64,000 nucleotides of DNA from Bifidobacterium breve (GTDB lineage Bacteria; Actinomycetota; Thermoleophilia; Solirubrobacterales; Solirubrobacteraceae). The DNA lies in contig CAMCUD010000004.1 of NCBI GenBank assembly GCA_945878865.1, positions 1 to 64,000 on the forward strand, read 5' to 3'. The notes beneath the pieces were generated by a model, which searched no databases, was not told where the DNA came from, and worked only from the letters and a program-made list of their open reading frames with translations. A program made the position numbers and the translations under genes. Of the stretch, positions 1 through 64,000 are shown piece after piece (the first letter of the stretch is position 1; the number at the start of each line of letters is the position of its first letter).

Positions 1-140
1 TCCGCCTCGGCGGCCCGGCGCCGGGCGAGGCCGAGCTGTGCGTGGACGATCTCGTCGTGTCCCGCGGGCGCGCCGGCCGTGCCGGCAGCAAGCGGGCGAT
101 CCAGATCGAGGGCGCGGCCCTCGAGGGGGTGAGCGGATGA
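1..140 (+). CDS. fliM: Flagellar motor switch protein FliM, 3' end only
   Basis: An open frame runs in from the window edge (codons in phase with position 3) and stops with TGA at 138-140. The visible tail ends in KRAIQIEG followed by a short extension, resembling the end of the SpoA (FliM/FliN) domain, where a basic stretch and an AVQI-like strand are usual. FliM is the C-ring protein that binds CheY-P and switches rotation. The stop overlaps the next start as ATGA, so the two genes are probably translationally coupled. Only about 45 codons are visible, so the identity rests on this tail and on the position directly before a FliN-type gene. Confidence 0.6.
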   Translation, partial: RLGGPAPGEAELCVDDLVVSRGRAGRAGSKRAIQIEGAALEGVSG

Positions 141-970
141 GCCAGGAGGAAGCCCTCTACGAGCTGACGTACCAGACGCTCACCGAGGTCGTCTCGCGGC
201 TCGACATGCTCGCGGGCGCGGGTGCCGCCGAGGGCGGTGAGATCTCGATCACGCCCGAGGGCGCCGATCCGCTCGCCGGGATCGACCTCCCGGCCGTGGG
301 CGCGGCCGTCGCGTACACCGACGGCGTCAATGGCGGCAACGTCATGGTCATGCCGATCACCGCGGCGCGCACCCTCGCCGCGCGCATGATGGGCATGGAC
401 GCGCCGATGGAGCGCGAGGGCGACGAGCTCCTCGACGAGCTCGAGCTCTCCGCGATCGGCGAGGCGATGAACCAGATGATGGCCGGCGCCGCTGCGGCGA
501 CGGGCACCTACCTGGATCAGCACATCGACATCACGCCACCCGACGTGCGGATCCTCGAGTCCGCGCGTGACGCCGCTGCGATGCTCCATCGCGAGCAGCA
601 CGTCACCGTCGCCGAGATCCTGGTGGCCGGTACGACGTGCCGCCTCGTGCAGCTCGTCCCGTCGGCGTTCGTCCTGCGCATGGCGCGGGCGCTGGAAAGC
701 ATCACCACGGCCGAGGTCGAGGGCGAGCCGCTCACCGACGTCCTCGGCGACATCCCCGTGCGGGTCTGGGCCGAGCTCGGACGCACGCGCATGCCGATCG
801 GCCACCTCGTCGGGCTCCCGCTCGGCGAAGTCGTCGCCCTCGATCACGAGGTCGACGACCCGATCGACATCTACGTGGACGGCATGTGGTTCGCCACCGG
901 CCGTCTCGTGACCCACGACGACCACGTCGACGTGCAGATTGAGCAGGTCCTCGATCGCACGTTGGCCTGA
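137..970 (+). CDS. fliY: FliY-type motor switch phosphatase (CheC-like domain plus FliN SpoA domain)
   Basis: A 277-residue protein in two parts. Residues about 1-200 are CheC/CheX-like and contain one complete CheC phosphatase signature: S105, E109 and N112 (S-x3-E-x2-N) followed 22 residues later by P135. Residues about 205-275 form a SpoA domain like that of FliN (ELGRTRMPIGHLVGLPLGEV). In Bacillus and Thermotoga, FliY sits in the C-ring and dephosphorylates CheY-P; the Bacillus protein has two such sites, this one shows one. The ATG at 137 is chosen because it overlaps the fliM stop (ATGA); longer in-frame starts would run into fliM. The following gene is cheY, which fits the substrate. 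Confidence 0.85.
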   Translation: MSQEEALYELTYQTLTEVVSRLDMLAGAGAAEGGEISITPEGADPLAGIDLPAVGAAVAYTDGVNGGNVMVMPITAARTLAARMMGMDAPMEREGDELLDELELSAIGEAMNQMMAGAAAATGTYLDQHIDITPPDVRILESARDAAAMLHREQHVTVAEILVAGTTCRLVQLVPSAFVLRMARALESITTAEVEGEPLTDVLGDIPVRVWAELGRTRMPIGHLVGLPLGEVVALDHEVDDPIDIYVDGMWFATGRLVTHDDHVDVQIEQVLDRTLA

Positions 971-999
971 CCCCTGTACCCCCCGGAGGAACAACAACC

Positions 1000-1359
1000 A
1001 TGGCCCGAGTGCTGATTGTCGACGACGCCGCGTTCATGCGGAAGATGGTGGGTGACGCCCTTGCCAAGGGCGGTCACGAAGTGGTGGGCGAGGCCGCGAA
1101 CGGCCAGGAGGCGGTCGACCGCTTCCAGGAGCTCAGCCCCGAGGTGATGACCCTCGACATCACGATGCCGGAGAAGGACGGCCTGCAGGCCCTGCGCGAG
1201 ATCATCGCGATGGACCCCAGCGCCAAGGTGATCATGTGCTCCGCCCTCGGGCAGGAGAGCAAGGTCCTCGAGTCGATCAAGATCGGCGCGAAGGACTTCG
1301 TGGTCAAGCCGTTCCAGCCCGACCGCGTCCTCGGCGCGATCGAGAAGGCCCTGGGCTAG
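1000..1359 (+). CDS. cheY: CheY response regulator
   Basis: A 119-residue stand-alone receiver domain, the normal CheY length. The acidic pocket is D8-D9, the phosphoacceptor is D53 (in MTLDITMPEKDG), the switch residue is S81 and the conserved lysine is K103 in VVKPF. Phosphorylated CheY binds the FliM/FliY/FliN switch to change rotation direction. A good Shine-Dalgarno (CCGGAGGA) lies before the ATG. The gene sits 29 bases after fliY, whose CheC motif should remove its phosphate. No CheA, CheW, CheB or CheR gene is in the window, so the rest of the pathway is elsewhere. Confidence 0.93.
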   Translation: MARVLIVDDAAFMRKMVGDALAKGGHEVVGEAANGQEAVDRFQELSPEVMTLDITMPEKDGLQALREIIAMDPSAKVIMCSALGQESKVLESIKIGAKDFVVKPFQPDRVLGAIEKALG

Positions 1360-1402
1360 CCGGCCCGGGCGCTCCGCATCCCGACATCGCCGCTGGACCC
1401 AG

Positions 1403-1426
1403 GGCCCCGGACGTTCGTCCGGGGCC
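1403..1426 (+). terminator. Perfect GC-rich hairpin after cheY, probable terminator
   Basis: A perfect 10-base stem (GGCCCCGGAC / GTCCGGGGCC) with loop GTTC lies 44 bases after the cheY stop. There is no T run, so it is either an actinobacterial-style terminator without a U tail or an attenuating stem before motA. Confidence 0.55.
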
Positions 1427-1531
1427 TCCGTCGAGCCATGCCGGTTTTCGGAGCACCGCCGTGTGTCCACGGTATGTGGACGGAAGTAAAGGGACGGCGC
1501 CCCCTGCGTCGATGACGTCACCGATCCCCCT

Positions 1532-2362
1532 ATGAAAGCCGCAACTCCCATCGGCATCGTCCTCGCGATCGTCCTCCTGCTCGGAGGCGCGATCATGGAG
1601 GGGACCGATCCGACCAAGCTCCTGAACATCCCTGCGACGCTGATCATCGTCGGCGGGCTCGCGGGTGTCTCCATCGCCGCGTTCGGCATGGAGGAGATGA
1701 AGAAGGTCCCGGCGCTCTACAAGAAGTCGTTCGCGCTGGAGTTCCCGGATCTCGGGGCCAACGTCGTGATGATGTACGGCTTCGCCGACCGTGCTCGGCG
1801 CGACGGCCTGCTGGCGCTCGAGGAGGAGGCGAACAACCTCGAGGACGCCTTCACGAAGAAGGGCCTCTCGCTGGTGGTCGACGGATCGGATCCGGACACC
1901 GTCGCGGAGGTCCTCGAGCTCGAGATCGAGGCGATGACGGCGCGCCACCGCCTGGGGCAGGCGACGTTCAAGGGCGCGGGCGGTTTCGCCCCGACGCTCG
2001 GCGTGCTCGGCACGGTCATGGGCCTGCTGCACGCTCTGAGCATCCTCGATCAGCCCGAGCTGCTCGGCCCCGCGATCGCCGGCGCCTTCATGGCCACGCT
2101 GTACGGCGTCGGCGCGGCGAACGTCATCATCCTGCCGGTCGAGAACCGGCTGAAACAGCTGACGGCGGCCGAGGTGCAGTCGCGCCAGATGGTCATCGAG
2201 GGGCTCCTCGCGGTCCAGGCCGGCGACAACCCCCGGATGGTCGCCGAGAAGCTCATGTCCTTCGTCCCGCCGGATCAGCGCCTCTCCGTGGAGGAAGAGC
2301 TGGAGGGCGGCCGTCCGAACCTCCAGGCGGTCGACGGCGGGGCCGAGTCCCAGGCGGCGTAG
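1532..2362 (+). CDS. motA: Flagellar stator protein MotA
   Basis: A 276-residue membrane protein with the MotA layout: two N-terminal membrane segments (about residues 6-24 and 33-51), a long cytoplasmic region, and two further segments (about 150-172 and 183-208). The conserved proline-containing block FAPTLGVLGTVMGLLHAL at the third segment is the MotA/PomA/TolQ-ExbB signature. With MotB it forms the ion channel that drives rotation. The C-terminus is short and acidic. The start has little Shine-Dalgarno. motB follows after 4 bases. Confidence 0.93.
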   Translation: MKAATPIGIVLAIVLLLGGAIMEGTDPTKLLNIPATLIIVGGLAGVSIAAFGMEEMKKVPALYKKSFALEFPDLGANVVMMYGFADRARRDGLLALEEEANNLEDAFTKKGLSLVVDGSDPDTVAEVLELEIEAMTARHRLGQATFKGAGGFAPTLGVLGTVMGLLHALSILDQPELLGPAIAGAFMATLYGVGAANVIILPVENRLKQLTAAEVQSRQMVIEGLLAVQAGDNPRMVAEKLMSFVPPDQRLSVEEELEGGRPNLQAVDGGAESQAA

Positions 2363-2366
2363 CGTC

Positions 2367-3179
2367 ATGGCCCGCCGCCACAAGGGAGGCCACGAGCATC
2401 ACGAGGAGCACCCCGACGAGCGGTGGCTCCTGACCTACGCCGACATGATCACGCTGCTCCTGGCGCTGTTCATCGTGCTCTTTGCGATGGGCGACGTCGA
2501 CCCGGGGAAGAGCGAGCCGCTGGCCAAGTCCGTCCGCGACGCGCTGAACGGCAAGATCCTGCCCGGCGGGCAGGGCATCGCCGCCACCGGCGGGCAGACC
2601 GACACGAGCAAGCTCCAGCAGTCCGCCCCGTCGCCGTCGCTGCAGGAGGCGCTCTCGACTGCCGCGACCACGGGCGCGATGAGCGGCAAGCAGGAGCAGC
2701 AGGACCTCGAGCAGATCAAGCAGCGCATCGACAGCGCCGCCGCCGACAAGAAGCTGCAGAGCAAGGTCCAGACGAAGCTCACGAAGGACGGGCTGATGAT
2801 CCGCCTCATGTCCGACGACTTCCTCTTCGATTCGGGCAGCGCCACGCTGAAGTCGGGCTCGGCCCCGATCCTGCGCCGCACCGCGCAGCTGCTGCGCCTC
2901 GACGGGCGCCACGCGATCCGGGTCTCCGGGCACACCGACGACGTGCCGGTGCACGGGCAGTACCCGTCGAACTGGGAGCTCTCGACCGCGCGCGCCTCCG
3001 CCGTCGTCCGCGCGCTGGCCCGCTACAGGGTCGCGCCCGCGCGGATGGAGGCGGTCGGCAAGTCCTACCTCGCGCCCGTCGCCTCGAACTCGTCGGCGTC
3101 CGGCCGATCGAAGAACCGGAGGGTCGAGATCCTCATTCCCCGTCAAGCCGCCGCGCCCGCGGCCGATTCATCTGCATAG
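2367..3179 (+). CDS. motB: Flagellar stator protein MotB
   Basis: A 270-residue protein with a His-rich N-terminus, a single membrane helix at about residues 21-42 (LLTYADMITLLLALFIVLFA), a linker and an OmpA-type peptidoglycan-binding domain at about 140-262. D26 in the helix matches the essential ion-carrying aspartate of MotB (D32 in E. coli). GHTDDVPV in the C-terminal domain is the usual OmpA/MotB motif. It anchors the MotA ring to the cell wall. It lies 4 bases after motA and 9 bases before fliL. Confidence 0.93.
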   Translation: MARRHKGGHEHHEEHPDERWLLTYADMITLLLALFIVLFAMGDVDPGKSEPLAKSVRDALNGKILPGGQGIAATGGQTDTSKLQQSAPSPSLQEALSTAATTGAMSGKQEQQDLEQIKQRIDSAAADKKLQSKVQTKLTKDGLMIRLMSDDFLFDSGSATLKSGSAPILRRTAQLLRLDGRHAIRVSGHTDDVPVHGQYPSNWELSTARASAVVRALARYRVAPARMEAVGKSYLAPVASNSSASGRSKNRRVEILIPRQAAAPAADSSA

Positions 3180-3188
3180 GCCCCACTG

Positions 3189-3662
3189 ATGGACAAGAAG
3201 AAACTCATCATCATCGTCGTCGTCGCGCTCGTCGCCGCGCTGCTCGGGTACAAGATGGTGCTCGCCAAGCCCAAGGAAGAGCCCAAGCCCAAGGTCGCCG
3301 GCGAGGTGTACGTCCTGCCGAAGGAGTTCCTCGTCAACCTGTCCGACGGCCGCTTCGCGCGGCTGAACGTCGCGATGGAGTTCGATCACGAGTACTCCTC
3401 CGCCGCGGCGGCGGAAGAGGCCGCGAAGGCGCACGGCGGTGGCGGTCACGGTGCCGTGAAGGCCCCGGAGGGCTTCGGAACGCTCCCGCAGGAGGCGGTC
3501 GTCCGCGACATCATCACGGACGAGCTGACGGACTCCACCTCCAAGCAGCTGCAGGGCCGCGAGTCGCGGGAGAAGCTGAAGAAGCGCATCGCCAAGCGCA
3601 TCAACAAGACCACGGACGTGAAGGTCCATCACGTCCTGTTCACCGACGTCGCCGTCCAGTAG
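3189..3662 (+). CDS. fliL: Flagellar basal body-associated protein FliL
   Basis: A 157-residue protein with a lysine-rich start, one N-terminal membrane helix (about residues 5-23) and an extracytoplasmic FliL domain beginning at about residue 37 (VYVLPKEFLVNL). FliL proteins form a ring around the stator and affect torque. A Gly/His-rich insertion (AHGGGGHG, about residues 82-89) interrupts the domain. The position between motB and fliN fits FliL. ATG with 9 bases after motB. Confidence 0.85.
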   Translation: MDKKKLIIIVVVALVAALLGYKMVLAKPKEEPKPKVAGEVYVLPKEFLVNLSDGRFARLNVAMEFDHEYSSAAAAEEAAKAHGGGGHGAVKAPEGFGTLPQEAVVRDIITDELTDSTSKQLQGRESREKLKKRIAKRINKTTDVKVHHVLFTDVAVQ

Positions 3663-3670
3663 GAGCACAG

Positions 3671-4087
3671 ATGTCCGACCTCACCGCGATCACCCCCGAC
3701 GGCGACTCCGGCAGCGGCCTGCGCCGCCTCGCGCAGGTGCGCGTCGAGCTGTCGGTTGAGATCGGCCGCACGCGGATGTCGCTCGGTGAGGCCATGGCGC
3801 TCGGCCCGGGCTCCGTCATCGCGCTGGACCGCATGGCCGACCAGCCCGTCGACCTGCTCGTCAACGGCAAGCTCGTGGCGCGCGGCGAGGTTGTGGTCAT
3901 CGACTCCGAGTACGGGCTCCGCGTGACGGAGGTCGTCGGCGCCGAGCCGCAGGTCGCCGAAGCGCCGGCCGCCCCGGTGCCCGCGCCGCAGGCCGTGCCC
4001 GCGCCCGAGACGGCGATCGACCAGGCCGCGATCGACGCGGCGATCGCCGCGGCGGCAGCCGGCGGCGAGGGCCAGGTCGCCGCGTAG
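3671..4087 (+). CDS. fliN: Flagellar motor switch protein FliN
   Basis: A 138-residue protein. Residues about 18-88 form a SpoA domain (VELSVEIGRTRMSLGEAM, then LGPGSVIALDR and GEVVVIDSEYGLRVTEV), the FliN core that builds the lower C-ring. Residues 90-138 are an Ala/Pro-rich tail with no recognisable domain, longer than typical FliN. An AGGAG Shine-Dalgarno overlaps the fliL stop. With the FliY-type protein at 137-970 the locus has two SpoA proteins besides FliM, as in Bacillus-type C-rings. Confidence 0.88.
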   Translation: MSDLTAITPDGDSGSGLRRLAQVRVELSVEIGRTRMSLGEAMALGPGSVIALDRMADQPVDLLVNGKLVARGEVVVIDSEYGLRVTEVVGAEPQVAEAPAAPVPAPQAVPAPETAIDQAAIDAAIAAAAAGGEGQVAA

Positions 4088-4155
4088 CGCCAATCGGCTC
4101 TTGCGCGGTGCGGTGACTGGTAGGGTCGCCGCGCTCCTGCCGATCCGGGGGTGCC

Positions 4156-7100
4156 GTGTCTTCGATCCCTCGTGGCGCCACACCTGTCGCCGACGCGCTA
4201 CGACGCGCGGCAGCTCACCCGCATCCGACGGGCCCGGTGCTGCGGGCGTCGGGGGACGACGATCGACGCAGCGAACTGCTCGGCCGCGCGGCCGACGCCG
4301 TGATCCTCGTTGCGCCTGACGGCTCGGTCACCGCCGTCAACCCCGTCGCCGGCGTCGGGCTCGGGCTCGGCCCCGGGGATCCGGTGGACGCGCTCGTGCT
4401 GCCCAGCACCCGCGCGGCGATGGCGTCCGACGTCGTGTCGCGCGCCGTGCGCGAGGGACACTGGCACGGGACGCTCGAGCTGCCCTGGGCGATGGGGACC
4501 GCCCGCGAGCGGGTCGCCGTCTTCGGCCATCGTTCGCCCGACGACGCGCTGCTCGGCCTCTCGGTCGTGGCGGTCGCGCCCCAGGCCGAGGACGGCCTCC
4601 CGACGCTCGCCGACATCCCGAGCCGCGGCGTGTCGCTCACCGCTGCGCTCGAGTTCGCCGCCGGCGCTGCTCGCGCGCTCGCCGCGGTGCACCACCACGG
4701 CCTCGTGCACCGCGCCATCGTGCCGGGGTGCTTCGTCACCGCGGGCGCCGCGGTCCGGATCACCGGCTTCGATCGCGCCCGCCCGCTCGCGCCGGGCGTC
4801 CTGCCGCGCCGGGAGATCGTGGCCGGGATCGAAGGCGCGCTGCCCTACCTTTCGCCCGAGCTGACGGGCCGCGTCAACCGCGCGGTGGACCGGCGTTCGG
4901 ACCTCTACTCGCTGGGCGTCGTGCTCTACGAGCTGTTCACGGGGGTGCTGCCGCTGGAGGCCGAGGACCCACTCGAGTGGGTGCACTGCCACGTCGCCCG
5001 CGTGCCGCCCGCCATGCGCGAGCGGCAGCCCGCGCTGCCCGCGACGCTCGACGAGCTCGTGATGCGCCTGCTCAGCAAGCGCCCCGAGGACCGGTACCAG
5101 AGCGCCGCCGGGCTCGCCGCCGATCTCGACCGGTGCCTGGCGGACGTCGAGGCGACCGGCACCGTGGCGTCGTTCGCGCTCGGCCAGGACGACGTGCGCG
5201 ACGTCTTCGCGATCCCCGAGAAGCTCTACGGGCGCGCCGCCGAGCGTGACGCGCTCGATGCGGCCTTCGCGCGCGTGGCCGCCGGGAGGGGCAGCGAGGT
5301 CGTGCTCGTGGCGGGCGCGGCGGGCATCGGCAAGTCCACCCTCGTCCGGGCGCTGCGCGAGCCCGTCACGCAGGCGCGCGGGGCCTTCGGCGCGGGCGCG
5401 GTGGACGTCCAGAGCCGCGACGTGCCGTATCTCGCGTTCACCCAGGCGCTCGGCGAGCTCGTGCAGCAGGCGCTGGCCGAGCCGCCGGCCCAGCTGGAGG
5501 CGCTGCGCGCGCGGCTGCGCGAGGCGGTCGGCCGGCACGGGGCGCTGGTGTGCGAGCTCGTCCCGCGGGCGGAGCTCCTGCTCGGCACGTGCCCGGCGGT
5601 CGCCGAGCTTCCGCTCAACGAGGCGCAGCGGCGGCTGCATCGCGTCCTCGGCGCGACCCTCGACGCGTTCGCCGCCGAGCGGCCGGTGGTCCTGTTCGTG
5701 GACGACCTCCAGTGGGCCGACGCCGCGAGCATCCGGCTGCTCGAGCACCTCGCCCGCCCGCGGCGGGCCGACAGCGACGGCGTGCGCCTGCTCGTCGTCG
5801 CCGCGTACCGCGACGAGGAGCTCGAGACCGGCCACCCGCTCGCGCTCGCGCTTCCCGATCTCGCCGCGGCCGCCGGCCCGGTCCAGCTGCGCCTCGCGCC
5901 GCTCGACGCCGGCGCGCTCGAGGACCTGCTCGCCGAGACGCTCGGCGCCGCGCCGCACGCATGCTCCGACCTCGCCGAGCTCGTGCGGCAGAAGACCGAC
6001 GGCGTGCCGTACTTCGTCCTGCAGTTCCTCCACGCGCTGCACCGGCGCGGGTTGCTCGCCGTCGACGCGTTCGGCGGCGGATGGCGGTGGGACCTGCAGG
6101 AGATCGCGGCCGCCGAGGTCACCGACAACGTCGTCGACATGATGACCCAGCGCCTGCGCCGCCTGCCCGAGGCGACGCAGACCGCCGTGCAGGTGGCCGC
6201 GTGCCTGACCGAGCGCATCGGGCTGGCCACGCTCGCGACCGCTGCGGGCATGGATCCGCGCGAGGCCGAGGAGGCGACGTGGGATGCGCTGCGCGCGCGC
6301 CTGCTCATCGAGCGCGAGGGGACGTACCGGTTCTCGCATGACCGCGTGCGCGAGGCGGCGCTCGCCAGCATCCCGGACGCCGAGCGCGCCGCGCGTCACC
6401 TGGAGATCGCCCGCCGCCTGCTCGCAGACGAGGACGGGGACCCCTCCGAGGACCTGCTGTTCGCCGTGACCGGCCAGCTGAACGCCGGCCGCGAGCTCAT
6501 CGTCGACCCGGGCGAGCGGTACGAGGCCGCCCGCCTGAACCTCCGCGCGGGGACCCGGGCGATGCACGCCACCGCCATGCGCTCGGCCTCCCGCTACCTG
6601 CGCCACGGCATCGCGGTGCTCCCGGACGACGCGTGGGAGGCCGAGCCGCGCCTGACGTTCGACCTGCACCTGGCGTCCGCGCGCTGCGAGCACGCGGGCG
6701 GCGACGTGGACGAGACCGAGCGGCTCGTCGAGATCCTCAGCTCCCGCGCCACCGAGCCGCTCGACATCGCCGCGGCCGCGCATCTGCGTGTCGAGACGCT
6801 CCTGGCCCGCAGCCGCGCCGCCGAGGCCGCGGAGGCGGGCGTCGCGGCGCTCGCGCGGCTCGGCGTCACGTTGAGCGCCGACCCCACGGGGGACGAGACC
6901 CAGGCCGCGCTCGACCACATCTGGCAGGTGCTCGGAGACCGCTCGATCGGCTGGCTGCTCGACCTTCCGCCCGCCGACGACCTGCGCGTCATCGCCGCGA
7001 CCAGCATCTTCGGGCCGGTGATGACCTCCGCGTTCCTCGCGGCGCGCCAGGAGCTCGGCGTCCTGCTGATGATCGAAGGCGTGCGTCTGAGCATCGAGCA

Positions 7101-10100
7101 CGGCAACACGCCGGTCTCGCCGCTCCTGCACGCGCTGCTCGGCTCGATGGTCGGCGCGCGGTTCGGCATGTACGAGATCGGCCGCGAGTACATGCACGCC
7201 GCGCACGCGCGCCTGGAGGCCCTGCAGAACGACGTCCTCGCGGCGCAGACCGGCATCTACGTCGGGCTGGGCAGCAGCTGGACGGACCCCTACGAGGCGT
7301 GCCTGCCGCTCCTGCGGAGCGGCCGCGAGTACGGGATGCGCGTCGGCGATCTCGCGCACGTCGCGTTCTGCGCCTTCTTCGTCGCCGACTTCCGCCTCGC
7401 CGCGGGCGAGCCGCTCGACGACGTGCTGCGCGAGTGCGACACGCAGCTGCCGTTCGCCGACGAGATGAAGCTCCCCGACCACCGCGACGCGATCCTCATC
7501 GTCGAGCGGGCGGTGCGCAGTCTGCGCGGGGAGACGTCCGCGCTGGGCGAGTACGCCGACGCGACGTTCGACGACGAGGCGTTCCAGGAGCGCTGGCGCA
7601 CCATCCGCCTGCCGTACTTCCATGCGCTCGACTGGGCTCATCGTGGGATGGTCCGCGTGATCGCGCATCAGCCTGAGCAGGCGCTCGCCGCAGCGGAGGC
7701 GTTCGATGGCCTGCGGTGGGCGGTCGCCTACAACCCCGTGCTCGGCCTGGAGGAGGTGTGGGGCGCGCTCGCCCGCGCGCTTGCCTGGGACGACGCGCCC
7801 GCCGAGCGTCGCGACGAGCTGCGCGCGCGGATCGCCGCGTCGCTGCATCAACTCGAGGCGTGGGCGCACCACGCGCCGGCGAACTTCGAGCCGCACGCGC
7901 GGCTCGTCAGCGCGGAGCTCGCGCGGATCGAAGGCCGCCACGACGACGCCGTGCTCGCCTACGAGCAGGCCGTCGCGTCCGCCCGCGCCTTCGGGCGCCT
8001 GCACCTCGAGGCGCTCGCGTGGGAGCGCGCCGGCCGGCACAACCTCGCGCGCGGCGTGACGTCGCTCGCCCACGCGTGCCTGCGCGAGGCGCGCGAGGGA
8101 TGGGCGCGGTGGGGCGCGCACGCGAAGGTCACCGCGCTCGACGAGGAGTTCCCGTCGCTCTGGCCCGCCGCCGGCCTCGGGACGGGCGCCGACACCGGGC
8201 TGGACATGCTCGCGGTCGCGCGCGGCTCGCAGGCGATCTCGGGCGAGCTCGATCTCGAGGAGCTGCCGATGACGCTCCTGCGCATCGCGGTGGAGGCGGC
8301 GGGCGCGCAGGCGGGCCGGCTGCTGCTGGCCGAGGGCGACGACCCCCAGGTGGTCGCCGTCGCCGAGGTCCAGGCGGGGGAGATCCGGGTGCGCCGACCG
8401 CCGGCCGGCACCGACATCGACCTGCCGCGTGGCGTCACCGACTACGTCTCGAGGACGGGCGAGCGGGTGCTGCTCAGCGACGCGCGCACCGATCCCACGT
8501 TCAGCGCCGATCCCGTGATCGCCGCGCGCGGCATTCGCTCGCTGCTCTGCCAGCCGATCCTGCGCGACAACAAGCTGCTGGGGATGCTCGTGCTCGAGCA
8601 CGGCCTCGTCGACCATGCGTTTACGTCCAGCCGCCTGACGGCCATCGAGATCCTCGCTGCGCAGGCGGCGATCTCGGTCGAGACCGCGCGGCTCTACCGC
8701 GACGTGCACGAGGAGGTCCGGATCCGCCGGCTGACCGAGACGGAGCTGCGCGCCAGCGAGGAGCAGTTCCGCACGCTCGTCGAGTCGGCGCCGGACGGGA
8801 TCGTGATCGCCGACGACCGCGGGCGCATCGTGCTCGTCAACTCGCGGATCGAGCAGCTCTTCGGCCACCCCCGCGATTCGCTCGCCGGCCAGCCGGTCGA
8901 GGAGCTCGTGCCCGACATCGAGTGGGTCGCCGCCGCGCGCGGGGCCGACGCGGGCGCCGCGCTGGAGGTCGAGCGCACGGGGAGGCGCCGCGACGGCGCG
9001 CCCGTTCCGGTCGAGGTGACGCTCAGCCCGCTCGAGCGCCCGGGCGGCGTCTGGACGATCGGGATCGTCCGCGACATCACCGAGCGGCGGCGCCTCGAGC
9101 ACGAGCTCGAGCACGCCGCCGACCACGACCCGCTGACCGGCCTGTTCAACCGCCCGCGGTTCGAGCGCGAGCTCGGGCAGGCGCTCGAACGCGTCGAGCG
9201 CAGCGGCACCGCGGCCGTCCTGCTGGTGCTCGACCTCGACCATCTGCGCGACATCAACGACAGCCTCGGCCCGCAGGTCGGCGACGAGCTCATCCGCGCG
9301 CTTGCCCGTGCCCTGCGCGAGCGGCTGCGCCCCGCCGACGTCCTCGCCCGGCTGGGCGGCGACGAGTACGCGCTCATCCTCACCCGGGTCGACGTCGACG
9401 CGGCCCTCGCCGTGGCCGAGGAGCTCCTCGACCTCGTCCGCCACCACGCGCTGCTGAGCGAAGGCGCGCGCGTGCGGACGACGGCGAGCATCGGCATCGC
9501 GCCGATCGCCCCGGCCTCGGGCAACGCCCAGGACCTCCTCGCGGCCGCGGACGTCGCGCTCGATCAGGCCAAGGAGGCCGGCCGTGACCGCGCGGTCGTC
9601 TACACGCCCGACTCCGGGCGCCGCGCGGCCGAGCGTCACACGTGGGCGGAGCGGATCCGCCGCGCGCTCGAGCACGAGGAGTTCGTCCTGCACGCGCAGC
9701 CGATCCTCGACCTGCATTCCGGCGAGGTGACCCACAGCGAGCTGCTCATCCGCATGCGCGACGGCGACGCGCTCGTCCCGCCGGCGGACTTCCTGCCGAC
9801 CGCCGAGCGCACGGGGCTCATCACGGCGATCGACCGCTGGGTCATCCGCCAGGCCGCGCGGCTGGCCGCCTCGATCACCGACGGCAGGCGCATCGAGCTC
9901 AACCTGTCCGCGAAGTCGCTGGCCGACGGCGGCCTGCCGAGCTATATCGAGCGCGAGGTCGCCGACGCCGGCGCGGATCCCGAGCATCTGGTGTTCGAGA
10001 TCACCGAGACCGCGGCGATCGCCAACCTGCCGAGCGCCGCTGCGCTGGCCGAGCGGCTGACCGCGCTGGGCTGCCACTTCGCGCTCGACGACTTCGGGGT

Positions 10101-10359
10101 CGGCTTCGGCAGCTTCTACTACCTCAAGCGGCTGCCGCTGCACTACATCAAGATCGACGGCGACTTCATCCAGTCGCTCACGCGCAGCCCGACCGACCAG
10201 CACGTGACGAAGGCGATCGTCGGGGTCGCGCAGGGTCTGGGGCTGCGCACCATCGCGGAGTTCGTCGAGGACGCCGAGACGCTGGCGCTCCTGCGCACCT
10301 ACGGCGTGGACTTCGCGCAGGGCTTCCACGTCGGGCGCCCCGGGCCTGTCGCCGGCTGA
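4156..10359 (+). CDS. Giant PAS - pseudokinase - AAA ATPase - GAF - PAS - GGDEF - EAL signalling protein
   Basis: A 2067-residue protein with, in order: a PAS-like segment (about 30-150); a kinase C-lobe (about 155-340) that lacks an N-lobe and whose catalytic motifs are lost (HRD is HRA at 185-187, DFG is GFD at 204-206); an AAA_16-type ATPase with Walker A GAAGIGKST (K393) and Walker B VVLFVDDLQWAD; a long helical region; a GAF domain (about 1375-1515); a PAS domain (about 1535-1650); GGDEF with GGDEY at 1734-1738 and an upstream RxxD I-site (1725-1728); and EAL with ELL at 1862-1864, EITET, DDFG and KIDG retained. It probably makes or breaks c-di-GMP. The GTG start follows GGGGG. Related proteins usually end in a histidine kinase. 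Confidence 0.85.
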   Translation: MSSIPRGATPVADALRRAAAHPHPTGPVLRASGDDDRRSELLGRAADAVILVAPDGSVTAVNPVAGVGLGLGPGDPVDALVLPSTRAAMASDVVSRAVREGHWHGTLELPWAMGTARERVAVFGHRSPDDALLGLSVVAVAPQAEDGLPTLADIPSRGVSLTAALEFAAGAARALAAVHHHGLVHRAIVPGCFVTAGAAVRITGFDRARPLAPGVLPRREIVAGIEGALPYLSPELTGRVNRAVDRRSDLYSLGVVLYELFTGVLPLEAEDPLEWVHCHVARVPPAMRERQPALPATLDELVMRLLSKRPEDRYQSAAGLAADLDRCLADVEATGTVASFALGQDDVRDVFAIPEKLYGRAAERDALDAAFARVAAGRGSEVVLVAGAAGIGKSTLVRALREPVTQARGAFGAGAVDVQSRDVPYLAFTQALGELVQQALAEPPAQLEALRARLREAVGRHGALVCELVPRAELLLGTCPAVAELPLNEAQRRLHRVLGATLDAFAAERPVVLFVDDLQWADAASIRLLEHLARPRRADSDGVRLLVVAAYRDEELETGHPLALALPDLAAAAGPVQLRLAPLDAGALEDLLAETLGAAPHACSDLAELVRQKTDGVPYFVLQFLHALHRRGLLAVDAFGGGWRWDLQEIAAAEVTDNVVDMMTQRLRRLPEATQTAVQVAACLTERIGLATLATAAGMDPREAEEATWDALRARLLIEREGTYRFSHDRVREAALASIPDAERAARHLEIARRLLADEDGDPSEDLLFAVTGQLNAGRELIVDPGERYEAARLNLRAGTRAMHATAMRSASRYLRHGIAVLPDDAWEAEPRLTFDLHLASARCEHAGGDVDETERLVEILSSRATEPLDIAAAAHLRVETLLARSRAAEAAEAGVAALARLGVTLSADPTGDETQAALDHIWQVLGDRSIGWLLDLPPADDLRVIAATSIFGPVMTSAFLAARQELGVLLMIEGVRLSIEHGNTPVSPLLHALLGSMVGARFGMYEIGREYMHAAHARLEALQNDVLAAQTGIYVGLGSSWTDPYEACLPLLRSGREYGMRVGDLAHVAFCAFFVADFRLAAGEPLDDVLRECDTQLPFADEMKLPDHRDAILIVERAVRSLRGETSALGEYADATFDDEAFQERWRTIRLPYFHALDWAHRGMVRVIAHQPEQALAAAEAFDGLRWAVAYNPVLGLEEVWGALARALAWDDAPAERRDELRARIAASLHQLEAWAHHAPANFEPHARLVSAELARIEGRHDDAVLAYEQAVASARAFGRLHLEALAWERAGRHNLARGVTSLAHACLREAREGWARWGAHAKVTALDEEFPSLWPAAGLGTGADTGLDMLAVARGSQAISGELDLEELPMTLLRIAVEAAGAQAGRLLLAEGDDPQVVAVAEVQAGEIRVRRPPAGTDIDLPRGVTDYVSRTGERVLLSDARTDPTFSADPVIAARGIRSLLCQPILRDNKLLGMLVLEHGLVDHAFTSSRLTAIEILAAQAAISVETARLYRDVHEEVRIRRLTETELRASEEQFRTLVESAPDGIVIADDRGRIVLVNSRIEQLFGHPRDSLAGQPVEELVPDIEWVAAARGADAGAALEVERTGRRRDGAPVPVEVTLSPLERPGGVWTIGIVRDITERRRLEHELEHAADHDPLTGLFNRPRFERELGQALERVERSGTAAVLLVLDLDHLRDINDSLGPQVGDELIRALARALRERLRPADVLARLGGDEYALILTRVDVDAALAVAEELLDLVRHHALLSEGARVRTTASIGIAPIAPASGNAQDLLAAADVALDQAKEAGRDRAVVYTPDSGRRAAERHTWAERIRRALEHEEFVLHAQPILDLHSGEVTHSELLIRMRDGDALVPPADFLPTAERTGLITAIDRWVIRQAARLAASITDGRRIELNLSAKSLADGGLPSYIEREVADAGADPEHLVFEITETAAIANLPSAAALAERLTALGCHFALDDFGVGFGSFYYLKRLPLHYIKIDGDFIQSLTRSPTDQHVTKAIVGVAQGLGLRTIAEFVEDAETLALLRTYGVDFAQGFHVGRPGPVAG

Positions 10360-10410
10360 CGCCGGGCGCCCGGTTACGTTGTCGCGCGTGACGACGGCGA
10401 TTGTGCACGG

Positions 10411-10941
10411 ATGACGATCAACGAGGTGCTCGCGCGCACCCGCGCGGGCGGCGTCGCGCACGCGGAGCTGACCGCCGAGCGGCGGGGCACCGGCCGCGTG
10501 CGCTTCACCGGCATCGTCGACTTCGACCGGGGGCTGACAACCCTCGAGCGCGAGGAGCCCGCCGATCGTCCGCTGTGGGTCGAGCTCACGGGCACGGAGG
10601 TCGGCCTGACCGCGGGCGGCGAGCCGGAGGAGCGCGTCGTCCTCGAGGAGTGGGCGGGCCGGGACATCGGGCGCTCGGGGGCCGGGCTGCTCAGCCTCCT
10701 CGACGCGGTCGCCGGCCGCGCCGTGCCCGCCGGAGATGAGGAGATCGCCCTCGATCGCCCGCTGGCCTGGGCGTGCGCCGTGACCCGCACGGTCACGGGG
10801 ATCCCGGTACGCGGGCGCGCGCTCCGAGTCGCGGTCGCGCCGGACGGCCGGCTGGCCTGCGTCGAGGTGCTCGAGCAGGGCCGCGTGCGCCGCCGCACCG
10901 CCGTGACGCACGCGCTGCGCCTGTTCGACTGGCGCGCGTAG
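10411..10941 (+). CDS. Hypothetical protein between the c-di-GMP protein and fliO
   Basis: A 176-residue protein I do not recognise. It has no signal peptide or membrane helix. The sequence suggests alternating beta strands (GRVRFTGIVDFDRGLTTLE near residues 28-46) with a short helical stretch (GRSGAGLLSLLDAVAG near 88-103); the pattern is faintly like the LppX/LprG lipid-binding fold, but that is speculation. The ATG at 10411 lies 51 bases after the upstream stop. Codon use looks like its neighbours. A 93-base gap with no evident signal separates it from fliO. Confidence 0.6.
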   Translation: MTINEVLARTRAGGVAHAELTAERRGTGRVRFTGIVDFDRGLTTLEREEPADRPLWVELTGTEVGLTAGGEPEERVVLEEWAGRDIGRSGAGLLSLLDAVAGRAVPAGDEEIALDRPLAWACAVTRTVTGIPVRGRALRVAVAPDGRLACVEVLEQGRVRRRTAVTHALRLFDWRA

Positions 10942-11034
10942 AACACCCGTCCACCCACCCCCTCAAGGCGCGGCGGCGGCGGCCGACGACAGGGATCGAC
11001 ACCGGTTCCCTCCCCGGCGTCACCCCTCCACAAG

Positions 11035-11685
11035 ATGATTCGCCTCCGCTTCACGGCCGCCCTCGCGGCTGTCGTCACCTGCATGCTGCTCCCCGCCGCC
11101 GCCCTGGCGGCGGAGGGCACGAAGACCGCGCCCGCCAAGCCCACCGGGGAGAACACCCCGATCAAGGCGGCGGACACGGGCAGCCAGGCGGTGCAGTCCT
11201 CCTCGACCGGCGGCAGTCTCGTCCGCACCTTCGTCGGGCTGGCGATCGTCCTGGCCGTCATCTACGGCCTCTACTGGGTGCTCAAGCAGGTCAAGGCCAG
11301 CCGTGAGGAGGCCACCCGCGGCGACGCGCTCGCCCCGGTCGCCTCGATCGGCCTGGGCCCGAACCGCTCGCTGCACCTCATCCGCGCCGGGTCGGACTAC
11401 ATCCTCGTCGGCGCCGGCGAGCACAGCGTCACGCAGATCCGCACGTACTCGCTCGCCGAAGCGGTCACCGCGGGGCTCGTCCCCGACCCGAGCGACGAGC
11501 CCGCCGAGGACGTCGCCCCCGCCGCCCCCGGCGCGGCGCTGCCCGCGCTGCTCGGCGCCGTCACCGGGGCGTGGCGCCGCCCGGCGAAGCCGAAGCCGAA
11601 GGCCCCGGCCGCCCCCGCGAAGCGCCCGGCGTTCTCCATGCAGGCCGCGCTCGGCTCCCTCCGTGAGAAGACGGTGCGCTCGTGA
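11035..11685 (+). CDS. fliO: Flagellar export apparatus protein FliO
   Basis: A 216-residue protein with a signal peptide-like N-terminus (hydrophobic residues 7-24, AAALA then AE), a Ser/Gly-rich spacer, and one membrane helix at about 62-82 (LVRTFVGLAIVLAVIYGLYW) followed by the short FliO beta domain (VASIGLGPNRSLHLIRAG). FliO helps assemble the FliP ring. The C-terminal 70 residues are Ala/Pro/Lys-rich. The order fliO-fliP-fliQ-fliR-flhB-flhA is standard. It overlaps fliP by 4 bases (GTGA). Confidence 0.85.
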   Translation: MIRLRFTAALAAVVTCMLLPAAALAAEGTKTAPAKPTGENTPIKAADTGSQAVQSSSTGGSLVRTFVGLAIVLAVIYGLYWVLKQVKASREEATRGDALAPVASIGLGPNRSLHLIRAGSDYILVGAGEHSVTQIRTYSLAEAVTAGLVPDPSDEPAEDVAPAAPGAALPALLGAVTGAWRRPAKPKPKAPAAPAKRPAFSMQAALGSLREKTVRS

Positions 11686-12317
11686 GCGGCGACGGCTCCA
11701 ACGCGCTGCAGATCCTCTTCCTCGTCGCGGCGATCGGCCTGATCCCGGCGCTGCTGTTCTGCGTCACCGGGTTCACCCGCATCCTCGTCGTGCTCGGCTT
11801 CATCCGCACCGGCCTGGGCACGCCGACCGCCCCGCCGAACCAGGTGCTCGTCGGCATCGCGCTGTTCCTCACGTTCTTCGTGATGGCCCCGACCTTCAAG
11901 GAGATCAAGACCACGGCGGTCGACCCGCTGATGGACAAGAAGATCACCCAGGTCCAGGCGATCGAGCGGGCCGAGAAGCCGCTGCGCCAGTTCATGTTCG
12001 AGCAGACGAGCGACCGCGACATCGCGCTCTTCATGAAGCTCGGCGATCTCAAGCCGCCGGCCACCCGCAAGGACGTCCCGACCTACGTCCTCATCCCCGC
12101 CTTCATCATCAGCGAGCTCAAGACGGCGTTCCAGATCGGATTCCTGATCTTCCTGCCGTTCCTCGTCATCGACCTCGTCGTCGCCTCGACGCTCATGTCG
12201 ATGGGCATGGTGATGCTGCCGCCGACGTTCATCGCCCTGCCGTTCAAGATCCTGCTGTTTGTCCTGGTCGACGGGTGGAACCTCGTCACCCAATCCCTGG
12301 TGGAGAGTTTCAGTTGA
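11682..12317 (+). CDS. fliP: Flagellar export gate protein FliP
   Basis: A 211-residue polytopic protein with the FliP signatures FTRILVVLGFIRTGLGTP near the N-terminus and LMSMGMVMLPP in the C-terminal half. It forms the core of the type III export gate with FliQ and FliR. It lacks the cleavable signal peptide of proteobacterial FliP and is correspondingly short. GTG start overlapping the fliO stop (GTGA); its own stop overlaps the fliQ start. Confidence 0.93.
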   Translation: MSGDGSNALQILFLVAAIGLIPALLFCVTGFTRILVVLGFIRTGLGTPTAPPNQVLVGIALFLTFFVMAPTFKEIKTTAVDPLMDKKITQVQAIERAEKPLRQFMFEQTSDRDIALFMKLGDLKPPATRKDVPTYVLIPAFIISELKTAFQIGFLIFLPFLVIDLVVASTLMSMGMVMLPPTFIALPFKILLFVLVDGWNLVTQSLVESFS

Positions 12318-12586
12318 CCAGCGACACCGTCATCAGCGTCATGACGACCGCGATGGAGCTCGCGCTGAAGGTCTGCGCGCCGATCCTCATCGTCGGCCTC
12401 GTCGTCGGCGTGATCATCTCGATCTTCCAGGCGATCACGCAGATCCAGGAGCAGACGCTCACGTTCGTCCCCAAGCTCCTGGCGACCGCGGCGGTCATGG
12501 TCGTCGCCGGTCCCTACCTGCTCAACGAGCTCGTGACGTACACGCAGGAGCTCTGGCGGTCGATCCCGACCCTCATCGGATCGTGA
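12314..12586 (+). CDS. fliQ: Flagellar export gate protein FliQ (TTG start)
   Basis: A 90-residue protein with two membrane helices (about residues 17-39 and 53-72) around the conserved QAITQIQEQTLTFVPK. Length and motif match FliQ. The start is TTG at 12314, overlapping the fliP TGA as TTGA; a later ATG would cut into the first conserved helix. FliQ packs around the FliP/FliR helix in the export gate. It overlaps fliR by 4 bases. Confidence 0.92.
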   Translation: MTSDTVISVMTTAMELALKVCAPILIVGLVVGVIISIFQAITQIQEQTLTFVPKLLATAAVMVVAGPYLLNELVTYTQELWRSIPTLIGS

Positions 12587-13389
12587 CCGGGACCTCCCAG
12601 ACCACGCTGACCTACCTGCTCCAGCAGTTCGGCGAGCAGAAGGTCCTCGGCTTCTTCTGCGTCATGGCGCGCTGCATGCCCCTGTTCCTCGTCGCGCCGC
12701 TGTTCAGCTCGCGGTCGCTGCCGCCTCGCGTGCGCGGCATCGCGGCGGTCGCGATCGCGATCGGCCTCACGCCGGTCGTCACGAAGGGCGTGAAGATGCC
12801 CGAGGACACCGCCGCGATCTTCTTCCTGCTGGGCAAGGAGATGATCGTCGGCTTCTCCTTCGCGTTCGTCATCAGCTGCCTGTTCGCGGCGGTGTCGACG
12901 GCGGGCACGCTGCTGGACTTCAGCGTCGGCTTCTCGTTCGGCGCGACGATCGACCCGCTGTCGGGCAACAACAACGCGGTCATCGCGCAGATGTACCTCA
13001 TGTTCGCCACGGCGATCTTCGTGGTCGTCGGCGGCGTCGAGTGGGTCATCCAGGGCTTCGCGCGGACGTACGACATCGTCGGCATCGACCAGATGCCGTC
13101 GCTCGACGCGATGGTCGACGGCGCGGTCGACGCGTTCGTGCAGATCTTCGTCTCGGCGATCGAGATCTGCGGCCCGATCGTCATGGCGCTGATCATCACC
13201 GACGCCGCGTTCGGCATGGTCAGCCGCGTCGCGCCGTCGCTCAACGTCTTCGCCGTCGGCTTCACCGTGAAGATCGGCGTCGGCCTCGTGCTGCTCATGC
13301 TCACCTTCCCGTTCGTGGGCGGCTGGGTCGGCGACCAGGTCCAGGCCTCGGTCACCGAGGCGCTCCGCACCCTCAAGGTCGCGGGCTAG
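12583..13389 (+). CDS. fliR: Flagellar export gate protein FliR
   Basis: A 268-residue membrane protein with about six hydrophobic segments. Typical FliR features are the early VMARCMPLFLVAPLFSSRSLP, GFSFGATIDPLSG in the middle, and VAPSLNVFAVGFTVKI near the C-terminus. GTG start at 12583 overlapping the fliQ stop (GTGA). It completes the FliPQR gate. flhB follows after 13 bases. Confidence 0.93.
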   Translation: MTGTSQTTLTYLLQQFGEQKVLGFFCVMARCMPLFLVAPLFSSRSLPPRVRGIAAVAIAIGLTPVVTKGVKMPEDTAAIFFLLGKEMIVGFSFAFVISCLFAAVSTAGTLLDFSVGFSFGATIDPLSGNNNAVIAQMYLMFATAIFVVVGGVEWVIQGFARTYDIVGIDQMPSLDAMVDGAVDAFVQIFVSAIEICGPIVMALIITDAAFGMVSRVAPSLNVFAVGFTVKIGVGLVLLMLTFPFVGGWVGDQVQASVTEALRTLKVAG

Positions 13390-13402
13390 GGGGTGACGAG
13401 GC

Positions 13403-14470
13403 GTGGCCGGTGAGAAGACCGAGAAGGCGACACCCAAGAAGCGCCAGGAAGCGCGCGATCAGGGGCAGGTCGCCAAGTCGCAGGACCTCAACGCCGCCGT
13501 CGTGACGATCGTCGGCCTGTTCGTCGTCGCGATCACCGGGCCGAAGATGGTCGGGGTCATGGGCGAGGCGATGCAGGACATCCTCGCCGGCATCGCCAAC
13601 CCGCAGACGGTCAATCGCAAGGGCATCGGGCCGCTCATGGCCACCGCGGGCAAGGCGTGGATCCAGTGCTTCATCCCGGTCGCGCTGGCGTGCACCGTCG
13701 CCGCCGTCGCGATCCTCGTCGCCCAGGTCGGCTTCAAGATCACGCCCAAGGCGCTGCAGCCCAAGCTCACGAAACTCAACCCGGTCGCCGGCGCCAAGCA
13801 GGTCTTCGGGCCCAACGCGGCGGTCGAGGGCATCAAGTCGATCCTCAAGGTCGTCTTCGTGGCGGGGCCCGCCCTCATCGTCCTGTGGCCCGTGATGCCG
13901 CAGATCGCCTCGATGGTCGGCATCGGCCCGATCGAGCTCGGCACGCTGACGATGAGCCTCATCATGAAGATCGCGCGCAACGTCGCGGTCGCCTACATCG
14001 TGCTCGGCATCGCCGACTACATCTGGCAGAAGCACCGCACGGAGAAGTCCATGAAGATGGACAAGCAGGAGGTCAAGGACGAGGCGAAGAACATGTCGCT
14101 CCCCGCCGAGGTCAAGGCGGCGCAGAAGAAGCGGCAGTTCGAGCTCTCCCGGGCGCGCATGATGGCGGCGGTTCCCGACGCGGACGTCGTCGTGACCAAC
14201 CCGACGCACTTCTCCGTCGCGCTGAAGTACGGCGACGGCATGGTCGCACCCGAGGTCGTCGCCAAGGGCCAGGACCTCGTCGCGCTGCGCATCCGCGAGA
14301 TCGCCGCCGAGCACGGCGTCCCGGTCATCCCCGACCCGCCGCTGGCCCGTGGCCTGCACAAGAGCGTCGAGGTCGGCCGGCAGATCCCCGAGGACTTCTT
14401 CCAGGCCGTCGCCCAGGTGCTGGCCTTCGTCTACCGGACCCGCCCGATGCGTGAGCAGGTGGCCGCATGA
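13403..14470 (+). CDS. flhB: Flagellar export switch protein FlhB
   Basis: A 355-residue protein starting with the conserved EKTEKATPKK, four membrane helices (about residues 33-50, 86-110, 150-168 and 190-210) and a cytoplasmic domain containing the autocleavage site N266-P267-T268-H269. FlhB switches export from rod/hook to filament substrates after cleavage at NPTH. GTG start. The stop overlaps flhA (ATGA). Confidence 0.95.
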   Translation: MAGEKTEKATPKKRQEARDQGQVAKSQDLNAAVVTIVGLFVVAITGPKMVGVMGEAMQDILAGIANPQTVNRKGIGPLMATAGKAWIQCFIPVALACTVAAVAILVAQVGFKITPKALQPKLTKLNPVAGAKQVFGPNAAVEGIKSILKVVFVAGPALIVLWPVMPQIASMVGIGPIELGTLTMSLIMKIARNVAVAYIVLGIADYIWQKHRTEKSMKMDKQEVKDEAKNMSLPAEVKAAQKKRQFELSRARMMAAVPDADVVVTNPTHFSVALKYGDGMVAPEVVAKGQDLVALRIREIAAEHGVPVIPDPPLARGLHKSVEVGRQIPEDFFQAVAQVLAFVYRTRPMREQVAA

Positions 14471-16530
14471 ACCCGGCGATGAAGCGCTTCGCCAAGCACA
14501 CGGACATCGCGGCGGCGCTGGTCGTCGTGATGGTCGTCGTGATGATGATCGTCCCGCTCCCGCCGTTCGTGCTGGACTTCCTCATCACGATCAACATCAG
14601 CGTCGCGCTGGCGACCGTCATCACGACGCTGTACGTGCCCAAGCCGCTGGACTTCTCGGCGTTCCCGTCGCTGCTGCTGCTGACGACGCTGTTCCGGCTG
14701 GCGATCAACATCAGCGTCACGCGCCTGATCCTGCTGCACGGCGACGCCGGTCACGTCGTCGAGGCGTTCGGCAACTTCGTCGTCGGCGGCAACGTGGTCG
14801 TCGGCCTCATCATCTTCCTGGTCCTCATCATCATCCAGTTCATGGTCGTCACGGCCGGCGCGGGGCGCGTCGCCGAGGTCGGCGCCCGCTTCACGCTCGA
14901 CGCGATGCCGGGCAAGCAGATGGCGATCGACGCCGACCTGAACAACGGCCAGATCACCGAGGACGAGGCGCGCGAGCGCCGCGAGGAGATCCAGAGCGAA
15001 GCCGACTTCTTCGGCTCGATGGACGGCGCCTCGAAGTTCATCAAGGGCGACGCGATGGCCGCGATCGTCATCACCGTCATCAATCTCATCGGCGGCATCA
15101 TCATCGGCGTCGTCCAGCAGGGGATGCCGTTCGGCGAGGCCGCGCAGCACTTCTCGCTGCTGACCGTCGGTGACGGCCTGGCGGCGCAGATCCCGGCGCT
15201 GCTCATCAGCGTCGCGATGGGCATCATCGTCACGCGCGCCGCGGACACCGGCGGGGACCTCGGCTCCGACCTGGCGGGCCAGCTCGTCAAGCAGCGCAAG
15301 GCGCCGCTGGTCGCCGGCGGCGTGATCATGGCGTTCGCGCTGGTGCCCGCCCTGCCAAAAATCCCGTTCCTGGTGATCGGCGGCGGATTCTTCTACCTGG
15401 GGTGGATGCTCAATCAGGAGGCCAAGAAGCGGGATGCCGCGGAGCTTGAGGCCGCGCAGCAGGAGGCGCTGCCGGCACCCAAGCCCGCGCAGGAGGACCC
15501 GCGTGCCGCCCTGAACATCGACCCGCTGGAGCTTGCGATCGGGTTCGGCCTCGTGCCGCTCGTCGACTCCGGCAGCGGCGGCACGTTGCTTACGAGGGTG
15601 AGCAACGTCCGCCGTCAGATCGCCGCCGAGCTCGGCACCGTGATCCCCTCCGTGCGGATCCACGACGAGATCGGCCTCGGCTCGCACGAGTACGTCCTGC
15701 GGGTGCGCGGCGCGGAGGTCGCGCGCGGGCAGGTCATGGCGGGCCACCAGCTCGCCCTGGACTCGGGCGACGCCATCGGGGAGCTCCCGGGCATCCCGAC
15801 GCGGGAGCCCGCGTTCGGCCTGCCGGCGCTCTGGATCGCCGATGAGGCACGCGCCGAGGCGGAAGCGAGGGGGTACACCGTCGTGGACGCCGAATCCGTG
15901 CTCGTGACGCACCTGACGGAGACGATCCGCTCGCATGTCGCCGACCTCATGACGCGCCAGGACGTCAGGCAGCTTCTTGACGGACTCAAGGAAACCAACG
16001 CAGCTGTCGTTGAGGAAGTGGTGCCTGACCTGCTTTCCGTCGGTGAGATCCAGCGCGTGCTGCAGGCCCTCCTGCGCGAGGGCGTGTCGATCCGCGACCT
16101 CGGCGCGATCGTCGAGACCGTCGGGGACCGGGCGCGGGTCACCCGCGACCCGCAGCTGCTCGCCGAATACGCCCGCCAGGCGCTCGGCCGCGCGATCGTC
16201 GGCCCGCACCTCGACGAGGAGGCCCGGCTGCGCGCGATCGCGCTCGACCCGGCGGTCGAGCAGGAAGTCTCCGACGCGATCGCGCAGACCCCGGACGGCG
16301 AGTACCTCGCCATGGATCCCAGCCGGGCGCAGGCCCTCGTGCAGGCGCTTGCCGCCTACTCCGAGGAGGCCTTCTCGCTCGGCCGCCGCCCGGTCGTGCT
16401 GTGCAGCAGCCGGATCCGCCGCCATCTTCGCCGTCTGCTCGAGCAGGCGGTGCCCCAGCTCTCCGTGTGCGCGTACAACGAGATCGCGCCCGGGATCAAC
16501 GTCGAGACCATCGGAGTGGTGACTGCATGA
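14467..16530 (+). CDS. flhA: Flagellar export gate protein FlhA
   Basis: A 687-residue member of the FHIPEP family. About eight N-terminal membrane helices span residues 18-320, with the conserved cytoplasmic loop RFTLDAMPGKQMAIDADLN (about 140-160), followed by a linker and a large C-terminal domain that docks export chaperones. Length is normal. ATG overlaps the flhB stop, and its stop overlaps flhF (ATGA), so flhB, flhA and flhF are probably translated in a coupled way. Confidence 0.95.
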   Translation: MNPAMKRFAKHTDIAAALVVVMVVVMMIVPLPPFVLDFLITINISVALATVITTLYVPKPLDFSAFPSLLLLTTLFRLAINISVTRLILLHGDAGHVVEAFGNFVVGGNVVVGLIIFLVLIIIQFMVVTAGAGRVAEVGARFTLDAMPGKQMAIDADLNNGQITEDEARERREEIQSEADFFGSMDGASKFIKGDAMAAIVITVINLIGGIIIGVVQQGMPFGEAAQHFSLLTVGDGLAAQIPALLISVAMGIIVTRAADTGGDLGSDLAGQLVKQRKAPLVAGGVIMAFALVPALPKIPFLVIGGGFFYLGWMLNQEAKKRDAAELEAAQQEALPAPKPAQEDPRAALNIDPLELAIGFGLVPLVDSGSGGTLLTRVSNVRRQIAAELGTVIPSVRIHDEIGLGSHEYVLRVRGAEVARGQVMAGHQLALDSGDAIGELPGIPTREPAFGLPALWIADEARAEAEARGYTVVDAESVLVTHLTETIRSHVADLMTRQDVRQLLDGLKETNAAVVEEVVPDLLSVGEIQRVLQALLREGVSIRDLGAIVETVGDRARVTRDPQLLAEYARQALGRAIVGPHLDEEARLRAIALDPAVEQEVSDAIAQTPDGEYLAMDPSRAQALVQALAAYSEEAFSLGRRPVVLCSSRIRRHLRRLLEQAVPQLSVCAYNEIAPGINVETIGVVTA

Positions 16531-17972
16531 CGACCCAGGTGAAGACCCGCAAGTACCAGGGCGGCTCGCTCGACGAGGTCCTGCCCAAGATCCGCGAGGA
16601 GCTGGGCGACGACGCGATCGTCGTGCGCCAGCGCGAGGGTCTCACCGGCGGGGTCGGTGGGTTCTTCCAGAAGCGCTGCGTCGAGGTCGAGGCGCGCCCG
16701 GGCGCTGAGCCGCAGCCCGCGCCGCAGAGCGGCGGGTTCTCCGTCACCGACGGCCCGCAGGTCGGTCCCGACGGCACGACCCCCGCGCCCTCCGGCTCGC
16801 AGTCCGAGGTCACCGCGTCGGTCGCCGAGGCGATGCTCGCGCAGGCGGGTTCGGCCGGATTCGGCGCGCAGCTCGCCGACGCCCAGCAGCGCCAGGAGGC
16901 CGAGCCCGAGACCTTCGCCCCGCCGGTCGCGCCCGCTCCGGCGCCCGTCCCTGAGGCCGCGCCGGGCACGGTCGGCAGCGCGCTGTCCGTTGACGACCTC
17001 CTGGGGAACGCCGCGCCCGCGCCCGCCCCGGTGCGCGCGCGCGGCGTGACCTCGCCGCAGGTCGACGCGAGCCCGGCGGCCGCCGCCGCGCCGGCGCCGG
17101 CGCCTGCCCCGGCTCCCGAGCCCGCTCCGGCTCCTGAGCCCGTCGCCGCGGCGCCCGCGCCGACGACCATCGCCGCTCCGGCGTCGCCCGCGCCCGTCGC
17201 CGAACCCGGCGCGCGGCAGGCCCGCGCCGAGCGGGCGATCGACACGCTCGCCGACCGCGGCCTCGCGCGCGGGTTCTCCGAGGACCTCGTCGACGCCGTC
17301 ATGGCCTTCCGGGTCCCGCTGCAGCCCGGCGCCCGCCTCTCGACCATCGTCGCCCGCGAGCTCGCCCAGAAGATCCCGACGCTTCCGCTCGCGCGCCCCG
17401 GCGTCACCGCCTGGGTCGGAACCGGCGGCAGCGGGAAGACGAGCACCGTCGCGGCGTTCGCCCGCGCCAACGCCGAGCACGGCGGCCTCGCGGTCGCGTG
17501 CATCTCGCTGCGCACGCCGGACGGCGGCGCGACGCTGCGCACGGCGCTGCAGGGCACCGCCGTCGAGGTCCACGTGCCCGCGGATGACGCGCAGGCCGCC
17601 GAGCTCGTGAGCCGGCTGACCGCGTCGGGCTTCACCGTGGTCGTGGACACCCCCGCGGTGTCGCCCCGCAGCGAGGCCGAGATCAAGTCGCTGGCCCGGC
17701 GCCTGCGCAAGATCGGCGTCCAGGACGTCCATCTCTGCGTGTCGGCGACTGTCGGCCTGCAGGTCGCCCAGGACGTCGTCGCGGCGACCGCGAGCCTCAA
17801 GCCCGTCGCTCTGACGATCACCCACGGCGACGAGACCGACCGCATCGGCGCGGCCGTCCAGCTCGCCGTCGATGCGGGCCTGCCGATCTCCTACACGCAC
17901 GAGGCCGGCGCCACGGGCCGGGGCCTGCGGGCCGCCGACCCGGCCGAGCTGGCGAAGGCGCTCATCGGGTGA
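16527..17972 (+). CDS. flhF: Flagellar biosynthesis GTPase FlhF with an altered G4 motif
   Basis: A 481-residue SRP-type GTPase. Residues 1-50 are the FlhF B domain (SLDEVLPKIREELGDDAIVV); 55-235 are a long Ala/Pro-rich linker; 240-480 are the N and G domains. The P-loop is VGTGGSGKTST (K304) and VVVDTPAV is the G3 region. The G4 motif, normally TKxD, reads THGD at 432-435, so the guanine-contacting lysine is a histidine. FlhF sets the position and number of flagella, usually with FlhG, but no flhG follows. ATG overlaps the flhA stop. Confidence 0.88.
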   Translation: MTTQVKTRKYQGGSLDEVLPKIREELGDDAIVVRQREGLTGGVGGFFQKRCVEVEARPGAEPQPAPQSGGFSVTDGPQVGPDGTTPAPSGSQSEVTASVAEAMLAQAGSAGFGAQLADAQQRQEAEPETFAPPVAPAPAPVPEAAPGTVGSALSVDDLLGNAAPAPAPVRARGVTSPQVDASPAAAAAPAPAPAPAPEPAPAPEPVAAAPAPTTIAAPASPAPVAEPGARQARAERAIDTLADRGLARGFSEDLVDAVMAFRVPLQPGARLSTIVARELAQKIPTLPLARPGVTAWVGTGGSGKTSTVAAFARANAEHGGLAVACISLRTPDGGATLRTALQGTAVEVHVPADDAQAAELVSRLTASGFTVVVDTPAVSPRSEAEIKSLARRLRKIGVQDVHLCVSATVGLQVAQDVVAATASLKPVALTITHGDETDRIGAAVQLAVDAGLPISYTHEAGATGRGLRAADPAELAKALIG

Positions 17973-17986
17973 GCTGAGGAGACGCG

Positions 17987-18337
17987 ATGGGCCTTTCGAC
18001 CGGCACGAAGCAGAGCGAGCCGTACACCATCCACGACCACCCGCGGGCGATGCGCAGCATCGAGACCACGCGGTCGTGGGCGGCGCTCTTCACGTTCGCA
18101 GTCGGCGGGCTGCTGTCCTACCAGGCCGGCTCCACGCTGTTCGACGCGCTCGCCCGCGGGATCATCGCGGGCTCCGTGATGTTCCTGCTCGCGTGGGGCG
18201 TCTCGGTGATGGTCTGGCGCGAGCTCGTCCGCGCGGAGCTCGTCAAGGCGCGCGAGGACATCCGCGAGCGCCGGCAGAAGGCGCGCGAGGCGATCATCGA
18301 AGCCCAGCGGGCGGCGGCGGAGCGCCACGCCAAGTAG
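17987..18337 (+). CDS. Small two-helix membrane protein after flhF
   Basis: A 116-residue protein with two hydrophobic segments (about residues 30-48 and 56-78) and a charged C-terminal tail from about 80 that looks like a coiled coil (AREDIRERRQKAREAIIEAQ). I do not recognise a family. It has a good TGAGGAGA Shine-Dalgarno and lies 14 bases after flhF, in the place where flhG is often found, so it is probably co-transcribed with the flagellar genes. Its function is unknown. Confidence 0.7.
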   Translation: MGLSTGTKQSEPYTIHDHPRAMRSIETTRSWAALFTFAVGGLLSYQAGSTLFDALARGIIAGSVMFLLAWGVSVMVWRELVRAELVKAREDIRERRQKAREAIIEAQRAAAERHAK

Positions 18338-18352
18338 CCGAGGTGATGCCGC

Positions 18353-18574
18353 GTGGCCTACGACCGCATCGAGCCGATCGGCCCGAATGACCCGTTCGAC
18401 CGGGTCGCCCGCATCCAGCGGGTGCACCGGCGGACGCCGCGCGAAGAGGAAGAGGAGCGCGAGGAGCGGCGCCGCGAGCAGCGTGAGCGCGATCTCGAGC
18501 GTGCGAAGAAGCAGCAGGCCCGGCGGGACGGTCCCCCCGACGACGGCCACCCCCACGTCGACGTGCAGGCCTGA
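18353..18574 (+). CDS. Small, highly charged hypothetical protein
   Basis: A 73-residue protein (GTG start). Residues 1-27 contain a short conserved-looking segment (YDRIEPIGPNDPFDRVARIQ); residues 30-60 are almost all Glu, Arg, Gln and Lys, likely a single helix or coiled coil. Shine-Dalgarno GAGGTGAT precedes it. It lies 15 bases after the small membrane protein and 15 bases before a glycosyltransferase. No family recognised. Confidence 0.6.
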   Translation: MAYDRIEPIGPNDPFDRVARIQRVHRRTPREEEEEREERRREQRERDLERAKKQQARRDGPPDDGHPHVDVQA

Positions 18575-18589
18575 AGGAACCCACCAGCC

Positions 18590-19771
18590 ATGACCATCCC
18601 CATCACCCTCGTCAGCGTCCTGCAGGGCGCCCCCGACCGCGCACTGCGCAGCCTCGCGTCCCTCGCCGGCCTGCGTGATGCGCCCGAGCACGACGTCGTC
18701 CTCGTCGCCGACGGGGCCGTCGGCCTCGACGATCTCCTCGCGCGCGTGGAGGGCGACGTGCGCATCGTTCGCCGTCCCGAGCGCGGCGGCGTCCTCGCGG
18801 CGCTCACGGACGCGCTCGACGGGCTCGACGACGCGACCCGCGTCGTCCTGCTGCGCGACGCGCCCGAGGTCACGCCCAGCTTCCTCGGCCCGCTCGTCGC
18901 ACCGCTCACCGACGACAGCTGCGCCGCCGCCACCGCCGGCGGGCCGGAGGGACTCGTCGCGCCGGTCGCCGCGCACGTCCTCGCGGCGCGCGCCGGCACG
19001 CTGCGCGCCGCCCTGCCGCAGGCGACGGCGCACCCCGTCGCCGAGACCCTCGCGATGGGCGCGCTGGTCGCGGCGCTGGCCGCGCACGGCAGCATCGAGC
19101 CGGTGGGCGCGAGCGTCGTGCTCCCCACCGCTGGCACCCGCCTGCCTGCCGGCCTGGGTGAGGCGCCCGAGCTCAGCATCGTCATCCCCACCCTGGACGC
19201 CGCCAGCGACCGTGTCCGGGACGCGATCGAGGCGCTCGCCGAGCGCACGGACGCGCCGCACGAGGTCATCGTGGTGGACAACGGCGCAGCCCCGCAGGGC
19301 TTCACCGCGCCGGTCAACGCCGGCCTGCGCGCGGCGCGCGGCGCCTACCTCGTGGTGATGAACGACGACGTCGAGGTCCTGCCCGGGTGGTGGGAGCCGC
19401 AGAAGGAGGCACTCGACGCTGGCGCCACCGTGACGTTTCCGCTGACGATCGACGGCGCGATGCGCACGGACTTTGCCGCCTGGTGCTTTGCCATGACCCG
19501 CGCGACGCTCGACGAGTTCGGCGTGGCGCCCGGGGAGTTCTTCGATCCGGCCCTGTGCGTCTGGTACCAGGACACCGACCTCCTGCACCGCCTGCGGCTG
19601 GCCGGCCGGCCGCCGCAGCTCGTCGCCGAGGCGACGATCCGCCACGGGCTCTCGCAGACCGTCGCGACGCCCGACCCGGCGCTGCGGGCCTGGATCGACG
19701 CGCGGATCCTCGAGGACAAGGCCGCGTTCGAGTCGCGGTGGGGCACGAACGTCGCCGGGGCCGCGCGGTGA
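18590..19771 (+). CDS. Family 2 glycosyltransferase, probably for flagellin
   Basis: A 393-residue protein. The N-terminal half (1-190) is a degenerate GT-A-like fold (ITLVSVLQGAPDRALRSLAS). The C-terminal half (about 195-385) is a clear GT2 domain: LSIVIPTLD, EVIVVDNGA, then the metal-binding MNDDVEV (a DxD-type motif) and WYQDTDLLHRLRLAG. The position directly upstream of flagellin suggests it glycosylates flagellin, but the acceptor is inference. A Shine-Dalgarno (GAAGGA) precedes the ATG. The stop overlaps the next gene (GTGA). Confidence 0.8.
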   Translation: MTIPITLVSVLQGAPDRALRSLASLAGLRDAPEHDVVLVADGAVGLDDLLARVEGDVRIVRRPERGGVLAALTDALDGLDDATRVVLLRDAPEVTPSFLGPLVAPLTDDSCAAATAGGPEGLVAPVAAHVLAARAGTLRAALPQATAHPVAETLAMGALVAALAAHGSIEPVGASVVLPTAGTRLPAGLGEAPELSIVIPTLDAASDRVRDAIEALAERTDAPHEVIVVDNGAAPQGFTAPVNAGLRAARGAYLVVMNDDVEVLPGWWEPQKEALDAGATVTFPLTIDGAMRTDFAAWCFAMTRATLDEFGVAPGEFFDPALCVWYQDTDLLHRLRLAGRPPQLVAEATIRHGLSQTVATPDPALRAWIDARILEDKAAFESRWGTNVAGAAR

Positions 19772-20430
19772 TCGGCTTCGCCTGCTGCGTGGGCGACCAG
19801 GGCAAGTTCGCCCGGTACGCCCTTCCCGGCCTCCGTCTCGCCGCCGAAGCGGACGCCGTCATCGCCGACACGACGGCGGAGGGCTCGATCGCCCCGGCGT
19901 ACAACGAGATCCTCGACGCGTTCGCTTCGATGGACGGGCTCGAGGCCCTCGTCCTGCTGCACGAGGACTGCGAGATCGTCGTCCCCGACTTCTGCGCGCG
20001 CGTGCGCGCGGAGCTCGCCGATCCCGATGTGGCGATCGTCGGCGCGGTCGGAGCGATCGGCGTCACGAGCCTGCGCTGGTGGGAGGGCGCCGGCCGCGGC
20101 CACGTCCGCGAGACCCGCGGCATCGTGGACTTCGGCGGGGGCGCCCACGACGTCGACGCGGTCGACGGCCTGCTCATGGTCCTGTCGCCCTGGGCGGTGC
20201 GCGAGCTGCGCTTCGACACCGGCTACGAGGGCTTCCACGCGTACGACATCGACCTCTGTTTCGCCGCCCGCGAGCGCGGCAAGCGGGTGCGCGTGGCCGA
20301 CCTCCCCGTCGTGCATCACACAAAGGGGGGATACGGCGACGAGGCGGCGTACGCCCGGGCGGACCAGCGTTTTCGGGAGAAATGGCATTTCGCCCCGGCC
20401 GAACGTCCAGATCGCGCGGACGCCGCGTAA
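19768..20430 (+). CDS. StrF-type family 2 glycosyltransferase
   Basis: A 220-residue protein (GTG start overlapping the previous stop). It resembles the StrF-like glycosyltransferase family: VLLHEDCEIVVPDF near residues 66-79 (DxD-like acidic site), then a region ending in GFHAYDIDLCFAARERG. It is a single GT-A domain without membrane segments. It pairs with the preceding glycosyltransferase and ends where the flagellin promoter begins: its TAA stop is part of the sigma-28 -35 element. Likely a flagellin glycosyltransferase. Confidence 0.78.
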   Translation: MIGFACCVGDQGKFARYALPGLRLAAEADAVIADTTAEGSIAPAYNEILDAFASMDGLEALVLLHEDCEIVVPDFCARVRAELADPDVAIVGAVGAIGVTSLRWWEGAGRGHVRETRGIVDFGGGAHDVDAVDGLLMVLSPWAVRELRFDTGYEGFHAYDIDLCFAARERGKRVRVADLPVVHHTKGGYGDEAAYARADQRFREKWHFAPAERPDRADAA

Positions 20431-20454
20431 AGCTTCTCCCCAGGACGCCGATCA
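20428..20454 (+). promoter_or_regulatory. Sigma-28 promoter of flagellin
   Basis: TAAAGCTT (20428-20435), 11 bases, then GCCGATCA (20447-20454). This matches the sigma-28 consensus TAAAGTTT-N11-GCCGATAA at 14 of 16 positions with exact spacing. The -35 element contains the TAA stop of the upstream glycosyltransferase. The predicted transcript start is near 20461, about 100 bases before the flagellin ATG. Confidence 0.9.
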
Positions 20455-20499
20455 ATCAGCATGCAGGGCGACAGGAGTTGCCCGGCACACATAGCAGGA

Positions 20500-20523
20500 G
20501 CCGGCCACATGGATGTGGCTGGC
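20500..20523 (+). promoter_or_regulatory. Flagellin leader hairpin with a CsrA-like site in its loop
   Basis: A 10-base stem (20500-20509 with 20514-20523, one G-T pair) closes a four-base loop TGGA. Within it, ACATGGATGT fits the CsrA consensus RUACARGGAUGU at 9 of 12 positions, with GGA exposed in the loop as in verified CsrA sites. In Bacillus, CsrA represses flagellin (hag) translation through two leader sites. No csrA or fliW gene is in this window. Confidence 0.5.
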
Positions 20524-20542
20524 GGGACTTTCCACTCATTCG

Positions 20543-20554
20543 TCACAAGGAGCG
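20543..20554 (+). promoter_or_regulatory. Flagellin Shine-Dalgarno overlapping a second CsrA-like core
   Basis: The ribosome binding site AAGGAG (20547-20552) lies 8 bases before the flagellin ATG. It is embedded in ACAAGGA, which matches the core ACARGGA of the CsrA consensus completely, although the flanks do not match. The GGA is 38 bases from the GGA of the upstream hairpin. Confidence 0.4.
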
Positions 20555-20560
20555 ACGACG

Positions 20561-21355
20561 ATGTCCCTTCGCATCAACACCAATGTTGGCGCGCTCAACG
20601 CGTACAACAACCTCAACCGCACGTCGGCGCAGATGGAGAAGTCGCTGACGAAGCTCTCCTCGGGCTACCGGATCAACAGCGCCGCGGATGACGCGGCCGG
20701 TCTGAGCATTTCCGAGCGGATGCGCGGTCAGATCCGCGGCCTCAACCAGGCCACGCGGAACATCTCGGACGGCATCTCCATGGTGCAGACCGCTGAGGGT
20801 AACCTCACCGAGGTCCACAGCATGCTCCAGCGCGTTCGCGAGCTGGCGGTGCAGTACCAGAACGCCACCGTCTCGACGTCGGATAAGACGGCGATCTCGT
20901 CCGAGGTCACGCAGCTCACGAACGAGATCGAGCGCATCGGCTCGACGGCGAAGTTCAACGGCATCTCGCTGCTGAACAACACCAACTCGTTCGCGTTCCA
21001 GGTCGGCTCGGACGACGGTCAGACGATCTCCGTCTCGGCCATCTCGGTCGGCGCGCAGGTCGGCACGATCAACCTGTCCTCGGCGGGCTCGATCTCGGCG
21101 ATTGACGCCGCGATCAACAACATCTCGGCTGCCCGCGCCGACTTCGGTGCGGTCCAGAACCGACTCGAGCACACGTTCGAGGCGCAGACGGTCTACGCCG
21201 AGAACCTCACGGCCGCTGAGTCGCGGATCCGTGACGTGGATATGGCGCAGGAGATGGTCAAGTTCACCAAGAACCAGATCCTCACCCAGGCGGCCCAGTC
21301 CATGCTGTCTCAGGCGAACCAGGCCCCGCAGGGTGTCCTGCGTCTGCTCGGGTAG
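20561..21355 (+). CDS. fliC: Flagellin
   Basis: A 264-residue flagellin. The N-terminal D0/D1 region starts MSLRINTNVGALNAYNNL and includes LSSGYRINSAADDAAGLSIS; the C-terminal D1/D0 region ends in QAAQSMLSQANQAPQGVLRLLG. The middle is very short, so the filament lacks D2/D3 outer domains. Ser/Thr residues suitable for O-glycosylation are plentiful in the central part. The ATG at 20561 is preferred over an in-frame ATG at 20513 because it begins the conserved flagellin N-terminus and has AAGGAG 8 bases upstream. It has its own sigma-28 promoter and a downstream terminator. AT content is slightly higher than its neighbours, consistent with high expression. Confidence 0.97.
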   Translation: MSLRINTNVGALNAYNNLNRTSAQMEKSLTKLSSGYRINSAADDAAGLSISERMRGQIRGLNQATRNISDGISMVQTAEGNLTEVHSMLQRVRELAVQYQNATVSTSDKTAISSEVTQLTNEIERIGSTAKFNGISLLNNTNSFAFQVGSDDGQTISVSAISVGAQVGTINLSSAGSISAIDAAINNISAARADFGAVQNRLEHTFEAQTVYAENLTAAESRIRDVDMAQEMVKFTKNQILTQAAQSMLSQANQAPQGVLRLLG

Positions 21356-21378
21356 TCGGCAGCTCTGAAGACGACTTG

Positions 21379-21405
21379 AACGGGCGGCCTCCGGGCCGCC
21401 CGTTT
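21379..21405 (+). terminator. Intrinsic terminator after flagellin
   Basis: An 11-base perfect stem (AACGGGCGGCC / GGCCGCCCGTT) with loop TCCG, followed by T. It lies 23 bases after the flagellin stop and separates flagellin from the next sigma-28 promoter. Confidence 0.85.
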
Positions 21406-21438
21406 GGTCGTTCTCCATCGTCTCCCCGTCCGGGGGAC

Positions 21439-21465
21439 TGAAGTTCTCCTCACGCCTGCCGATTT
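21439..21465 (+). promoter_or_regulatory. Sigma-28 promoter of the CHAP hydrolase, leaderless
   Basis: TGAAGTTC (21439-21446), 11 bases, then GCCGATTT (21458-21465): 12 of 16 matches to the sigma-28 consensus with exact spacing. The -10 ends 6 bases before the GTG at 21472 and 9 before the ATG at 21475, so the transcript probably begins at or within a few bases of the start codon and has no leader. Confidence 0.75.
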
Positions 21466-21471
21466 GCGCGG

Positions 21472-22134
21472 GTGATGAGTGGTGTTGAAGCTGTGCTCGC
21501 GCGGATCGCCGAGCTCCAGACCGCGTTGGCTCCCCGCCAGAAGGCGACCGGGAACTTCGCGACCGCGTTGCAGCAGGCGACGTCGGGCGGCACCGCGACC
21601 CTCACTGCGCCGGTGGCCGGCGCGCAGCCGCTGACCCCGGTCGGTATGCCAAGCGTGCAAGGCGTCCCTGGCGCTGCGCCGGTGGCCGGCAACGGCGTCG
21701 GCGCGCGCATGGTCCAGATCGCGCAGGCGGAGGTCGGCCAGGCCGAGCAGCCGCCCGGCTCCAACGACTCGCCGCGCATCGCCGAGTACCGCACCGCCAC
21801 GGCGGGCAGCGGCGTCGGGCCGTGGTGCAACTACTTCGTCTCGTGGGTGGCCAAGCAGGCGGGCGCGCCGCTCGGCGAGGCCCAGCAGGGCTTCGGGCTC
21901 GTCGACGCGTGCTTCGCCTGGGCCCAGCGGACCGGCCGCTCGTACCAGCTGGGCGCCGGCCGCACGCCGCAGCCCGGCGACCTCATCGTCTGGGACGAGC
22001 ACATCGGCATGGTCGAGCGCGTGCTGCCCGACGGGAAGATCCAGACCATCGAGGGCAACTCCTCGAACCAGGTCAGCCGCCGGGTGCATGGTCCCGACGG
22101 CGACGCCGCGGTCGGTTTCATCAAGATGTCCTAA
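21472..22134 (+). CDS. Flagellar CHAP-domain peptidoglycan hydrolase without a signal peptide
   Basis: A 220-residue protein (GTG 21472, or ATG 21475). Residues 1-35 form a helix like those starting flagellar rod and cap proteins (MSGVEAVLARIAELQTAL); 36-75 are an Ala/Pro linker; 76-219 are a CHAP cysteine-peptidase domain. Counting from the ATG, the likely catalytic residues are C118 in GPWCNYFVSWV, H176 in WDEHIGMV and E193/N195 in IEGNSSNQV. CHAP enzymes cut peptidoglycan as amidases or endopeptidases. There is no signal peptide, so export through the flagellar type III system is possible. The sigma-28 promoter and position after flagellin suggest a role like FlgJ. Confidence 0.8.
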   Translation: MMSGVEAVLARIAELQTALAPRQKATGNFATALQQATSGGTATLTAPVAGAQPLTPVGMPSVQGVPGAAPVAGNGVGARMVQIAQAEVGQAEQPPGSNDSPRIAEYRTATAGSGVGPWCNYFVSWVAKQAGAPLGEAQQGFGLVDACFAWAQRTGRSYQLGAGRTPQPGDLIVWDEHIGMVERVLPDGKIQTIEGNSSNQVSRRVHGPDGDAAVGFIKMS

Positions 22135-22163
22135 CCGAAAACGAGGATGACGGGGATGTCGCT

Positions 22164-22190
22164 TAACCGGAGCGGCACTCGCGCCGATCA
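22164..22190 (+). promoter_or_regulatory. Sigma-28 promoter of the chemoreceptor gene
   Basis: TAACCGGA (22164-22171), 11 bases, then GCCGATCA (22183-22190), the same -10 as the flagellin promoter. The -35 core is TAAC instead of TAAA. The predicted start near 22197 gives a leader of about 90 bases with a Shine-Dalgarno (CGGAAGGA) before the ATG at 22287. Confidence 0.75.
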
Positions 22191-22286
22191 TCTCAACAGC
22201 GCTGGTCAGCGACTTCTGCGCGATCAGGCGGACATGGGCTCAGTCGCTGCCAGCTGGACCGACCTCTTCACCCGGAAGGACTCTCG

Positions 22287-23636
22287 ATGTCGAACCTCCG
22301 TATCGGTCTGCGTACGAAGCTCTTTGCCACCGCGGCGCTGTTCGTGACGCTGCTCCTCGTGCTCGGCCTGGTCGCGCTGCATCAGATGCACGAGTTGCGC
22401 ACGGTCGCCGATGACCTCGCCGCGCAGGACTTGAGCGGCGCCGATCGAGCCCGGCTCGACGCCGAGGCGGCGGCCGACTACTCGACGGCGCGTCTCGAGG
22501 TCGTCGTCGTGACGCTGCTGGCGGCCGGCGTCGGCTTCGGGTTCCTGGCGGTGATCGCCCGCGGCATGATGCGGACCCTTCGTGATGCCCGCGACCGCCT
22601 GGAGATGCTGCGCGACCACTGCACGACGGACCTCAAGCTCGCGCTGGAGGCCGTCGCCAACGGCGACCTGACCGTGGGCGTCACGCCCGTCACGCCTCTG
22701 ATCACCCGGTTGCCCAACGACGAGCTCGGCGACCTGGCCCGCGCGATCAACGGTCTGCGCGACAACACCGTCGGCTCCGTCGAAGCCTACGAGGAATCCC
22801 GACTCTCGCTGAGCGGCATGATCGGCAAGGTCGCCGAGTCCGCATCTGGCCTGTCTGCCTCCTCGCAGCAGATGGCGGCGACCTCCGATGAGGCAGGCCG
22901 CGCCGTGACGGAGATCGCGGGTGCGATCTCGCAGGTCAGCGCCGCGACGACCGATTCGGCGCAGCACGCCCAGGATGCGGCGGAGGTCGCCGGCGAAGCG
23001 CGCCACGCCGCCGAGGAGGGCACCGCTGCGGTCGTGCGGGCCAGCGAGGCGATGGAGTCCGTCCGCGCCGCCTCGACCCACGCGAGTGCCGTGATCCAGG
23101 AGCTCGGCGCCAAGAGCGAGCGCATCGGCGGCATCGTCGAGACGATCACGTCGATCTCCGAGCAGACGAACCTCCTCGCACTGAACGCCGCGATCGAAGC
23201 CGCGCGCGCCGGGGAGCAGGGCCGCGGCTTTGCGGTCGTCGCTGACGAGGTCCGCCAGCTCGCCGAGGAGTCGCAGCAGGCGGCGCGCTCGATCGCGACG
23301 CTCATCGGGGAGATCGAGGCCCAGACCCAGCAGGCCGTCACCGTTGTCGAGCAGGGCGCCGCGCGCAGCGAGGAGTCGGCCGTGACCGTGACCGAGGCCA
23401 AGGACGCGTTCCTGCGCATCGACGCCGAGGTGGAGAACGTCGCGACGCGGATCGCGCAGATCGCGGCCGCGACGGAGCAGTCGTCGGCCTCGACCGAGCA
23501 GGTGTCCGCCGCAACCGAGGAGACGAGCGCGTCGGCCGAGCAGGCAAGCGCGAGTGCGCAGTCGCTGGCGTTCACCGCCGAGGAGCTGCACAACCTGGTG
23601 CTGCAGTTCCGCTGCGCGCAGGCCGAGGCGGCCTAG
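22287..23636 (+). CDS. Methyl-accepting chemotaxis protein with a minimal outer domain
   Basis: A 449-residue chemoreceptor. Membrane helices at about residues 12-34 and 72-95 enclose only about 37 outside residues, too few for a normal sensor domain. A HAMP-like segment follows (about 96-165), then a signalling coiled coil whose tip contains the highly conserved [34 protein letters not shown]. The tail is rich in Glu/Gln/Ala-Ser repeats suited to methylation. It transmits to CheA/CheW, which are not in the window. The stop codon overlaps that of the convergent purM gene at CTAG. Confidence 0.93.
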
Positions 23637-24676
23637 AACCGCAGGTCGCGCACGGTCACGACGCCCGCGGCGTCGGTGATCGTGCCGACCCTGCGCGTGC
23701 CCGGGTGGTGCGCGGCGAGCACGGCGACGGCGTCGTCGGCGCGGTCCTCCGGGACGACGGCGATGAAGCCGCAGCCCATGTTGAAGACCTCCCACATCTC
23801 ACGCTCGTCGACGCCGCCCAGGCGCTGGACGGCCTCGAACACCGGCAGCACGGGCAGGGGCTCGTCGATCGCGTAGCCCACCTCGGTGTTCAGCCGCGGG
23901 AGGTTGAGGACACCGCCGCCGGTGATGTGCGCCAGGCCGGTGACCGGGATGTCGCTGCGGATGAGGTCGAGCGCCGCGCGCACGTAGATCGCGGTGGGCT
24001 CGAGCAGCGCGTCGGCGACGGTCTCCCCGAGGCCGTCGGGCGTGTCGTCGAGGCCGAGGCCGCCGTCCTCGAGGAGCGCGCGGCGTGCGAGCGTGTAGCC
24101 GTTGGAGTGCAGGCCGTTGGACGGCACGCCGACGATCGCCTGGCCGGGCCGGATGCGGTCGCCGAGGATGATCTCGTCGATGGCGACGGTGCCGATGGCG
24201 GTGCCGCACAGGTCGAAGCCGCCCGGGGACGGGTGGCCGCGGATGACCTCGGGCAGGACCGCGAGCTCGCCGCCGGGGATCTCGATGTTCGCCTGCTCGG
24301 CGCCGTCGCGCAGGCCCTGGGCGATCCGGGCGAGACGCTCGCCGTCGGGGACCTCCACAGCGAGGTAGTCGACCATCGCGATCGGCTCCGCGCCGACGCA
24401 GACGAGGTCGTTGACGTTCATCGCGATGCAGTCGATGCCGACGGTCTCGAGCCGGTCGGCCTGCTCGGCGACGACGAGCTTCGAGCCCACGCCGTCGGTG
24501 CACAGGGCGATGCCGAGGTTCGGTGCGACGCGCAGCACGCTGGCGTAGTGGCCGCTCGGGACGACCGACCGCGAGGGCTGGTCGAGCGAGATGCCCTTCA
24601 GGACGCCGACGAGCGAGCCCACGGCATCGTCGGAGCGCTGGATGTCCACGCCGGCCTTGGCGTACGCGTCGGTCAC
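23633..24676 (-). CDS. purM: Phosphoribosylformylglycinamidine cyclo-ligase (AIR synthetase)
   Basis: A 347-residue enzyme of purine synthesis that closes the imidazole ring of FGAM using ATP to give AIR. Family signatures are [10 protein letters not shown] at the start, DGVGSKL and [10 protein letters not shown] in the ATP-binding half, and [15 protein letters not shown] in the C-terminal half. The GTG at 24676 matches the conserved N-terminus; it overlaps the stop of uppP (GTGA). A possible leaderless promoter (TACGCT, 24683-24688, minus) lies 6 bases upstream but inside uppP coding sequence, so it may be chance. It is a housekeeping gene unrelated to the neighbouring motility genes. Confidence 0.95.
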
Positions 24677-25464
24677 CGCCCCAGCGTACCCGCCGCGACG
24701 GCGAGCGCGGAGCGCCATGCCGCCCAGGCCGCGTAGGGCACGCGGTCGATCGCCGGGCGCGCCGGTGACAGCGCCGCCACCGTGACCGCCGCCGCGGCGG
24801 CGCCGGCTGCCAGCGCCGGGGCGTCCGTGCGCAGCTCTCCGCGCTTGGCCGAGACGACGGCGCCGCGCGCTGCGGCGGCGAGCATCACGGGGATTCCCGC
24901 CGCCCAGGAGAGGTCGCTGGCGGCGGCCCGGTCGTACCCGCGTGCCCGTGCCGCGGCGAGCGTCGCGCCGCGGCGAGAGACGCCGGGGAACAACGCGGCG
25001 GCCTGTGCGAGGCCGAGCGCGAGTCCGTCTGCGGCGCCCGCCTCCCGCGCGTGGTCTTTTTCCGTCGCATCCCGACGAGAAAAGACCGTACGGTCGCCCG
25101 CGACGAGCGCGGCCGCGCCCACGACGAGGCCGACGGCGATGGCCCGCCGGTGGGCGGCGCGCCGCTCGATGAGATCGGATGCGACCGCGCCCACGACCAC
25201 CGGCGGCGCCGCGACGAGGATGTGGAACGCCGGCGAGCGCGGCGCCCGCGCGAGCGCGTCGCGCACCGCCCAGGGCAGCGCGACCGCCGTCCCCCCGTGC
25301 AGCGCGACCTCCACGATCCGCCGGCGCGTCGGCGGGAGATCGGCCTCAGGCCAGCCCAGCAGCGCCGGCACCAGCGACACGTGCGCCGACGAGCTGACGG
25401 GCAACAGCTCGCACACGCCCTGCACCACGCCCAGGGCGGCGGTGCGGCGGGCGCTCAGGCGCAT
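24673..25464 (-). CDS. uppP: Undecaprenyl-diphosphatase UppP/BacA
   Basis: A 263-residue polytopic membrane protein with both BacA/UppP motifs in slightly divergent form: VVQGVCELLPVSSSAH near the N-terminus and PGVSRRGAT in the second half. It removes a phosphate from undecaprenyl-PP so the carrier lipid can be reused for peptidoglycan and glycans. The ATG at 25464 is 1 base from the dedA stop; the alternative upstream start would run into dedA. The stop overlaps the purM start. A striking AT-rich hairpin lies inside the gene (25053-25087). Confidence 0.88.
   Translation of the reverse strand: MRLSARRTAALGVVQGVCELLPVSSSAHVSLVPALLGWPEADLPPTRRRIVEVALHGGTAVALPWAVRDALARAPRSPAFHILVAAPPVVVGAVASDLIERRAAHRRAIAVGLVVGAAALVAGDRTVFSRRDATEKDHAREAGAADGLALGLAQAAALFPGVSRRGATLAAARARGYDRAAASDLSWAAGIPVMLAAAARGAVVSAKRGELRTDAPALAAGAAAAAVTVAALSPARPAIDRVPYAAWAAWRSALAVAAGTLGR
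25053..25095. repeat. AT-rich imperfect hairpin plus 12-base palindrome inside uppP
   Basis: GGTCTTTT (25053-25060) pairs with AAAAGACC (25080-25087); inside it CGTCG (25063-25067) pairs with CGACG (25073-25077), giving a long stem with one mismatch and a five-base loop. It runs straight into the perfect palindrome GACCGTACGGTC (25084-25095). The reading frame stays open and encodes a charged segment of the UppP loop. Confidence 0.7.
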
Positions 25465-25465
25465 G

Positions 25466-26134
25466 TCAGCTGCCGGACTCGGCGGCGGGCTCGGCCGGCG
25501 TCGGGCCGTCACCGCGGCCGCGCCACCAGCGCACAGCGAGGAACACCGCCACGCCGACGATGACCGCGGCCACCGCGTAGTCGACGTAGTGCAGCTTGTC
25601 CTTCCACTGCTCCCAGTTGTCGCCGACCTGCTTGCCGATGAACGTCAGCCCGAACATCCAGGGCAGGCAGCCGAGGAAGGTGAAGATCGAGAACCGCCAG
25701 AACGGCATCTTCGCGATGCCCGCGGGCAGCGAGATGAACGTGCGCACGATCGGCAGCATGCGCGTGAAGAAGACGGTCGCCTCGCCGTGGCGCGCAAACC
25801 ACCGGTCGGCGACCTCGAGGTGGTGCTGCTTGATGAGGATCTTCCGGCCGTGCTTCTCGATGAGGTCCACGCGGCCGAAATAGCCCACGCCGTAGGCGAT
25901 CCAGGAGCCCACGAGATTCGCGAACGTCCCGACGAGCGTCGCCGCCAGGAGCGAGTACTCGCCCTCGGCGACGTTGAAGCCGGCGAAGAGCATCGTCGCT
26001 TCGGACGGGATCGGGATGCAGGCGCTCTCGAGCACCATGAGGACGAAGACGCCCGGCAGCCCGAGATCGCCGACGACGTTCACGGCGAAGTCGACGATCG
26101 GGTCGGTGATGGAGGCCAGAACCAGCGAGTTCAC
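25466..26134 (-). CDS. DedA family membrane protein
   Basis: A 222-residue polytopic protein with the DedA family motifs ESACIPIPSEATM and FFTRMLPIVRTFISLPAG (the F-x-R-x-x-P-x-x-R pattern). DedA proteins include carriers that return undecaprenyl phosphate or phospholipid across the membrane. It lies 1 base upstream of uppP, so the two probably act together in carrier-lipid recycling. The start is GTG at 26134, 8 bases after a TACGCT -10 element. It is divergent from the DegT aminotransferase gene. Confidence 0.88.
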   Translation of the reverse strand: MNSLVLASITDPIVDFAVNVVGDLGLPGVFVLMVLESACIPIPSEATMLFAGFNVAEGEYSLLAATLVGTFANLVGSWIAYGVGYFGRVDLIEKHGRKILIKQHHLEVADRWFARHGEATVFFTRMLPIVRTFISLPAGIAKMPFWRFSIFTFLGCLPWMFGLTFIGKQVGDNWEQWKDKLHYVDYAVAAVIVGVAVFLAVRWWRGRGDGPTPAEPAAESGS

Positions 26135-26142
26135 GGCTTGGC

Positions 26143-26148
26143 AGCGTA
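26143..26148 (-). promoter_or_regulatory. Leaderless-type -10 element of dedA
   Basis: TACGCT on the minus strand ends 8 bases before the dedA GTG. No clear -35 element is seen. It faces the aminotransferase promoter on the other strand, 31 bases away. Confidence 0.45.
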
Positions 26149-26179
26149 CCGGTCACGCGGATCCGAGCCGCTCCGGCGG

Positions 26180-26185
26180 TAGTCT
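26180..26185 (+). promoter_or_regulatory. Leaderless-type -10 element of the DegT aminotransferase
   Basis: TAGTCT ends 7 bases before the GTG at 26193. No Shine-Dalgarno fits at the proper distance, so the transcript probably begins at the start codon. No clear -35 element. Confidence 0.45.
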
Positions 26186-26192
26186 CGCCGCC

Positions 26193-27284
26193 GTGCCCGT
26201 CGCGCTGTTCAACCCCGCCGCGCCGCTCGAGCCGCTCGACGCGCAGCTGCGAGCGGCCGTCTCCGACGTGCTCGATCGCAAGCAGTACGTCCTCGGTCCG
26301 GAGGTCCACGCGTTCGAGGACGAGTTCGCCGCGTGGCACGGCGCGAAGCACGCCGTCGGGGTCGCGAACGGGACGGAGGCGATCACCATTGCCCTGCGCG
26401 CGCTGGGCGTGGGTCCGGGCGACGAGGTCGTCGTCCCGTCGTTCACGTTCTACGCCAGCGCCGAGGCGATCCCGCCCACCGGCGCGACCCCGGTCTTCTG
26501 CGACGTCGATCCGCAGACGTACCTCGTCACGGCCGACAGCGTGAAAGCCGCGCTGACCCCGCGCACGAAGGCCGTCGTCGCCGTGCACCTGTTCGGCAAC
26601 GTCGCGCCGGTCGACGAGATCGCCGCGCTCGGGGTGCCGGTGCTCGAAGACGCCGCGCAGGCGACGGGGTCGCGCACCACCGACGGTCGCTTCACGGGCA
26701 CGCTGGGCGCCATCGGCACCTTCTCCTTCTACCCGTCGAAGAACCTGGGCGCCTTCGGGGACGGCGGGGCGATCGTGACCTCTGACGACGCGCTGGCCGA
26801 CCGGGTGCGCAGCCTGCGCTTCCACGGCTCGCGCGACAAGGTCACCTACGAGGAGGTCGGCTACAACTCGCGCCTGGACGAGATCCAGGCGGCGATCCTG
26901 CGCGTCCAGCTCCCGCACCTGCAGGCCTGGTGCAGCCGCCGTCGCCAGGCGGGCGCCTGGTACGTCGAGGCCGGGCTGGGCGAGCACGTCGACCTCCCGG
27001 TCCCGGCGGTTGGCGCCGACCCCGCGTGGAACCTCTTCGTGGTCGCCCACGATCGCGCCGACGCGCTGCGCGACGCGCTGAACGCCGCCGGGATCGGCGC
27101 GCGCGACTACTACCGCCAGCCCGTCCATGAGCAGCAGGCCATGCGCCCCTGGCCGGCGACGGTCCCGCTCCCGGGCACCGCCCAGGCCGCTGCGCGCCAT
27201 CTCGCCATCCCGATGGGCGCCCACCTGGAGCGCCGTGACGTCGACGAGGTCGTCGCGGCGATCGCCGATGCGCGTCTGGATTGA
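26193..27284 (+). CDS. DegT/DnrJ/EryC1 sugar aminotransferase
   Basis: A 363-residue PLP enzyme of the sugar aminotransferase family. The PLP lysine is K183 in SFYPSKNLGAFGDGG, with D153 (LEDAAQ) to hold the pyridine nitrogen and NGTEA in the N-terminal part. It puts an amino group on a keto-sugar nucleotide. The GTG at 26193 is preferred to upstream ATGs because those lie within dedA and the protein begins with the family's conserved N-terminal region. Overlaps the DUF354 gene by 17 bases. Probable role: synthesis of an amino sugar for the surface glycan; exact substrate unknown. Confidence 0.88.
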   Translation: MPVALFNPAAPLEPLDAQLRAAVSDVLDRKQYVLGPEVHAFEDEFAAWHGAKHAVGVANGTEAITIALRALGVGPGDEVVVPSFTFYASAEAIPPTGATPVFCDVDPQTYLVTADSVKAALTPRTKAVVAVHLFGNVAPVDEIAALGVPVLEDAAQATGSRTTDGRFTGTLGAIGTFSFYPSKNLGAFGDGGAIVTSDDALADRVRSLRFHGSRDKVTYEEVGYNSRLDEIQAAILRVQLPHLQAWCSRRRQAGAWYVEAGLGEHVDLPVPAVGADPAWNLFVVAHDRADALRDALNAAGIGARDYYRQPVHEQQAMRPWPATVPLPGTAQAAARHLAIPMGAHLERRDVDEVVAAIADARLD

Positions 27285-28266
27285 CCTGACGAACAGCCCC
27301 CACGTGCTGGTCATGCGGCCGATCGTGGAGCTCCTGCGCGCCGACGGCCACGACGTGCGTGTGACGGCGCGCGACTTCGCGCAGACCCTCGGCCTGCTCG
27401 AGCGCTTCGACATCGAGCACGAGGTCGTCGGCCGGCACCGCGGCGGGCGGATCGCGGCAAAGGCCGTCGGCCTGGCGTCGCGGTCGGCGGCGCTGACCCG
27501 CTGGGCTGCCCGCAAGAAGTTCGATCTCGCGCTGGGGCACGGCTCGAACGACATCACCGTCGCGGCCGCGATCCTGCGCATCCCGTGCTCGACGACGTTC
27601 GACTACGAGTGGGCGAAGGTCCAGCACACCGTCAACTGCCGCCTCGCCCAAGGCGTCGTCGTCCCCGACGTGATCCCGCGGGAGCGCCTCTACCCGTACG
27701 GCGCGCGCGGGAAGATCCACGGGTACGCGGGGCTGAAGGAGGAGTACTACCTCCACGACTTCGAGCCCGACCCCGCGATCCTCGACGAGCTGGGTCTCGA
27801 CCGGGCGCAGCCGATCTCGGTGATCCGCACGCCGCCCGCCGTCTCGCTGTACCACCGGTTCGAGAACGACCTGTTCGCCGGGGTGCTCGAACGGGTCCGC
27901 GGCACGCAGGCGGTCGTCCTGCCTCGTACGCCTGAGCAGCGTGAGGAGCTGACGAAGGCCGGCGGCTTCCTCATCCCCGAGCGGGCGATCGACGCGCAGT
28001 CGCTCATCGCCTACGCCGACGTCGTCGTGTCGGCGGGCGGGACGATGAACCGCGAGGCGGTGGCGCTCGGCACCCCGGTGTTCACGACCTTCGAGGGCCG
28101 GCCCGGCGCGGTGGATGATCGCCTCATCGCGGAGGGCCGGATGCGCCGCCTCGCCGATCCCGCGGAGATCCCGCTGGAGAAGCGCGACGCGTCGGCCGCC
28201 GCGGCGCGGATCCGCCGCGACCCGCGGATCCTCTGGAACCTCCTGGCCGCGCCGCTGTCGCGCTAG
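27268..28266 (+). CDS. DUF354 protein (GT-B-like, glycan biosynthesis)
   Basis: A 332-residue protein of the DUF354 family, which looks like a GT-B glycosyltransferase or UDP-sugar 2-epimerase fold. It starts MRVWIDLTNSPHVLVMRPI, typical for DUF354, has GHGSNDITVAAA, and in the C-terminal half VVSAGGTMNREAVALGTPVFTTF, the usual nucleotide-sugar pocket motif. These genes commonly sit in surface-polysaccharide loci beside sugar aminotransferases, as here. No catalytic role is established for the family. The stop is shared with the convergent gene (CTAG at 28263-28266). Confidence 0.8.
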   Translation: MRVWIDLTNSPHVLVMRPIVELLRADGHDVRVTARDFAQTLGLLERFDIEHEVVGRHRGGRIAAKAVGLASRSAALTRWAARKKFDLALGHGSNDITVAAAILRIPCSTTFDYEWAKVQHTVNCRLAQGVVVPDVIPRERLYPYGARGKIHGYAGLKEEYYLHDFEPDPAILDELGLDRAQPISVIRTPPAVSLYHRFENDLFAGVLERVRGTQAVVLPRTPEQREELTKAGGFLIPERAIDAQSLIAYADVVVSAGGTMNREAVALGTPVFTTFEGRPGAVDDRLIAEGRMRRLADPAEIPLEKRDASAAAARIRRDPRILWNLLAAPLSR

Positions 28267-29984
28267 GCGGCCTGGGCGCCGACGTGGGCGGCGAGGATCT
28301 CGAGGATCTCGCGGCCGACGACCTCAGGGGCGCACCGCGTGCGCACGCAGCGGCCGAGCGCGGCGCGGCGGCCGGAGGCGGCGCCGAGGACGACGGGAAG
28401 GGTGGCGGCGAGGGTCTCGGGGCCCGCGACGGCGACGAGCTCGCCGAGCACGGCGCCGGCCGGCCCGTCCGCGTCCGCGACGATCGGGGTCGCACCGGCG
28501 GCGGCGGCACCCAGCGCGGCGCGCTCGAACGGGTCGTCGGGATCGAGGCAGACGGCGACGTCGTGCGTGGCGGCGAGCGCGATCCAGTGCTGCTCGTCGC
28601 CGAACGGGCCGAGCAGCTCGGCACCCGGCAGCGCCGCGGCCACCCGGGCCTCCAGCCCGCGGCCGCGGACGCTCGCGACGAGTGTGATGGGCACGGGCGC
28701 GTCGGCCAGGGCGGCAAGCAGCGCATCGGTCCGCTGGAGATCGTGCGCGGGGAGCGCGACGAGCACGCCGCGGCCGCCGCCGCCCGGGGTTGCGGGGGCG
28801 AGGATCGCGGGCGGCGCCCACGGGCCGCCGGCGGCGGGCGGGACGGCGGGCAGCAGGAGGGCGTCGGTGTCGACGGGGCTCGTGCGCGGGACGCGCATCC
28901 ACGTCGGCGCCTTCGTCTGGGCGGCCATCGCGGGCCCGTCGGGCACGTCGACGACGATCGCCTCCTGCGGCAGCGCCCGCCGCAGGCCGCGATCCAGCGC
29001 GTCGGCGACCGCGCCCTGCACGCGCGGGCGCACCCACCGAAGGCGGGGCTCGAACGCGACGGCGGGATGGCCGCCGGCCTCGAAGGCGTGCAGCAGCGCC
29101 CGCGACTCCGCGCCCGCCGGACCCCACGCCGAGGGGACGCCGTGGACGACGAGCGGGCTGGGCGGCAGGTCGCGGTCCGGGCGCCGGAAGACGAGGTCGC
29201 CGTCCCACGCGCGCGCGGCCATCGCCGCGTCCGCGTCGAGCATCTCGCCCCAGGTCGCCAGGAAGCGCTCGGTGTTCGCGTCCTCGCCGTTCGTGGCGCC
29301 GCGGGTGAGGCCCTCGTCGTGGACGAACGCGAGATCGCCGCGGTAGACGATCCCGTGCCCGGCCACGCGGACGCGCAGGCACAGGTCGACGTCCTCGAAG
29401 CCGTTGCGGTACCCCTCGTCGAACCCGCCGACCTCGCGGAAGACGTCCGCGCGGACGGCGAGGCAGGCGCCCGTGACGACGTCGACGTCATACGTCGCGC
29501 GGGCGGCGGCGAGCTCGCCGTCCTGGTGGTGGAAGAGGTGGTAGGGCGCCACGCCGCCGGCATCGCCGACCATCGCGATCGGGCCGTGCTGGAGGGCGCC
29601 GTCCGGGTAGACGAGGCGCAGGCCGGCCGCGCCGACGCCGGGCTCGAGCGCCTGCTCGACGAGCGGGACGAGCGTGTCCGGCGCGACGACCGTGTCGTTG
29701 TTGAGGAACACGATGACCTCGCCGTTCGCCGCCTCGGCTCCGGCGTTGCAGCCACCACTGAAGTTGCGGTTCTCCGGCAGCGCGACGACGCGCACGAGCG
29801 GGGCCCAGCGGGCGAGCATCTCCAGCGTGTCGTCCGGTGACGCGTTGTCGGCGACGACGATCTCGAAGGTCCCGCGCTCCAGCTCCGGGCCGAGCGTTGC
29901 GCGCAGGCTCTCCAGGCAGCGCTCGGTGACGGCGGACTCGCCCCAGGTGACGAGGACGATCGATGCCAGCGGGCGCGCGCTCAT
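28263..29984 (-). CDS. Two-domain glycosyltransferase (GT2 plus GT-B-like C-terminal part)
   Basis: A 573-residue protein. Residues 1-240 are a GT2 domain: ASIVLVTWGESAVTERCLES, VVADNASPDDT, and FLNNDTVV (acidic metal site), then GFEDVDLCLRVRVAG. From about 350 the sequence changes to a GT-B-like fold (GVLVALPAHDLQ, then DVAVCLDPDDPFERAALGAAA), ending at 573. The ATG at 29984 is chosen because the conserved GT2 strand follows at once. Divergent from another GT2 gene starting at 30055. Probably a flagellar or surface-glycan transferase. Confidence 0.8.
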   Translation of the reverse strand: MSARPLASIVLVTWGESAVTERCLESLRATLGPELERGTFEIVVADNASPDDTLEMLARWAPLVRVVALPENRNFSGGCNAGAEAANGEVIVFLNNDTVVAPDTLVPLVEQALEPGVGAAGLRLVYPDGALQHGPIAMVGDAGGVAPYHLFHHQDGELAAARATYDVDVVTGACLAVRADVFREVGGFDEGYRNGFEDVDLCLRVRVAGHGIVYRGDLAFVHDEGLTRGATNGEDANTERFLATWGEMLDADAAMAARAWDGDLVFRRPDRDLPPSPLVVHGVPSAWGPAGAESRALLHAFEAGGHPAVAFEPRLRWVRPRVQGAVADALDRGLRRALPQEAIVVDVPDGPAMAAQTKAPTWMRVPRTSPVDTDALLLPAVPPAAGGPWAPPAILAPATPGGGGRGVLVALPAHDLQRTDALLAALADAPVPITLVASVRGRGLEARVAAALPGAELLGPFGDEQHWIALAATHDVAVCLDPDDPFERAALGAAAAGATPIVADADGPAGAVLGELVAVAGPETLAATLPVVLGAASGRRAALGRCVRTRCAPEVVGREILEILAAHVGAQAA

Positions 29985-30054
29985 CGTCCTGAGATTCGCC
30001 CGCACGAGGCGGACCTTGAGTGAAGCCCTCGCGCGCGCGGCCGATGAAGGGGGC

Positions 30055-31449
30055 GTGAGCTTCGTTCCCCGTGTCAGCTGCGTCATCACCGCCTACAACG
30101 TCGGCCCCTACATCGGCGCGGCCGTGCAGAGCGCCCTCGACGTCGACTGGCCGGCCGACCGCTTGGAGATCGTCGTCGTGGACGACGGCTCCACGGACGA
30201 GACGCCGGAGATCCTCCGCGGCTTCGGCGACCGCATCCGCGTGATCACCCAGGACAACCAGGGCTTCAACGCCGCGATGACCGTGGGGCTGCAGGCCGCC
30301 ACAGGTGACTACCTCACGATGCTCGACGGCGACGACGAGTGGCCGCGGGACCGCCTGAAGGTGCTCGCCGGCGTGCTCGACGCGCGCCCGGAGGTCGGCC
30401 TCGTCCACGGCGACATGGAGATCGTCGACGAGCACGGCGACGTGCTGCATCCCAGCTTCTTCGAGCACGACCAGATCCAGCTCGTGCGCGGCTGGGTGCT
30501 CCCCGCGCTGCTGTGCGCGAACTTCGTGTCGGGCGGCGCCTCGCTGGTGCGCGGCGAGCTGCGCGAGCGCTTCCTGCCGATCCCGCCTGAGGCCGCGTTC
30601 CCGGACTGGTACATCGCGACGCGGGTCGCGGAGATCGCCCAGATCGTCGACGTCCCCGTGCCGGTGAACCGGTACCGCCGGCACGACGCGAACATGGGCC
30701 TCGGCGCGACGGGGACGAAGCTCGTCGACGCGACGCTGCGCCATGTCGAGTACATCCGGTGGATGCTGCGCGAGCTGCGTCTCGACGGCGTCACGCCCGA
30801 CGAGATGGTCACGGCCTACGCGACGATGCACCGCCACCTGCTCAACGTCGCGGCCTGGCGGCGGCAGCCGGCGTCGACGCTGGTGGAGGTCGACGACGGG
30901 ATGCGCGCCCGCGCGGCCGCGTCGCACATGCGGGCGCGCGAGGCGTTCGATGGGGAGGACTTTGACGGCGCCGTACGCCACGCCGTGCGCGCGCTGGCGG
31001 CCGACCCGTACGACGGCGGCGCCCGCGCGGATCTCGACGTCTTCGTGGCGCTGCGCGGCGCGCGGCCCGAGGCCGAGCGCCCGGTCCGCCCGACGGTCCG
31101 CAGCACGGTCGTCCTCGCCGAGGCCGGCGAGCTGCTCGCGCACCCGGAGCTGCTGCACGCGTGGCGCGCGCACCTGGGCGCCGGCGACGACGTCACGCTG
31201 CTCATCTGCATCGCACCGGACGAGGTCGCCGAGCTCGGCGGCCCGATCCAGGATCTCGCCGTCACGGCCGGACTGGGTGACGCCGACGCACCGGACGCCG
31301 CGCTGCACACCGCCGCGGACGCGTCGGCGATCGGCGTGCCGTTCGCCGCGCGGCTCACCGCCGGCGCGCAGGACGACCTGCCGGCCGTCGGCGCCGACGG
31401 CGTCGAGGCGTTCGCGCGCCGCTACGGCGCGGCCCGCGCGACGGCCTGA
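30055..31449 (+). CDS. GT2 glycosyltransferase with shared C-terminal module (A)
   Basis: A 464-residue protein. Residues 1-215 are a GT2 domain (SCVITAYNVGPYIGAAVQSA, VVVDDGSTDETPEI, LDGDDEW) with metal-binding DGDD. From about 345 the sequence STVVLAEAGELLAHPELLHA starts a module also seen in the two convergent genes that follow. The GTG at 30055 has a purine-rich GAAGGGGG just upstream. The stop TGA abuts the stop of the convergent gene (TGATCA). Acceptor unknown; context suggests glycan on flagella or cell surface. Confidence 0.8.
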   Translation: MSFVPRVSCVITAYNVGPYIGAAVQSALDVDWPADRLEIVVVDDGSTDETPEILRGFGDRIRVITQDNQGFNAAMTVGLQAATGDYLTMLDGDDEWPRDRLKVLAGVLDARPEVGLVHGDMEIVDEHGDVLHPSFFEHDQIQLVRGWVLPALLCANFVSGGASLVRGELRERFLPIPPEAAFPDWYIATRVAEIAQIVDVPVPVNRYRRHDANMGLGATGTKLVDATLRHVEYIRWMLRELRLDGVTPDEMVTAYATMHRHLLNVAAWRRQPASTLVEVDDGMRARAAASHMRAREAFDGEDFDGAVRHAVRALAADPYDGGARADLDVFVALRGARPEAERPVRPTVRSTVVLAEAGELLAHPELLHAWRAHLGAGDDVTLLICIAPDEVAELGGPIQDLAVTAGLGDADAPDAALHTAADASAIGVPFAARLTAGAQDDLPAVGADGVEAFARRYGAARATA

Positions 31450-33087
31450 TCAGGAGACGGGGGCGGCGACCTGCCGCCACTGCGGCAGGGACGACTCGTC
31501 GAGCCGCGGCGTGTCGCCGTGCGGGCGGCGCGAGAGCACGGCATCGACGGCCACCGGGACCGCCGGGATGGCGAGCATGTCGGGTGACTCGTCCTCGAGC
31601 CCCAGCTCGCTGATCGTCCGCAGGAGCGCGGCGGTGTCGTCGGCGACGATGGCGAGCGTGATGTCGTCGCCGGGCGCGACGTGCTCCGCGTAGGCCTCCA
31701 GGAGCGACGGTTCGGCCGCGAGCTCGTCGGCGAACGCGAGGACCACGGTGCTCCGGGCCTCCTCGAGGCCGGCGCGCCGCGCGGCGTGGAGCACCGCGTC
31801 GGCGCGCGCAGCGGCCGGCACGTCTCCGGCGGCGAGATGCTGCGCGCGGATGATCGTCGCGGTGTCCGCTACGGCGCGGGCCTGATCGGCGGGAACCGGG
31901 CCGGGTGCGCGCAACCCCTCCTCGACGAGGGCGACCGCCGCGCCGAGCGCCTCGACGGTCGTGCCGCAGTACGCCGCGGTCCGCGCGCCGTCCAGCGGGG
32001 CGGAGGTGCGCAGGGCCCCGGCGAGCAGCAGTGTCTCGGTCGCGTCGGCCAGCGCGTGCACGCGCACGGCGTCCGGGGTTCCGGCGGAAAAGAACGGGAC
32101 GGGGAACGTCCGCGGGTCGCTCCCGCGCTTGGTCCCAACCTGGCGGCCGTCGCAGGTGATGCGCGTGAAGCCGAGCCGCTCGACCGTCGCGAGCGCGCCG
32201 GCGAGCGACCGGTCCGGCCATGGCCCTTCGAGGTCGAGGTCGTCGACGTACCAGTCCGCGCGCTGGGCGCGATCGGTCGCGAGGCTGAGCGGCCGGTCGC
32301 CCCGCGGGAACTCGGGCACGACCGACGGCGCGTTGGGCACCGCGAGCGCGGCGGGGTCGCCGTCGAGGACGCCCTGCGCCCACGCGAGCGTCTCATCGGA
32401 GTACATCCCGGGGCGGTTCAGCACGACCTTCGCCTTGAGCTGCTGGTCGGTCGCCTTGACGCGGTCGTAGAGGCCGCCGTCCTTCATGCGGTACTCGAAG
32501 ACGGCGCCGTCGGCGCGGGCGCCCGTCCAGCCGGCCTCGGCGATGCCGACCCAGAAGTCCCAGTCCTCGTAGCCGGCGACGTTGAGGTTGTAGCCGCCCG
32601 CGTCCGCCCAGGCGCGGCGGCGGAACATCGTCGAGCAGGGCAGGCAGTTGGCGTGGGCGAGGCGGCTGACCGAGAGCGGCGCGTACTCGTGACGCATCGC
32701 GCGGGCGCCGAACTCCTGGAGGATCTGCGGGAAGGCCATCCCCGCGGCGGGGTCCGCGTCGAGCGCCGCCACGCAGCCGGCGATCTGGCCGGCGCCGAGC
32801 CGGTCGTCGGCGTCCAGCGCGATGACGTACTCGCCCCGGGCGCGTTCGATGCCGCGGTTGCGCGGGATCGCGGGCTGGCCGGCGTTCTCCTGCGTGATCG
32901 CGGTGACGCGCGGGTCCTCGGCCTCCAGCCGGCGGGCGATCGCGAGCGAGTCGTCGGTCGACCCGTCGTCCATGATGAGGACCTCGAGGTCGTCGAACCC
33001 GTTGCGCAGGACGCTCTCGACGGCGTCGCGCAAGTACGGCCCGTAGTTGAAGCAGGTGACGACGACGCTGACCTTGGGCGCGCTCAC
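31450..33087 (-). CDS. GT2 glycosyltransferase with shared C-terminal module (B)
   Basis: A 545-residue protein. Residues 1-220 are GT2: VSVVVTCFNYGPYLRDAVES, IMDDGSTDDS, ALDADDRL (acidic site), then GYEDWDFWVGIAEAGW. Residues about 225-430 are a region of unknown function. From about 440 STVVLAFADELAAEPSLLEA begins a module shared with the neighbouring genes, ending in AVLSRRPHGDTPRLDESSL. GTG start overlapping the previous gene's stop (GTGA). It is the last gene of the long minus-strand group. Confidence 0.82.
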   Translation of the reverse strand: MSAPKVSVVVTCFNYGPYLRDAVESVLRNGFDDLEVLIMDDGSTDDSLAIARRLEAEDPRVTAITQENAGQPAIPRNRGIERARGEYVIALDADDRLGAGQIAGCVAALDADPAAGMAFPQILQEFGARAMRHEYAPLSVSRLAHANCLPCSTMFRRRAWADAGGYNLNVAGYEDWDFWVGIAEAGWTGARADGAVFEYRMKDGGLYDRVKATDQQLKAKVVLNRPGMYSDETLAWAQGVLDGDPAALAVPNAPSVVPEFPRGDRPLSLATDRAQRADWYVDDLDLEGPWPDRSLAGALATVERLGFTRITCDGRQVGTKRGSDPRTFPVPFFSAGTPDAVRVHALADATETLLLAGALRTSAPLDGARTAAYCGTTVEALGAAVALVEEGLRAPGPVPADQARAVADTATIIRAQHLAAGDVPAAARADAVLHAARRAGLEEARSTVVLAFADELAAEPSLLEAYAEHVAPGDDITLAIVADDTAALLRTISELGLEDESPDMLAIPAVPVAVDAVLSRRPHGDTPRLDESSLPQWRQVAAPVS

Positions 33088-34967
33088 GCGGCGAGCTCCC
33101 GCAGCGAATGCTCGTCGTAGCGGGGCACGTCGAGGTCGCGCGGGTGGCGCGAGAGCACGGCGTCGAGCACGGCGAGCTGCGCCTCGTCGATCTCGGTCGC
33201 GACGAGATCCGGGCCGTCCTCGCCGTCCAGGCCGGCGGCGGCCACGGCGGCGACGAGCTGCTCGATCTTGTCCCCGGGGGTGTGGATGAGCAGCGTGGCG
33301 GCGTCGGCGTCGAACGTGTCGGCCCAGGCGCGCAGCAGCGCGGTGTCCTGGACGAGCTCGTCGGCGTAGGCCAGTGCGTGCAGGCGCCGGCGGCCGAAGC
33401 CGGTGAGGAACGCGTCCTCGGCGTCGGTGCTTCGCGCGAGCTCGGCGTCGGTGGGCGCCGGGCAGACGGCCTCGCCCTCGAGCAGGATGCGCGCGCAGCG
33501 GTCCAGCGATGCGTCCCGGCCGGGCTGCAGCGCGTCGAGCGAGCGGTACTGCAGGACGCCCGTGTTCGGGTTGGGCATGTGCACCAGCGGGAACGGGACG
33601 TCGAGGCGGATGAAGAAGCCGTAGGCGAAGCGCAGCGCGCGGCGGCGGATCTCGGGAGAGGCGGCGCCCGCGGGGACGGCGTTGAGCTCGTCGAGCAGCG
33701 CCTCGAAGGTGTCGGGGTCCTCGACGGTGCGGACGAAGTCGGTGCCGCGGACGGGATTCCCGCCGGCGACGACGACCTCCTTGCCCTTCACCGCCATCTC
33801 CATCGCCGCGGTGCTCATCCAGACCAGGCCGACGGCCGCGAGCTCCATGAGCGTGTAGCTCGAGACGTCCTCGTCGGGTCCGATCCACCGGACGTTCGCC
33901 GGCAGGTCCCGGGCGATCTCGCGCATCTCGGCGAGCTGCTTCTCGTTGACGCCCGTCGAGCGCTTGCTGCCGGTGTTCGGGTGCACGCGGACGACGAGGT
34001 CGAGCTGCGGGTTGCGCCGCGCGTGCTCGATCGTGCGGGTGATCCAGTCGCGCTGGGAGGAGAACTCGCTCGTCCAGTCGACGTCGCCGGCGACCTCGTC
34101 GTCGGAGGAGGTGAAGAGGACCCACGTCGGCCGGTCGGCCCGCAGGTCGAGCTGCGCGCGGACATCGTCGAGCGGCTGCGGCGGCAGCGAGAGCGCGTGC
34201 CACGGGAGGTTCTTGCCGTGCTCGCGCTCGGCCATGAGGCGCACGACGGCCTCGAGCTCGTCCTGCGTGAGCGGCACCTCGGACCATTCGCGCCAGTACC
34301 GGCGGGCGGGCTCCAGCGACAGGCAGTTGGCGTTCTCGACGAGCATGAGCGACTCGGTCTGGCGGCCGCGTTCGTGGACGATCACGCGGATGCCCCGGGC
34401 CCGGGCGAGCTCGAGGGCGCACCGCGGCGACGACTGCCGGCCGTTGAAGAGGAAGAGCACGTCGGGGTCGCGCTCTGCGAGCAGCCGGTCGATCGCAAAG
34501 CATGCGACCAACCCGCTGTAGGCGTAGCTGCGCAGCGCGTCGGCCACGCGCGGCTCATGCGGGTCGATGACGCTCAGGCGGAAGTGCGACTGCACCGACT
34601 TCTGCACCCACTCGGCGACCTGCCAGTCGCCGTACGTGGCGGTCGTCAGCTCGTCGACGGTGAGCGCGTCGGCCCAGCGCCGCGCCTCACGTTGCTCGTC
34701 CCACGTCAGGTAACGGCCGAGCCAGTGGAAGTCCATGCCCATGTCGGCGACGAGCTTCGTCTGCGCGGCCTGGCACATCGTGCACGCGTTGGCCGGGCGC
34801 GGGTCGTGCGCGGCCCAGTGCTGGTCGCAGTCGGTGTACAGGCCATCGCACAGGACGTAGTCCACCTCGGCGCCGCGCAGGCGCATCGAGTGCAGGATCG
34901 TCATCTCCCACTGGCCGTGCAGCGCCCAGCGGTTGTACGGGGCGTAACAGAGGATGCGGGGGCCCAC
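33084..34967 (-). CDS. Capsule-type (KpsC/KpsS-like) GT-B protein with shared module (C)
   Basis: A 627-residue protein. It looks like a capsule polysaccharide/Kdo-transferase type GT-B protein: ILCYAPYNRWALHGQWEMT at the start, VIVHERGRQTESLMLVENAN in the middle, then VVRVHPNTGSK and AVGLVWMSTAAMEMAVKGKEV, which resemble the nucleotide-sugar site. From about 520 a module like those in the neighbours (HALAYADELVQDTALLRAW) ends in AVLSRHPRDLDVPRYDEHSL. Start GTG at 34967. Kdo and nonulosonic acids are chemically related, so a nonulosonate transferase is possible but unproven. Confidence 0.65.
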   Translation of the reverse strand: MGPRILCYAPYNRWALHGQWEMTILHSMRLRGAEVDYVLCDGLYTDCDQHWAAHDPRPANACTMCQAAQTKLVADMGMDFHWLGRYLTWDEQREARRWADALTVDELTTATYGDWQVAEWVQKSVQSHFRLSVIDPHEPRVADALRSYAYSGLVACFAIDRLLAERDPDVLFLFNGRQSSPRCALELARARGIRVIVHERGRQTESLMLVENANCLSLEPARRYWREWSEVPLTQDELEAVVRLMAEREHGKNLPWHALSLPPQPLDDVRAQLDLRADRPTWVLFTSSDDEVAGDVDWTSEFSSQRDWITRTIEHARRNPQLDLVVRVHPNTGSKRSTGVNEKQLAEMREIARDLPANVRWIGPDEDVSSYTLMELAAVGLVWMSTAAMEMAVKGKEVVVAGGNPVRGTDFVRTVEDPDTFEALLDELNAVPAGAASPEIRRRALRFAYGFFIRLDVPFPLVHMPNPNTGVLQYRSLDALQPGRDASLDRCARILLEGEAVCPAPTDAELARSTDAEDAFLTGFGRRRLHALAYADELVQDTALLRAWADTFDADAATLLIHTPGDKIEQLVAAVAAAGLDGEDGPDLVATEIDEAQLAVLDAVLSRHPRDLDVPRYDEHSLRELAA

Positions 34968-35012
34968 GCCCGGGTAGTCGGCGGCCCGTTCTGCCCGCTT
35001 GAGGGCGGAAAC

Positions 35013-36125
35013 TCAGGCTACGGCGGCGATGAGGCCGTCGAGCCCGGCGTCGAGCTGTGCGGCGGAGACGCCGTAGCTCAGGCGGACGTGGTCCTCGAGA
35101 CCGGGCCCGAACACCTCGCCGGGGACGACGGCGACGCCTCGCTCCTCCAGCAGCCGCCCGGCGAAGCCCGGTCCGGCGCCGGAGATGCGGGGGAACGCAT
35201 AGAACGCGCCGTCGGCCGCAGGCAGCTCGATCCCGGGGGCGGCGGCCAGGCGATCCCGCACCGTCGCGCGGCGCTGCGCGTACTCGGCGGTGAGCGCCGC
35301 GACGAACGGCTCGGCGTGGCGGATCGCGGCCTCGGCGCCGGCCTGGGCGAATGACGGCGCGCAGACGGCGACGTACTGATGCACGGTGGCGATCGGGCCC
35401 ATGAGCGCCTCGGGCGCCGCGATCCAGCCGACGCGCCAGCCGGTCATCGCGTACGTCTTCGAGCACGAGTCGGCGATGACCGTGCGCTCGCGCATCCCGT
35501 CGAGCGTCGCGATGCTCACGTGGTCGTCGGCGAAGCGGCGGTAGATCTCGTCGGAGAGGGCGACGAGGTCGCGATCGCGGCACAGCGCGGCGAGCTGCTC
35601 CAGCGTGTGGCGGCCGAACACCGCCCCGGTCGGATTCGACGGGGATGAGACGACGACCATCCGGGTTCGGGGGCTGACGGCGGCCGCGAGCGCGGCCGGG
35701 TCGGGCGCGAACCCGTCCTCGGCCCGGCAGGGCACGAGCACGGGCACGGCGCCCACGAGGCGCGCGAGCGCGTCGTAGTGGGGCCATGCCGGCGTGGGCA
35801 CGAGGACCTCGTCACCGGGCTGCAGGAGCCCGCGGAAGGCGGCGAACACGGCCTCGCTGCCGCCCGTCGTCACGACGATCTCGGTGGCGGGGTCGTAGGG
35901 CAGGCGCTCGGCGAGCGCGGCGCGCAGGCTCGGAATCCCGCGGTTCGCCGTGTAGTGCACGTCGCCGCTCGCGAGCGCCGCTCGCGCGGCCTGCACCGCG
36001 ACCTCCGGCGAACCGACGTGCGGACGGCCGATCTCCAGGTGCACGATCTCGCGGCCCTCGGCCTCGAGCTGCAGCGCGCGGTCGAACACCGCGCGGATCC
36101 CCGACGGCTTCGGCGCCTCAGCCAC
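35013..36125 (-). CDS. Class I PLP aminotransferase
   Basis: A 370-residue fold-type I aminotransferase (AspC/alanine aminotransferase subgroup). Visible active-site residues: N164 in SPSNPTGAV, D192 and Y195 in LSDEIYRRF, PLP lysine K223 in DSCSKTYAMTGWR. Such enzymes transaminate 2-oxo acids. In this cluster, with an aldolase that could make a 2-oxo acid, it may form an unusual amino acid; that is inference. The GTG at 36125 overlaps the preceding gene by 8 bases. Confidence 0.88.
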   Translation of the reverse strand: MAEAPKPSGIRAVFDRALQLEAEGREIVHLEIGRPHVGSPEVAVQAARAALASGDVHYTANRGIPSLRAALAERLPYDPATEIVVTTGGSEAVFAAFRGLLQPGDEVLVPTPAWPHYDALARLVGAVPVLVPCRAEDGFAPDPAALAAAVSPRTRMVVVSSPSNPTGAVFGRHTLEQLAALCRDRDLVALSDEIYRRFADDHVSIATLDGMRERTVIADSCSKTYAMTGWRVGWIAAPEALMGPIATVHQYVAVCAPSFAQAGAEAAIRHAEPFVAALTAEYAQRRATVRDRLAAAPGIELPAADGAFYAFPRISGAGPGFAGRLLEERGVAVVPGEVFGPGLEDHVRLSYGVSAAQLDAGLDGLIAAVA

Positions 36126-36933
36126 CGGCCTCGTCCGCCAGGTCGCCGCGCACGAGGTACTCCGGGTCCCGGGCCAGGCCCTCCTCGGCCAGCCGCGCCA
36201 TGTCCCGGGCGCGCACGAGGTTGATCTCACCGCGGCCGACGGCGACCGCGTGCACGAGCCCCGACTCCCGCCCGTCGCGGTCCAGCCGCATGAAGTACGG
36301 CACCTTGCGCGGATCGTCGAGCGCGCGGACGTTGTAGGCGACCTCCGTCTCGGCCGCGACGCCGTTGACGACGGTGGTGCCGCGAAAGCGCTTGATGAAG
36401 CGGTAGCCCACGCCGAGCCGCTGCTCGACGTGGTGCAGCAGCGCGGAGTGCGAGCCGATGCCGACGTTCACCATCGCCGCGTCGCGCTCGAGCAGCAGCG
36501 CGTACAGCGACTGCGGGCCGAAGCAGTCGGTCGCACCGGCGGCGGCGAGCAGCTCGTGCGCGGCCGATCCGGTGCCGATCGCCGAGAAGATCGGGTCCAG
36601 CGACCGGGCGAATCCGGGGCGCTGCCAGAGCTCGCCGGGCAGCAGCCCCATGTGCGGAGGCGGCGGGGTGGCGGCCGGGTCGAAGATCTCGTCCTTCGTG
36701 TACGAGTAGGTGTACGTCGGCAGGATCCAGCCGCCGTCCGGGCCGACGACCTCCGTGAACGCGTCGAGGAACAGCTCCGTGATCGCCTCGCGAGTCAACC
36801 CCTCCGCCGGGCGGCCGAGCATCCCGACGCTCGTGTGGCTGAACGCGATGTCCCCGCGGCGCAGCCCCAGCTCCCGGAGCGCGGCGACGACCGCCGCGCC
36901 GTCGTAGTCCGGCGCGGGCGCCGGGGCGCTCAC
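36118..36933 (-). CDS. AAC(3)-type N-acyltransferase
   Basis: A 271-residue member of the aminoglycoside 3-N-acetyltransferase family (GDIAFSHTSVGMLG, PDGGWILPTYTYSY, LDPIFSAIGTGSAAHELL, GVGSH-like VGIGSHSALLHHVEQ). Many members outside resistance loci acylate amino sugars in polysaccharide or antibiotic clusters. Here it follows an acyl carrier protein gene with a GTGA overlap, which suggests that it takes an acyl group from that carrier and adds it to an amine. Resistance is not indicated. GTG start. Confidence 0.82.
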   Translation of the reverse strand: MSAPAPAPDYDGAAVVAALRELGLRRGDIAFSHTSVGMLGRPAEGLTREAITELFLDAFTEVVGPDGGWILPTYTYSYTKDEIFDPAATPPPPHMGLLPGELWQRPGFARSLDPIFSAIGTGSAAHELLAAAGATDCFGPQSLYALLLERDAAMVNVGIGSHSALLHHVEQRLGVGYRFIKRFRGTTVVNGVAAETEVAYNVRALDDPRKVPYFMRLDRDGRESGLVHAVAVGRGEINLVRARDMARLAEEGLARDPEYLVRGDLADEAGG

Positions 36934-37187
36934 GCCGCGCGGGCCTCGTCGACGATCTGGGCGAACCCGCGGATCGTGCAGATGCGGGGGTCCTGCAGCT
37001 GCTCGGCGTGCAGCTGCACGCCGTACTCGCGCTCGATGTCGCCGATCATGATCACGAGGCCGAGGGAGTCGATCGCCTCGATCTCGAAGTAGTTGACGGT
37101 GAGCAGCGCCTCAGGGTCCTCGGGCAGGCCCTTGCCGTTGGCCGCGAGGTAGTCCATGAGCCACCGTTCGGTGTCCGTCACGTTCAC
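36930..37187 (-). CDS. Acyl carrier protein
   Basis: An 85-residue stand-alone carrier protein. The phosphopantetheine attachment serine is S41 in IEAIDSLGLVIMI, the DSL motif. Helical and acidic as usual. The start GTG at 37187 overlaps the stop of the VOC gene. It would hold an acyl or aminoacyl group activated by the ligase two genes upstream and hand it to the AAC(3)-type enzyme. A TAGCAT sequence 7 bases before the GTG is like the leaderless promoters here, but it lies in coding sequence. Confidence 0.85.
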   Translation of the reverse strand: MNVTDTERWLMDYLAANGKGLPEDPEALLTVNYFEIEAIDSLGLVIMIGDIEREYGVQLHAEQLQDPRICTIRGFAQIVDEARAA

Positions 37188-37831
37188 CGGCGCGATGCTA
37201 CTTGAAGGATTTCCACGAGCTCCCCGGCCGGTCCCTCGACGATCGCGACCTCGATCGGGCGCCCGCCGACCTCCTCGGTCCACGGCTCGGTGGCCCGGCC
37301 GAGCAGGCCGGAATCGCCCAGCCGGGCGAGGTCGGTCACGAGGCCCGTGGTCAGGACGGTCACGAGCACCCAGCCCTCGGCGTCGAGCGTGGTTCGCCCG
37401 CGCTGCGACGGACCGTCGGGCGTGACGAGCCCGAGCCGCCAGGCCGCGAGCGGGCCGGCGAACCGCCGATCGCCCTGGGGATCGGCGCGCGCGCCGAGCA
37501 GGTCCCAGAACGCGCCACTGGCCTTGGGGTCGTGCGTCGGCGCGACGACGCGCTGCGGGTGTAGCCCGTCATCGGCCTCCAGCGCGAACGGCGCGGCGCC
37601 CGCGGGCGGCCCGCCGGCGTACGCGGTCAGCTCGACAGGCAGCTCGTCGGCGACCGTGAGGTGGGTCATCGCCAGCGCCGGTCGCGGCCCGCTGAGCAGC
37701 GGCGCCTTGGCGGGGTGGACAGTGAGCGACGGCTCGAGGAACGACCGGGTGAAGCCGGCCTGCGCGTAGGGCGCCTCCGCCGTCTCGAGGTCCGCGACGT
37801 TGCGGACGACCTGCACGGCGCCGAGGATCAC
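37184..37831 (-). CDS. VOC (glyoxalase-like) superfamily protein
   Basis: A 215-residue protein with two weak beta-alpha-beta-beta-beta repeats typical of the VOC superfamily (ILGAVQVVRNVADLETAEAP at the start; HDPKASGAFWDLLGARAD in the middle; GELVEILQV at the end). VOC proteins isomerise, epimerise or cleave small oxo-acyl substrates using a metal; I cannot assign metal ligands with confidence. Overlaps at both ends (GTGA) with the methyltransferase and ACP genes, so it belongs to the same pathway. Confidence 0.65.
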   Translation of the reverse strand: MILGAVQVVRNVADLETAEAPYAQAGFTRSFLEPSLTVHPAKAPLLSGPRPALAMTHLTVADELPVELTAYAGGPPAGAAPFALEADDGLHPQRVVAPTHDPKASGAFWDLLGARADPQGDRRFAGPLAAWRLGLVTPDGPSQRGRTTLDAEGWVLVTVLTTGLVTDLARLGDSGLLGRATEPWTEEVGGRPIEVAIVEGPAGELVEILQVASRR

Positions 37832-39000
37832 GTGGCCACGAGCTCGAAGTACCACCACAGCGGGAACTCCGCGGCGAATCCCGCGGCGCGGTCCGCCGGG
37901 GCGCCGGGCCCGGGCGTGAGCTGGCGCACCGTCGCGATCGCCAGGCCCGCCGGCTCCATGGCGCGCGACAGCTCCTCGAGCGTCGGCGTCACGCCGAGCC
38001 GCCGGTGGCGGTACTCACCGAGCACGAGCAGCGGGCGGTCGGGGGCCCCGAGCCGCGGCTGCTGCCAGAACGTCCCGTCGGGCTCGAGCACCGCGATCCG
38101 CCCGCCCGGCGCCAGGCGCGCGGCGAGTTCGCGCAGAAGCAGCGCCGGATCGAGGTCCACCGCTCCGCCGTACGGGTGGAAGTAGAACATCATCACGTCG
38201 CTGAGGAAGATGAGGTCGAACCGCGTGTCGCCCAGCGCGCGCAGCCCCTCCTCGACGGGCAGGCCGAGCGGCACGGTCTCGATCCGGTCGCCCACGCCGT
38301 CTTCGGCGGCGAGCCGCGCGGCCGTGGCGAGGTGGTCCTCGTTGGTGTCCGTCGCCACGACGTGCGCGCCGGCGCGGGCGAACAGCCGCGCGAACAGGCC
38401 TGGGCCGCAGCCGAAGTCGAGCACCCGCTGGCCGGTCAGGGAACCCGGAGCGAACCGCTCGGCCATGAACGGCCACTGCACCCATCGGTACGGCCCGTCC
38501 TTCGGCTCGCGGCGGTCGGGCGTGAACTTCTGGTCGGCCCACCAGCCGTCGAGGTCGCGGATCCCCAGCTCCCGCGCGACGTACTCACCCACGCGTTGGT
38601 GCACGTTGCCGTGGCGCGCGCGGTCGAGCGGATGCGCCCGGGGGCCGAGCGACTCGGCGTACGCGGCCTCGTCCTCGACGGCGAGCTTGAGCCGGACGGC
38701 CAGCGCGATCGCCGCGTCGAGATCGAGCGGGGCCGCGTCTTCGAGCGTCGCGTCGCGGTCCAGGCCGGTCGGGTCGCCGAGCAGCCCGTCGGCGAACGGC
38801 GGCGCCGACGCGTCGACGGCGAGGAACGTCACGCCGGCGAAGCCGGCCCGGAGCTCCGGCCCGTCACCCGCACGCAGCGCGGCGAGCAGGTCGACGAACG
38901 CGGCGTCGGCCACCGCCCAGCGCGCAACCCGGGGGTTGCCGACGAGGAGCTCGCCTGGCCGGTGCGGCAGGACGAGGACCTCCTCGAGCGTGACCGGCAC
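37828..39000 (-). CDS. SAM-dependent methyltransferase with N-terminal extension
   Basis: A 390-residue protein. Residues about 1-170 are an uncharacterised extension (TLEEVLVLPHRPGELLVGNP). From about 195 a class I methyltransferase domain follows: VLDFGCGPGLFARLFARAGA is the SAM motif, with VATDTNEDHL as motif II and FDLIFLSDVMMFYFHPYG as the later acidic region. The protein ends in FPLWWYFELVAT. GTG start, 5 bases after the ligase stop. It likely methylates an intermediate of the acyl group or sugar. Confidence 0.8.
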   Translation of the reverse strand: MPVTLEEVLVLPHRPGELLVGNPRVARWAVADAAFVDLLAALRAGDGPELRAGFAGVTFLAVDASAPPFADGLLGDPTGLDRDATLEDAAPLDLDAAIALAVRLKLAVEDEAAYAESLGPRAHPLDRARHGNVHQRVGEYVARELGIRDLDGWWADQKFTPDRREPKDGPYRWVQWPFMAERFAPGSLTGQRVLDFGCGPGLFARLFARAGAHVVATDTNEDHLATAARLAAEDGVGDRIETVPLGLPVEEGLRALGDTRFDLIFLSDVMMFYFHPYGGAVDLDPALLLRELAARLAPGGRIAVLEPDGTFWQQPRLGAPDRPLLVLGEYRHRRLGVTPTLEELSRAMEPAGLAIATVRQLTPGPGAPADRAAGFAAEFPLWWYFELVAT

Positions 39001-39005
39001 CGCGC

Positions 39006-41243
39006 TCAGCGCTCCAGCGCGATGACCCGGGCCGGGGCGCCGTCGGCGCCGACCACGCGCAGCGGCAGCGCCACGAGATCGCACTCGGGCGCGCCGATCC
39101 GCTCGGGCTCGTTGAGGTACTCCAGGAGGATCACGCCGGCGCCCAGCAGCGTGTGGTGGTTCGGGCTGTCCTCCTCGCTGCCGTAGCCCAGGCGCGGATC
39201 GTCCGGGGACGGGATGTCCATCCCGAGCAGCGTCACGCCCTGCGCGACGAGCCAGTGGCACGCGTCGCGGGCCAGGAAGGGCGACTCCGTGTAGAAGTCC
39301 ATGCCGCCGAACCGCTGCGACCAGCCGCAGCAGAGCAGCACCCGCGGGTGGCGCGGCGCGCCGCCGAGCGCCTCGCGCAGCCGGTCGAGCGACACCTCCT
39401 CCAGCGGGCCGAGCGCCCCGAGGTCGGCCACCGCGGCCGGCCCGACGAGCGTGTCGAGCGGCACCTGGTCGATCGTCCCGCCGTCCTCGACGAAGTGCAG
39501 CGGCGCGTCGAGGTGCGTGCCCGTGTGCGTTCCCAGGACGAGCCGGCGGGTCGCGCGGCCCTCGACGCGGTGGCGGGCGAGCTGCGTGATCTCCGTCCGC
39601 GGGTGGTTCAGCCCGGGGAAGGTGAGCATCCCCTCCTCGATGCGGTGGCTGAGGTCGATCATGCGCCGGCCCGCGGCGTCGACGGACGGGGCCTCCGGCT
39701 CGTCGACGGTGAAGCCCTTGCGGTCGGGCTCCAGGCCGAGCTGGTCGATCGCCATGTCGCGGACGGTCGCCTTGCGGATCTTCCCCGTGGGAGTCCGCGG
39801 GAGGTGGTCGATCTGCAGGTACACGCCGGGCGCCTGGGTGGACGGCAGGCCGGCCGAGGCGTGCTGCTTGAGCGCGGGCTCGACGTCGTCGAGCGCGGTG
39901 GCGCCGCCCAGCTCCACGACGGCGACGAGCTGCTCGCCCAGCAGCGGGTCGGGGACGCCGACGACGGCCGCGCGCTCCACGGCCTCGTGCGCCTCGAGCA
40001 CGCGCTCGACCGACGCGGGGCTGACGTTCACGCCCCCGCGGATGACGATCTCCTTGCGCCGGCCGGTGATGCGCACGATGCCGTCGTCGCCGACGGTCCC
40101 CAGGTCGCCGGTGGGGAACCAGCCGTCGGTGACCCCGCGCAGGCGCAGGACGCCGTCGTCCTCGAGGTAGCCCGCCATGAGCTCGGGCGCGCGGATGAGC
40201 AGCTCGCCGCCCTCGGACACGCCGGACACCGGCTGGGTGGTCACCTCGACGCCGTCGAGCACGCGGCCTACCGCGCCGGCGGGCGCGGGGTGCGCCGGGG
40301 TCGACACGACGGCGAGGAGCGTCTCGCTCAGGCCGTAGCTGTCGTGCACCGCGGCGCCGTAGTGGGTCTCGAACCGCGTGCGGAGGTCCGGGTCGAGCGG
40401 CGCCGTGCCCGAGACGACGAGCGCGACGTGGTCGCGGACGTACGCGCGTCCCTGCTCGCCGCGGTCGAGCTGGAGGAGCATCGCCATGATCGTGGGAACG
40501 AGCCACAGGACGTCGGCCTCGTGCTTGGCGACCGTCGGCCAGAAGCTCAGCAGCGACCGGGCGTCGAACGCGCGGTCGACCACGACGCTCGCGCCCACGA
40601 CGAACGGCAGGAGCAGCAGGTTGTAGTAGCCCGCCATGTACGTCATCGGCAGGTTGTGGTGCACGCGCCGCTCGGGGGTGATGCCCAGCGCGCCGGCGAC
40701 CCGCTCGGCGTTCAGCACGAAGTCGCGCAGCCGGTGGGCGACCCCGCGCGGCGTCCCGGACGTCCCCGAGGTGAAGTGGATCGCGATGACGTCCGCCGAC
40801 GCGACGCCGTCGAACGGCGCCCACCCGTCGTCGGGCGGCGCGGCGGTGCGGGGGTCGAGGGTCGCCAGCGCGACGCCGGTGTCGGCCGCGACCTCGCGGA
40901 TCGTCGGATCGGGATCGGCCGGCGCGATGACGCACCCCGGCCGGGTGCGCCGCAGGATCGAGCGCAGCTCCCGCCGGCCGAAGCCGGCGCCGAGGGGCAC
41001 GACGGTCACGCCCGCGTAGAGCGCTCCGAGGTAGATGAGCGCGAGGTCCACCGAGTTCGGCAGCGCGATCGCGACCCGGTCGCCCGCTCGCAGCCCCAGC
41101 CGTCGCAGCTCGGCGCCCGTGTTGACCGCCAGCTCGTGTGCTTGGCCGTAGGACAGCGTCGCGCCGTCCTGCTGCGCGTCGATGAAGAGCGGGCGATCGG
41201 GCTGGCGCTCGACCTGCTCGGTCAGCGCGCGGAGGTAGCGCAT
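39006..41243 (-). CDS. Acyl-adenylating ligase fused to a cyclase-family (kynurenine formamidase-like) domain
   Basis: A 745-residue two-domain enzyme. Residues 1-500 are an ANL-type acyl-AMP ligase: phosphate loop FTSGTSGTPRG at 157-167, SYGLSE at 302-307, TGD at 378-380 and the catalytic lysine K488 in TPTGKIRK. Residues 529-745 are a cyclase-family domain (PF04199 type): IDLSHRIEEGM then HTGTHLDAPLHF with H573, H577, D579 and H583 as metal ligands. I know of no described fusion of this pair. The ligase would charge the acyl carrier protein downstream; the cyclase domain would hydrolyse or close an amide or ester. ATG start 1 base after the aldolase stop. Confidence 0.85.
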   Translation of the reverse strand: MRYLRALTEQVERQPDRPLFIDAQQDGATLSYGQAHELAVNTGAELRRLGLRAGDRVAIALPNSVDLALIYLGALYAGVTVVPLGAGFGRRELRSILRRTRPGCVIAPADPDPTIREVAADTGVALATLDPRTAAPPDDGWAPFDGVASADVIAIHFTSGTSGTPRGVAHRLRDFVLNAERVAGALGITPERRVHHNLPMTYMAGYYNLLLLPFVVGASVVVDRAFDARSLLSFWPTVAKHEADVLWLVPTIMAMLLQLDRGEQGRAYVRDHVALVVSGTAPLDPDLRTRFETHYGAAVHDSYGLSETLLAVVSTPAHPAPAGAVGRVLDGVEVTTQPVSGVSEGGELLIRAPELMAGYLEDDGVLRLRGVTDGWFPTGDLGTVGDDGIVRITGRRKEIVIRGGVNVSPASVERVLEAHEAVERAAVVGVPDPLLGEQLVAVVELGGATALDDVEPALKQHASAGLPSTQAPGVYLQIDHLPRTPTGKIRKATVRDMAIDQLGLEPDRKGFTVDEPEAPSVDAAGRRMIDLSHRIEEGMLTFPGLNHPRTEITQLARHRVEGRATRRLVLGTHTGTHLDAPLHFVEDGGTIDQVPLDTLVGPAAVADLGALGPLEEVSLDRLREALGGAPRHPRVLLCCGWSQRFGGMDFYTESPFLARDACHWLVAQGVTLLGMDIPSPDDPRLGYGSEEDSPNHHTLLGAGVILLEYLNEPERIGAPECDLVALPLRVVGADGAPARVIALER

Positions 41244-41244
41244 G

Positions 41245-42879
41245 TCAGTCGATGAGCTCCGGGAGTGGCGTGCCCGCGGCGGCGTCCCGCGCGGCGATCC
41301 AGCGGGGGAGTGAGTCTTGCAACAGGATCGGCCGGTCCACGGAGATCTTGCGCCCGTCGGGCAGCGCGACGGTGAGCGTGTCGCCGCCCACGACGATCGC
41401 GCCGTCCTGCGGGGCTGTCACGACCGGTGCGTCGGGGAACGCGGTGCGGGCGGCGAGCGCGAGGTCGTGCAGCCGCTCGCGCGCGACCGCCGCGGCGTCG
41501 TAGGCGACGACGCGGCCGTCCATCGCCTCGGCAGCGGCTCGCAGCGCCGCACCCACGTCGCCGGGGGCGAGACTGCCGGTCTCCAGCAGTGCGAGGTGCA
41601 CGCGGCCGGCCTGCTCGGCGAGCGCCTCGCGCAGCGCCGCGGGGCCGCCGAACCGCACGCGCCCGAGGGCCATGTCGTCGTCCTCGAGGACGAACTCGGC
41701 GGTCACCGCCTCCTCGTCGAGGGCCGGCGTGTGGACGAGCTCGAGCACGACCTCCAGGTGCCGCTTGGCCGCGACGACCTCGAGGCCGTCGACGAGCTCG
41801 GCGAGCGCCTCGGGCCGGTTGCCGATGCGCCGAGGGCCGAACCCGCTGGCCGAGAACTGCGCGAGCTCACGCCGGACCTCCGGGCGCTCGCTCTCGCGCA
41901 GGGCGGCGACCGCCGCGTCGAGGTCGTCCTGCGTCATCCGCATGACGTCGTGGCGGCCGAGCGCGACGATGAGCCGGAACGGGTTGACGCCCGCCTGCTC
42001 GGCGGCGGCCATCGCCTTCGGCAGGAAGCTCGAGTGAAACCGGCCGAGCCCGAGGGACACCGCGATCATGTCGTGCGGGCGCAGGTGCTCGGCCAGCGGG
42101 GTGAGGTAGGCCTCGGCGAGGTCGATGACATCGAGCGGGTCGACGCCGATGTCGACGCCCATCTGGTCGAACACCGCCGCCATCACCTCGGTCGGCACGT
42201 TGCCCGAGCTGCGCCCGATCCCGTAAACGCTCGTGTCGATGAACGTCGCGCCCGCGTCGTACGCGGCGAGGCTGTTCGCGACGGCCAGGTGCAGGTTGCT
42301 GTGGCCGTGGAAGCCGAGCGCGAAGCCGGTCTCCGCGCGCGCGGCGGCGACGAACCCGCCGACCTCGTTCGGCAGCATGCCGCCGGCGGAGTCGACGACG
42401 TAGCCGCCGAGCGCGCCGGCCCGCTCCGCGCCCACGCATCCGCGCGCGAACTCCGCCGGGGTGATCCCGTAGGTCTTCATGAAGTTCACGAAGACGTCGA
42501 GGCCCGCCTCGCGGGCGAGGTCGACGAACGGGAAGAGCTTCTCGATCTGGTCGGCGTCGTAGCCCAGGCGCACGAAGTCCAGGCCGGCGCTCGCCGCCGC
42601 GGTGAGGTCCTCGGCCTTGCCGATCCCGGGGATGAAGAACGCGCCGATCTTCGCGTGCTCGACCTTCGCGCGCGTCCGCGCGATGACGTCGAGATCGCGT
42701 GACGCGGCGCGCCCCTTGCCCGCCTCGCTGGCGCCGAGTCCCAGCCCGTGGCCGACCTCGATCCAGCGCACTCCCGCGGCATCCAGCCCGGCGGCGATCA
42801 TCGCGGTGTCGGCCGCGGTGAACTTGAAGTCGATCGCGTAGCTGCCGTCGCGGATCGTGCAGTCCAGGAGCGTCGCCAT
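41245..42879 (-). CDS. HMGL-type aldolase with an extra C-terminal domain
   Basis: A 544-residue protein. Residues 1-290 are an HMGL/4-hydroxy-2-oxovalerate aldolase-like TIM barrel: LLDCTIRDGSYAIDF (R10, D11 metal and substrate site), RWIEVGHGLG, and GFHGHSNLHLAVANS with the metal-binding His-x-His. Residues about 330-544 are an additional domain I do not recognise. Two starts exist, ATG 42888 and ATG 42879; the second is chosen because the TAGCAT -10 element overlaps the first and lies 7 bases before the second. It may condense pyruvate with an aldehyde, giving the carbon skeleton for the following enzymes. Confidence 0.8.
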   Translation of the reverse strand: MATLLDCTIRDGSYAIDFKFTAADTAMIAAGLDAAGVRWIEVGHGLGLGASEAGKGRAASRDLDVIARTRAKVEHAKIGAFFIPGIGKAEDLTAAASAGLDFVRLGYDADQIEKLFPFVDLAREAGLDVFVNFMKTYGITPAEFARGCVGAERAGALGGYVVDSAGGMLPNEVGGFVAAARAETGFALGFHGHSNLHLAVANSLAAYDAGATFIDTSVYGIGRSSGNVPTEVMAAVFDQMGVDIGVDPLDVIDLAEAYLTPLAEHLRPHDMIAVSLGLGRFHSSFLPKAMAAAEQAGVNPFRLIVALGRHDVMRMTQDDLDAAVAALRESERPEVRRELAQFSASGFGPRRIGNRPEALAELVDGLEVVAAKRHLEVVLELVHTPALDEEAVTAEFVLEDDDMALGRVRFGGPAALREALAEQAGRVHLALLETGSLAPGDVGAALRAAAEAMDGRVVAYDAAAVARERLHDLALAARTAFPDAPVVTAPQDGAIVVGGDTLTVALPDGRKISVDRPILLQDSLPRWIAARDAAAGTPLPELID

Positions 42880-42886
42880 CGAGGTC

Positions 42887-42892
42887 ATGCTA
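42887..42892 (-). promoter_or_regulatory. Leaderless-type -10 element deciding the aldolase start
   Basis: TAGCAT on the minus strand, with its last two bases inside the upstream candidate ATG (42888). The next ATG (42879) is 7 bases downstream, the distance seen in the other leaderless promoters of this window. Confidence 0.4.
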
Positions 42893-42912
42893 CGCCCGTC
42901 CCCGGCCGCGAT

Positions 42913-44220
42913 TCACCTGCTCGGGCGGGGAATCGCGGGCTCGGCGACGACGAGCCCCGCCTCGCGCAGCCGGTCCACGAAGCCGCGCACGTCGGCGAAC
43001 GGCAGCCCGACCTCCTCGGCGATGTCCAGGAGGGTCCGGTCGCCTTCGAGCTTGAGCATGATCTTGTCCTGCGCCGCGTTGAGCTCCGGGTGGGTCCGCC
43101 AGTCGACCCACAGCCCGTGGCCGGAGAGGAACACCGGCCCGCGGAAGGTCCGGCGCGGGACGTAGTTCACGGCCGCGGTCCGGACGATCTCCTCGACGAC
43201 GTCGGCCGCCTCGGCGAGCCGCTCCTCGGTGATGATCGCCGGCGTGTCGTCGCTCGTGTGGTACTCGGGGTACGGCCAGCGGCTGATCGACACGCAGGGA
43301 ACGTCGATCCCCGCGCCGTTGATGATGAGCTCGTCGTTGACGATGACGTCGCGGAACGCGCCCTCGCGGACCTCGCCGCGCGTGGCGAGCACGGCCCGGG
43401 CGATCCGGTCGACGGCCTCGTCGTCCTGGCGGCTGCGCTGCAGGACGAACGTGTTGTCGTTGCCGGTCATCTCGCAGAACACGCCGCCGCGCAGCCGGTC
43501 GATGAGGTCCTCGTGGTGGCTGAGGTAGGCGATGCTCCCGATGGTCTCCGGGCAGAAGAGGAACCGCACGCTCATCGCGCCGGCCGGCAGTGGGTCGGCG
43601 ACCAGACGCCGCGCGACCTCCGCGGCGGTGACCACGCCGGACAGGTCGTCGTTCGCCTGCGCGGGGTGGTCGATGTGGGCGCAGACGAGGAACTCCCCGG
43701 CCGCCGGGTCCGGGCCGCCCGCCGGGTGGACGAGCGCGGTGCCCACCCGCAGCCCGCGCTCGGGGTCGGTGACGAACTCCGAGCGGATGACGGCGCGGTA
43801 GCGGCCGTCGCGCGGGAGGGCATCGAAGGTGGACTGCGGCAGGCAGAAGCCCCAGCTACGCTCGTAGTACTTCTGCTCCCACGGGATCGCGTCGGGGCGG
43901 TGCGGCGCGGTGTGCAGGTGCGGCGCGAGCTCGTCGAACGTCAGCGTCGCGTCGACCGGCTCGGAGTAGCTGACGAGGTGCAGCGGGTGGTCGGCGAAGT
44001 CGACGATCCGCGCCCCGCCCTCGTGCGCGAGGTAGGCCTCGTGGACGACGTAGCGCTCGGGCACCGTCCACGTCCACACCGGGGTGCCGGGCGGGTACGT
44101 CTCGGTCGCCCAGCTCGCCTCGGGCGGGAGGCTGTCCCCGAGCAGCCGGAGCGCCTCGTCCGTTCCGTCGGAGACGAGCGTGCGGTGCAGCGGGTACATG
44201 GCCTCGAGCAGCTCGAGCAC
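42913..44220 (-). CDS. DUF4910 aminopeptidase-like zinc protein with winged-helix tail
   Basis: A 435-residue protein of the DUF2172/DUF4910 type, an M28-like metallopeptidase fold, with a winged helix at the C-terminus (about 370-430, LDIAEEVGLPFADVRGFVD). Metal ligands of the M28 fold appear retained: VCAHIDHPAQANDDLSG (His and Asp), FCPETIGS (Glu), FCEMTGND (Glu) and PEYHTSDDTP (His). Such proteins occur in polysaccharide and nonulosonic acid clusters, where they may deacylate or remove an amide. The GTG at 44220 is 6 bases after TACCTT, so the transcript may be leaderless. Confidence 0.8.
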   Translation of the reverse strand: MLELLEAMYPLHRTLVSDGTDEALRLLGDSLPPEASWATETYPPGTPVWTWTVPERYVVHEAYLAHEGGARIVDFADHPLHLVSYSEPVDATLTFDELAPHLHTAPHRPDAIPWEQKYYERSWGFCLPQSTFDALPRDGRYRAVIRSEFVTDPERGLRVGTALVHPAGGPDPAAGEFLVCAHIDHPAQANDDLSGVVTAAEVARRLVADPLPAGAMSVRFLFCPETIGSIAYLSHHEDLIDRLRGGVFCEMTGNDNTFVLQRSRQDDEAVDRIARAVLATRGEVREGAFRDVIVNDELIINGAGIDVPCVSISRWPYPEYHTSDDTPAIITEERLAEAADVVEEIVRTAAVNYVPRRTFRGPVFLSGHGLWVDWRTHPELNAAQDKIMLKLEGDRTLLDIAEEVGLPFADVRGFVDRLREAGLVVAEPAIPRPSR

Positions 44221-44226
44221 GGGCGG

Positions 44227-44232
44227 AAGGTA
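44227..44232 (-). promoter_or_regulatory. Leaderless-type -10 element before the DUF4910 gene
   Basis: TACCTT on the minus strand ends 6 bases before the GTG at 44220, in the 34-base gap after the PseG-PseH gene. It may start a separate transcript for the modification genes. Confidence 0.4.
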
Positions 44233-44254
44233 ACGGCAGGCGGGGTCGGCCCCG

Positions 44255-45727
44255 TCAGGTCGCGCGCTCGAGGCGGACGAGGCGCACGCCGTCGCGCTCG
44301 CCCTCCCCGGCGCGCCGGAACCCGCACCGGGAGAAGGCCCGCAGGCTGCGGGCGTTGTCCGGCGCGACCTCGGCGACGACCGTGTGGGCCCCCGCGTCGC
44401 GAGCGGCCTCCACGGCGGCGTCGATGAGCGCCGGCCCGATGCCATGGCCCGTCCGGTCCTCACGGACGGCGACGGAGATGACCGCCGCGCCGCCCTCGAG
44501 ATCGAGGCGGACGACGCCGACGTCCGCGCCGTCCCGCGGGTCGACGCCGATCCGCACGATCCGGTCGGGCCGCGCCAGGGTGGCGTCGTACCAGCGCCGG
44601 TGGGCCTCCAGCGGGATCGGGTCCTTTGCCACCGCCTGGCTGCGGACCGACTCCTGGTTGTTGATCTGCCACACGAGCTCGCAGTCCTCGGGGCGCGCGT
44701 CGCGCAGCACGGCGGCCGGGGCGATGCCGCTCTCACGCAGGACCCGCACTGCGCCCTGCCCGTCGACGAGCGCGCGGCCGGCGGCCGACAGGGCGTCGCG
44801 CCGCGCACGATCGGCGGCCAGCTCGCGGACGGCGGCGGCGACGCCGGCGGGGGACAGGTCGGCGTGGCGCCCGAGCGAGACCGCGACCCCCGCGCCGCGG
44901 AGCGCGGTCGCCACGGGCGCCTGGTTGTCGGCGATGACGATCGCCAGCTGCGGTGTCCCCGCGCGGGCGAGCTCCCACGAGGTGCCGCCCGCCGCCGTGA
45001 TCGCCAGGTCGGCCCAGGCCATGCGCGCGGGCACGTCGCGCGCGTCGACGACGACCTCGACGGCGTGGTCGAGGGTGTCGGCCCGGGCCATCAGGGTGGA
45101 CCGGTGCGGATTGGTCGCGCCGACGAGGACGACGACCTCGAGCGGCGGTCCGACCTTCGCGAGCCCGTCGAGCACCAGCCCGGTCACGTCGTCGGGATCG
45201 CCTCCGCCCAGGGAGACGAGGACCCGCCTGGCGGTGTCGGGCGTCGTGCGCGGCGGTGGTGTCCACGCGCGGAACTCGCGGCGCAGCAGCGCGTAGCGCG
45301 GTCCCAAGAGGAGTCGGGGCACGTCGGGGTACGGCGCCCCCGTGGCGCCCAGGTTCTGGTCGAGGAGCACGTCGGCGACGTGCCCCGGGGCGATCCCGCG
45401 GTCGTCCATCGCCAGGACCCGCAGGCCCCGGTCGCGCAGCATCGCTTCGAACGGCGCGCCGAAGCCGTAGCCGTCGACGACGACCCAGCGGGCGCCGAGC
45501 CGCACCGCCAGCGCGGCGGTCGCGGCCGCGTCGTCGGGGTCCTCGAGCTCGGCGACCGCCATCCCCTCCTCGGCCAGCCGCGCGACGATCCCCGCCGGTG
45601 GGTCGTGCATCGCGAACGTCGCGGGGCCGCCCCCGAGGTCGGCGAGCGCCTGCGCGAGCGCGAGGCACCGCATGACGTGCCCGACCCCGATCGCGGCCGA
45701 CGCGTCGGCGCGCACGACGACGGTCAT
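44255..45727 (-). CDS. pseG: PseG-PseH fusion (UDP-sugar hydrolase plus N-acetyltransferase)
   Basis: A 490-residue fusion. Residues 1-330 resemble PseG, the GT-B-like hydrolase that removes UDP from 2,4-diacetamido-2,4,6-trideoxy-L-altrose: VVRADASAAIGVGHVMRCLALAQAL at the start (metal/substrate site), VDGYGF, SLGGGDPDD, and ITAAGGTSWELARAGTPQL. Residues about 340-490 are a GNAT domain like PseH (RPEDCELVWQINNQESVR, then VREDRTGHGIGPALIDAAV with the acetyl-CoA loop). PseH acts just before PseG, so the fusion joins consecutive steps. ATG overlaps the upstream gene (ATGA). Confidence 0.85.
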   Translation of the reverse strand: MTVVVRADASAAIGVGHVMRCLALAQALADLGGGPATFAMHDPPAGIVARLAEEGMAVAELEDPDDAAATAALAVRLGARWVVVDGYGFGAPFEAMLRDRGLRVLAMDDRGIAPGHVADVLLDQNLGATGAPYPDVPRLLLGPRYALLRREFRAWTPPPRTTPDTARRVLVSLGGGDPDDVTGLVLDGLAKVGPPLEVVVLVGATNPHRSTLMARADTLDHAVEVVVDARDVPARMAWADLAITAAGGTSWELARAGTPQLAIVIADNQAPVATALRGAGVAVSLGRHADLSPAGVAAAVRELAADRARRDALSAAGRALVDGQGAVRVLRESGIAPAAVLRDARPEDCELVWQINNQESVRSQAVAKDPIPLEAHRRWYDATLARPDRIVRIGVDPRDGADVGVVRLDLEGGAAVISVAVREDRTGHGIGPALIDAAVEAARDAGAHTVVAEVAPDNARSLRAFSRCGFRRAGEGERDGVRLVRLERAT

Positions 45728-46461
45728 ACGGTCTTCTGCTCGACGTGCGCGTTGATCGCGGGGATGTCCGGATGCGCGCGGCAGTACGCGACGATCTCGG
45801 CGCTCGTCGTCGCGGGCGCGTCGGCGAGGCCGAGCCCCGCGTACAGGCGGCGCGCGACCTCCAGGTCCTCCGGGGTGTCGACGGTCCAGCGCAGGTCCGG
45901 TGCGTCGACCGCGCCGCGCACGGAGTGCGAGACGAAGAGCTCCGGCCGGCCCGTGCGGCACAGCCAGGTCACGTGCTCGCGCGCCGGGGCCTCGGTGCCC
46001 AGCCGGTCCATCCGGTCGAGCACGTCGCGCCAGAGCGCCTCGCAGGCGAGGCCGAGTGGGAGGTGGGGCTCCAGGACGTTCGCCGCGTAGTCGGCGGTCT
46101 CACGCCGGGCGCTCATCTCGGCGATGACGCGGTCGACCTCCACCGGGTCGATGAGCGGACAGTCCGAGGTGACGCGCACGACCATGTCGGCGCGCGCCTC
46201 CCGCGCCGCGCCGACGTACCGGCCGAGCACGTCGGACTCGCTGCCGCGGAACCACCGCAGCCCGAGGCGGTCCGCCAGCGCGACGAGCGGATCGTCCGTC
46301 GCGTTGACGGTCGTCGCGACGACGACCTCGTGCGCGAGCGTGCACCGCGCGAGCCGTTCCAGCTGGCGCTCGAACATCGGCTTGCCCGCGAGGTCGGCGA
46401 GGACCTTGCCCGGCAGCCGCGTCGACGTCGTTCGGGCCTGGACGATCACGGTCGACCGCAT
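45724..46461 (-). CDS. spsF: SpsF-type cytidylyltransferase (likely CMP-pseudaminate synthase)
   Basis: A 245-residue nucleotidyltransferase of the SpsF type: STVIVQARTTSTRLPGKVL at the nucleotide-binding N-terminus, then FRGSESDVLGRYVGAA and VVRVTSDCPLIDP (metal-binding Asp). In pse loci a protein of this kind often takes the place of PseF and activates the finished sugar as the CMP form. The ATG at 46461 lies 6 bases after TAGCCT, so it may be leaderless. The next gene, PseG-PseH, overlaps it by 4 bases. Confidence 0.82.
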   Translation of the reverse strand: MRSTVIVQARTTSTRLPGKVLADLAGKPMFERQLERLARCTLAHEVVVATTVNATDDPLVALADRLGLRWFRGSESDVLGRYVGAAREARADMVVRVTSDCPLIDPVEVDRVIAEMSARRETADYAANVLEPHLPLGLACEALWRDVLDRMDRLGTEAPAREHVTWLCRTGRPELFVSHSVRGAVDAPDLRWTVDTPEDLEVARRLYAGLGLADAPATTSAEIVAYCRAHPDIPAINAHVEQKTV

Positions 46462-46467
46462 GCGGGC

Positions 46468-46473
46468 AGGCTA
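46468..46473 (-). promoter_or_regulatory. Leaderless-type -10 element of the spsF-pseG group
   Basis: TAGCCT on the minus strand ends 6 bases before the spsF ATG. The pseB gene starts on the other strand at 46531, so this 69-base gap is a divergent promoter region; a possible pseB -10 (TACGCT, 46500-46505) faces it. Confidence 0.45.
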
Positions 46474-46530
46474 TCGGCGGCCGACGCCGAATCCGTCCGT
46501 ACGCTTCCTGCGCAGCGCGCCTCCCCTGCC

Positions 46531-47553
46531 ATGAACCTCGACGGCAAGACCATCCTCATCACCGGTGCGACCGGCTCCTTCGGCACCGCGTTCATGCGCA
46601 CCGTCCTCGAGCGCTACGACGTCGCGTCGATCCGCGCGTTCAGCCGCGACGAGCTCAAGCAGTCGGAGCTGCACTCGAAGATCCCCGACGACCGCATCCG
46701 GCTGCTGCTCGGCGACGTGCGCGACCTCGACCGGCTGCGCGTCGCCACGCGCGGCGTCGACGTCGTGGTCCACGCCGCCGCGCTCAAGCAGGTGCCCGCC
46801 TGCGAGTACAACCCGTTCGAGGCGATCCAGACGAACGTGCTCGGCGCCCAGAACGTCGTGTCCGCGTCGATCGACAACGACGTCCCGCTGACCATCGCCC
46901 TCTCGACCGACAAGGCCGTCAACCCGGCGAACCTCTACGGCGCGACGAAGCTCTGCGCCGAGAAGATCGTCGCGCAGGCCGGCGCGTACGCCTCGGGCAC
47001 CGCGGCGCGGTTCGCCTCGGTCCGGTACGGCAACGTCGTCGGCAGCCGCGGGAGCGTCATCCCGATCTTCCGCCAGCAGGCCGAGACGGGCCTCATCACG
47101 ATCACCGACGAGCGGATGACCCGCTTCTGGATCACGCTCGAGGAGGCCGTCGAGTTCGTGCTGAGCTCGATGTCGCTCGTCACCGGCGGCGAGACGTTCG
47201 TCCCGAAGATCCCGAGCATGCGGATCACCGACATCGCCGAGGCCCTCGCGCCGGACGCCGAGCGCCGGATCGTCGGGATCCGGCCGGGCGAGAAGCTCCA
47301 CGAGGTGCTGCTCACCGAGGACGAGTCGCGCCACTCGCGCGACATCGGCGACCGGTACGTCATCACCGCCCATCGCGTGGGCCTGCGCCCGGCGCCCGAG
47401 GACGATCGGGGCGAACCGCTGCCGGACGGCTTCCGCTACGCGTCGGACACGAACGAGCAGTGGCTGTCCGCCGAGGACGTCCGCCGGATGGCGGCGGCGC
47501 TCCCGCCGGCCCGGCGCGCGGGCGACCGGCGCGACCGCGTCGGCGACGACTGA
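46531..47553 (+). CDS. pseB: UDP-N-acetylglucosamine 4,6-dehydratase (inverting), PseB
   Basis: A 340-residue short-chain dehydrogenase/reductase. NAD binding: ILITGATGSFGTAF. Active-site region: ALSTDKAVNPANLYGATKL (D, K and the Y-x-x-x-K pair). It converts UDP-GlcNAc into the 4-keto-6-deoxy-L-arabino sugar, the first step to pseudaminic acid. Length fits soluble PseB rather than the membrane-bound WbpM type. The stop is one base from the stop of the convergent formyltransferase gene (TGACTCA). Confidence 0.92.
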   Translation: MNLDGKTILITGATGSFGTAFMRTVLERYDVASIRAFSRDELKQSELHSKIPDDRIRLLLGDVRDLDRLRVATRGVDVVVHAAALKQVPACEYNPFEAIQTNVLGAQNVVSASIDNDVPLTIALSTDKAVNPANLYGATKLCAEKIVAQAGAYASGTAARFASVRYGNVVGSRGSVIPIFRQQAETGLITITDERMTRFWITLEEAVEFVLSSMSLVTGGETFVPKIPSMRITDIAEALAPDAERRIVGIRPGEKLHEVLLTEDESRHSRDIGDRYVITAHRVGLRPAPEDDRGEPLPDGFRYASDTNEQWLSAEDVRRMAAALPPARRAGDRRDRVGDD

Positions 47554-47554
47554 C

Positions 47555-48235
47555 TCAGTCGCGCTCGCCCTCGATGCGCGTGATCCGCACGTCGGCGTCC
47601 ACCGCGCCGCGCCGCAGCGCCGCACGCGAGAACTCCAGGCGCCACGGGCCGAGCTCGACGAACGCCGCCGGATACCCCTCGGCGTCGAGCATGCGGATGT
47701 GGTCGTAGAGGTCCTGGAGCGTCCCGTCGGCGGGCAGCCGGCTCTCGGCGGGGGTCCTCCGCGGGAAGACCACAGGCTGGCCGGCCTGGTCGACGGGCGT
47801 GGGCTCCTCCTCGGCGATGCGCGGGATCAACTCCGCGATGACCCGCGCGATCCGCGCGTAGATCTCGTCGCCGCCGCCGAGCAGCGACACCGGCTCGGCG
47901 AGGTAGACCGGGCCGGCGTCGACCTCCGCGGTCATCCGCAGCGCCGTCACCTCCGTGGAGGTGTGCCCGCGGGCGATCATGTTCTGCACCGGGCTGCCGC
48001 CGCGTCCGTAGGGCACCGGGGTCGCGTGGAAGCACACGCATTCCCAGCGCGCGAGGACGTCGTCGCCGACGATGCGTGACCAGTGGGGGAAGAAGACGTA
48101 GCGGGGATCGACCCGCTCGAGCAGGCCCTCGGGGAGCGTGTCCTCGCGGACCTCGACCCACTCGCCCGGCGGCGTGGGCAGCCGCTCCCAGGCGTCCCAG
48201 AACCACGGGGTGCGGCAGGCGACGACGTACCTCAC
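47555..48235 (-). CDS. Formyltransferase-family protein of the pse locus
   Basis: A 226-residue protein with the N-terminal fold of methionyl-tRNA formyltransferase: FFPHWSRIVGDDVL, then CFHATPVPYGRGGSPVQNMI (H with the glycine-rich loop), and MTAEVDAGPVYLAEP with the conserved aspartate. The Asn normally two residues before the His is a Cys here. Similar proteins in sialic-type sugar loci probably formylate an amino sugar. GTG start overlapping the deacetylase stop (GTGA). Confidence 0.75.
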   Translation of the reverse strand: MRYVVACRTPWFWDAWERLPTPPGEWVEVREDTLPEGLLERVDPRYVFFPHWSRIVGDDVLARWECVCFHATPVPYGRGGSPVQNMIARGHTSTEVTALRMTAEVDAGPVYLAEPVSLLGGGDEIYARIARVIAELIPRIAEEEPTPVDQAGQPVVFPRRTPAESRLPADGTLQDLYDHIRMLDAEGYPAAFVELGPWRLEFSRAALRRGAVDADVRITRIEGERD

Positions 48236-48936
48236 GGCAGCACCCGTCGCAGCGTCGTGAACGCCTCGGCCAGCGGCAGGCCGACCTGGTGGCCGCGCAG
48301 GGCGGCGAGGTGGCGCACGCCCTCGATCGAGCGGGCGTGCGGGGCGGGTCGCATCTCCTCGGCGTAGGCCCGGAGGCTCGCGTCCTTGCGCGCCCAGACG
48401 CCGTCGATGCCGACGAAGAGGTCGGGCGCGAACGCCGGCGCGGCCGACGGGTGGTTCCACTCGGTGGACGACGCCGTCTCGAACGCGCGGATCTCGTGCA
48501 CGGACGCGCCCGGCTGCGGGCGGCACGCCGTCAGTACGGCCTGGCAGACGACGCGATGGTCGACGTTGAGATCGCCGCCGTGGTGGGTGTAGACGAGGTC
48601 GGGGCCGGACTGCGCCACGGCCTCCTCGACGAACCGCGCGACCTCGAGCAGCGCGACGGTGTCGAGCGCGTTGTCGGGGAACACGCCGCCGGCCAGCCAG
48701 GTGAAGCCGAGGGCCGCCGCGCTGCCGGCGGCGGCGTCGCGCCTGCGGGCGGCAGCGGCGTCGTCGGTTCCGCGCGCGCCCACGCCGTCGGTCATGCTCA
48801 CGACGGCGACGCGGTCACCCGCGTCGGCATGCCGGGCGATGGCGCCGCCGCACCCCAGCGCCTCGTCGTCCGCGTGCGCCACGACGACGAGGACCGACCG
48901 GGTGGGGCCGGGGGCGGGATTAGCATCCGCCGTCAA
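48232..48936 (-). CDS. PIG-L/LmbE family N-deacetylase (TTG start)
   Basis: A 234-residue zinc-dependent deacetylase. The metal motif is VVVAHADDEALGCGG (A-H-x-D-D, with a distal His expected in VYTHHGGDLNVDH). PIG-L enzymes remove N-acetyl groups from sugars. TTG at 48936 is the only start that keeps the first beta strand. It is coupled to the formyltransferase, so the pair could swap an acetyl for a formyl group. The start codon overlaps that of the divergent pseC. Confidence 0.82.
   Translation of the reverse strand: MTADANPAPGPTRSVLVVVAHADDEALGCGGAIARHADAGDRVAVVSMTDGVGARGTDDAAAARRRDAAAGSAAALGFTWLAGGVFPDNALDTVALLEVARFVEEAVAQSGPDLVYTHHGGDLNVDHRVVCQAVLTACRPQPGASVHEIRAFETASSTEWNHPSAAPAFAPDLFVGIDGVWARKDASLRAYAEEMRPAPHARSIEGVRHLAALRGHQVGLPLAEAFTTLRRVLP
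48921..48926 (+). promoter_or_regulatory. Leaderless-type -10 element of pseC
   Basis: TAGCAT ends 9 bases before the pseC ATG at 48936; it lies inside the divergent deacetylase coding region. On the opposite strand TAGGGA (48944-48949) ends 7 bases before the deacetylase TTG and lies inside pseC. Confidence 0.45.
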
Positions 48937-50072
48937 TGGCCATTCCCTACGGACGGCAATCCGTCGACGAGGACGACATCGCGGAGGTCGTGCGCGTGCT
49001 GCGCGGCGACTGGCTCACCCAGGGGCCCGACGTCGCCGCGTTCGAGGAGGAGTTCGCCGCGGCGTGTGACGCGCCCCACGCCGTCGCCTTCTCCTCGGGG
49101 ACCGCGGCGCTGCACGGCGCGGCCTTCGCGGCCGGGGTCGGCCCCGGCGACACGGTGGTCACGAGCGCGATCACCTTCGCGGCGAGCGCGAACTGCGCGG
49201 CGTACCTCGGCGCCACCCCGGTGTTCGCCGACATCGATCCGGTGACGTGGAACGTCTCGGCGGAGACGTGCGCCGCTGCCGGCGCCGCCCGGGCGCGCGC
49301 GGTCATCCCCGTGCACTTCGCCGGCCTCCCGGCGCCGATCGCGGAGATCCGCGCCGCCGTCGGGGACGGCGCGGCGATCATCGAGGACGCCGCCCACGCG
49401 GTCGGGGCGCACGTCGACGGGGTGCCTGTGGGGTCGTGCGAGCACAGCGATATGGCGATCTTCTCGTTTCACCCGGTCAAGACGATGACGACCGGCGAGG
49501 GCGGCATGGTCACCACCCGGGACCCCGAGCTGCGCGACCGGCTCATCCGCTTCCGCACGCACGGCATCGTCGCCGCGCCCGACACGCCCGGAGAGGGCGG
49601 CTGGTTCCAGGAGCAGCACGACCTCGGGTTCAACTACCGGCTCACCGACATCCAGGCCGCGCTGGGCCGCTCGCAGCTGCGCAAGGTCGGCGGGTTCGTC
49701 ACGCGCCGCAACGAGATCGCCGCGCGGTACCGCGAGGGGCTCGGCGACGTCGACGGCCTCGTCCTCGCGCCGCCTGCGCCGCCCGGATCGCTCCACGCGC
49801 ATCACCTCTTCGTCGTCTGGCTCGAGGCGGGCGCCGACGCCCGGCGCGCGCTCTACGATCGCCTCCGTGCCGCCGGCGTGCTCGTGCAGGTCCACTACGT
49901 CCCCGTCTACCGCCACCCGTGGTACCGGGAGACGTACGGCTACGCGCCGGGCCTGTGCCCCGACGCCGAGCGCTACTACGCGGGCTGCCTCTCGCTGCCG
50001 TGCTTCCCGGCCCTCACCGACGCCGAGCAGGATCACGTGATCGGCGAGATCCACGCGGCCCTGGGCGCATGA
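48936..50072 (+). CDS. pseC: PseC aminotransferase (UDP-4-amino-4,6-dideoxy sugar)
   Basis: A 378-residue DegT-family PLP enzyme. PLP lysine K182 in FSFHPVKTMTTGEGG and D151 in IIEDAAHA. The motif HPVKTMTTGEGG and the opening IPYGRQSVDEDDI are typical of PseC, which aminates the PseB product at C4. The ATG overlaps the divergent deacetylase start codon by one base. The stop overlaps pseI (ATGA). Confidence 0.9.
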   Translation: MAIPYGRQSVDEDDIAEVVRVLRGDWLTQGPDVAAFEEEFAAACDAPHAVAFSSGTAALHGAAFAAGVGPGDTVVTSAITFAASANCAAYLGATPVFADIDPVTWNVSAETCAAAGAARARAVIPVHFAGLPAPIAEIRAAVGDGAAIIEDAAHAVGAHVDGVPVGSCEHSDMAIFSFHPVKTMTTGEGGMVTTRDPELRDRLIRFRTHGIVAAPDTPGEGGWFQEQHDLGFNYRLTDIQAALGRSQLRKVGGFVTRRNEIAARYREGLGDVDGLVLAPPAPPGSLHAHHLFVVWLEAGADARRALYDRLRAAGVLVQVHYVPVYRHPWYRETYGYAPGLCPDAERYYAGCLSLPCFPALTDAEQDHVIGEIHAALGA

Positions 50073-51124
50073 GCTTCCCGGGGGAGTTCGCCATCGGCGG
50101 CCGCGTCGTCGGGCCGGGGCATCCGACGTACGTCATCGCCGAGGCCGGCGCGAACCACAACCGCGACCTCGACGTCGCCCGCCGCCTCATCGACGTCGCC
50201 GTCGAGGCGGGCGCCGACGCCGTGAAGTTCCAGACCTACTCCGGCGCGACGATGTACTCCACGAAAACGCCGAAGTTCGAGTACCTCAAGGACGTCACCG
50301 ACCTCACGCCGACCGAGCTGCTCGAGGACATCTCGCTGCCGCGTGCGTGGCAGCCGCTGCTCGCCGACTACGCCCGCGAGCGCGGCATCGACTTCTTCTC
50401 CACGCCGTTTGACCACGCGGCGGTCGGTGAGCTTGCCGCGCTGGGCGTCCCGGTGCTGAAGATCGCCTCGTTCGAGCTCGTCGACCTCGGGCTCATCCGC
50501 GCGGCCGCGGCGACCGGCCGGCCGCTGCTCATCTCCACCGGCATGGCGACGCTCGGGGAGATCGAGGAGGCGCTGACCGCCGCGCGGGAAGGGGGCGCGC
50601 CGGCCGTCGGGCTCCTGCAGTGCACGTCGCTGTACCCCGCGCCCGCGGACGCGATGAACCTCAGCGCGATGGCGACGATGCGGACGGCCTTCGGCGTCCC
50701 GGTCGGGCTCTCCGACCACTCGCTCGGGATCGCGGTGCCGATCGCCGCCGCGGCGCTGGGCGCTGCGGTCATCGAGAAGCACTACACCCTCGACCGCACG
50801 ATGACCGGCCCCGACCACGCCTTTGCCCTGGAGCCCGGAGAGCTGCGGGCGATGGTCGCCGGCATCCGCGACGCGCGCGCCGCGCTCGGCGACGGCCGCA
50901 AGGCGGGCCCGGCCGAGGCGGAGCGCGGCGAGATGTTCACGCTCGCGCGCCGCAGCCTCATCGCCGCCCGCGCGATCCCCGCCGGCACGGAGGTCACCGC
51001 CGACATGATCGTGACGAAGCGGCCGGGCTTCGGCATCAAGCCAAAGGACCTCGACCACGTCGTCGGACGGGTCGCGAAGGTCGACATCGACGAGGACGAC
51101 ATCCTCGTCTGGGACATGTTCTAG
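50069..51124 (+). CDS. pseI: Pseudaminic acid synthase PseI
   Basis: A 351-residue NeuB-family enzyme that condenses the 6-deoxy-altrose sugar with phosphoenolpyruvate. N-terminal TIM barrel: YVIAEAGANHNRDLDVARR, DAVKFQTY, STPFD, KIASFEL, LLQCTSLYPAP, VGLSDHSLG, EKHYTLD. From about 290 an antifreeze-type SAF domain follows (RRSLIAARAIPAGTEV, KRPGFGIKPKDLD). STKTPKF near residue 67 is typical of PseI rather than NeuB. ATG overlaps the pseC stop. Confidence 0.93.
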   Translation: MSFPGEFAIGGRVVGPGHPTYVIAEAGANHNRDLDVARRLIDVAVEAGADAVKFQTYSGATMYSTKTPKFEYLKDVTDLTPTELLEDISLPRAWQPLLADYARERGIDFFSTPFDHAAVGELAALGVPVLKIASFELVDLGLIRAAAATGRPLLISTGMATLGEIEEALTAAREGGAPAVGLLQCTSLYPAPADAMNLSAMATMRTAFGVPVGLSDHSLGIAVPIAAAALGAAVIEKHYTLDRTMTGPDHAFALEPGELRAMVAGIRDARAALGDGRKAGPAEAERGEMFTLARRSLIAARAIPAGTEVTADMIVTKRPGFGIKPKDLDHVVGRVAKVDIDEDDILVWDMF

Positions 51125-51137
51125 GGAGAGGTCAGCC

Positions 51138-51782
51138 ATGGGCGAATCGGAGGACGCCAAGCGCCTGGAGGAGCTCTGGGCCGGGGAGTTCGGCGACGAC
51201 TACGTCGCGCGCAACGACGAGTACGCCGCGCGCAACGCCGAGCTGCAGCGCGGCCGCCTGCCCTTCTGGCAGGCGCGCGTCGAGGCGCTGCAACCGGCCA
51301 ACGTGCTCGAGATCGGCTGCAACGTCGGCGGGAACCTGCGCTGGATCGCCGAGCTCGTCGGCGCCGAGCACGTCGCCGGGATCGACGTCAACGAGGGCGC
51401 GCTGCAGACGGCGCGCGAGCACCTGCCGGCCGCCGACCTCCGGCGCGCGCCCGCTCGCGCCCTGCCGTTCGCCGATGCCAGTTTCGACCTCGTGTTCACC
51501 ACCGGCGTGCTCATCCACCAGCCGCCCAGCGAGCTGCCCACGGTCATGGACGAGATCGTCCGCGTCTCCCGCCGGCACGTGCTCTGCGGTGAGTACCAGG
51601 CGCCGGACATCGAGGAGGTGCCGTATCGCGGGCAGGAGGGCGCGCTGTACCGCGCCGACTACGGGCGGATGTACCAGGAGCGCCACCCCGAGCTGACGCT
51701 CATCGACCAGGGGTTCCTCCCCAAGGGCGACGGCCCGTGGGACGACCTGACCTGGTGGGTCTTCGAGAAGCCTGCGGGCTGA
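51138..51782 (+). CDS. Pseudaminic acid biosynthesis-associated methylase
   Basis: A 214-residue class I methyltransferase matching the family found next to pse genes: LWAGEFGDDYVARND at the start, VLEIGCNVGGNLRWIAEL as the SAM motif, and FTTGVLIHQPPSELPTVMDE. The ATG has GGGAGAGG as a Shine-Dalgarno 13 bases after pseI. It probably methylates a nonulosonic acid or its linked group; the exact site is unknown. The stop is one base from the convergent DegT gene (TGAGTCA). Confidence 0.85.
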   Translation: MGESEDAKRLEELWAGEFGDDYVARNDEYAARNAELQRGRLPFWQARVEALQPANVLEIGCNVGGNLRWIAELVGAEHVAGIDVNEGALQTAREHLPAADLRRAPARALPFADASFDLVFTTGVLIHQPPSELPTVMDEIVRVSRRHVLCGEYQAPDIEEVPYRGQEGALYRADYGRMYQERHPELTLIDQGFLPKGDGPWDDLTWWVFEKPAG

Positions 51783-51783
51783 G

Positions 51784-52929
51784 TCAGCCGACGAGGCGCA
51801 GGTCGCGCTGCTGCGCGGCCCCGCCGAAGCTCCGCACGGCGGCGATGACCGCGTCGGCCTGCGCCGTCGTCATGTGCGGGCCGATGGGCAGGCTCAGGCA
51901 CTCGCGGGCCCAGGCCTCGGTGCGGGGCAGCTCACCGGTGCGGATGCCGGCGTTCTCGTAGGCGCCCGACAGGTGGGGCGGTTCGGCCCACTGGATGTCG
52001 GTCTCCACGCCGGCCCGGTCGAGGTGCTCGGCGAGCTCGTCGCGGCGCGGGTGACGCACGACGAACTGGTGCCACACCGGCTCCGAGCCGGGGGCGACCC
52101 GCGGCAGCTGGAGGTCCTGGATGCCCATGAGCCCGTTCCAGTACCGCACGGCCAGCGCGTGACGGCGGCGGTTCCAGTCGGGGAGGTGCGCGAGCTTGAC
52201 GCGCAGGAGCGCGGCCTGGAGCTCGTCCAGCCGGCTGCTGACGCCGAGGATGTCGTGGCGGTGCGGCTCGGAGGCGCCGAGGTCGCGCAGGCGGCGGACG
52301 GCGTCGGCCAGCGCGGTGTCGTCGGTGGTCACGGCACCCGCGTCCCCGATCGCGCCGAGGTTCTGCGCCGGGCCGAACGAGAAGGCGGCGATGTCGCCGA
52401 GCGAGCCGGCCAGGCGGCCGCCGATCTTCGCCAGGGGCGCGTGGGCGGCGTCCTCGACGATGGGCAGGTTGAAGCGGCGCAGCGGCTCGACGTCCATCGC
52501 CTGGCCGTAGAGGTGGACGGCGACGATCGCGCGGGTCCGCGGGCCGAGGCGCTCGGCGGCGCTGACCGGGTCGAGGTTGCCCGTCTGCGGGTCCGGCTCG
52601 GCGGGGACGGGCTTCGCGCCGGCCGCGGTGACGGCCAGCCAGGTGGAGATCGGCGCGTGGCCCGGCACGAGGACCTCGTCGCCGAGGCCGATGCCCAGCG
52701 CGCGCAGGGCGAGCGAGACGGCGTCCAGCCCGCTGGCGACCCCGACGGCGTGCCGGGTCCCGCACGCCTCGCCGAACGCGTGCTCGAAGGCCGCGGTCTC
52801 CGGTCCGAGGACGTACCGCCCCGTCGCCATCACGCGCCGCGCGGCGTCATCGAGCTCGGGCTGCAGCTCGGCGTAGCCGGCCTCGAGATCGAGGAACGGC
52901 ACGCGCGCGTGGGAAGGGGACGGGGTCAC
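51784..52929 (-). CDS. DegT-family protein with the PLP lysine replaced by glutamine
   Basis: A 381-residue DegT/DnrJ homologue. The fold signatures are present (VASGLDAVSLALRALGIG, IVEDAAHA with D160), but the PLP-lysine block reads FSFGPAQNLGAIGDAG, so position 189 is Gln (CAG codon, 52363-52365) where Lys is expected. Another DegT protein in this window (K183, same block) shows the normal residue. Either a non-enzymatic relative or an enzyme with different chemistry, as in the ColD dehydratases where this Lys is His. GTG start; divergent from a diguanylate cyclase gene. Confidence 0.8.
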   Translation of the reverse strand: MTPSPSHARVPFLDLEAGYAELQPELDDAARRVMATGRYVLGPETAAFEHAFGEACGTRHAVGVASGLDAVSLALRALGIGLGDEVLVPGHAPISTWLAVTAAGAKPVPAEPDPQTGNLDPVSAAERLGPRTRAIVAVHLYGQAMDVEPLRRFNLPIVEDAAHAPLAKIGGRLAGSLGDIAAFSFGPAQNLGAIGDAGAVTTDDTALADAVRRLRDLGASEPHRHDILGVSSRLDELQAALLRVKLAHLPDWNRRRHALAVRYWNGLMGIQDLQLPRVAPGSEPVWHQFVVRHPRRDELAEHLDRAGVETDIQWAEPPHLSGAYENAGIRTGELPRTEAWARECLSLPIGPHMTTAQADAVIAAVRSFGGAAQQRDLRLVG

Positions 52930-52992
52930 AGTTCGAGCAATCGGACGCGAATGTACGGTCTTGAACGTACCCCATCGCGCCGGGGATGAGAA

Positions 52993-53014
52993 AACTGGTC
53001 AGGTCAGACCGGTT
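52993..53014. promoter_or_regulatory. Inverted repeat before the diguanylate cyclase
   Basis: AACTGGTC (52993-53000) and GACCGGTT (53007-53014) form an 8-base inverted repeat (one G-T pair) with a 6-base spacer. It lies 21 bases before the ATG at 53036, a suitable place for an operator. A second inverted repeat, GTACG-N8-CGTAC, lies at 52953-52970. Confidence 0.4.
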
Positions 53015-53035
53015 CCCGGCCGATAAGGGTGACGC

Positions 53036-54070
53036 ATGTCCTTCAGGACCCTGTTTGCGACCTCTGAGGTCGAACGCCTGCGCCAGATCGAGAACGAGCG
53101 GCTGGTCCGTCCGGCGGCGCAGCAGCACGTGCTGATGTGCGTCTTCGTGATGATCGCGGTGGTCCTCACCGAGCCGCGGCACGTCATCGTCGCGGGGGCC
53201 GTCACCGTCGCGATCGCCGCGGTGGTCGTGGGCCTCGTGCAGCTGGGGCTCTCGCGCTCGCGCCACATCCGGTTCTGGATGGCCGTCGAGAACCTCGTGA
53301 TCGTCGGGACGGTCGGTGTCGCGACCGCGGTGACCGGCGGGCTGGACAGCCCCGCGATGCCCGTGTTCGCGGTGATGTCGGCGTTCATGGGCATCCGCTT
53401 CGACAGCCGGCTGGGCCGGGCGATGCTCGTCTACCTCGTCGCTGTCGCGCTGATCTCCATCGCCGTCGCCGAGCCGCAGGCGTTCACCGAGCAGCCGGGC
53501 CTGCTCATCAGCTGGGTCGTCGCGTGCATCGCGATCTGGACGGCCACGACGGCCGTCGGGCACTCCGAGCGCGAGGCGCGCAGCCACGCCGTGAGCGACA
53601 CGCTCACCGGCCTGCTCAACCGCAAGGCCTTCGAGCTGCGGATGGAGTCCCTCGAGCAGCGCGTGGCCGGTGGCGATCCCGTGGCGATCCTCATGTGCGA
53701 CCTCGACGGCTTCAAGATGATCAACGACACGCTCGGCCACGACGAGGGCGACGATGTCCTGCGTCGCGTGGCTGACAGCCTGCGGGCCAGCGCGCGCAGC
53801 ACCGACCGCGTCTACCGCCTGGGCGGCGACGAGTTCGCCGTCGTGCTGGACGGCGCGTCCGTCGAGCACGCCGAGGACGTCGGCGAGCGCCTGCGGGCCG
53901 GTGTGGAGGCCGCGTTCCCGGATTTCCCGAAGGTCACGCTGTCGGTCGGCGTCGCGCGGGGGCGGGGCGCGCATCTGCATCTGCACGAGGTCAAGACGGT
54001 CGCCGACCGGGCGCTGTACGAGGCCAAGCGCGGCGGGCGCAACGCCGTCGTGTGCGCCGCCGCCGCGTAG
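53036..54070 (+). CDS. Membrane-bound diguanylate cyclase
   Basis: A 344-residue protein. Residues about 29-185 hold five or six hydrophobic segments with no recognisable sensor domain. A GGDEF domain follows from about residue 190: SDTLTGLLNRKAF, CDLDGFKMINDTLGHDEGD and the GGDEF signature itself in YRLGGDEFAVVL. An RxxD inhibitory site (RSTD) lies five residues before it. It should make c-di-GMP from GTP and be inhibited by its product. Together with the GGDEF-EAL protein it gives the window two c-di-GMP enzymes near motility genes. Confidence 0.9.
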   Translation: MSFRTLFATSEVERLRQIENERLVRPAAQQHVLMCVFVMIAVVLTEPRHVIVAGAVTVAIAAVVVGLVQLGLSRSRHIRFWMAVENLVIVGTVGVATAVTGGLDSPAMPVFAVMSAFMGIRFDSRLGRAMLVYLVAVALISIAVAEPQAFTEQPGLLISWVVACIAIWTATTAVGHSEREARSHAVSDTLTGLLNRKAFELRMESLEQRVAGGDPVAILMCDLDGFKMINDTLGHDEGDDVLRRVADSLRASARSTDRVYRLGGDEFAVVLDGASVEHAEDVGERLRAGVEAAFPDFPKVTLSVGVARGRGAHLHLHEVKTVADRALYEAKRGGRNAVVCAAAA

Positions 54071-54076
54071 CCGCGC

Positions 54077-54493
54077 TCAGGCGAAGGGGTTCTCGATCGT
54101 CACGCCGGCCAGGGTCGCGCCGCCGTTGAGGTCCTCGGTCAACAGCTTCGTGCATCGGGCGGCGCGCGCCGCCGCGAGGATCAGTCCGTCCCAGTAGGAC
54201 ACCTGGTGGTCCCGGTGGATGGCGATGCCGGTGCGGACCAGGTGCGCGTCGATGGACACGACCGGCAGCCGCGTCATGCGCTCGACGGCTTCGGTCGCGT
54301 CGGGGACGGACAGCGGCACGGCCAGCCTGCGGGTGACGACGGTGAAGAACTCGCTCATCACCTGAGCGCTGATGACGAGGTTCCGGCCATGGGCGACGAG
54401 CAGCTCCTGCGCGCGTGCCTGCTTGTCCGGGTCGGCGGCGTCGTACGCGTAGACGAAGACGTTCGAGTCTGCGAACGCCCTAGCTGCGGCCAC
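54077..54493 (-). CDS. PIN-domain toxin (VapC type)
   Basis: A 138-residue PIN-domain ribonuclease. The acidic residues of the family are visible: D9 in RAFADSNVFVYAYD, a Glu in VMSEFFTVV, Asp in YWDGLILAAA and Asp in LTEDLNGG. VapC toxins cut specific RNAs and are held inactive by their antitoxin. GTG start, overlapping the antitoxin gene by 14 bases, the usual order antitoxin then toxin. It sits between a diguanylate cyclase and a polysaccharide gene with no functional link to either. Confidence 0.85.
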   Translation of the reverse strand: MAAARAFADSNVFVYAYDAADPDKQARAQELLVAHGRNLVISAQVMSEFFTVVTRRLAVPLSVPDATEAVERMTRLPVVSIDAHLVRTGIAIHRDHQVSYWDGLILAAARAARCTKLLTEDLNGGATLAGVTIENPFA

Positions 54494-54722
54494 GGTCGTA
54501 GAGCTCCTCGCGCGTCCACGTTCTTCCGCCAGGCCCGCTCGATGCGCTGCGCCGCCGAGCCAAGGCGACGAACTCCGTCATCGCCAGCTCGGCGTCTGCC
54601 GTTCCCGCGTAGTCCTCGAGGAACTCCCTGACGACCGCGTTGACTGACGTGTCGTGCTCCAGCGCGCGGATGCGCGCCCGGCGGAGCAGGTCGTCGTCAA
54701 TGCTGAGCGTCAGGTTCGCCAC
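54480..54722 (-). CDS. Ribbon-helix-helix antitoxin
   Basis: An 80-residue protein. Residues 1-40 look like a ribbon-helix-helix DNA-binding domain (ANLTLSIDDDLLRRARIRA, then TSVNAVVREFLEDYAG). The C-terminal part would wrap the toxin. The GTG at 54722 is preceded by TACACT (54729-54734, minus) at 6 bases, so the transcript is probably leaderless, and by a palindrome that the protein itself may bind. Confidence 0.82.
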   Translation of the reverse strand: MANLTLSIDDDLLRRARIRALEHDTSVNAVVREFLEDYAGTADAELAMTEFVALARRRSASSGPGGRTWTREELYDRGRS

Positions 54723-54749
54723 GGGATCAGTGTAACACGGGATCCGTGT
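54720..54749 (-). promoter_or_regulatory. Promoter and operator of the toxin-antitoxin pair
   Basis: A palindrome ACACGG-GAT-CCGTGT at 54735-54749 abuts the -10 element TACACT (54729-54734, minus). CACGGGATC occurs as a direct repeat at 54720-54728 and 54736-54744. This layout fits autoregulation by a ribbon-helix-helix antitoxin. Confidence 0.6.
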
Positions 54750-54781
54750 CGACTCCGGGGGCGGGAAACCGCCGTCCCACC

Positions 54782-54787
54782 TAGAAT
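54782..54787 (+). promoter_or_regulatory. Leaderless-type -10 element of the CapD-like gene
   Basis: TAGAAT ends 9 bases before the ATG at 54797, with no Shine-Dalgarno in between. It is the closest match to TATAAT among the leaderless-type elements of this window. Confidence 0.5.
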
Positions 54788-54796
54788 TCCGTCCTC

Positions 54797-56704
54797 ATGC
54801 GCCGCCGCTTCGGTTCCGCGGCCTTCCCCCTGCACCGCCACGCACTGCCGCAGCTCGTGGTCGACGGGGTCCTGGTCGCGCTCGCGTACTGGCTCGCCTA
54901 CGAGCTGCGCTTCGGCGATCTCTCGACGGGCGTGCCCGACCGTTTCGAGGACCTGCGTTCCGCGACGCTGCCGCCGCTGGTCGTCGGCTCGCTGGCCATC
55001 TTCTTCGTGTTCCGGATGTACCAGAAGTGGTGGCGCTATTCGACGAACCGCGACCTCTTCATGGCCGGCCAGGCCGTGCTCGTCTCCACCGTCGGGCTCG
55101 TCGCCTACGTGGCGATCGTCAAGCCGGTCGAGTGGGTCGGCGGGCCGGTCACGATTCCGTCGGGCGTCGTCGTCCTCTACGCGCTGCTGTGCGCGGCCTT
55201 CGTGTGCGGCGCGCGCGTCGTCGCGCGGCTCCTGCACGAGCGCCCGCTGCGCGGCTACCGGCCGCGGGCCGACGCGCGCGGGCTGCTCATCGTCGGCGCC
55301 GGTGACGGCGGCCGGCTCGTGCTGCGCGAGATCATCCGCAACCCCGACCTCCGGCTGCGGCCCGTCGGGTTCGTCGACGACGACCCCACGAAGGCGCGGC
55401 TGCGCATCGACGGGGTGAAGGTCCTCGGGCCGACCGAGCAGCTGCCGCGGATCCTCGACGAGGTCGAGCCCGACGAGGTGACGATCGCGATCCCCTCGGC
55501 GCCGGGCGTGGTGCGCGCCCGCGTCGTGAAGGCGTGCCGCGAGCGCGGCATCCCGGTCCGCACGCTGCCCACCGTCTTCGAGCTGCTGCAGGGCGAGGGC
55601 CGCTACGTCAAGCAGGTCCGCGAGGTGCAGGTCGAGGACGTCCTGGGCCGCGAGCCGGTGGTCATGGAGCTCGACCGCGTCGGCGCGTACCTCACCGGCG
55701 AGACCGTGCTCGTCACGGGCGCGGGCGGCTCGATCGGCAGCGAGCTGTGCCGCCAGATCGCGCGCGTGGGCCCGCGCAAGCTCATCTGCCTCGATCACGC
55801 CGAGGACAACCTCTTCACCATCGAGCGCGAGCTGCTCGACGAGCGCCACGTCCATCCCTCCACGCAGGTCTCCGTCCTGGCGGACTGCAAGGAGGAGGAG
55901 CGCATGCGCGAGGTGTTCGCCGAACATCGGCCGACCGTCGTCTTCCATGCCGCGGCGTACAAGCACGTCGGCCTCATGGAGACCAACCCCGTCGAGGCGG
56001 TGCGCAACAACGCGATCGCCACGCGCGTGGTCGCACGGATCGCCGGCGACGCGGGCGTGAAGGTGTTCGTCCTCGTCTCCACCGACAAGGCGGTGACGCC
56101 CGCGACCGTCATGGGCGCGAGCAAGGCGCTGGCCGAGTGGGCGGTCGAGGCCGAGCAGAAGCGCTTCCCGCAGACCCGCTTCGCCAGCGTGAGGTTCGGC
56201 AACGTGCTCGGCTCATCGGGCTCGGTCGTGCCGATCTTCCGCCGCCAGATCGCGCGCGGCGGCCCGGTGACCGTCACGGACGAGCGGATGACCCGCTATT
56301 TCATGACGATCCCGGAGGCCGTCCAGCTCATCATCCGCTCGGGCACGCTCGGCGAGGGCGGCGAGACCTTCGTGCTGGAGATGGGCGAGCCGGTGAACAT
56401 CATGGATCTCGCACGGGCGATGATCGAGCTCTCCGGGCTGGAGCCCGGGCGCGACATCGAGATCGAGGTGGTGGGCCGCCGGGCCGGGGAGAAGCTCCAC
56501 GAGGAGCTGTTCAACCCGCATGAGCGCCCGCAGCCCACGCCGTCGGAGAAGATCATGCGCGCCGAGCGCGCGCCGCTCGATCCGGAGGCCGTCGACCGGG
56601 CCTTCAGCGAGATCGGGCTGCTCGTCCTGGAGGGCGATGCGGCGGCGCTCGCCGACAAGGTCTCCGAGCTCATGGCCGGCCGCGGCGTCGCCGCGGCGAA
56701 CTGA
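54797..56704 (+). CDS. Membrane NDP-sugar 4,6-dehydratase (CapD/WbpM/PglF type)
   Basis: A 635-residue protein. Four N-terminal membrane segments (about 18-36, 58-76, 88-108, 118-140), a first Rossmann domain (ADARGLLIVGAGDGGRLVLRE) and a second, catalytic SDR domain from about 295 (VLVTGAGGSIGSELCRQIA; VSTDKAVTPATVMGASKAL, with the Tyr of the usual YxxxK replaced by Met as in this family). These enzymes make the 4-keto-6-deoxy sugar from UDP-GlcNAc with retention at C5, feeding bacillosamine or legionaminic type sugars. It is separate from the soluble PseB. Confidence 0.9.
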   Translation: MRRRFGSAAFPLHRHALPQLVVDGVLVALAYWLAYELRFGDLSTGVPDRFEDLRSATLPPLVVGSLAIFFVFRMYQKWWRYSTNRDLFMAGQAVLVSTVGLVAYVAIVKPVEWVGGPVTIPSGVVVLYALLCAAFVCGARVVARLLHERPLRGYRPRADARGLLIVGAGDGGRLVLREIIRNPDLRLRPVGFVDDDPTKARLRIDGVKVLGPTEQLPRILDEVEPDEVTIAIPSAPGVVRARVVKACRERGIPVRTLPTVFELLQGEGRYVKQVREVQVEDVLGREPVVMELDRVGAYLTGETVLVTGAGGSIGSELCRQIARVGPRKLICLDHAEDNLFTIERELLDERHVHPSTQVSVLADCKEEERMREVFAEHRPTVVFHAAAYKHVGLMETNPVEAVRNNAIATRVVARIAGDAGVKVFVLVSTDKAVTPATVMGASKALAEWAVEAEQKRFPQTRFASVRFGNVLGSSGSVVPIFRRQIARGGPVTVTDERMTRYFMTIPEAVQLIIRSGTLGEGGETFVLEMGEPVNIMDLARAMIELSGLEPGRDIEIEVVGRRAGEKLHEELFNPHERPQPTPSEKIMRAERAPLDPEAVDRAFSEIGLLVLEGDAAALADKVSELMAGRGVAAAN

Positions 56705-56716
56705 CCAGCGACCGCA

Positions 56717-57958
56717 GTGACTACCATCCCGTCCTTCATGCCGACCGTGCAGGCAGCGCTGTCCGTCACGGACACCATCGAGAAGTGGGGCGCCTATGCC
56801 GGCCTCGCCGCCGTGGTGGGCCTTGGCGTGCTCGCGCTCCTCTACTTCGCCCAGGCGAGGGAGGTCAAGCGCCTGCGCGAGTGGATCGCCGGCGCGGAGG
56901 AGCGCGAGGCGGACCTGACACGACGGATCGTCGCCCAGGCGTCACGCGCCGCCGCTGCGGGCCGCCCGCTCCCGCCCCAGACGGCCGCGGGCGCCGCCAA
57001 GCGCCCGGCCGCCAAGCCGGCGCCCGCCACCGCGGCGGCAGCCGCAGCGGTGGCGAAGGTCGCCGATCCGCCCACGGGGGCGCATGCCGCGCCCGCCGCG
57101 AGCGCCGGTACCGCCGCGCCCCCGAAGCCCGGTGAGGCGACGGTCGTCTCGCCCGCGATCCCGGCGAAGGGCGAGCCGGTCGGCGCGCCGAACGGCCAGC
57201 CGCCGATGGCCAAGCCCGCGGAGATCCCCGCCAAGCCGGTGGCCTCCGGCGTGCCGGGTGTCCCGGCCACGGTCCCGGGGGCCGACAACGGCCAGGACTC
57301 CGGCGAGACCGGCCCGATCGCGCCGGTGCGCACCACGGCGCCGCGCCCGGCCCGCGCGAATCAGCCCTCGGCCACGCTGCCCCCGCGCGGCGGTGAGCCG
57401 ACAACGCGCCGCGCCGCGGCAGGTGACGGCGGGTCAGGCCGCTCGACGGGCCGGATCGTCGGCATCGTCGCGGCGGGCGTGCTCGGCATCGCGGTCGTCG
57501 GCTTCGGCGCGACGCAGCTGCTCGGGGGCGGGGACGACACTCCCGTGCCCGACGACAAGCCGGGCGAGACCGTCACGCAGTCGGCCAGCAGCGGCCAGAG
57601 CAAGACGAAGACGACCCCGAAGCGCACGAGCACGGCGAACGCCGCCGACCCGTCCTCGATCAACGTCGCGGTCCTCAACGGCACGACGGTCACCGGCCTC
57701 GCGGCGGAGATCGCCCGCCAGGTCGAGCAGGCCGGCTATGTGCGGGGGACGGTCACGAACTCGCCGGACCAGACCCGCTCGGCCACGATCGTCGCGTACC
57801 GCACCGAGGCCGACAAGGCCGCCGCGCTGAAGGTCGCACAGCAGATCGGCGTCGGCGGCGACGCGGTCCGGCCGCTCGAGCAGAACGACGCGGTCACGGC
57901 CGGCGACCAGGCCGACGTCGTCGTGATCGTCGGCGCGGACCGCACCGACCTGCCGTAG
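56717..57958 (+). CDS. LytR_C-domain membrane protein
   Basis: A 413-residue protein. A membrane helix at about 25-46, a short coiled coil (about 48-70), a long Ala/Pro linker, a second membrane helix at about 248-265 (IVGIVAAGVLGIAVVGF) and an outer C-terminal LytR_C domain from about 315 (INVAVLNGTTVTGLAAEIAR to the end). LytR_C domains are found at the ends of cell-wall glycopolymer ligases and in stand-alone envelope proteins. GTG start 12 bases after the CapD-type gene. Confidence 0.75.
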   Translation: MTTIPSFMPTVQAALSVTDTIEKWGAYAGLAAVVGLGVLALLYFAQAREVKRLREWIAGAEEREADLTRRIVAQASRAAAAGRPLPPQTAAGAAKRPAAKPAPATAAAAAAVAKVADPPTGAHAAPAASAGTAAPPKPGEATVVSPAIPAKGEPVGAPNGQPPMAKPAEIPAKPVASGVPGVPATVPGADNGQDSGETGPIAPVRTTAPRPARANQPSATLPPRGGEPTTRRAAAGDGGSGRSTGRIVGIVAAGVLGIAVVGFGATQLLGGGDDTPVPDDKPGETVTQSASSGQSKTKTTPKRTSTANAADPSSINVAVLNGTTVTGLAAEIARQVEQAGYVRGTVTNSPDQTRSATIVAYRTEADKAAALKVAQQIGVGGDAVRPLEQNDAVTAGDQADVVVIVGADRTDLP

Positions 57959-57974
57959 AGGGTCTGGACACGAG

Positions 57975-58520
57975 ATGGATCGCATCGTCCTGCTCGCCCG
58001 GCACGGCGAGACGGCGGACAACGCCGCACAGCGGTTCCAGGGCCGCCGCAACCCGCCGCTGAACGACCGCGGGCGCGAGCAGGCCGCTGAGCTGGCCGAG
58101 GCGCTGCGGGGCGAGGGCGTCGCGGCGCTCTGGGCCTCGCCGCTGCTCCGGGCGGCCGAGACGGCGCAGATCGTCGCCGAGGTCCTCGGCCTGGCGGTGC
58201 AGACCGACGACCGGCTCCGGGAGATCGACGTCGGCGACTGGGCCGGCCGTCCGTACGCCGAAGTCATGGCCGAGCACCCCGGCGAGCTCGAGCGCTGGGC
58301 CGCCGGCGACCTTGCGTTCCGTTTCCCCGGCGGTGAGTCGCTCGAGGAACAGAAGGTGCGCGTCGTCGCCGCGCTCGAGGAGATCCGGGCGGGCGACGTG
58401 CCCGCGCTCGTGGTGTGCCACGGCGGTGTGATCCGCGTTGCACAGCGCGCGCTGGGCAGGGGTGCGGGGCCGGATGCCGAAGTCGCGCAGGTGGCAAACG
58501 GCTCCTTTCACCGGCTGTGA
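57975..58520 (+). CDS. Histidine phosphatase (phosphoglycerate mutase-like)
   Basis: A 181-residue member of the histidine phosphatase superfamily with the catalytic RHGET at residues 9-13 (LLARHGETADN), R in SPLLRAAETAQ, E in LREIDVGDW and the second His in VVCHGGVIR. Members include cobalamin phosphatase CobC and GpmB-type enzymes; the natural substrate cannot be told from sequence. ATG start, and its stop overlaps the next gene (GTGA), so it is part of the downstream operon. Confidence 0.85.
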   Translation: MDRIVLLARHGETADNAAQRFQGRRNPPLNDRGREQAAELAEALRGEGVAALWASPLLRAAETAQIVAEVLGLAVQTDDRLREIDVGDWAGRPYAEVMAEHPGELERWAAGDLAFRFPGGESLEEQKVRVVAALEEIRAGDVPALVVCHGGVIRVAQRALGRGAGPDAEVAQVANGSFHRL

Positions 58521-60325
58521 CCGAGCAGCGCTCGCCGGCGGCGACCATCGCCGGCATCGCTTTCGCGGTGCTCGTGGTCGCCACGTTCGCCGCGTTCTTC
58601 ATCACCCAGCGCCTCAAGCGCGAGCCGGGCGTGCTCGGGCAGGTGCGTGCGACGCCGTTCTTCAGCCCGAACTCCGACGGCCGGTTCGACCGCGCCCGCA
58701 TCGGGTTCCTGCTCAAGGAGGCCGACGACGTGACGGTGACGGTCGTCGATCGTGACGGGGAGCCCGTCCGCCGGCTGACGCGCAACCAGTCGCTGCCCGC
58801 CTACAAGCAGCTGCGCCTGAAGTGGGACGGCCGCGACGACGACGGCAAGAGGGTGCCCGATGGGACCTACCGGGTGCAGGTCGGCCTGCGCACGCAGGGG
58901 CGCACCGTGCTGCTGCCGCGCAACATCGAGCTCGACACGACGCCGCCCAAGCCGCGGGTTCTGAGCATCGGGCCGGAGACCACGCCGCTGCCGCGCCCGG
59001 AGCTGCTGCCGCGCCGCGACGGCAAGCCCGCGCGGGTGCGCATGTTCCTTCCGGGCCGCCGGTCCCGGGTCATCGTCTTCCGCACGGACGTCGTGCCCGC
59101 CCGCGAGGTGCTCGCCCAGCCCGTGGAGAGCGGCACGACGACGTGGGAGTGGAACGGCGTCGTGGACGGTCGCAAGGTCGCGCAGGGGACGTACCTCGTC
59201 GCGGTGGAGACGCGCGACCGCGCCGGCAACATCGGCACGTCCCCGCGCCGCCTGCCGCCCAAGCCGCCGTACGGCGAGGAGCCCGGCGGCAAGGGCGGGA
59301 TCAGCGTCCGCTACCTCAACGCCCAGCCGCCGACCGCGCCCGTCGAGGCCGCGCAGCGCGCCGAGTTCGGCGTCATCAGCGGCGGCACGCGGTACCGCTG
59401 GCAGATCCGCCGGGTCGGCGAGCAGGCCCGCGCGGACGGCTCGGGCACCCGGCCGCTGGTGCGCGTGCGCGCGCCGGGCGGCAAGTCGGGCCTCTACCTC
59501 TTCGAGCTGCGCACCGCGAGCCGGCAGGCGGCGGTCCCGTTCGCCGTGCAGTCCGTGCAGGCGCACGACGTCCTCGTCGTCCTGCCCGCGACGACGTGGC
59601 AGGGCGTCAACCGCGTCGACGATGACGGCGACGGCTGGCCGGACACGCTCTCCGGCGGCCTGCCCGTGCGCACGGCGCGGATCTACGACGGCGCGGGCCT
59701 GCCCTCCGGGGTGGCGCAGACGGTCGCCCCGCTGCTCATCGAGCTCGACCGGCAGGGACGCAAGTACGACATCACCACGGATCTCGCGCTGGCCCGCGGC
59801 GTCGGGCCGAAGCTCGAGGGCCACGGCGGGGTGATCCTCGCGGGCGACACGACGTGGATGGACGGCGCGCTGCAGGCCAAGCTGCGGCGGTGGGTCAGCC
59901 AGGGCGGCCGGCTCTTCAACGTCGGCGTCGATTCGCTGCTGCGCGAGGCGCGCGTCACCCCGCTGCGCGTGACGAAGCCCACGACCCCCGCGGCGCGGGA
60001 TCTCTTCGGCGCGCAGCTCGCGCCGATCGCGCGGGCGAAGGGCACGACGATCGTCGTCGCGCAGGACCCGCTGCGCCTGTTCGAGGGCACCGACGGCGAG
60101 TTCTCGGGCTTCGACAGCTACCAGGCCACCCGTTCGCTGGGCCCGGCCTCGCGCGTCGTCGCGCTGGCGACCACCGAGGACGGCGAGCGCGACGTCATCG
60201 TCGCCGCGCGCCTGAACAAGGGGCTCGTGATCCGGACGGCGCTGCCGCAGCTGCCGAGCAAGCTCTCCTCCGACGAGGACCTCCAGGCGCTCGTGCGCCG
60301 CATCTGGGTGCTGCTGAACCGATGA
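58517..60325 (+). CDS. Membrane-anchored FlgD-Ig-like protein with a large C-terminal domain
   Basis: A 602-residue protein with an N-terminal membrane helix at about 10-32, then two FlgD-type Ig modules (GRDDDGKRVPDGTYRVQVGL and WNGVVDGRKVAQGTYLVAVE), and a C-terminal region resembling the large domain of N,N-dimethylformamidase-type proteins (VLVVLPATTWQGVNRVDDDG, GHGGVILAGDTTWM). Despite the Ig modules it is unlikely to be flagellar FlgD; it sits in a polysaccharide operon. GTG start overlapping the phosphatase stop (GTGA). Confidence 0.7.
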   Translation: MTEQRSPAATIAGIAFAVLVVATFAAFFITQRLKREPGVLGQVRATPFFSPNSDGRFDRARIGFLLKEADDVTVTVVDRDGEPVRRLTRNQSLPAYKQLRLKWDGRDDDGKRVPDGTYRVQVGLRTQGRTVLLPRNIELDTTPPKPRVLSIGPETTPLPRPELLPRRDGKPARVRMFLPGRRSRVIVFRTDVVPAREVLAQPVESGTTTWEWNGVVDGRKVAQGTYLVAVETRDRAGNIGTSPRRLPPKPPYGEEPGGKGGISVRYLNAQPPTAPVEAAQRAEFGVISGGTRYRWQIRRVGEQARADGSGTRPLVRVRAPGGKSGLYLFELRTASRQAAVPFAVQSVQAHDVLVVLPATTWQGVNRVDDDGDGWPDTLSGGLPVRTARIYDGAGLPSGVAQTVAPLLIELDRQGRKYDITTDLALARGVGPKLEGHGGVILAGDTTWMDGALQAKLRRWVSQGGRLFNVGVDSLLREARVTPLRVTKPTTPAARDLFGAQLAPIARAKGTTIVVAQDPLRLFEGTDGEFSGFDSYQATRSLGPASRVVALATTEDGERDVIVAARLNKGLVIRTALPQLPSKLSSDEDLQALVRRIWVLLNR

Positions 60326-61902
60326 CGATCCTCGCGCTCTCCACGCTCGGCGACGCCACCCAGACGCTCGGGGTCATCCTCGCGGCGGTCTTCGCTGCGG
60401 CCGCGATCTGCGCACCCGGCCCGAAGCTCCGCGCGTGGGCGGTGCTCGGCGCGCTCGTCCTCGCGGCGCTGCTGCTCGGCGGGCACGTGTGGTCCTCGCC
60501 GCAGGTCGTCGAGCTGCGTGACCGGCCGATGCTGCTCGGCGTCGGTGGGGTGCTCGGGCTCGCGGCGCTCCTCGTCGGCGCGTGGCTCATCGACCGCCGG
60601 CCGGAGATCCTGCCGCTCGCCGTGGTGTTCGCCCTGCCGTTCCGTGTGCCGATCGAGGCCGGCGGGGACACGGCGAACCTGCTCGTGCCGCTGTACCTCG
60701 TCATCGGGGCGGGGGCGCTGGCGTACGCCGTCCCCCGACTGCGCGGCCAGGCTCGAGAAGAGCTTCAGCCCGGCTGGCTGGAATGGCTGCTCGGCGGTTC
60801 GGTCGTGCTCTACGCGCTGCAGGCCTCGTACTCCAGTGACTTCGACCGCGCGCTCGAACAGCTCGTCTTCTTCTACGTGCCGTTCGCCGTCCTCTTCGCC
60901 CTGCTGCAGCGGGTCACGTGGACGCCTCGGGTGCTGCTCGGCTGCCTCGGCGTGCTGGTCGCGCTCGCGCTGGCGTTCGTCGGGATCGGCTTCTACGAGT
61001 ACGCGACCCGCCAGCTGCTGCTCAACCCGAAGGTCATCAACAGCAACGAGTTCGCGTCGTACTTCCGGGTGAACTCGCTGTTCTTCGACCCGAACATCTA
61101 CGGGCGGTTCCTCGCGGTCGTGATGCTGCTCGTCGCCGCGGCACTGCTGTGGTCGCGCGCGGTGCGCGACGCGGTCCTCGCGGTCGTGGCGCTCGTCGTC
61201 TTGTGGGCGGGGCTCGTCGTTACGTTCTCGCAGTCCTCGTTCGCGGCCCTGCTGTCCGGCCTCGCGGTCCTGGGCGGGCTGCGGTGGGGCTGGAAGCGCG
61301 CGGGGATCGCCGTCGGCGTGGTGGTCGTCGCCGGCGCGGCGGTCATCGTGCTCGCGTCCGGGTCGCTGCGGCTGGACGTCGGCAGCAGCGAATCGGTCAG
61401 CGACGCGACGAGCGGGCGCTACGACCTCATCAAGGGCGGCGTGGAGCTCGCCGGCGACCGACCGGTGTACGGCTGGGGCAGCGGCGCGTTCCGCCGGGAG
61501 TACCGCGCGCACAGCGAGGCGAGCAGCACGCGGGCCGTCGCCGCGTCGCACACGATCCCCATCACGGTCGGCGCCGAGCAGGGGATCCTCGGCCTGGCGG
61601 TCTATCTCGCGCTGCTCGTCGCCGCGCTCGCGCGCCTGCTGGGCGGCGGGCTGACGGCCGGCCTGCGCGACGCCGAGGGCGAGGTGCCGGTGCTCGTCGC
61701 CCGCGCGGGGATCGCCGCGGCCTTCGTCGCCGTCCTCGTGCACACGATGCTCTACGCGGCGTTCCTCGAGGACCCGATCATGTGGACGCTGCTCGGCGTC
61801 GGCGTGGCGCTCGCGCGCGGCGGGGTCGTCCCCGAGGCCGCGGCGGCCGACGCGCCGGAGACGTGGTTCGCCGACGAGCCCGTGCATGACCCGGCGGGCT
61901 GA
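60322..61902 (+). CDS. O-antigen ligase/polymerase-like membrane protein
   Basis: A 526-residue protein with about 11 membrane segments. The Wzy_C/O-antigen ligase motif lies in the large loop after the middle: GRYDLIKGGVELAGDRPVYG (about residues 366-385), followed by HTIPITVGAEQGILG, the conserved loop with the His of this family. It joins polysaccharide to an acceptor or polymerises it. Overlaps the next gene by 17 bases. It would follow the CapD-type dehydratase in a surface glycan pathway. Confidence 0.85.
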   Translation: MTILALSTLGDATQTLGVILAAVFAAAAICAPGPKLRAWAVLGALVLAALLLGGHVWSSPQVVELRDRPMLLGVGGVLGLAALLVGAWLIDRRPEILPLAVVFALPFRVPIEAGGDTANLLVPLYLVIGAGALAYAVPRLRGQAREELQPGWLEWLLGGSVVLYALQASYSSDFDRALEQLVFFYVPFAVLFALLQRVTWTPRVLLGCLGVLVALALAFVGIGFYEYATRQLLLNPKVINSNEFASYFRVNSLFFDPNIYGRFLAVVMLLVAAALLWSRAVRDAVLAVVALVVLWAGLVVTFSQSSFAALLSGLAVLGGLRWGWKRAGIAVGVVVVAGAAVIVLASGSLRLDVGSSESVSDATSGRYDLIKGGVELAGDRPVYGWGSGAFRREYRAHSEASSTRAVAASHTIPITVGAEQGILGLAVYLALLVAALARLLGGGLTAGLRDAEGEVPVLVARAGIAAAFVAVLVHTMLYAAFLEDPIMWTLLGVGVALARGGVVPEAAAADAPETWFADEPVHDPAG

Positions 61903-63304
61903 GCTCGGGGCCGTCGCGGCGCTCGGGCTCGCCGCGGTGCTGTGGTGGTGGCTGGTCCCGACGTACCCGGCCTACGACGCGTACTGGCACCTCGTGTGGG
62001 GGCGGGAACTCGTCGACGGAGTGACCCCGTCGTTCGAGGTCTACGCGGCACCGACCGAGCACCCGCTCTACGTCTTCGTCGCCGCCGTGTTCGGCGTGGT
62101 CGGGGAGGGCGCCGACCGGCTGCTCGTCCTGGCCGGGCTGCTGTCGCTCGTCGCGCTGGTCTGCGGCGTGTGGCGCCTGGCCCGCGAGCTGTTTGGCCTG
62201 TGGCCGGCGGTGCTCGCCGCGCTGTTCGTCGGCTCGAGCTTCGCGTTCTTGCTCTACGCGGTGCGCGCCTACGTCGACGTCCCGTTCCTGGCGCTTGTCG
62301 CGTGGGCCGCCGCGCTGGAGGTGCGCGGCCGCCGCTGGTGGCCGATGGTGCTGCTCGTCTTCGCCGGGTTGCTGCGGCCCGAGGCGTGGGTGCTCGCCGG
62401 GCTGCTCTGGCTGTGGCGGGCGTTGGGGGGCGAGCAGTCGCGCCGGGACCTCGTGGGGCTCGCCGGGCTCGTCGTGCTGGCGCCGATCGGCTGGTTCCTC
62501 ACCGACTGGATCGTCACCGGCGACCCGCTGCACTCGCTGACGTCCACGAGCGAACTGGCCGAGGCGCTGGGCCGCGACCGCGGGATCGTCAAGGCGCCGC
62601 GGGTGTTCGTGGTCTCCGTTCTCGACGTGGCGCGCGCGCCGGTCGCGCTGGCGGGCATCGCCGGCGCGGTGCTGGCCGTCCGGCGGTTCGGGTGGAGGGC
62701 GATGGCGGTGCCGCTCGCGCTGCTGCTGGCGGGCGTCGTGACGTTCTTCGCCGCCGGGGTCGCGGGGCTGTCGCTGCTGCCGCGCTACCTCACGGTGCCG
62801 GCCGTCGGGCTCTGCCTCTTTGCCGGGTACGCCGTCGCCGGCTTCACCACCCTGGCGGCCGACGACCGGTGGCGCGACACGTGGAAGCGGGGCGCGATCG
62901 TCGCGCTCGTCATCGGCGGCGCGTTCTTCGCCTACAAGCTCCCGAGCTTCAAGACCCTGGCCAACGAGCTGCGCTTCGTCGATCGCACGCACGAGCAGCT
63001 CGTCGATCTGCTGCACGACCCGAAGGTCCGCGAGGCGCGCACGTGCGGCCCGATCACCTTCCCGACCTATCGGCTGGTTCCCGACACCCGCTGGGTGCTC
63101 GACGTCGGCAACGACGCGGTGACCACGCGCGCGGCGAGACAGTCCGACCGCGGTGTGGCGATCTTCATCGACCGCAGCGAGAAGAAGCCGCGCCAGCGCT
63201 ACGGCGAGGCCGACGGCGTGTCGCGGGCGACGAACCGCGAGGTGCCCGAGGGGTTTGTGGAGATCGCGCGGCGCGGGCCGTTCATCGCGTACGGCCGCTG
63301 TTGA
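61886..63304 (+). CDS. Polytopic membrane glycosyltransferase-like protein (GT-C type)
   Basis: A 472-residue protein with about ten membrane segments, an early acidic site in TYPAYDAYWHLVWGRELVDG (an Asp after the first helix, as in GT-C transferases that use lipid-linked sugars) and a soluble C-terminal domain (from about 370, TFPTYRLVPDTRWVLD). The start ATG at 61886 overlaps the preceding gene by 17 bases. It may add a sugar on the outer face of the membrane; I cannot assign a specific function. It is the last gene of this + strand operon. Confidence 0.7.
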   Translation: MTRRAELGAVAALGLAAVLWWWLVPTYPAYDAYWHLVWGRELVDGVTPSFEVYAAPTEHPLYVFVAAVFGVVGEGADRLLVLAGLLSLVALVCGVWRLARELFGLWPAVLAALFVGSSFAFLLYAVRAYVDVPFLALVAWAAALEVRGRRWWPMVLLVFAGLLRPEAWVLAGLLWLWRALGGEQSRRDLVGLAGLVVLAPIGWFLTDWIVTGDPLHSLTSTSELAEALGRDRGIVKAPRVFVVSVLDVARAPVALAGIAGAVLAVRRFGWRAMAVPLALLLAGVVTFFAAGVAGLSLLPRYLTVPAVGLCLFAGYAVAGFTTLAADDRWRDTWKRGAIVALVIGGAFFAYKLPSFKTLANELRFVDRTHEQLVDLLHDPKVREARTCGPITFPTYRLVPDTRWVLDVGNDAVTTRAARQSDRGVAIFIDRSEKKPRQRYGEADGVSRATNREVPEGFVEIARRGPFIAYGRC

Positions 63305-63306
63305 GG

Positions 63307-63355
63307 CAGTTGGAAACAAAATCGTCCAACTGGACGGTCCACGTACCACGTGGAC
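63307..63355. promoter_or_regulatory. Two inverted repeats before the MNT-type remnant
   Basis: CAGTTGGA (63307-63314) and TCCAACTG (63325-63332) form a perfect 8-base inverted repeat with a 10-base spacer. GTCCACG (63337-63343) and CGTGGAC (63349-63355) form a second one with a 5-base spacer that covers the start codon at 63350. Such paired repeats are expected of toxin-antitoxin operators. Confidence 0.5.
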
Positions 63356-64000
63356 GTGGCTCGGCCCCACCGCGCTGTGGTGCCCTCGTTGGACGGCGAC
63401 GTGCTCGTCACCCTGGCGTGGACGACGGCGCCGCTATCCGGTCGGGGGGTCGCGCGGCTTCTGCCTGACGCTTCCCAGGTGGGGATCAAGCGGGTGCTCG
63501 ACCGCTCTTCGCTGAACCGGCGACACGTCGCCGCTCCCGCGGTCGAGATCCTCGCCGATCTCCGCGCTGAGCTCGTCGCGCGCCTGCGCGAGCGTGTCGA
63601 AGGATGGGAGCTTCAGCCGATCCACGCCTCGATCTTCGGCAGCGCCGCGCGGGCGACGGGCGATGCCGCAAGCGACCTCGACCTCTTCGTGGTGGTGGAT
63701 GACGACATCGCGCAGAACGAGCGATGGGAGGAGCAGCTCGATGACCTCACGGACGATGTCCGCGCGTGGACTGGTAACCCCGTGCATGCGATCTCACGCA
63801 CGCCAAGGTCCGCCTGCAGGACGCAGGCGCGTTCCTTGATGTCGCGCAGACCCACGGCCCGGCGGATGCTGGGGGGAAGCAGGCCAGCGTCGCACTCCGA
63901 CGCGTGCTGAGCCTGAAGAGCAACGTCCAGTACGTCGGCGGGCGGACGTCGCAGAGGCACTTGGCCGATGCTCGGAAGGGGGCGGCGGTGGTGGTCGGCT
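63350..64000 (+). pseudogene. Frameshifted nucleotidyltransferase (MNT type), with HEPN-like sequence after the break
   Basis: The gene starts GTG 63350 (MDVARPHRAVVPSLDGDVLV, a winged-helix N-terminus). An in-frame deletion seems to have joined KRVLDR to SSLNRRHV. The catalytic motif FGSAARATGDAASDLDLFVV then follows, as in minimal nucleotidyltransferases. At about 63791 the frame breaks: after PVHAI the frame starting at 63793 continues as LTHAKVRLQDAGAFLDVAQT, the expected next segment, and runs open to the window edge with a stretch (ALRRVLSLKSNVQYVGG) recalling a HEPN partner. In the original frame the product ends at 63910. Disrupted or a sequencing error. Confidence 0.6.

Follow-up and report, generated by a model that had tools for sequence, protein, structure and literature searches.

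The variety of bacterial nonulosonic acids comes largely from changes of their N-acyl groups, and to our knowledge the making of exotic groups of this kind is mostly not understood. A run of ten minus-strand genes (31450–44220) in the window, i.e. the whole 64,000-nucleotide stretch of DNA that was analysed, raises the question of which acyl group it builds and which sugar receives it. The initial annotation described eight of these genes, followed by two glycosyltransferase-type genes, as a compact and apparently undescribed acyl or amino-acyl pathway linked to pseudaminic acid (Pse). The operon product is, in our reasonably confident reading, Pse in which the C5 or C7 N-acetyl group has been swapped for a purpose-built acyl group.

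Operon layout and pseudaminic acid genes

All ten genes were confirmed at the annotated coordinates and spacing. In the 5' to 3' direction, the DUF4910, aldolase, ligase-cyclase, and methyltransferase genes are separated by gaps of 24, 1, and 5 bp, and the methyltransferase, "VOC", acyl carrier protein (ACP), and AAC(3) genes are joined by three 4-bp overlaps. The AAC(3) and aminotransferase genes overlap by 8 bp, a gap of 45 bp precedes the glycosyltransferase gene GT_A, and GT_A overlaps with the GT2 gene by 4 bp. Upstream, 34 bp separate the DUF4910 gene from a gene for a PseG-PseH fusion (44255–45727, minus strand; UDP-sugar hydrolase and GNAT N-acetyltransferase, the GNAT domain at residues 340–471), which has a 4-bp overlap with a pseF-type CMP-nonulosonate cytidylyltransferase gene (45724–46461, minus strand; PF02348, E 3.4e-24). 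No promoter-like sites were found inside the operon, and terminator-like sites occurred at chance level only. Because of the tight spacing and the lack of an internal promoter-like site, the operon was taken to extend from 46461 to 31450 on the minus strand. Since pseF and pseG-pseH open it, the tie to Pse is stronger than originally claimed.

The curated equivalog cut-offs were passed by PseG (207.8 bits, cut-off 153.55), by PseB, encoded divergently from the operon (46519–47553, plus strand; 451 bits, cut-off 407.75), and by PseC (48936–50072, plus strand; 442.5 bits, cut-off 423.5). A pseI/neuB-type synthase gene (50126–51124, plus strand, start approximate; PF03102 and SAF) scored below the cut-offs of both PseI (315 bits, cut-off 340) and NeuB_NnaB (363 bits, cut-off 400). 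The locus is flanked by flagellar genes, including those for flagellin (20513–21355) and FlhA (14467–16530).

The DUF4910 protein and its AAC(3) partner

The gene following pseG-pseH (42913–44220, minus strand) encodes a DUF4910/DUF2172/M28/HTH_47 protein of the CA_C2195 kind (Cj1295-like; Pfam). No role had been assigned to it in the initial annotation. The DUF4910 domain with its DUF2172 insert was recognized at 171.9 and 104.6 bits, above the Pfam cut-offs, and HTH_47 scored 25.3 bits, just below its cut-off of 27.1. A structure has been solved for this family, and we know of no member with a proven biochemical function. Residues 3–419 align to PDB entry 3k9t, which is CA_C2195 of Clostridium acetobutylicum. 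The Zn ligands H185, D191, and H321 are kept (a single Zn site), and the lost M28 Asp and Glu positions are A187 and P224, the latter at Glu. As both M28 catalytic residues are also lost in CA_C2195 (PMC4000134), plain amidase chemistry is not assured. We propose that the operon protein is a deacylase or a transacylase of a sugar amide.

Two described systems were compared with the operon. Cj1295, a DUF2172/putative M28-type protein (PMC6321876), is needed for 5-N-(2,3-di-O-methylglyceroyl)-Pse in Campylobacter jejuni NCTC 11168, where cleavage of the C5 acetamido group was proposed (PMC3068675), and cj1295 tracks pse genes across 16,130 genomes (PMC13130089). Compared by description, both that system and the operon lie in a flagellar locus and encode a DUF2172/M28-type protein next to pse genes, which in Campylobacter is required for putting an O-methylated hydroxy-acyl group in place of a Pse N-acetyl, whereas the operon has an aldolase, an aminotransferase, and a ligase-cyclase and lacks an FkbH-type gene. 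The neighbours of CA_C2195, for which transacylation or deacylation was proposed, are spsE, spsF, and genes for a glyoxylase, an aminosugar N-acetyltransferase, an ACP, a HAD-acyltransferase, and MAF (PMC4000134). DUF4910, the aminosugar N-acetyltransferase, ACP, NeuB (spsE), the cytidylyltransferase (spsF), the "glyoxylase", and glycosyltransferases are shared with the operon. The acyl supplier in Clostridium, in contrast, is a HAD-phosphatase plus acyltransferase (FkbH-like) with an ATP-grasp ligase, and neither an aldolase nor an AMP-ligase-cyclase is present. The claim of an undescribed pathway thus held for the acyl supply, which is new, and not for the acyl-swapping part, which is already known from other bacteria: the module of DUF4910, AAC(3), and ACP next to nonulosonic acid genes is published (PMC4000134), as is the Cj1295 phenotype (PMC3068675).

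Forty close relatives of the operon DUF4910 protein were found. NeuB, PseF, or PseG homologues were encoded near the gene in 33 of the 40 fetched flanks (34 with the truncated NeuB of Parcubacteria locus L088), and an AAC(3) gene in 20 of them; in the other DUF4910 subfamily, nonulosonic acid genes were near one of nine. In different phyla, relatives of the DUF4910/AAC(3) pair were found beside nonulosonic acid genes, and PseF relatives adjoin DUF4910 in Chloroflexota. AAC(3) and DUF4910 form one fused protein in three Chloroflexota genomes (L066, L067, L081), and the gene order in L088 is FkbH-ACP-AAC(3)-DUF4910-MT-NeuB. These loci resemble the operon in that DUF4910 is adjacent or fused to AAC(3) and accompanied by NeuB/PseF, and L088 differs in its acyl supply (FkbH and ACP). 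The literature and the fusions make DUF4910 the partner of AAC(3), and the fusions suggest a direct, testable role for it. No ACP was detected in the Chloroflexota loci with DUF4910, AAC(3), and PseF by two ACP queries, a weak test for such short proteins, and the pair may therefore use acyl-CoA; aldolase or ligase relatives were not detected there either. The co-occurrence check suggested earlier thus bore out the DUF4910/AAC(3) sub-module with nonulosonic acid genes, and the full gene set was found in no other genome searched.

In the AAC(3)-fold N-acyltransferase of the operon (36118–36933, minus strand; PF02522, E 4.8e-26), H33 is conserved, as are the H/E residues of the LHHVE motif. An antibiotic resistance function was rejected: the best NCBIfam AAC(3) equivalog score was 73.9 bits against a cut-off of 420, and the relatives are conserved in pse loci. 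No relatives were found on plasmids.

Genes for a proposed acyl supply

Among the family names given previously, those of DUF4910/M28, HMGL, ligase-cyclase, methyltransferase, ACP, AAC(3), aminotransferase, and one glycosyltransferase (as GT2) were backed by Pfam; "VOC" was a label by eye, matched by no library. The HMGL-type pyruvate aldolase (41245–42888, minus strand; HMGL-like and a weak DmpG communication domain in Pfam) carries a unique C-terminal extension of ~210 amino acids. It scored 275 bits with the PRK08195 subfamily model NF006049 (cut-off 229) and 241 bits, below the cut-off of 286, with equivalog TIGR03217. R13, D14, H194, and H196 are kept, and two positions are changed (His to Y17 and Tyr to H285). 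As the His replaced by Y17 is present in 40 of 42 homologues, the operon enzyme may not run the standard aldol reaction. Like the 4-hydroxy-2-oxovalerate aldolase BphI/DmpG, it is a TIM-barrel HMGL protein with the metal ligands and Arg (35–38% identity); unlike BphI/DmpG, it has the catalytic His changed to Tyr, an added C-terminal domain, and no partner aldehyde dehydrogenase, an acetaldehyde dehydrogenase gene being absent from the operon (Pfam).

No relatives of the extension were found, and a single-protein scan of genome contigs with the aldolase gave no relative. In the class, the phylum, Chloroflexota, and plasmids, the aldolase had barrel matches of 30–38% only, none full-length, and the plasmid regions around them that were inspected by gene table were catabolic-type clusters. 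The nearest aldolase with RDGSY (for RDGxH) came from a genome of another family and lay beside a thiamine-diphosphate-type enzyme and an epimerase; it was set aside as not belonging to the same gene set.

The acyl-AMP ligase is fused in one frame to a cyclase-type metal hydrolase (39006–41243, minus strand; PF00501, PF13193, PF04199), and its motifs SGTSG, YGLSE, PTGKIRK, and HTGTHLDAP are intact. A ligase in front of the cyclase relatives was found in none of 11 inspected loci. The SAM methyltransferase (37828–39000, minus strand; PF13489) has an N-terminal region of ~180 amino acids of an unfamiliar kind; elsewhere the SAM domain alone was matched, and no relative spanned this region. For the small "VOC" protein (37184–37831, minus strand), searches of Pfam, NCBIfam, and PDB gave no hits, and its AlphaFold model was unusable (pLDDT 32). 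The ACP (36930–37187, minus strand; PF00550, 22.9 bits, cut-off 20.8) has its phosphopantetheine site, with the DSL serine, at residues 40–44 (DSLGL). The class I PLP aminotransferase (35013–36125, minus strand; PF00155, E 2e-64) has the lysine motif SKTYAMTGWR. In the ligase and cyclase domains, the ACP, the aminotransferase, and the methyltransferase, the active-site motifs are intact.

FkbH-type glyceroyl N-acylation shares with the operon the ACP, the AAC(3)-type transferase, the methyltransferase, and DUF4910, whereas the operon lacks the FkbH-like HAD/acyltransferase; a Pfam search of the operon proteins gave no FkbH domain. What is new is the probable acyl supply that replaces this glyceroyl route: an altered aldolase with an extra domain, the ligase-cyclase fusion, the aminotransferase, and an unusual methyltransferase. 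The enzyme set is small and apparently unique. Full-length relatives of the aldolase or the methyltransferase were found in no sample searched and, as no other genome searched had the full set, the acyl-building steps are without comparative support.

Proposed route, alternatives, and acceptor

In the proposed route, the aldolase would join pyruvate and an aldehyde to a 4-hydroxy-2-oxo acid, chemistry that we favour by a narrow margin. The aminotransferase and/or methyltransferase would convert it to a 2-amino-4-hydroxy and/or methylated acid, which the ligase would activate and load on the carrier protein; loading by the operon ligase is the part held with most confidence and is quite likely. 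The fused cyclase domain may hydrolyse an unwanted cyclic (lactone or lactam) or amide form. DUF4910 would take the acetyl group off a Pse precursor, and the AAC(3)-fold enzyme would move the acyl group from the carrier to the freed amine; the two probably act as such a pair. The carrier-bound route with AAC(3)-type transfer onto a Pse amine, as annotated, is supported by the operon shared with pseF and pseG-pseH, by the PseB, PseC, and PseG equivalog scores, and by the DUF4910/AAC(3) relatives beside nonulosonic acid genes. PseF would then activate the sugar, and the KpsC-like transferase (and GT2) would transfer it to an acceptor at the cell surface, which may be flagellin. Candidates for acyl synthesis, loading, deacylation, transfer, activation, and glycosyl transfer thus form a complete set in one transcription unit. 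Tentatively, the operon would represent a further acyl supply for nonulosonic acids, in which an (amino)acyl group derived from a pyruvate aldol and then transaminated and methylated is assembled on a carrier by a ligase-cyclase fusion and exchanged onto Pse. If this is true, Pse would bear an amino-acid-like side chain of an unprecedented kind.

DUF4910 could instead be a transacylase moving a peptide, glutamine, or another acyl group to the amino sugar, with AAC(3) acylating separately. For CA_C2195, such a role was put forward in view of the replaced M28 Asp and Glu and the one remaining Zn site (PMC4000134), and the three Zn ligands, A187, and P224 of the operon protein agree with it. Loss of the N-acetyl group in the Cj1295-dependent sugar (PMC3068675) requires amide cleavage, however, and the AAC(3)-DUF4910 fusions suggest removal followed by addition, which leaves the transacylase unlikely. 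A small natural-product cluster, placing a carrier-bound amino acid on some amine merely beside the genes of a plain Pse, is more improbable still. Ligase, ACP, aminotransferase, methyltransferase, and acyltransferase are the make-up of a small non-ribosomal pathway, the ACP has a weak match to the cispentacin ACP model (19 bits, cut-off 80), and a ligase, an ACP, and an acyltransferase onto an aminoglycoside amine also make the butirosin side chain. Against this stand the shared operon with pseF and pseG-pseH at a gap of 34 bp, the glycosyltransferases at its end, and the nonulosonic acid genes in 34 of the 40 loci of the DUF4910 subfamily.

Deacetylation and re-acylation of Pse thus remains the preferred reading, and a capsule or other surface glycan as destination, instead of flagellin, differs from it in the acceptor alone, so that the two probabilities are not mutually exclusive. 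The downstream GT_A (33084–34967, minus strand) is KpsC/Capsule_synth-like by alignment and profile matches and a candidate CMP-nonulosonate transferase. It had no Pfam match itself; Capsule_synth (PF05159) was matched by eight of the nine members of its alignment, KpsC entries were the sole PDB matches of its profile (6mgb, E 0.0056), and relatives are present in Chloroflexota pse loci. Its AlphaFold model was poor (pLDDT 48.6), and the Foldseek list gave a generic GT-B core only. The second transferase (31450–33087, minus strand) belongs to GT2 (PF00535, E 9.7e-30). The KpsC likeness favours a capsule, as does the fact that the genome yielded just one weak match to the Maf domain, located on a different contig; the flanking flagellin, FlhA, and other flagellar genes point to flagellin, of which Pse is the usual sugar. 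A non-flagellin acceptor is a serious possibility, though the less probable one.

A flagellin glycan of Treponema denticola (450.2 Da) reportedly holds a methoxy-trihydroxyhexanoyl amide, a group that a pyruvate aldol could make. This glycan (PMC9481697) is only a lead as a possible analogue of the product. Leg5GluNMe7Ac, named for Clostridium botulinum (PMC13317340), resembles the proposed product as a nonulosonic acid with a methylated amino-acyl group and differs in being a legionaminic acid.

Locus and operon structure

From left to right, the window, positions 1–64000 of contig 4 of a high-G+C actinobacterial assembly (4.96 Mb), carried flagellar genes (FlhA, 14467–16530; an SRP54-GTPase/FlhF-like gene, 16401–17972; flagellin, 20513–21355), glycosyltransferases (GTs), and the genes for pseudaminic acid (Pse). 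All ten genes of the set proposed in the initial annotation were real, and the assigned families were borne out, except that the "VOC" label of a small gene (37184–37831) was not confirmed and the first GT could be identified through its relatives only. The minus-strand operon (46461 to 31450) was longer than claimed: pseF and pseG-pseH also belong to it, overlapping by 4 bp, with 34 bp between pseG-pseH and the DUF4910 gene (42913–44220). The transcription order was pseF, pseGH, DUF4910, aldolase, ligase-cyclase, methyltransferase, "VOC", acyl carrier protein (ACP), AAC(3)-fold N-acyltransferase (36118–36933), aminotransferase, KpsC-like GT, and GT2. The observation was confirmed and extended, and its interpretation, an unusual acyl group placed on a nonulosonic acid of flagellin, was partly supported.

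PseB, PseC, and PseG scored above the NCBI equivalog cut-offs, and the NeuB/PseI gene scored under both of its NCBI models. PseG and PseH formed one fused protein (44255–45727), and neither of the other two genomes in the genus had a match to it. A Peregrinibacteria locus (L089:13069–14604) encodes a PseG homologue close to it in length (~511 aa), likely the same fusion. Since a PIG-L deacetylase gene (48232–48936) and a formyltransferase-like gene (47555–48307) adjoin pseC, a second step of removing acetyl and adding another acyl is suggested in the locus; this step would probably replace an N-acetyl of the same sugar by N-formyl, separately from the first exchange.

Precedents and relatives of the proposed acyl-exchange module

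Re-acylation of a nonulosonic acid by a peptidase-like protein, AAC(3), and ACP is an already known idea, as literature on Cj1295 and Clostridium acetobutylicum CA_C2195 precedes it. Cj1295, which has been described as a DUF2172 protein and putative M28 zinc peptidase (PMC6321876), is needed for Pse with 2,3-di-O-methylglyceroyl in place of the C5 N-acetyl; the authors who discovered it put forward cleavage of the C5 acetamido group as its role (PMC3068675). The cj1295 gene follows pse genes across 16,130 genomes (PMC13130089). CA_C2195 (DUF4910, PDB 3k9t) has lost the M28 catalytic pair, neighbours spsE, spsF, glyoxylase, aminosugar N-acetyltransferase, ACP, and HAD-acyltransferase genes, and was proposed to transacylate or deacylate an amino sugar; gene fusions were also reported (PMC4000134).

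Most actinobacterial DUF4910 proteins found belonged to another subfamily, with nonulosonic genes nearby in 1/9. Relatives of the window's subfamily were retrieved with a two-sequence alignment of it (n = 40). In the tree, the window protein was sister to 23 Chloroflexota proteins (support 100/99) and distant from those of its own class and family, and the gene is therefore judged, from this placement, to be horizontally acquired or otherwise patchy. NeuB, PseF, or PseG homologues lay in the fetched flanks of 33 of the 40 loci (34 counting the truncated NeuB of the Parcubacteria locus L088), and AAC(3) was present at 20. In Chloroflexota, AAC(3) and DUF4910 formed a single polypeptide of ~710 residues (L066:9188–11314, L067:9188–11314, L081:9167–11314); none of the three loci had a NeuB, PseF, or PseG homologue in its fetched flanks. 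The L088 order was FkbH-type protein, ACP, AAC(3), DUF4910, methyltransferase, and NeuB; this row (6811–12235) also has an AcpS-like small protein and is a compact, glyceroyl-type version of the system.

Candidate acyl-supply genes

The novelty is the acyl supply, not the acyl exchange. Whereas FkbH-type proteins supply glyceroyl-ACP in known systems, the window contained no FkbH-type gene and had instead the aldolase, ligase-cyclase, methyltransferase, and class I aminotransferase. The aldolase belonged to the 4-hydroxy-2-oxovalerate type, scoring 275 bits against a subfamily cut-off of 229, and kept Arg13, Asp14, His194, and His196, with Tyr17 replacing the His of 40/42 homologues and His285 the Tyr of 38/42. 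Its C-terminal extension had no relative across 188 genomes of the phylum besides its own. Full-length relatives of the aldolase numbered zero in 199 class, 396 phylum, and 251 Chloroflexota genomes, and zero in a pattern scan of ~85,000 species, which requires near-exact peptides, so that distant gene sets could escape it. The acyl-AMP ligase had every core motif and was fused to a PF04199 (cyclase) domain with an intact HxGTHxDxP motif; a ligase preceded the cyclase at none of 11 other cyclase loci opened. The methyltransferase, with a unique N-terminal region, was absent from every other genome among the 146 searched in the organism's family. In another actinobacterium, an aldolase with RDGSY instead of RDGxH adjoins a thiamine-diphosphate-type enzyme and an NDP-sugar epimerase-like gene, forming another small cluster (L063:8214–12236).

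Proposed mechanism and acceptor

Drawing on established knowledge of the enzyme families, the aldolase would join pyruvate and an aldehyde into a 4-hydroxy-2-oxo acid, which would be transaminated and/or methylated, adenylated, and loaded on the ACP serine (DSLGL, 40–44). 4-Hydroxy acids readily form lactones; opening of such a lactone, or of a lactam, could be the role of the cyclase domain. DUF4910 would open the sugar amide, and the AAC(3)-fold enzyme would acylate the freed amine from ACP. PseF would then make the CMP-sugar, to be transferred by the KpsC-like GT; KpsC itself uses CMP-Kdo, in keeping with a CMP-nonulosonate donor.

Flagellin is a plausible target by position. A surface polysaccharide may instead be the acceptor, because a KpsC-like GT is present and a convincing Maf gene was lacking, the single weak match lying on another contig. 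The KpsC-like GT (33084–34967) and two GT2 proteins (31450–33087 and 29941–31449) had in common an unassigned C-terminal domain (~105–140 residues, 37–41% identical) despite the different catalytic domain of the former; this shared domain may serve for docking to one and the same acceptor. Elsewhere in the window, 58415–60325 combined, unusually, a FlgD-type Ig domain with a region resembling the C-terminal part of N,N-dimethylformamidase.
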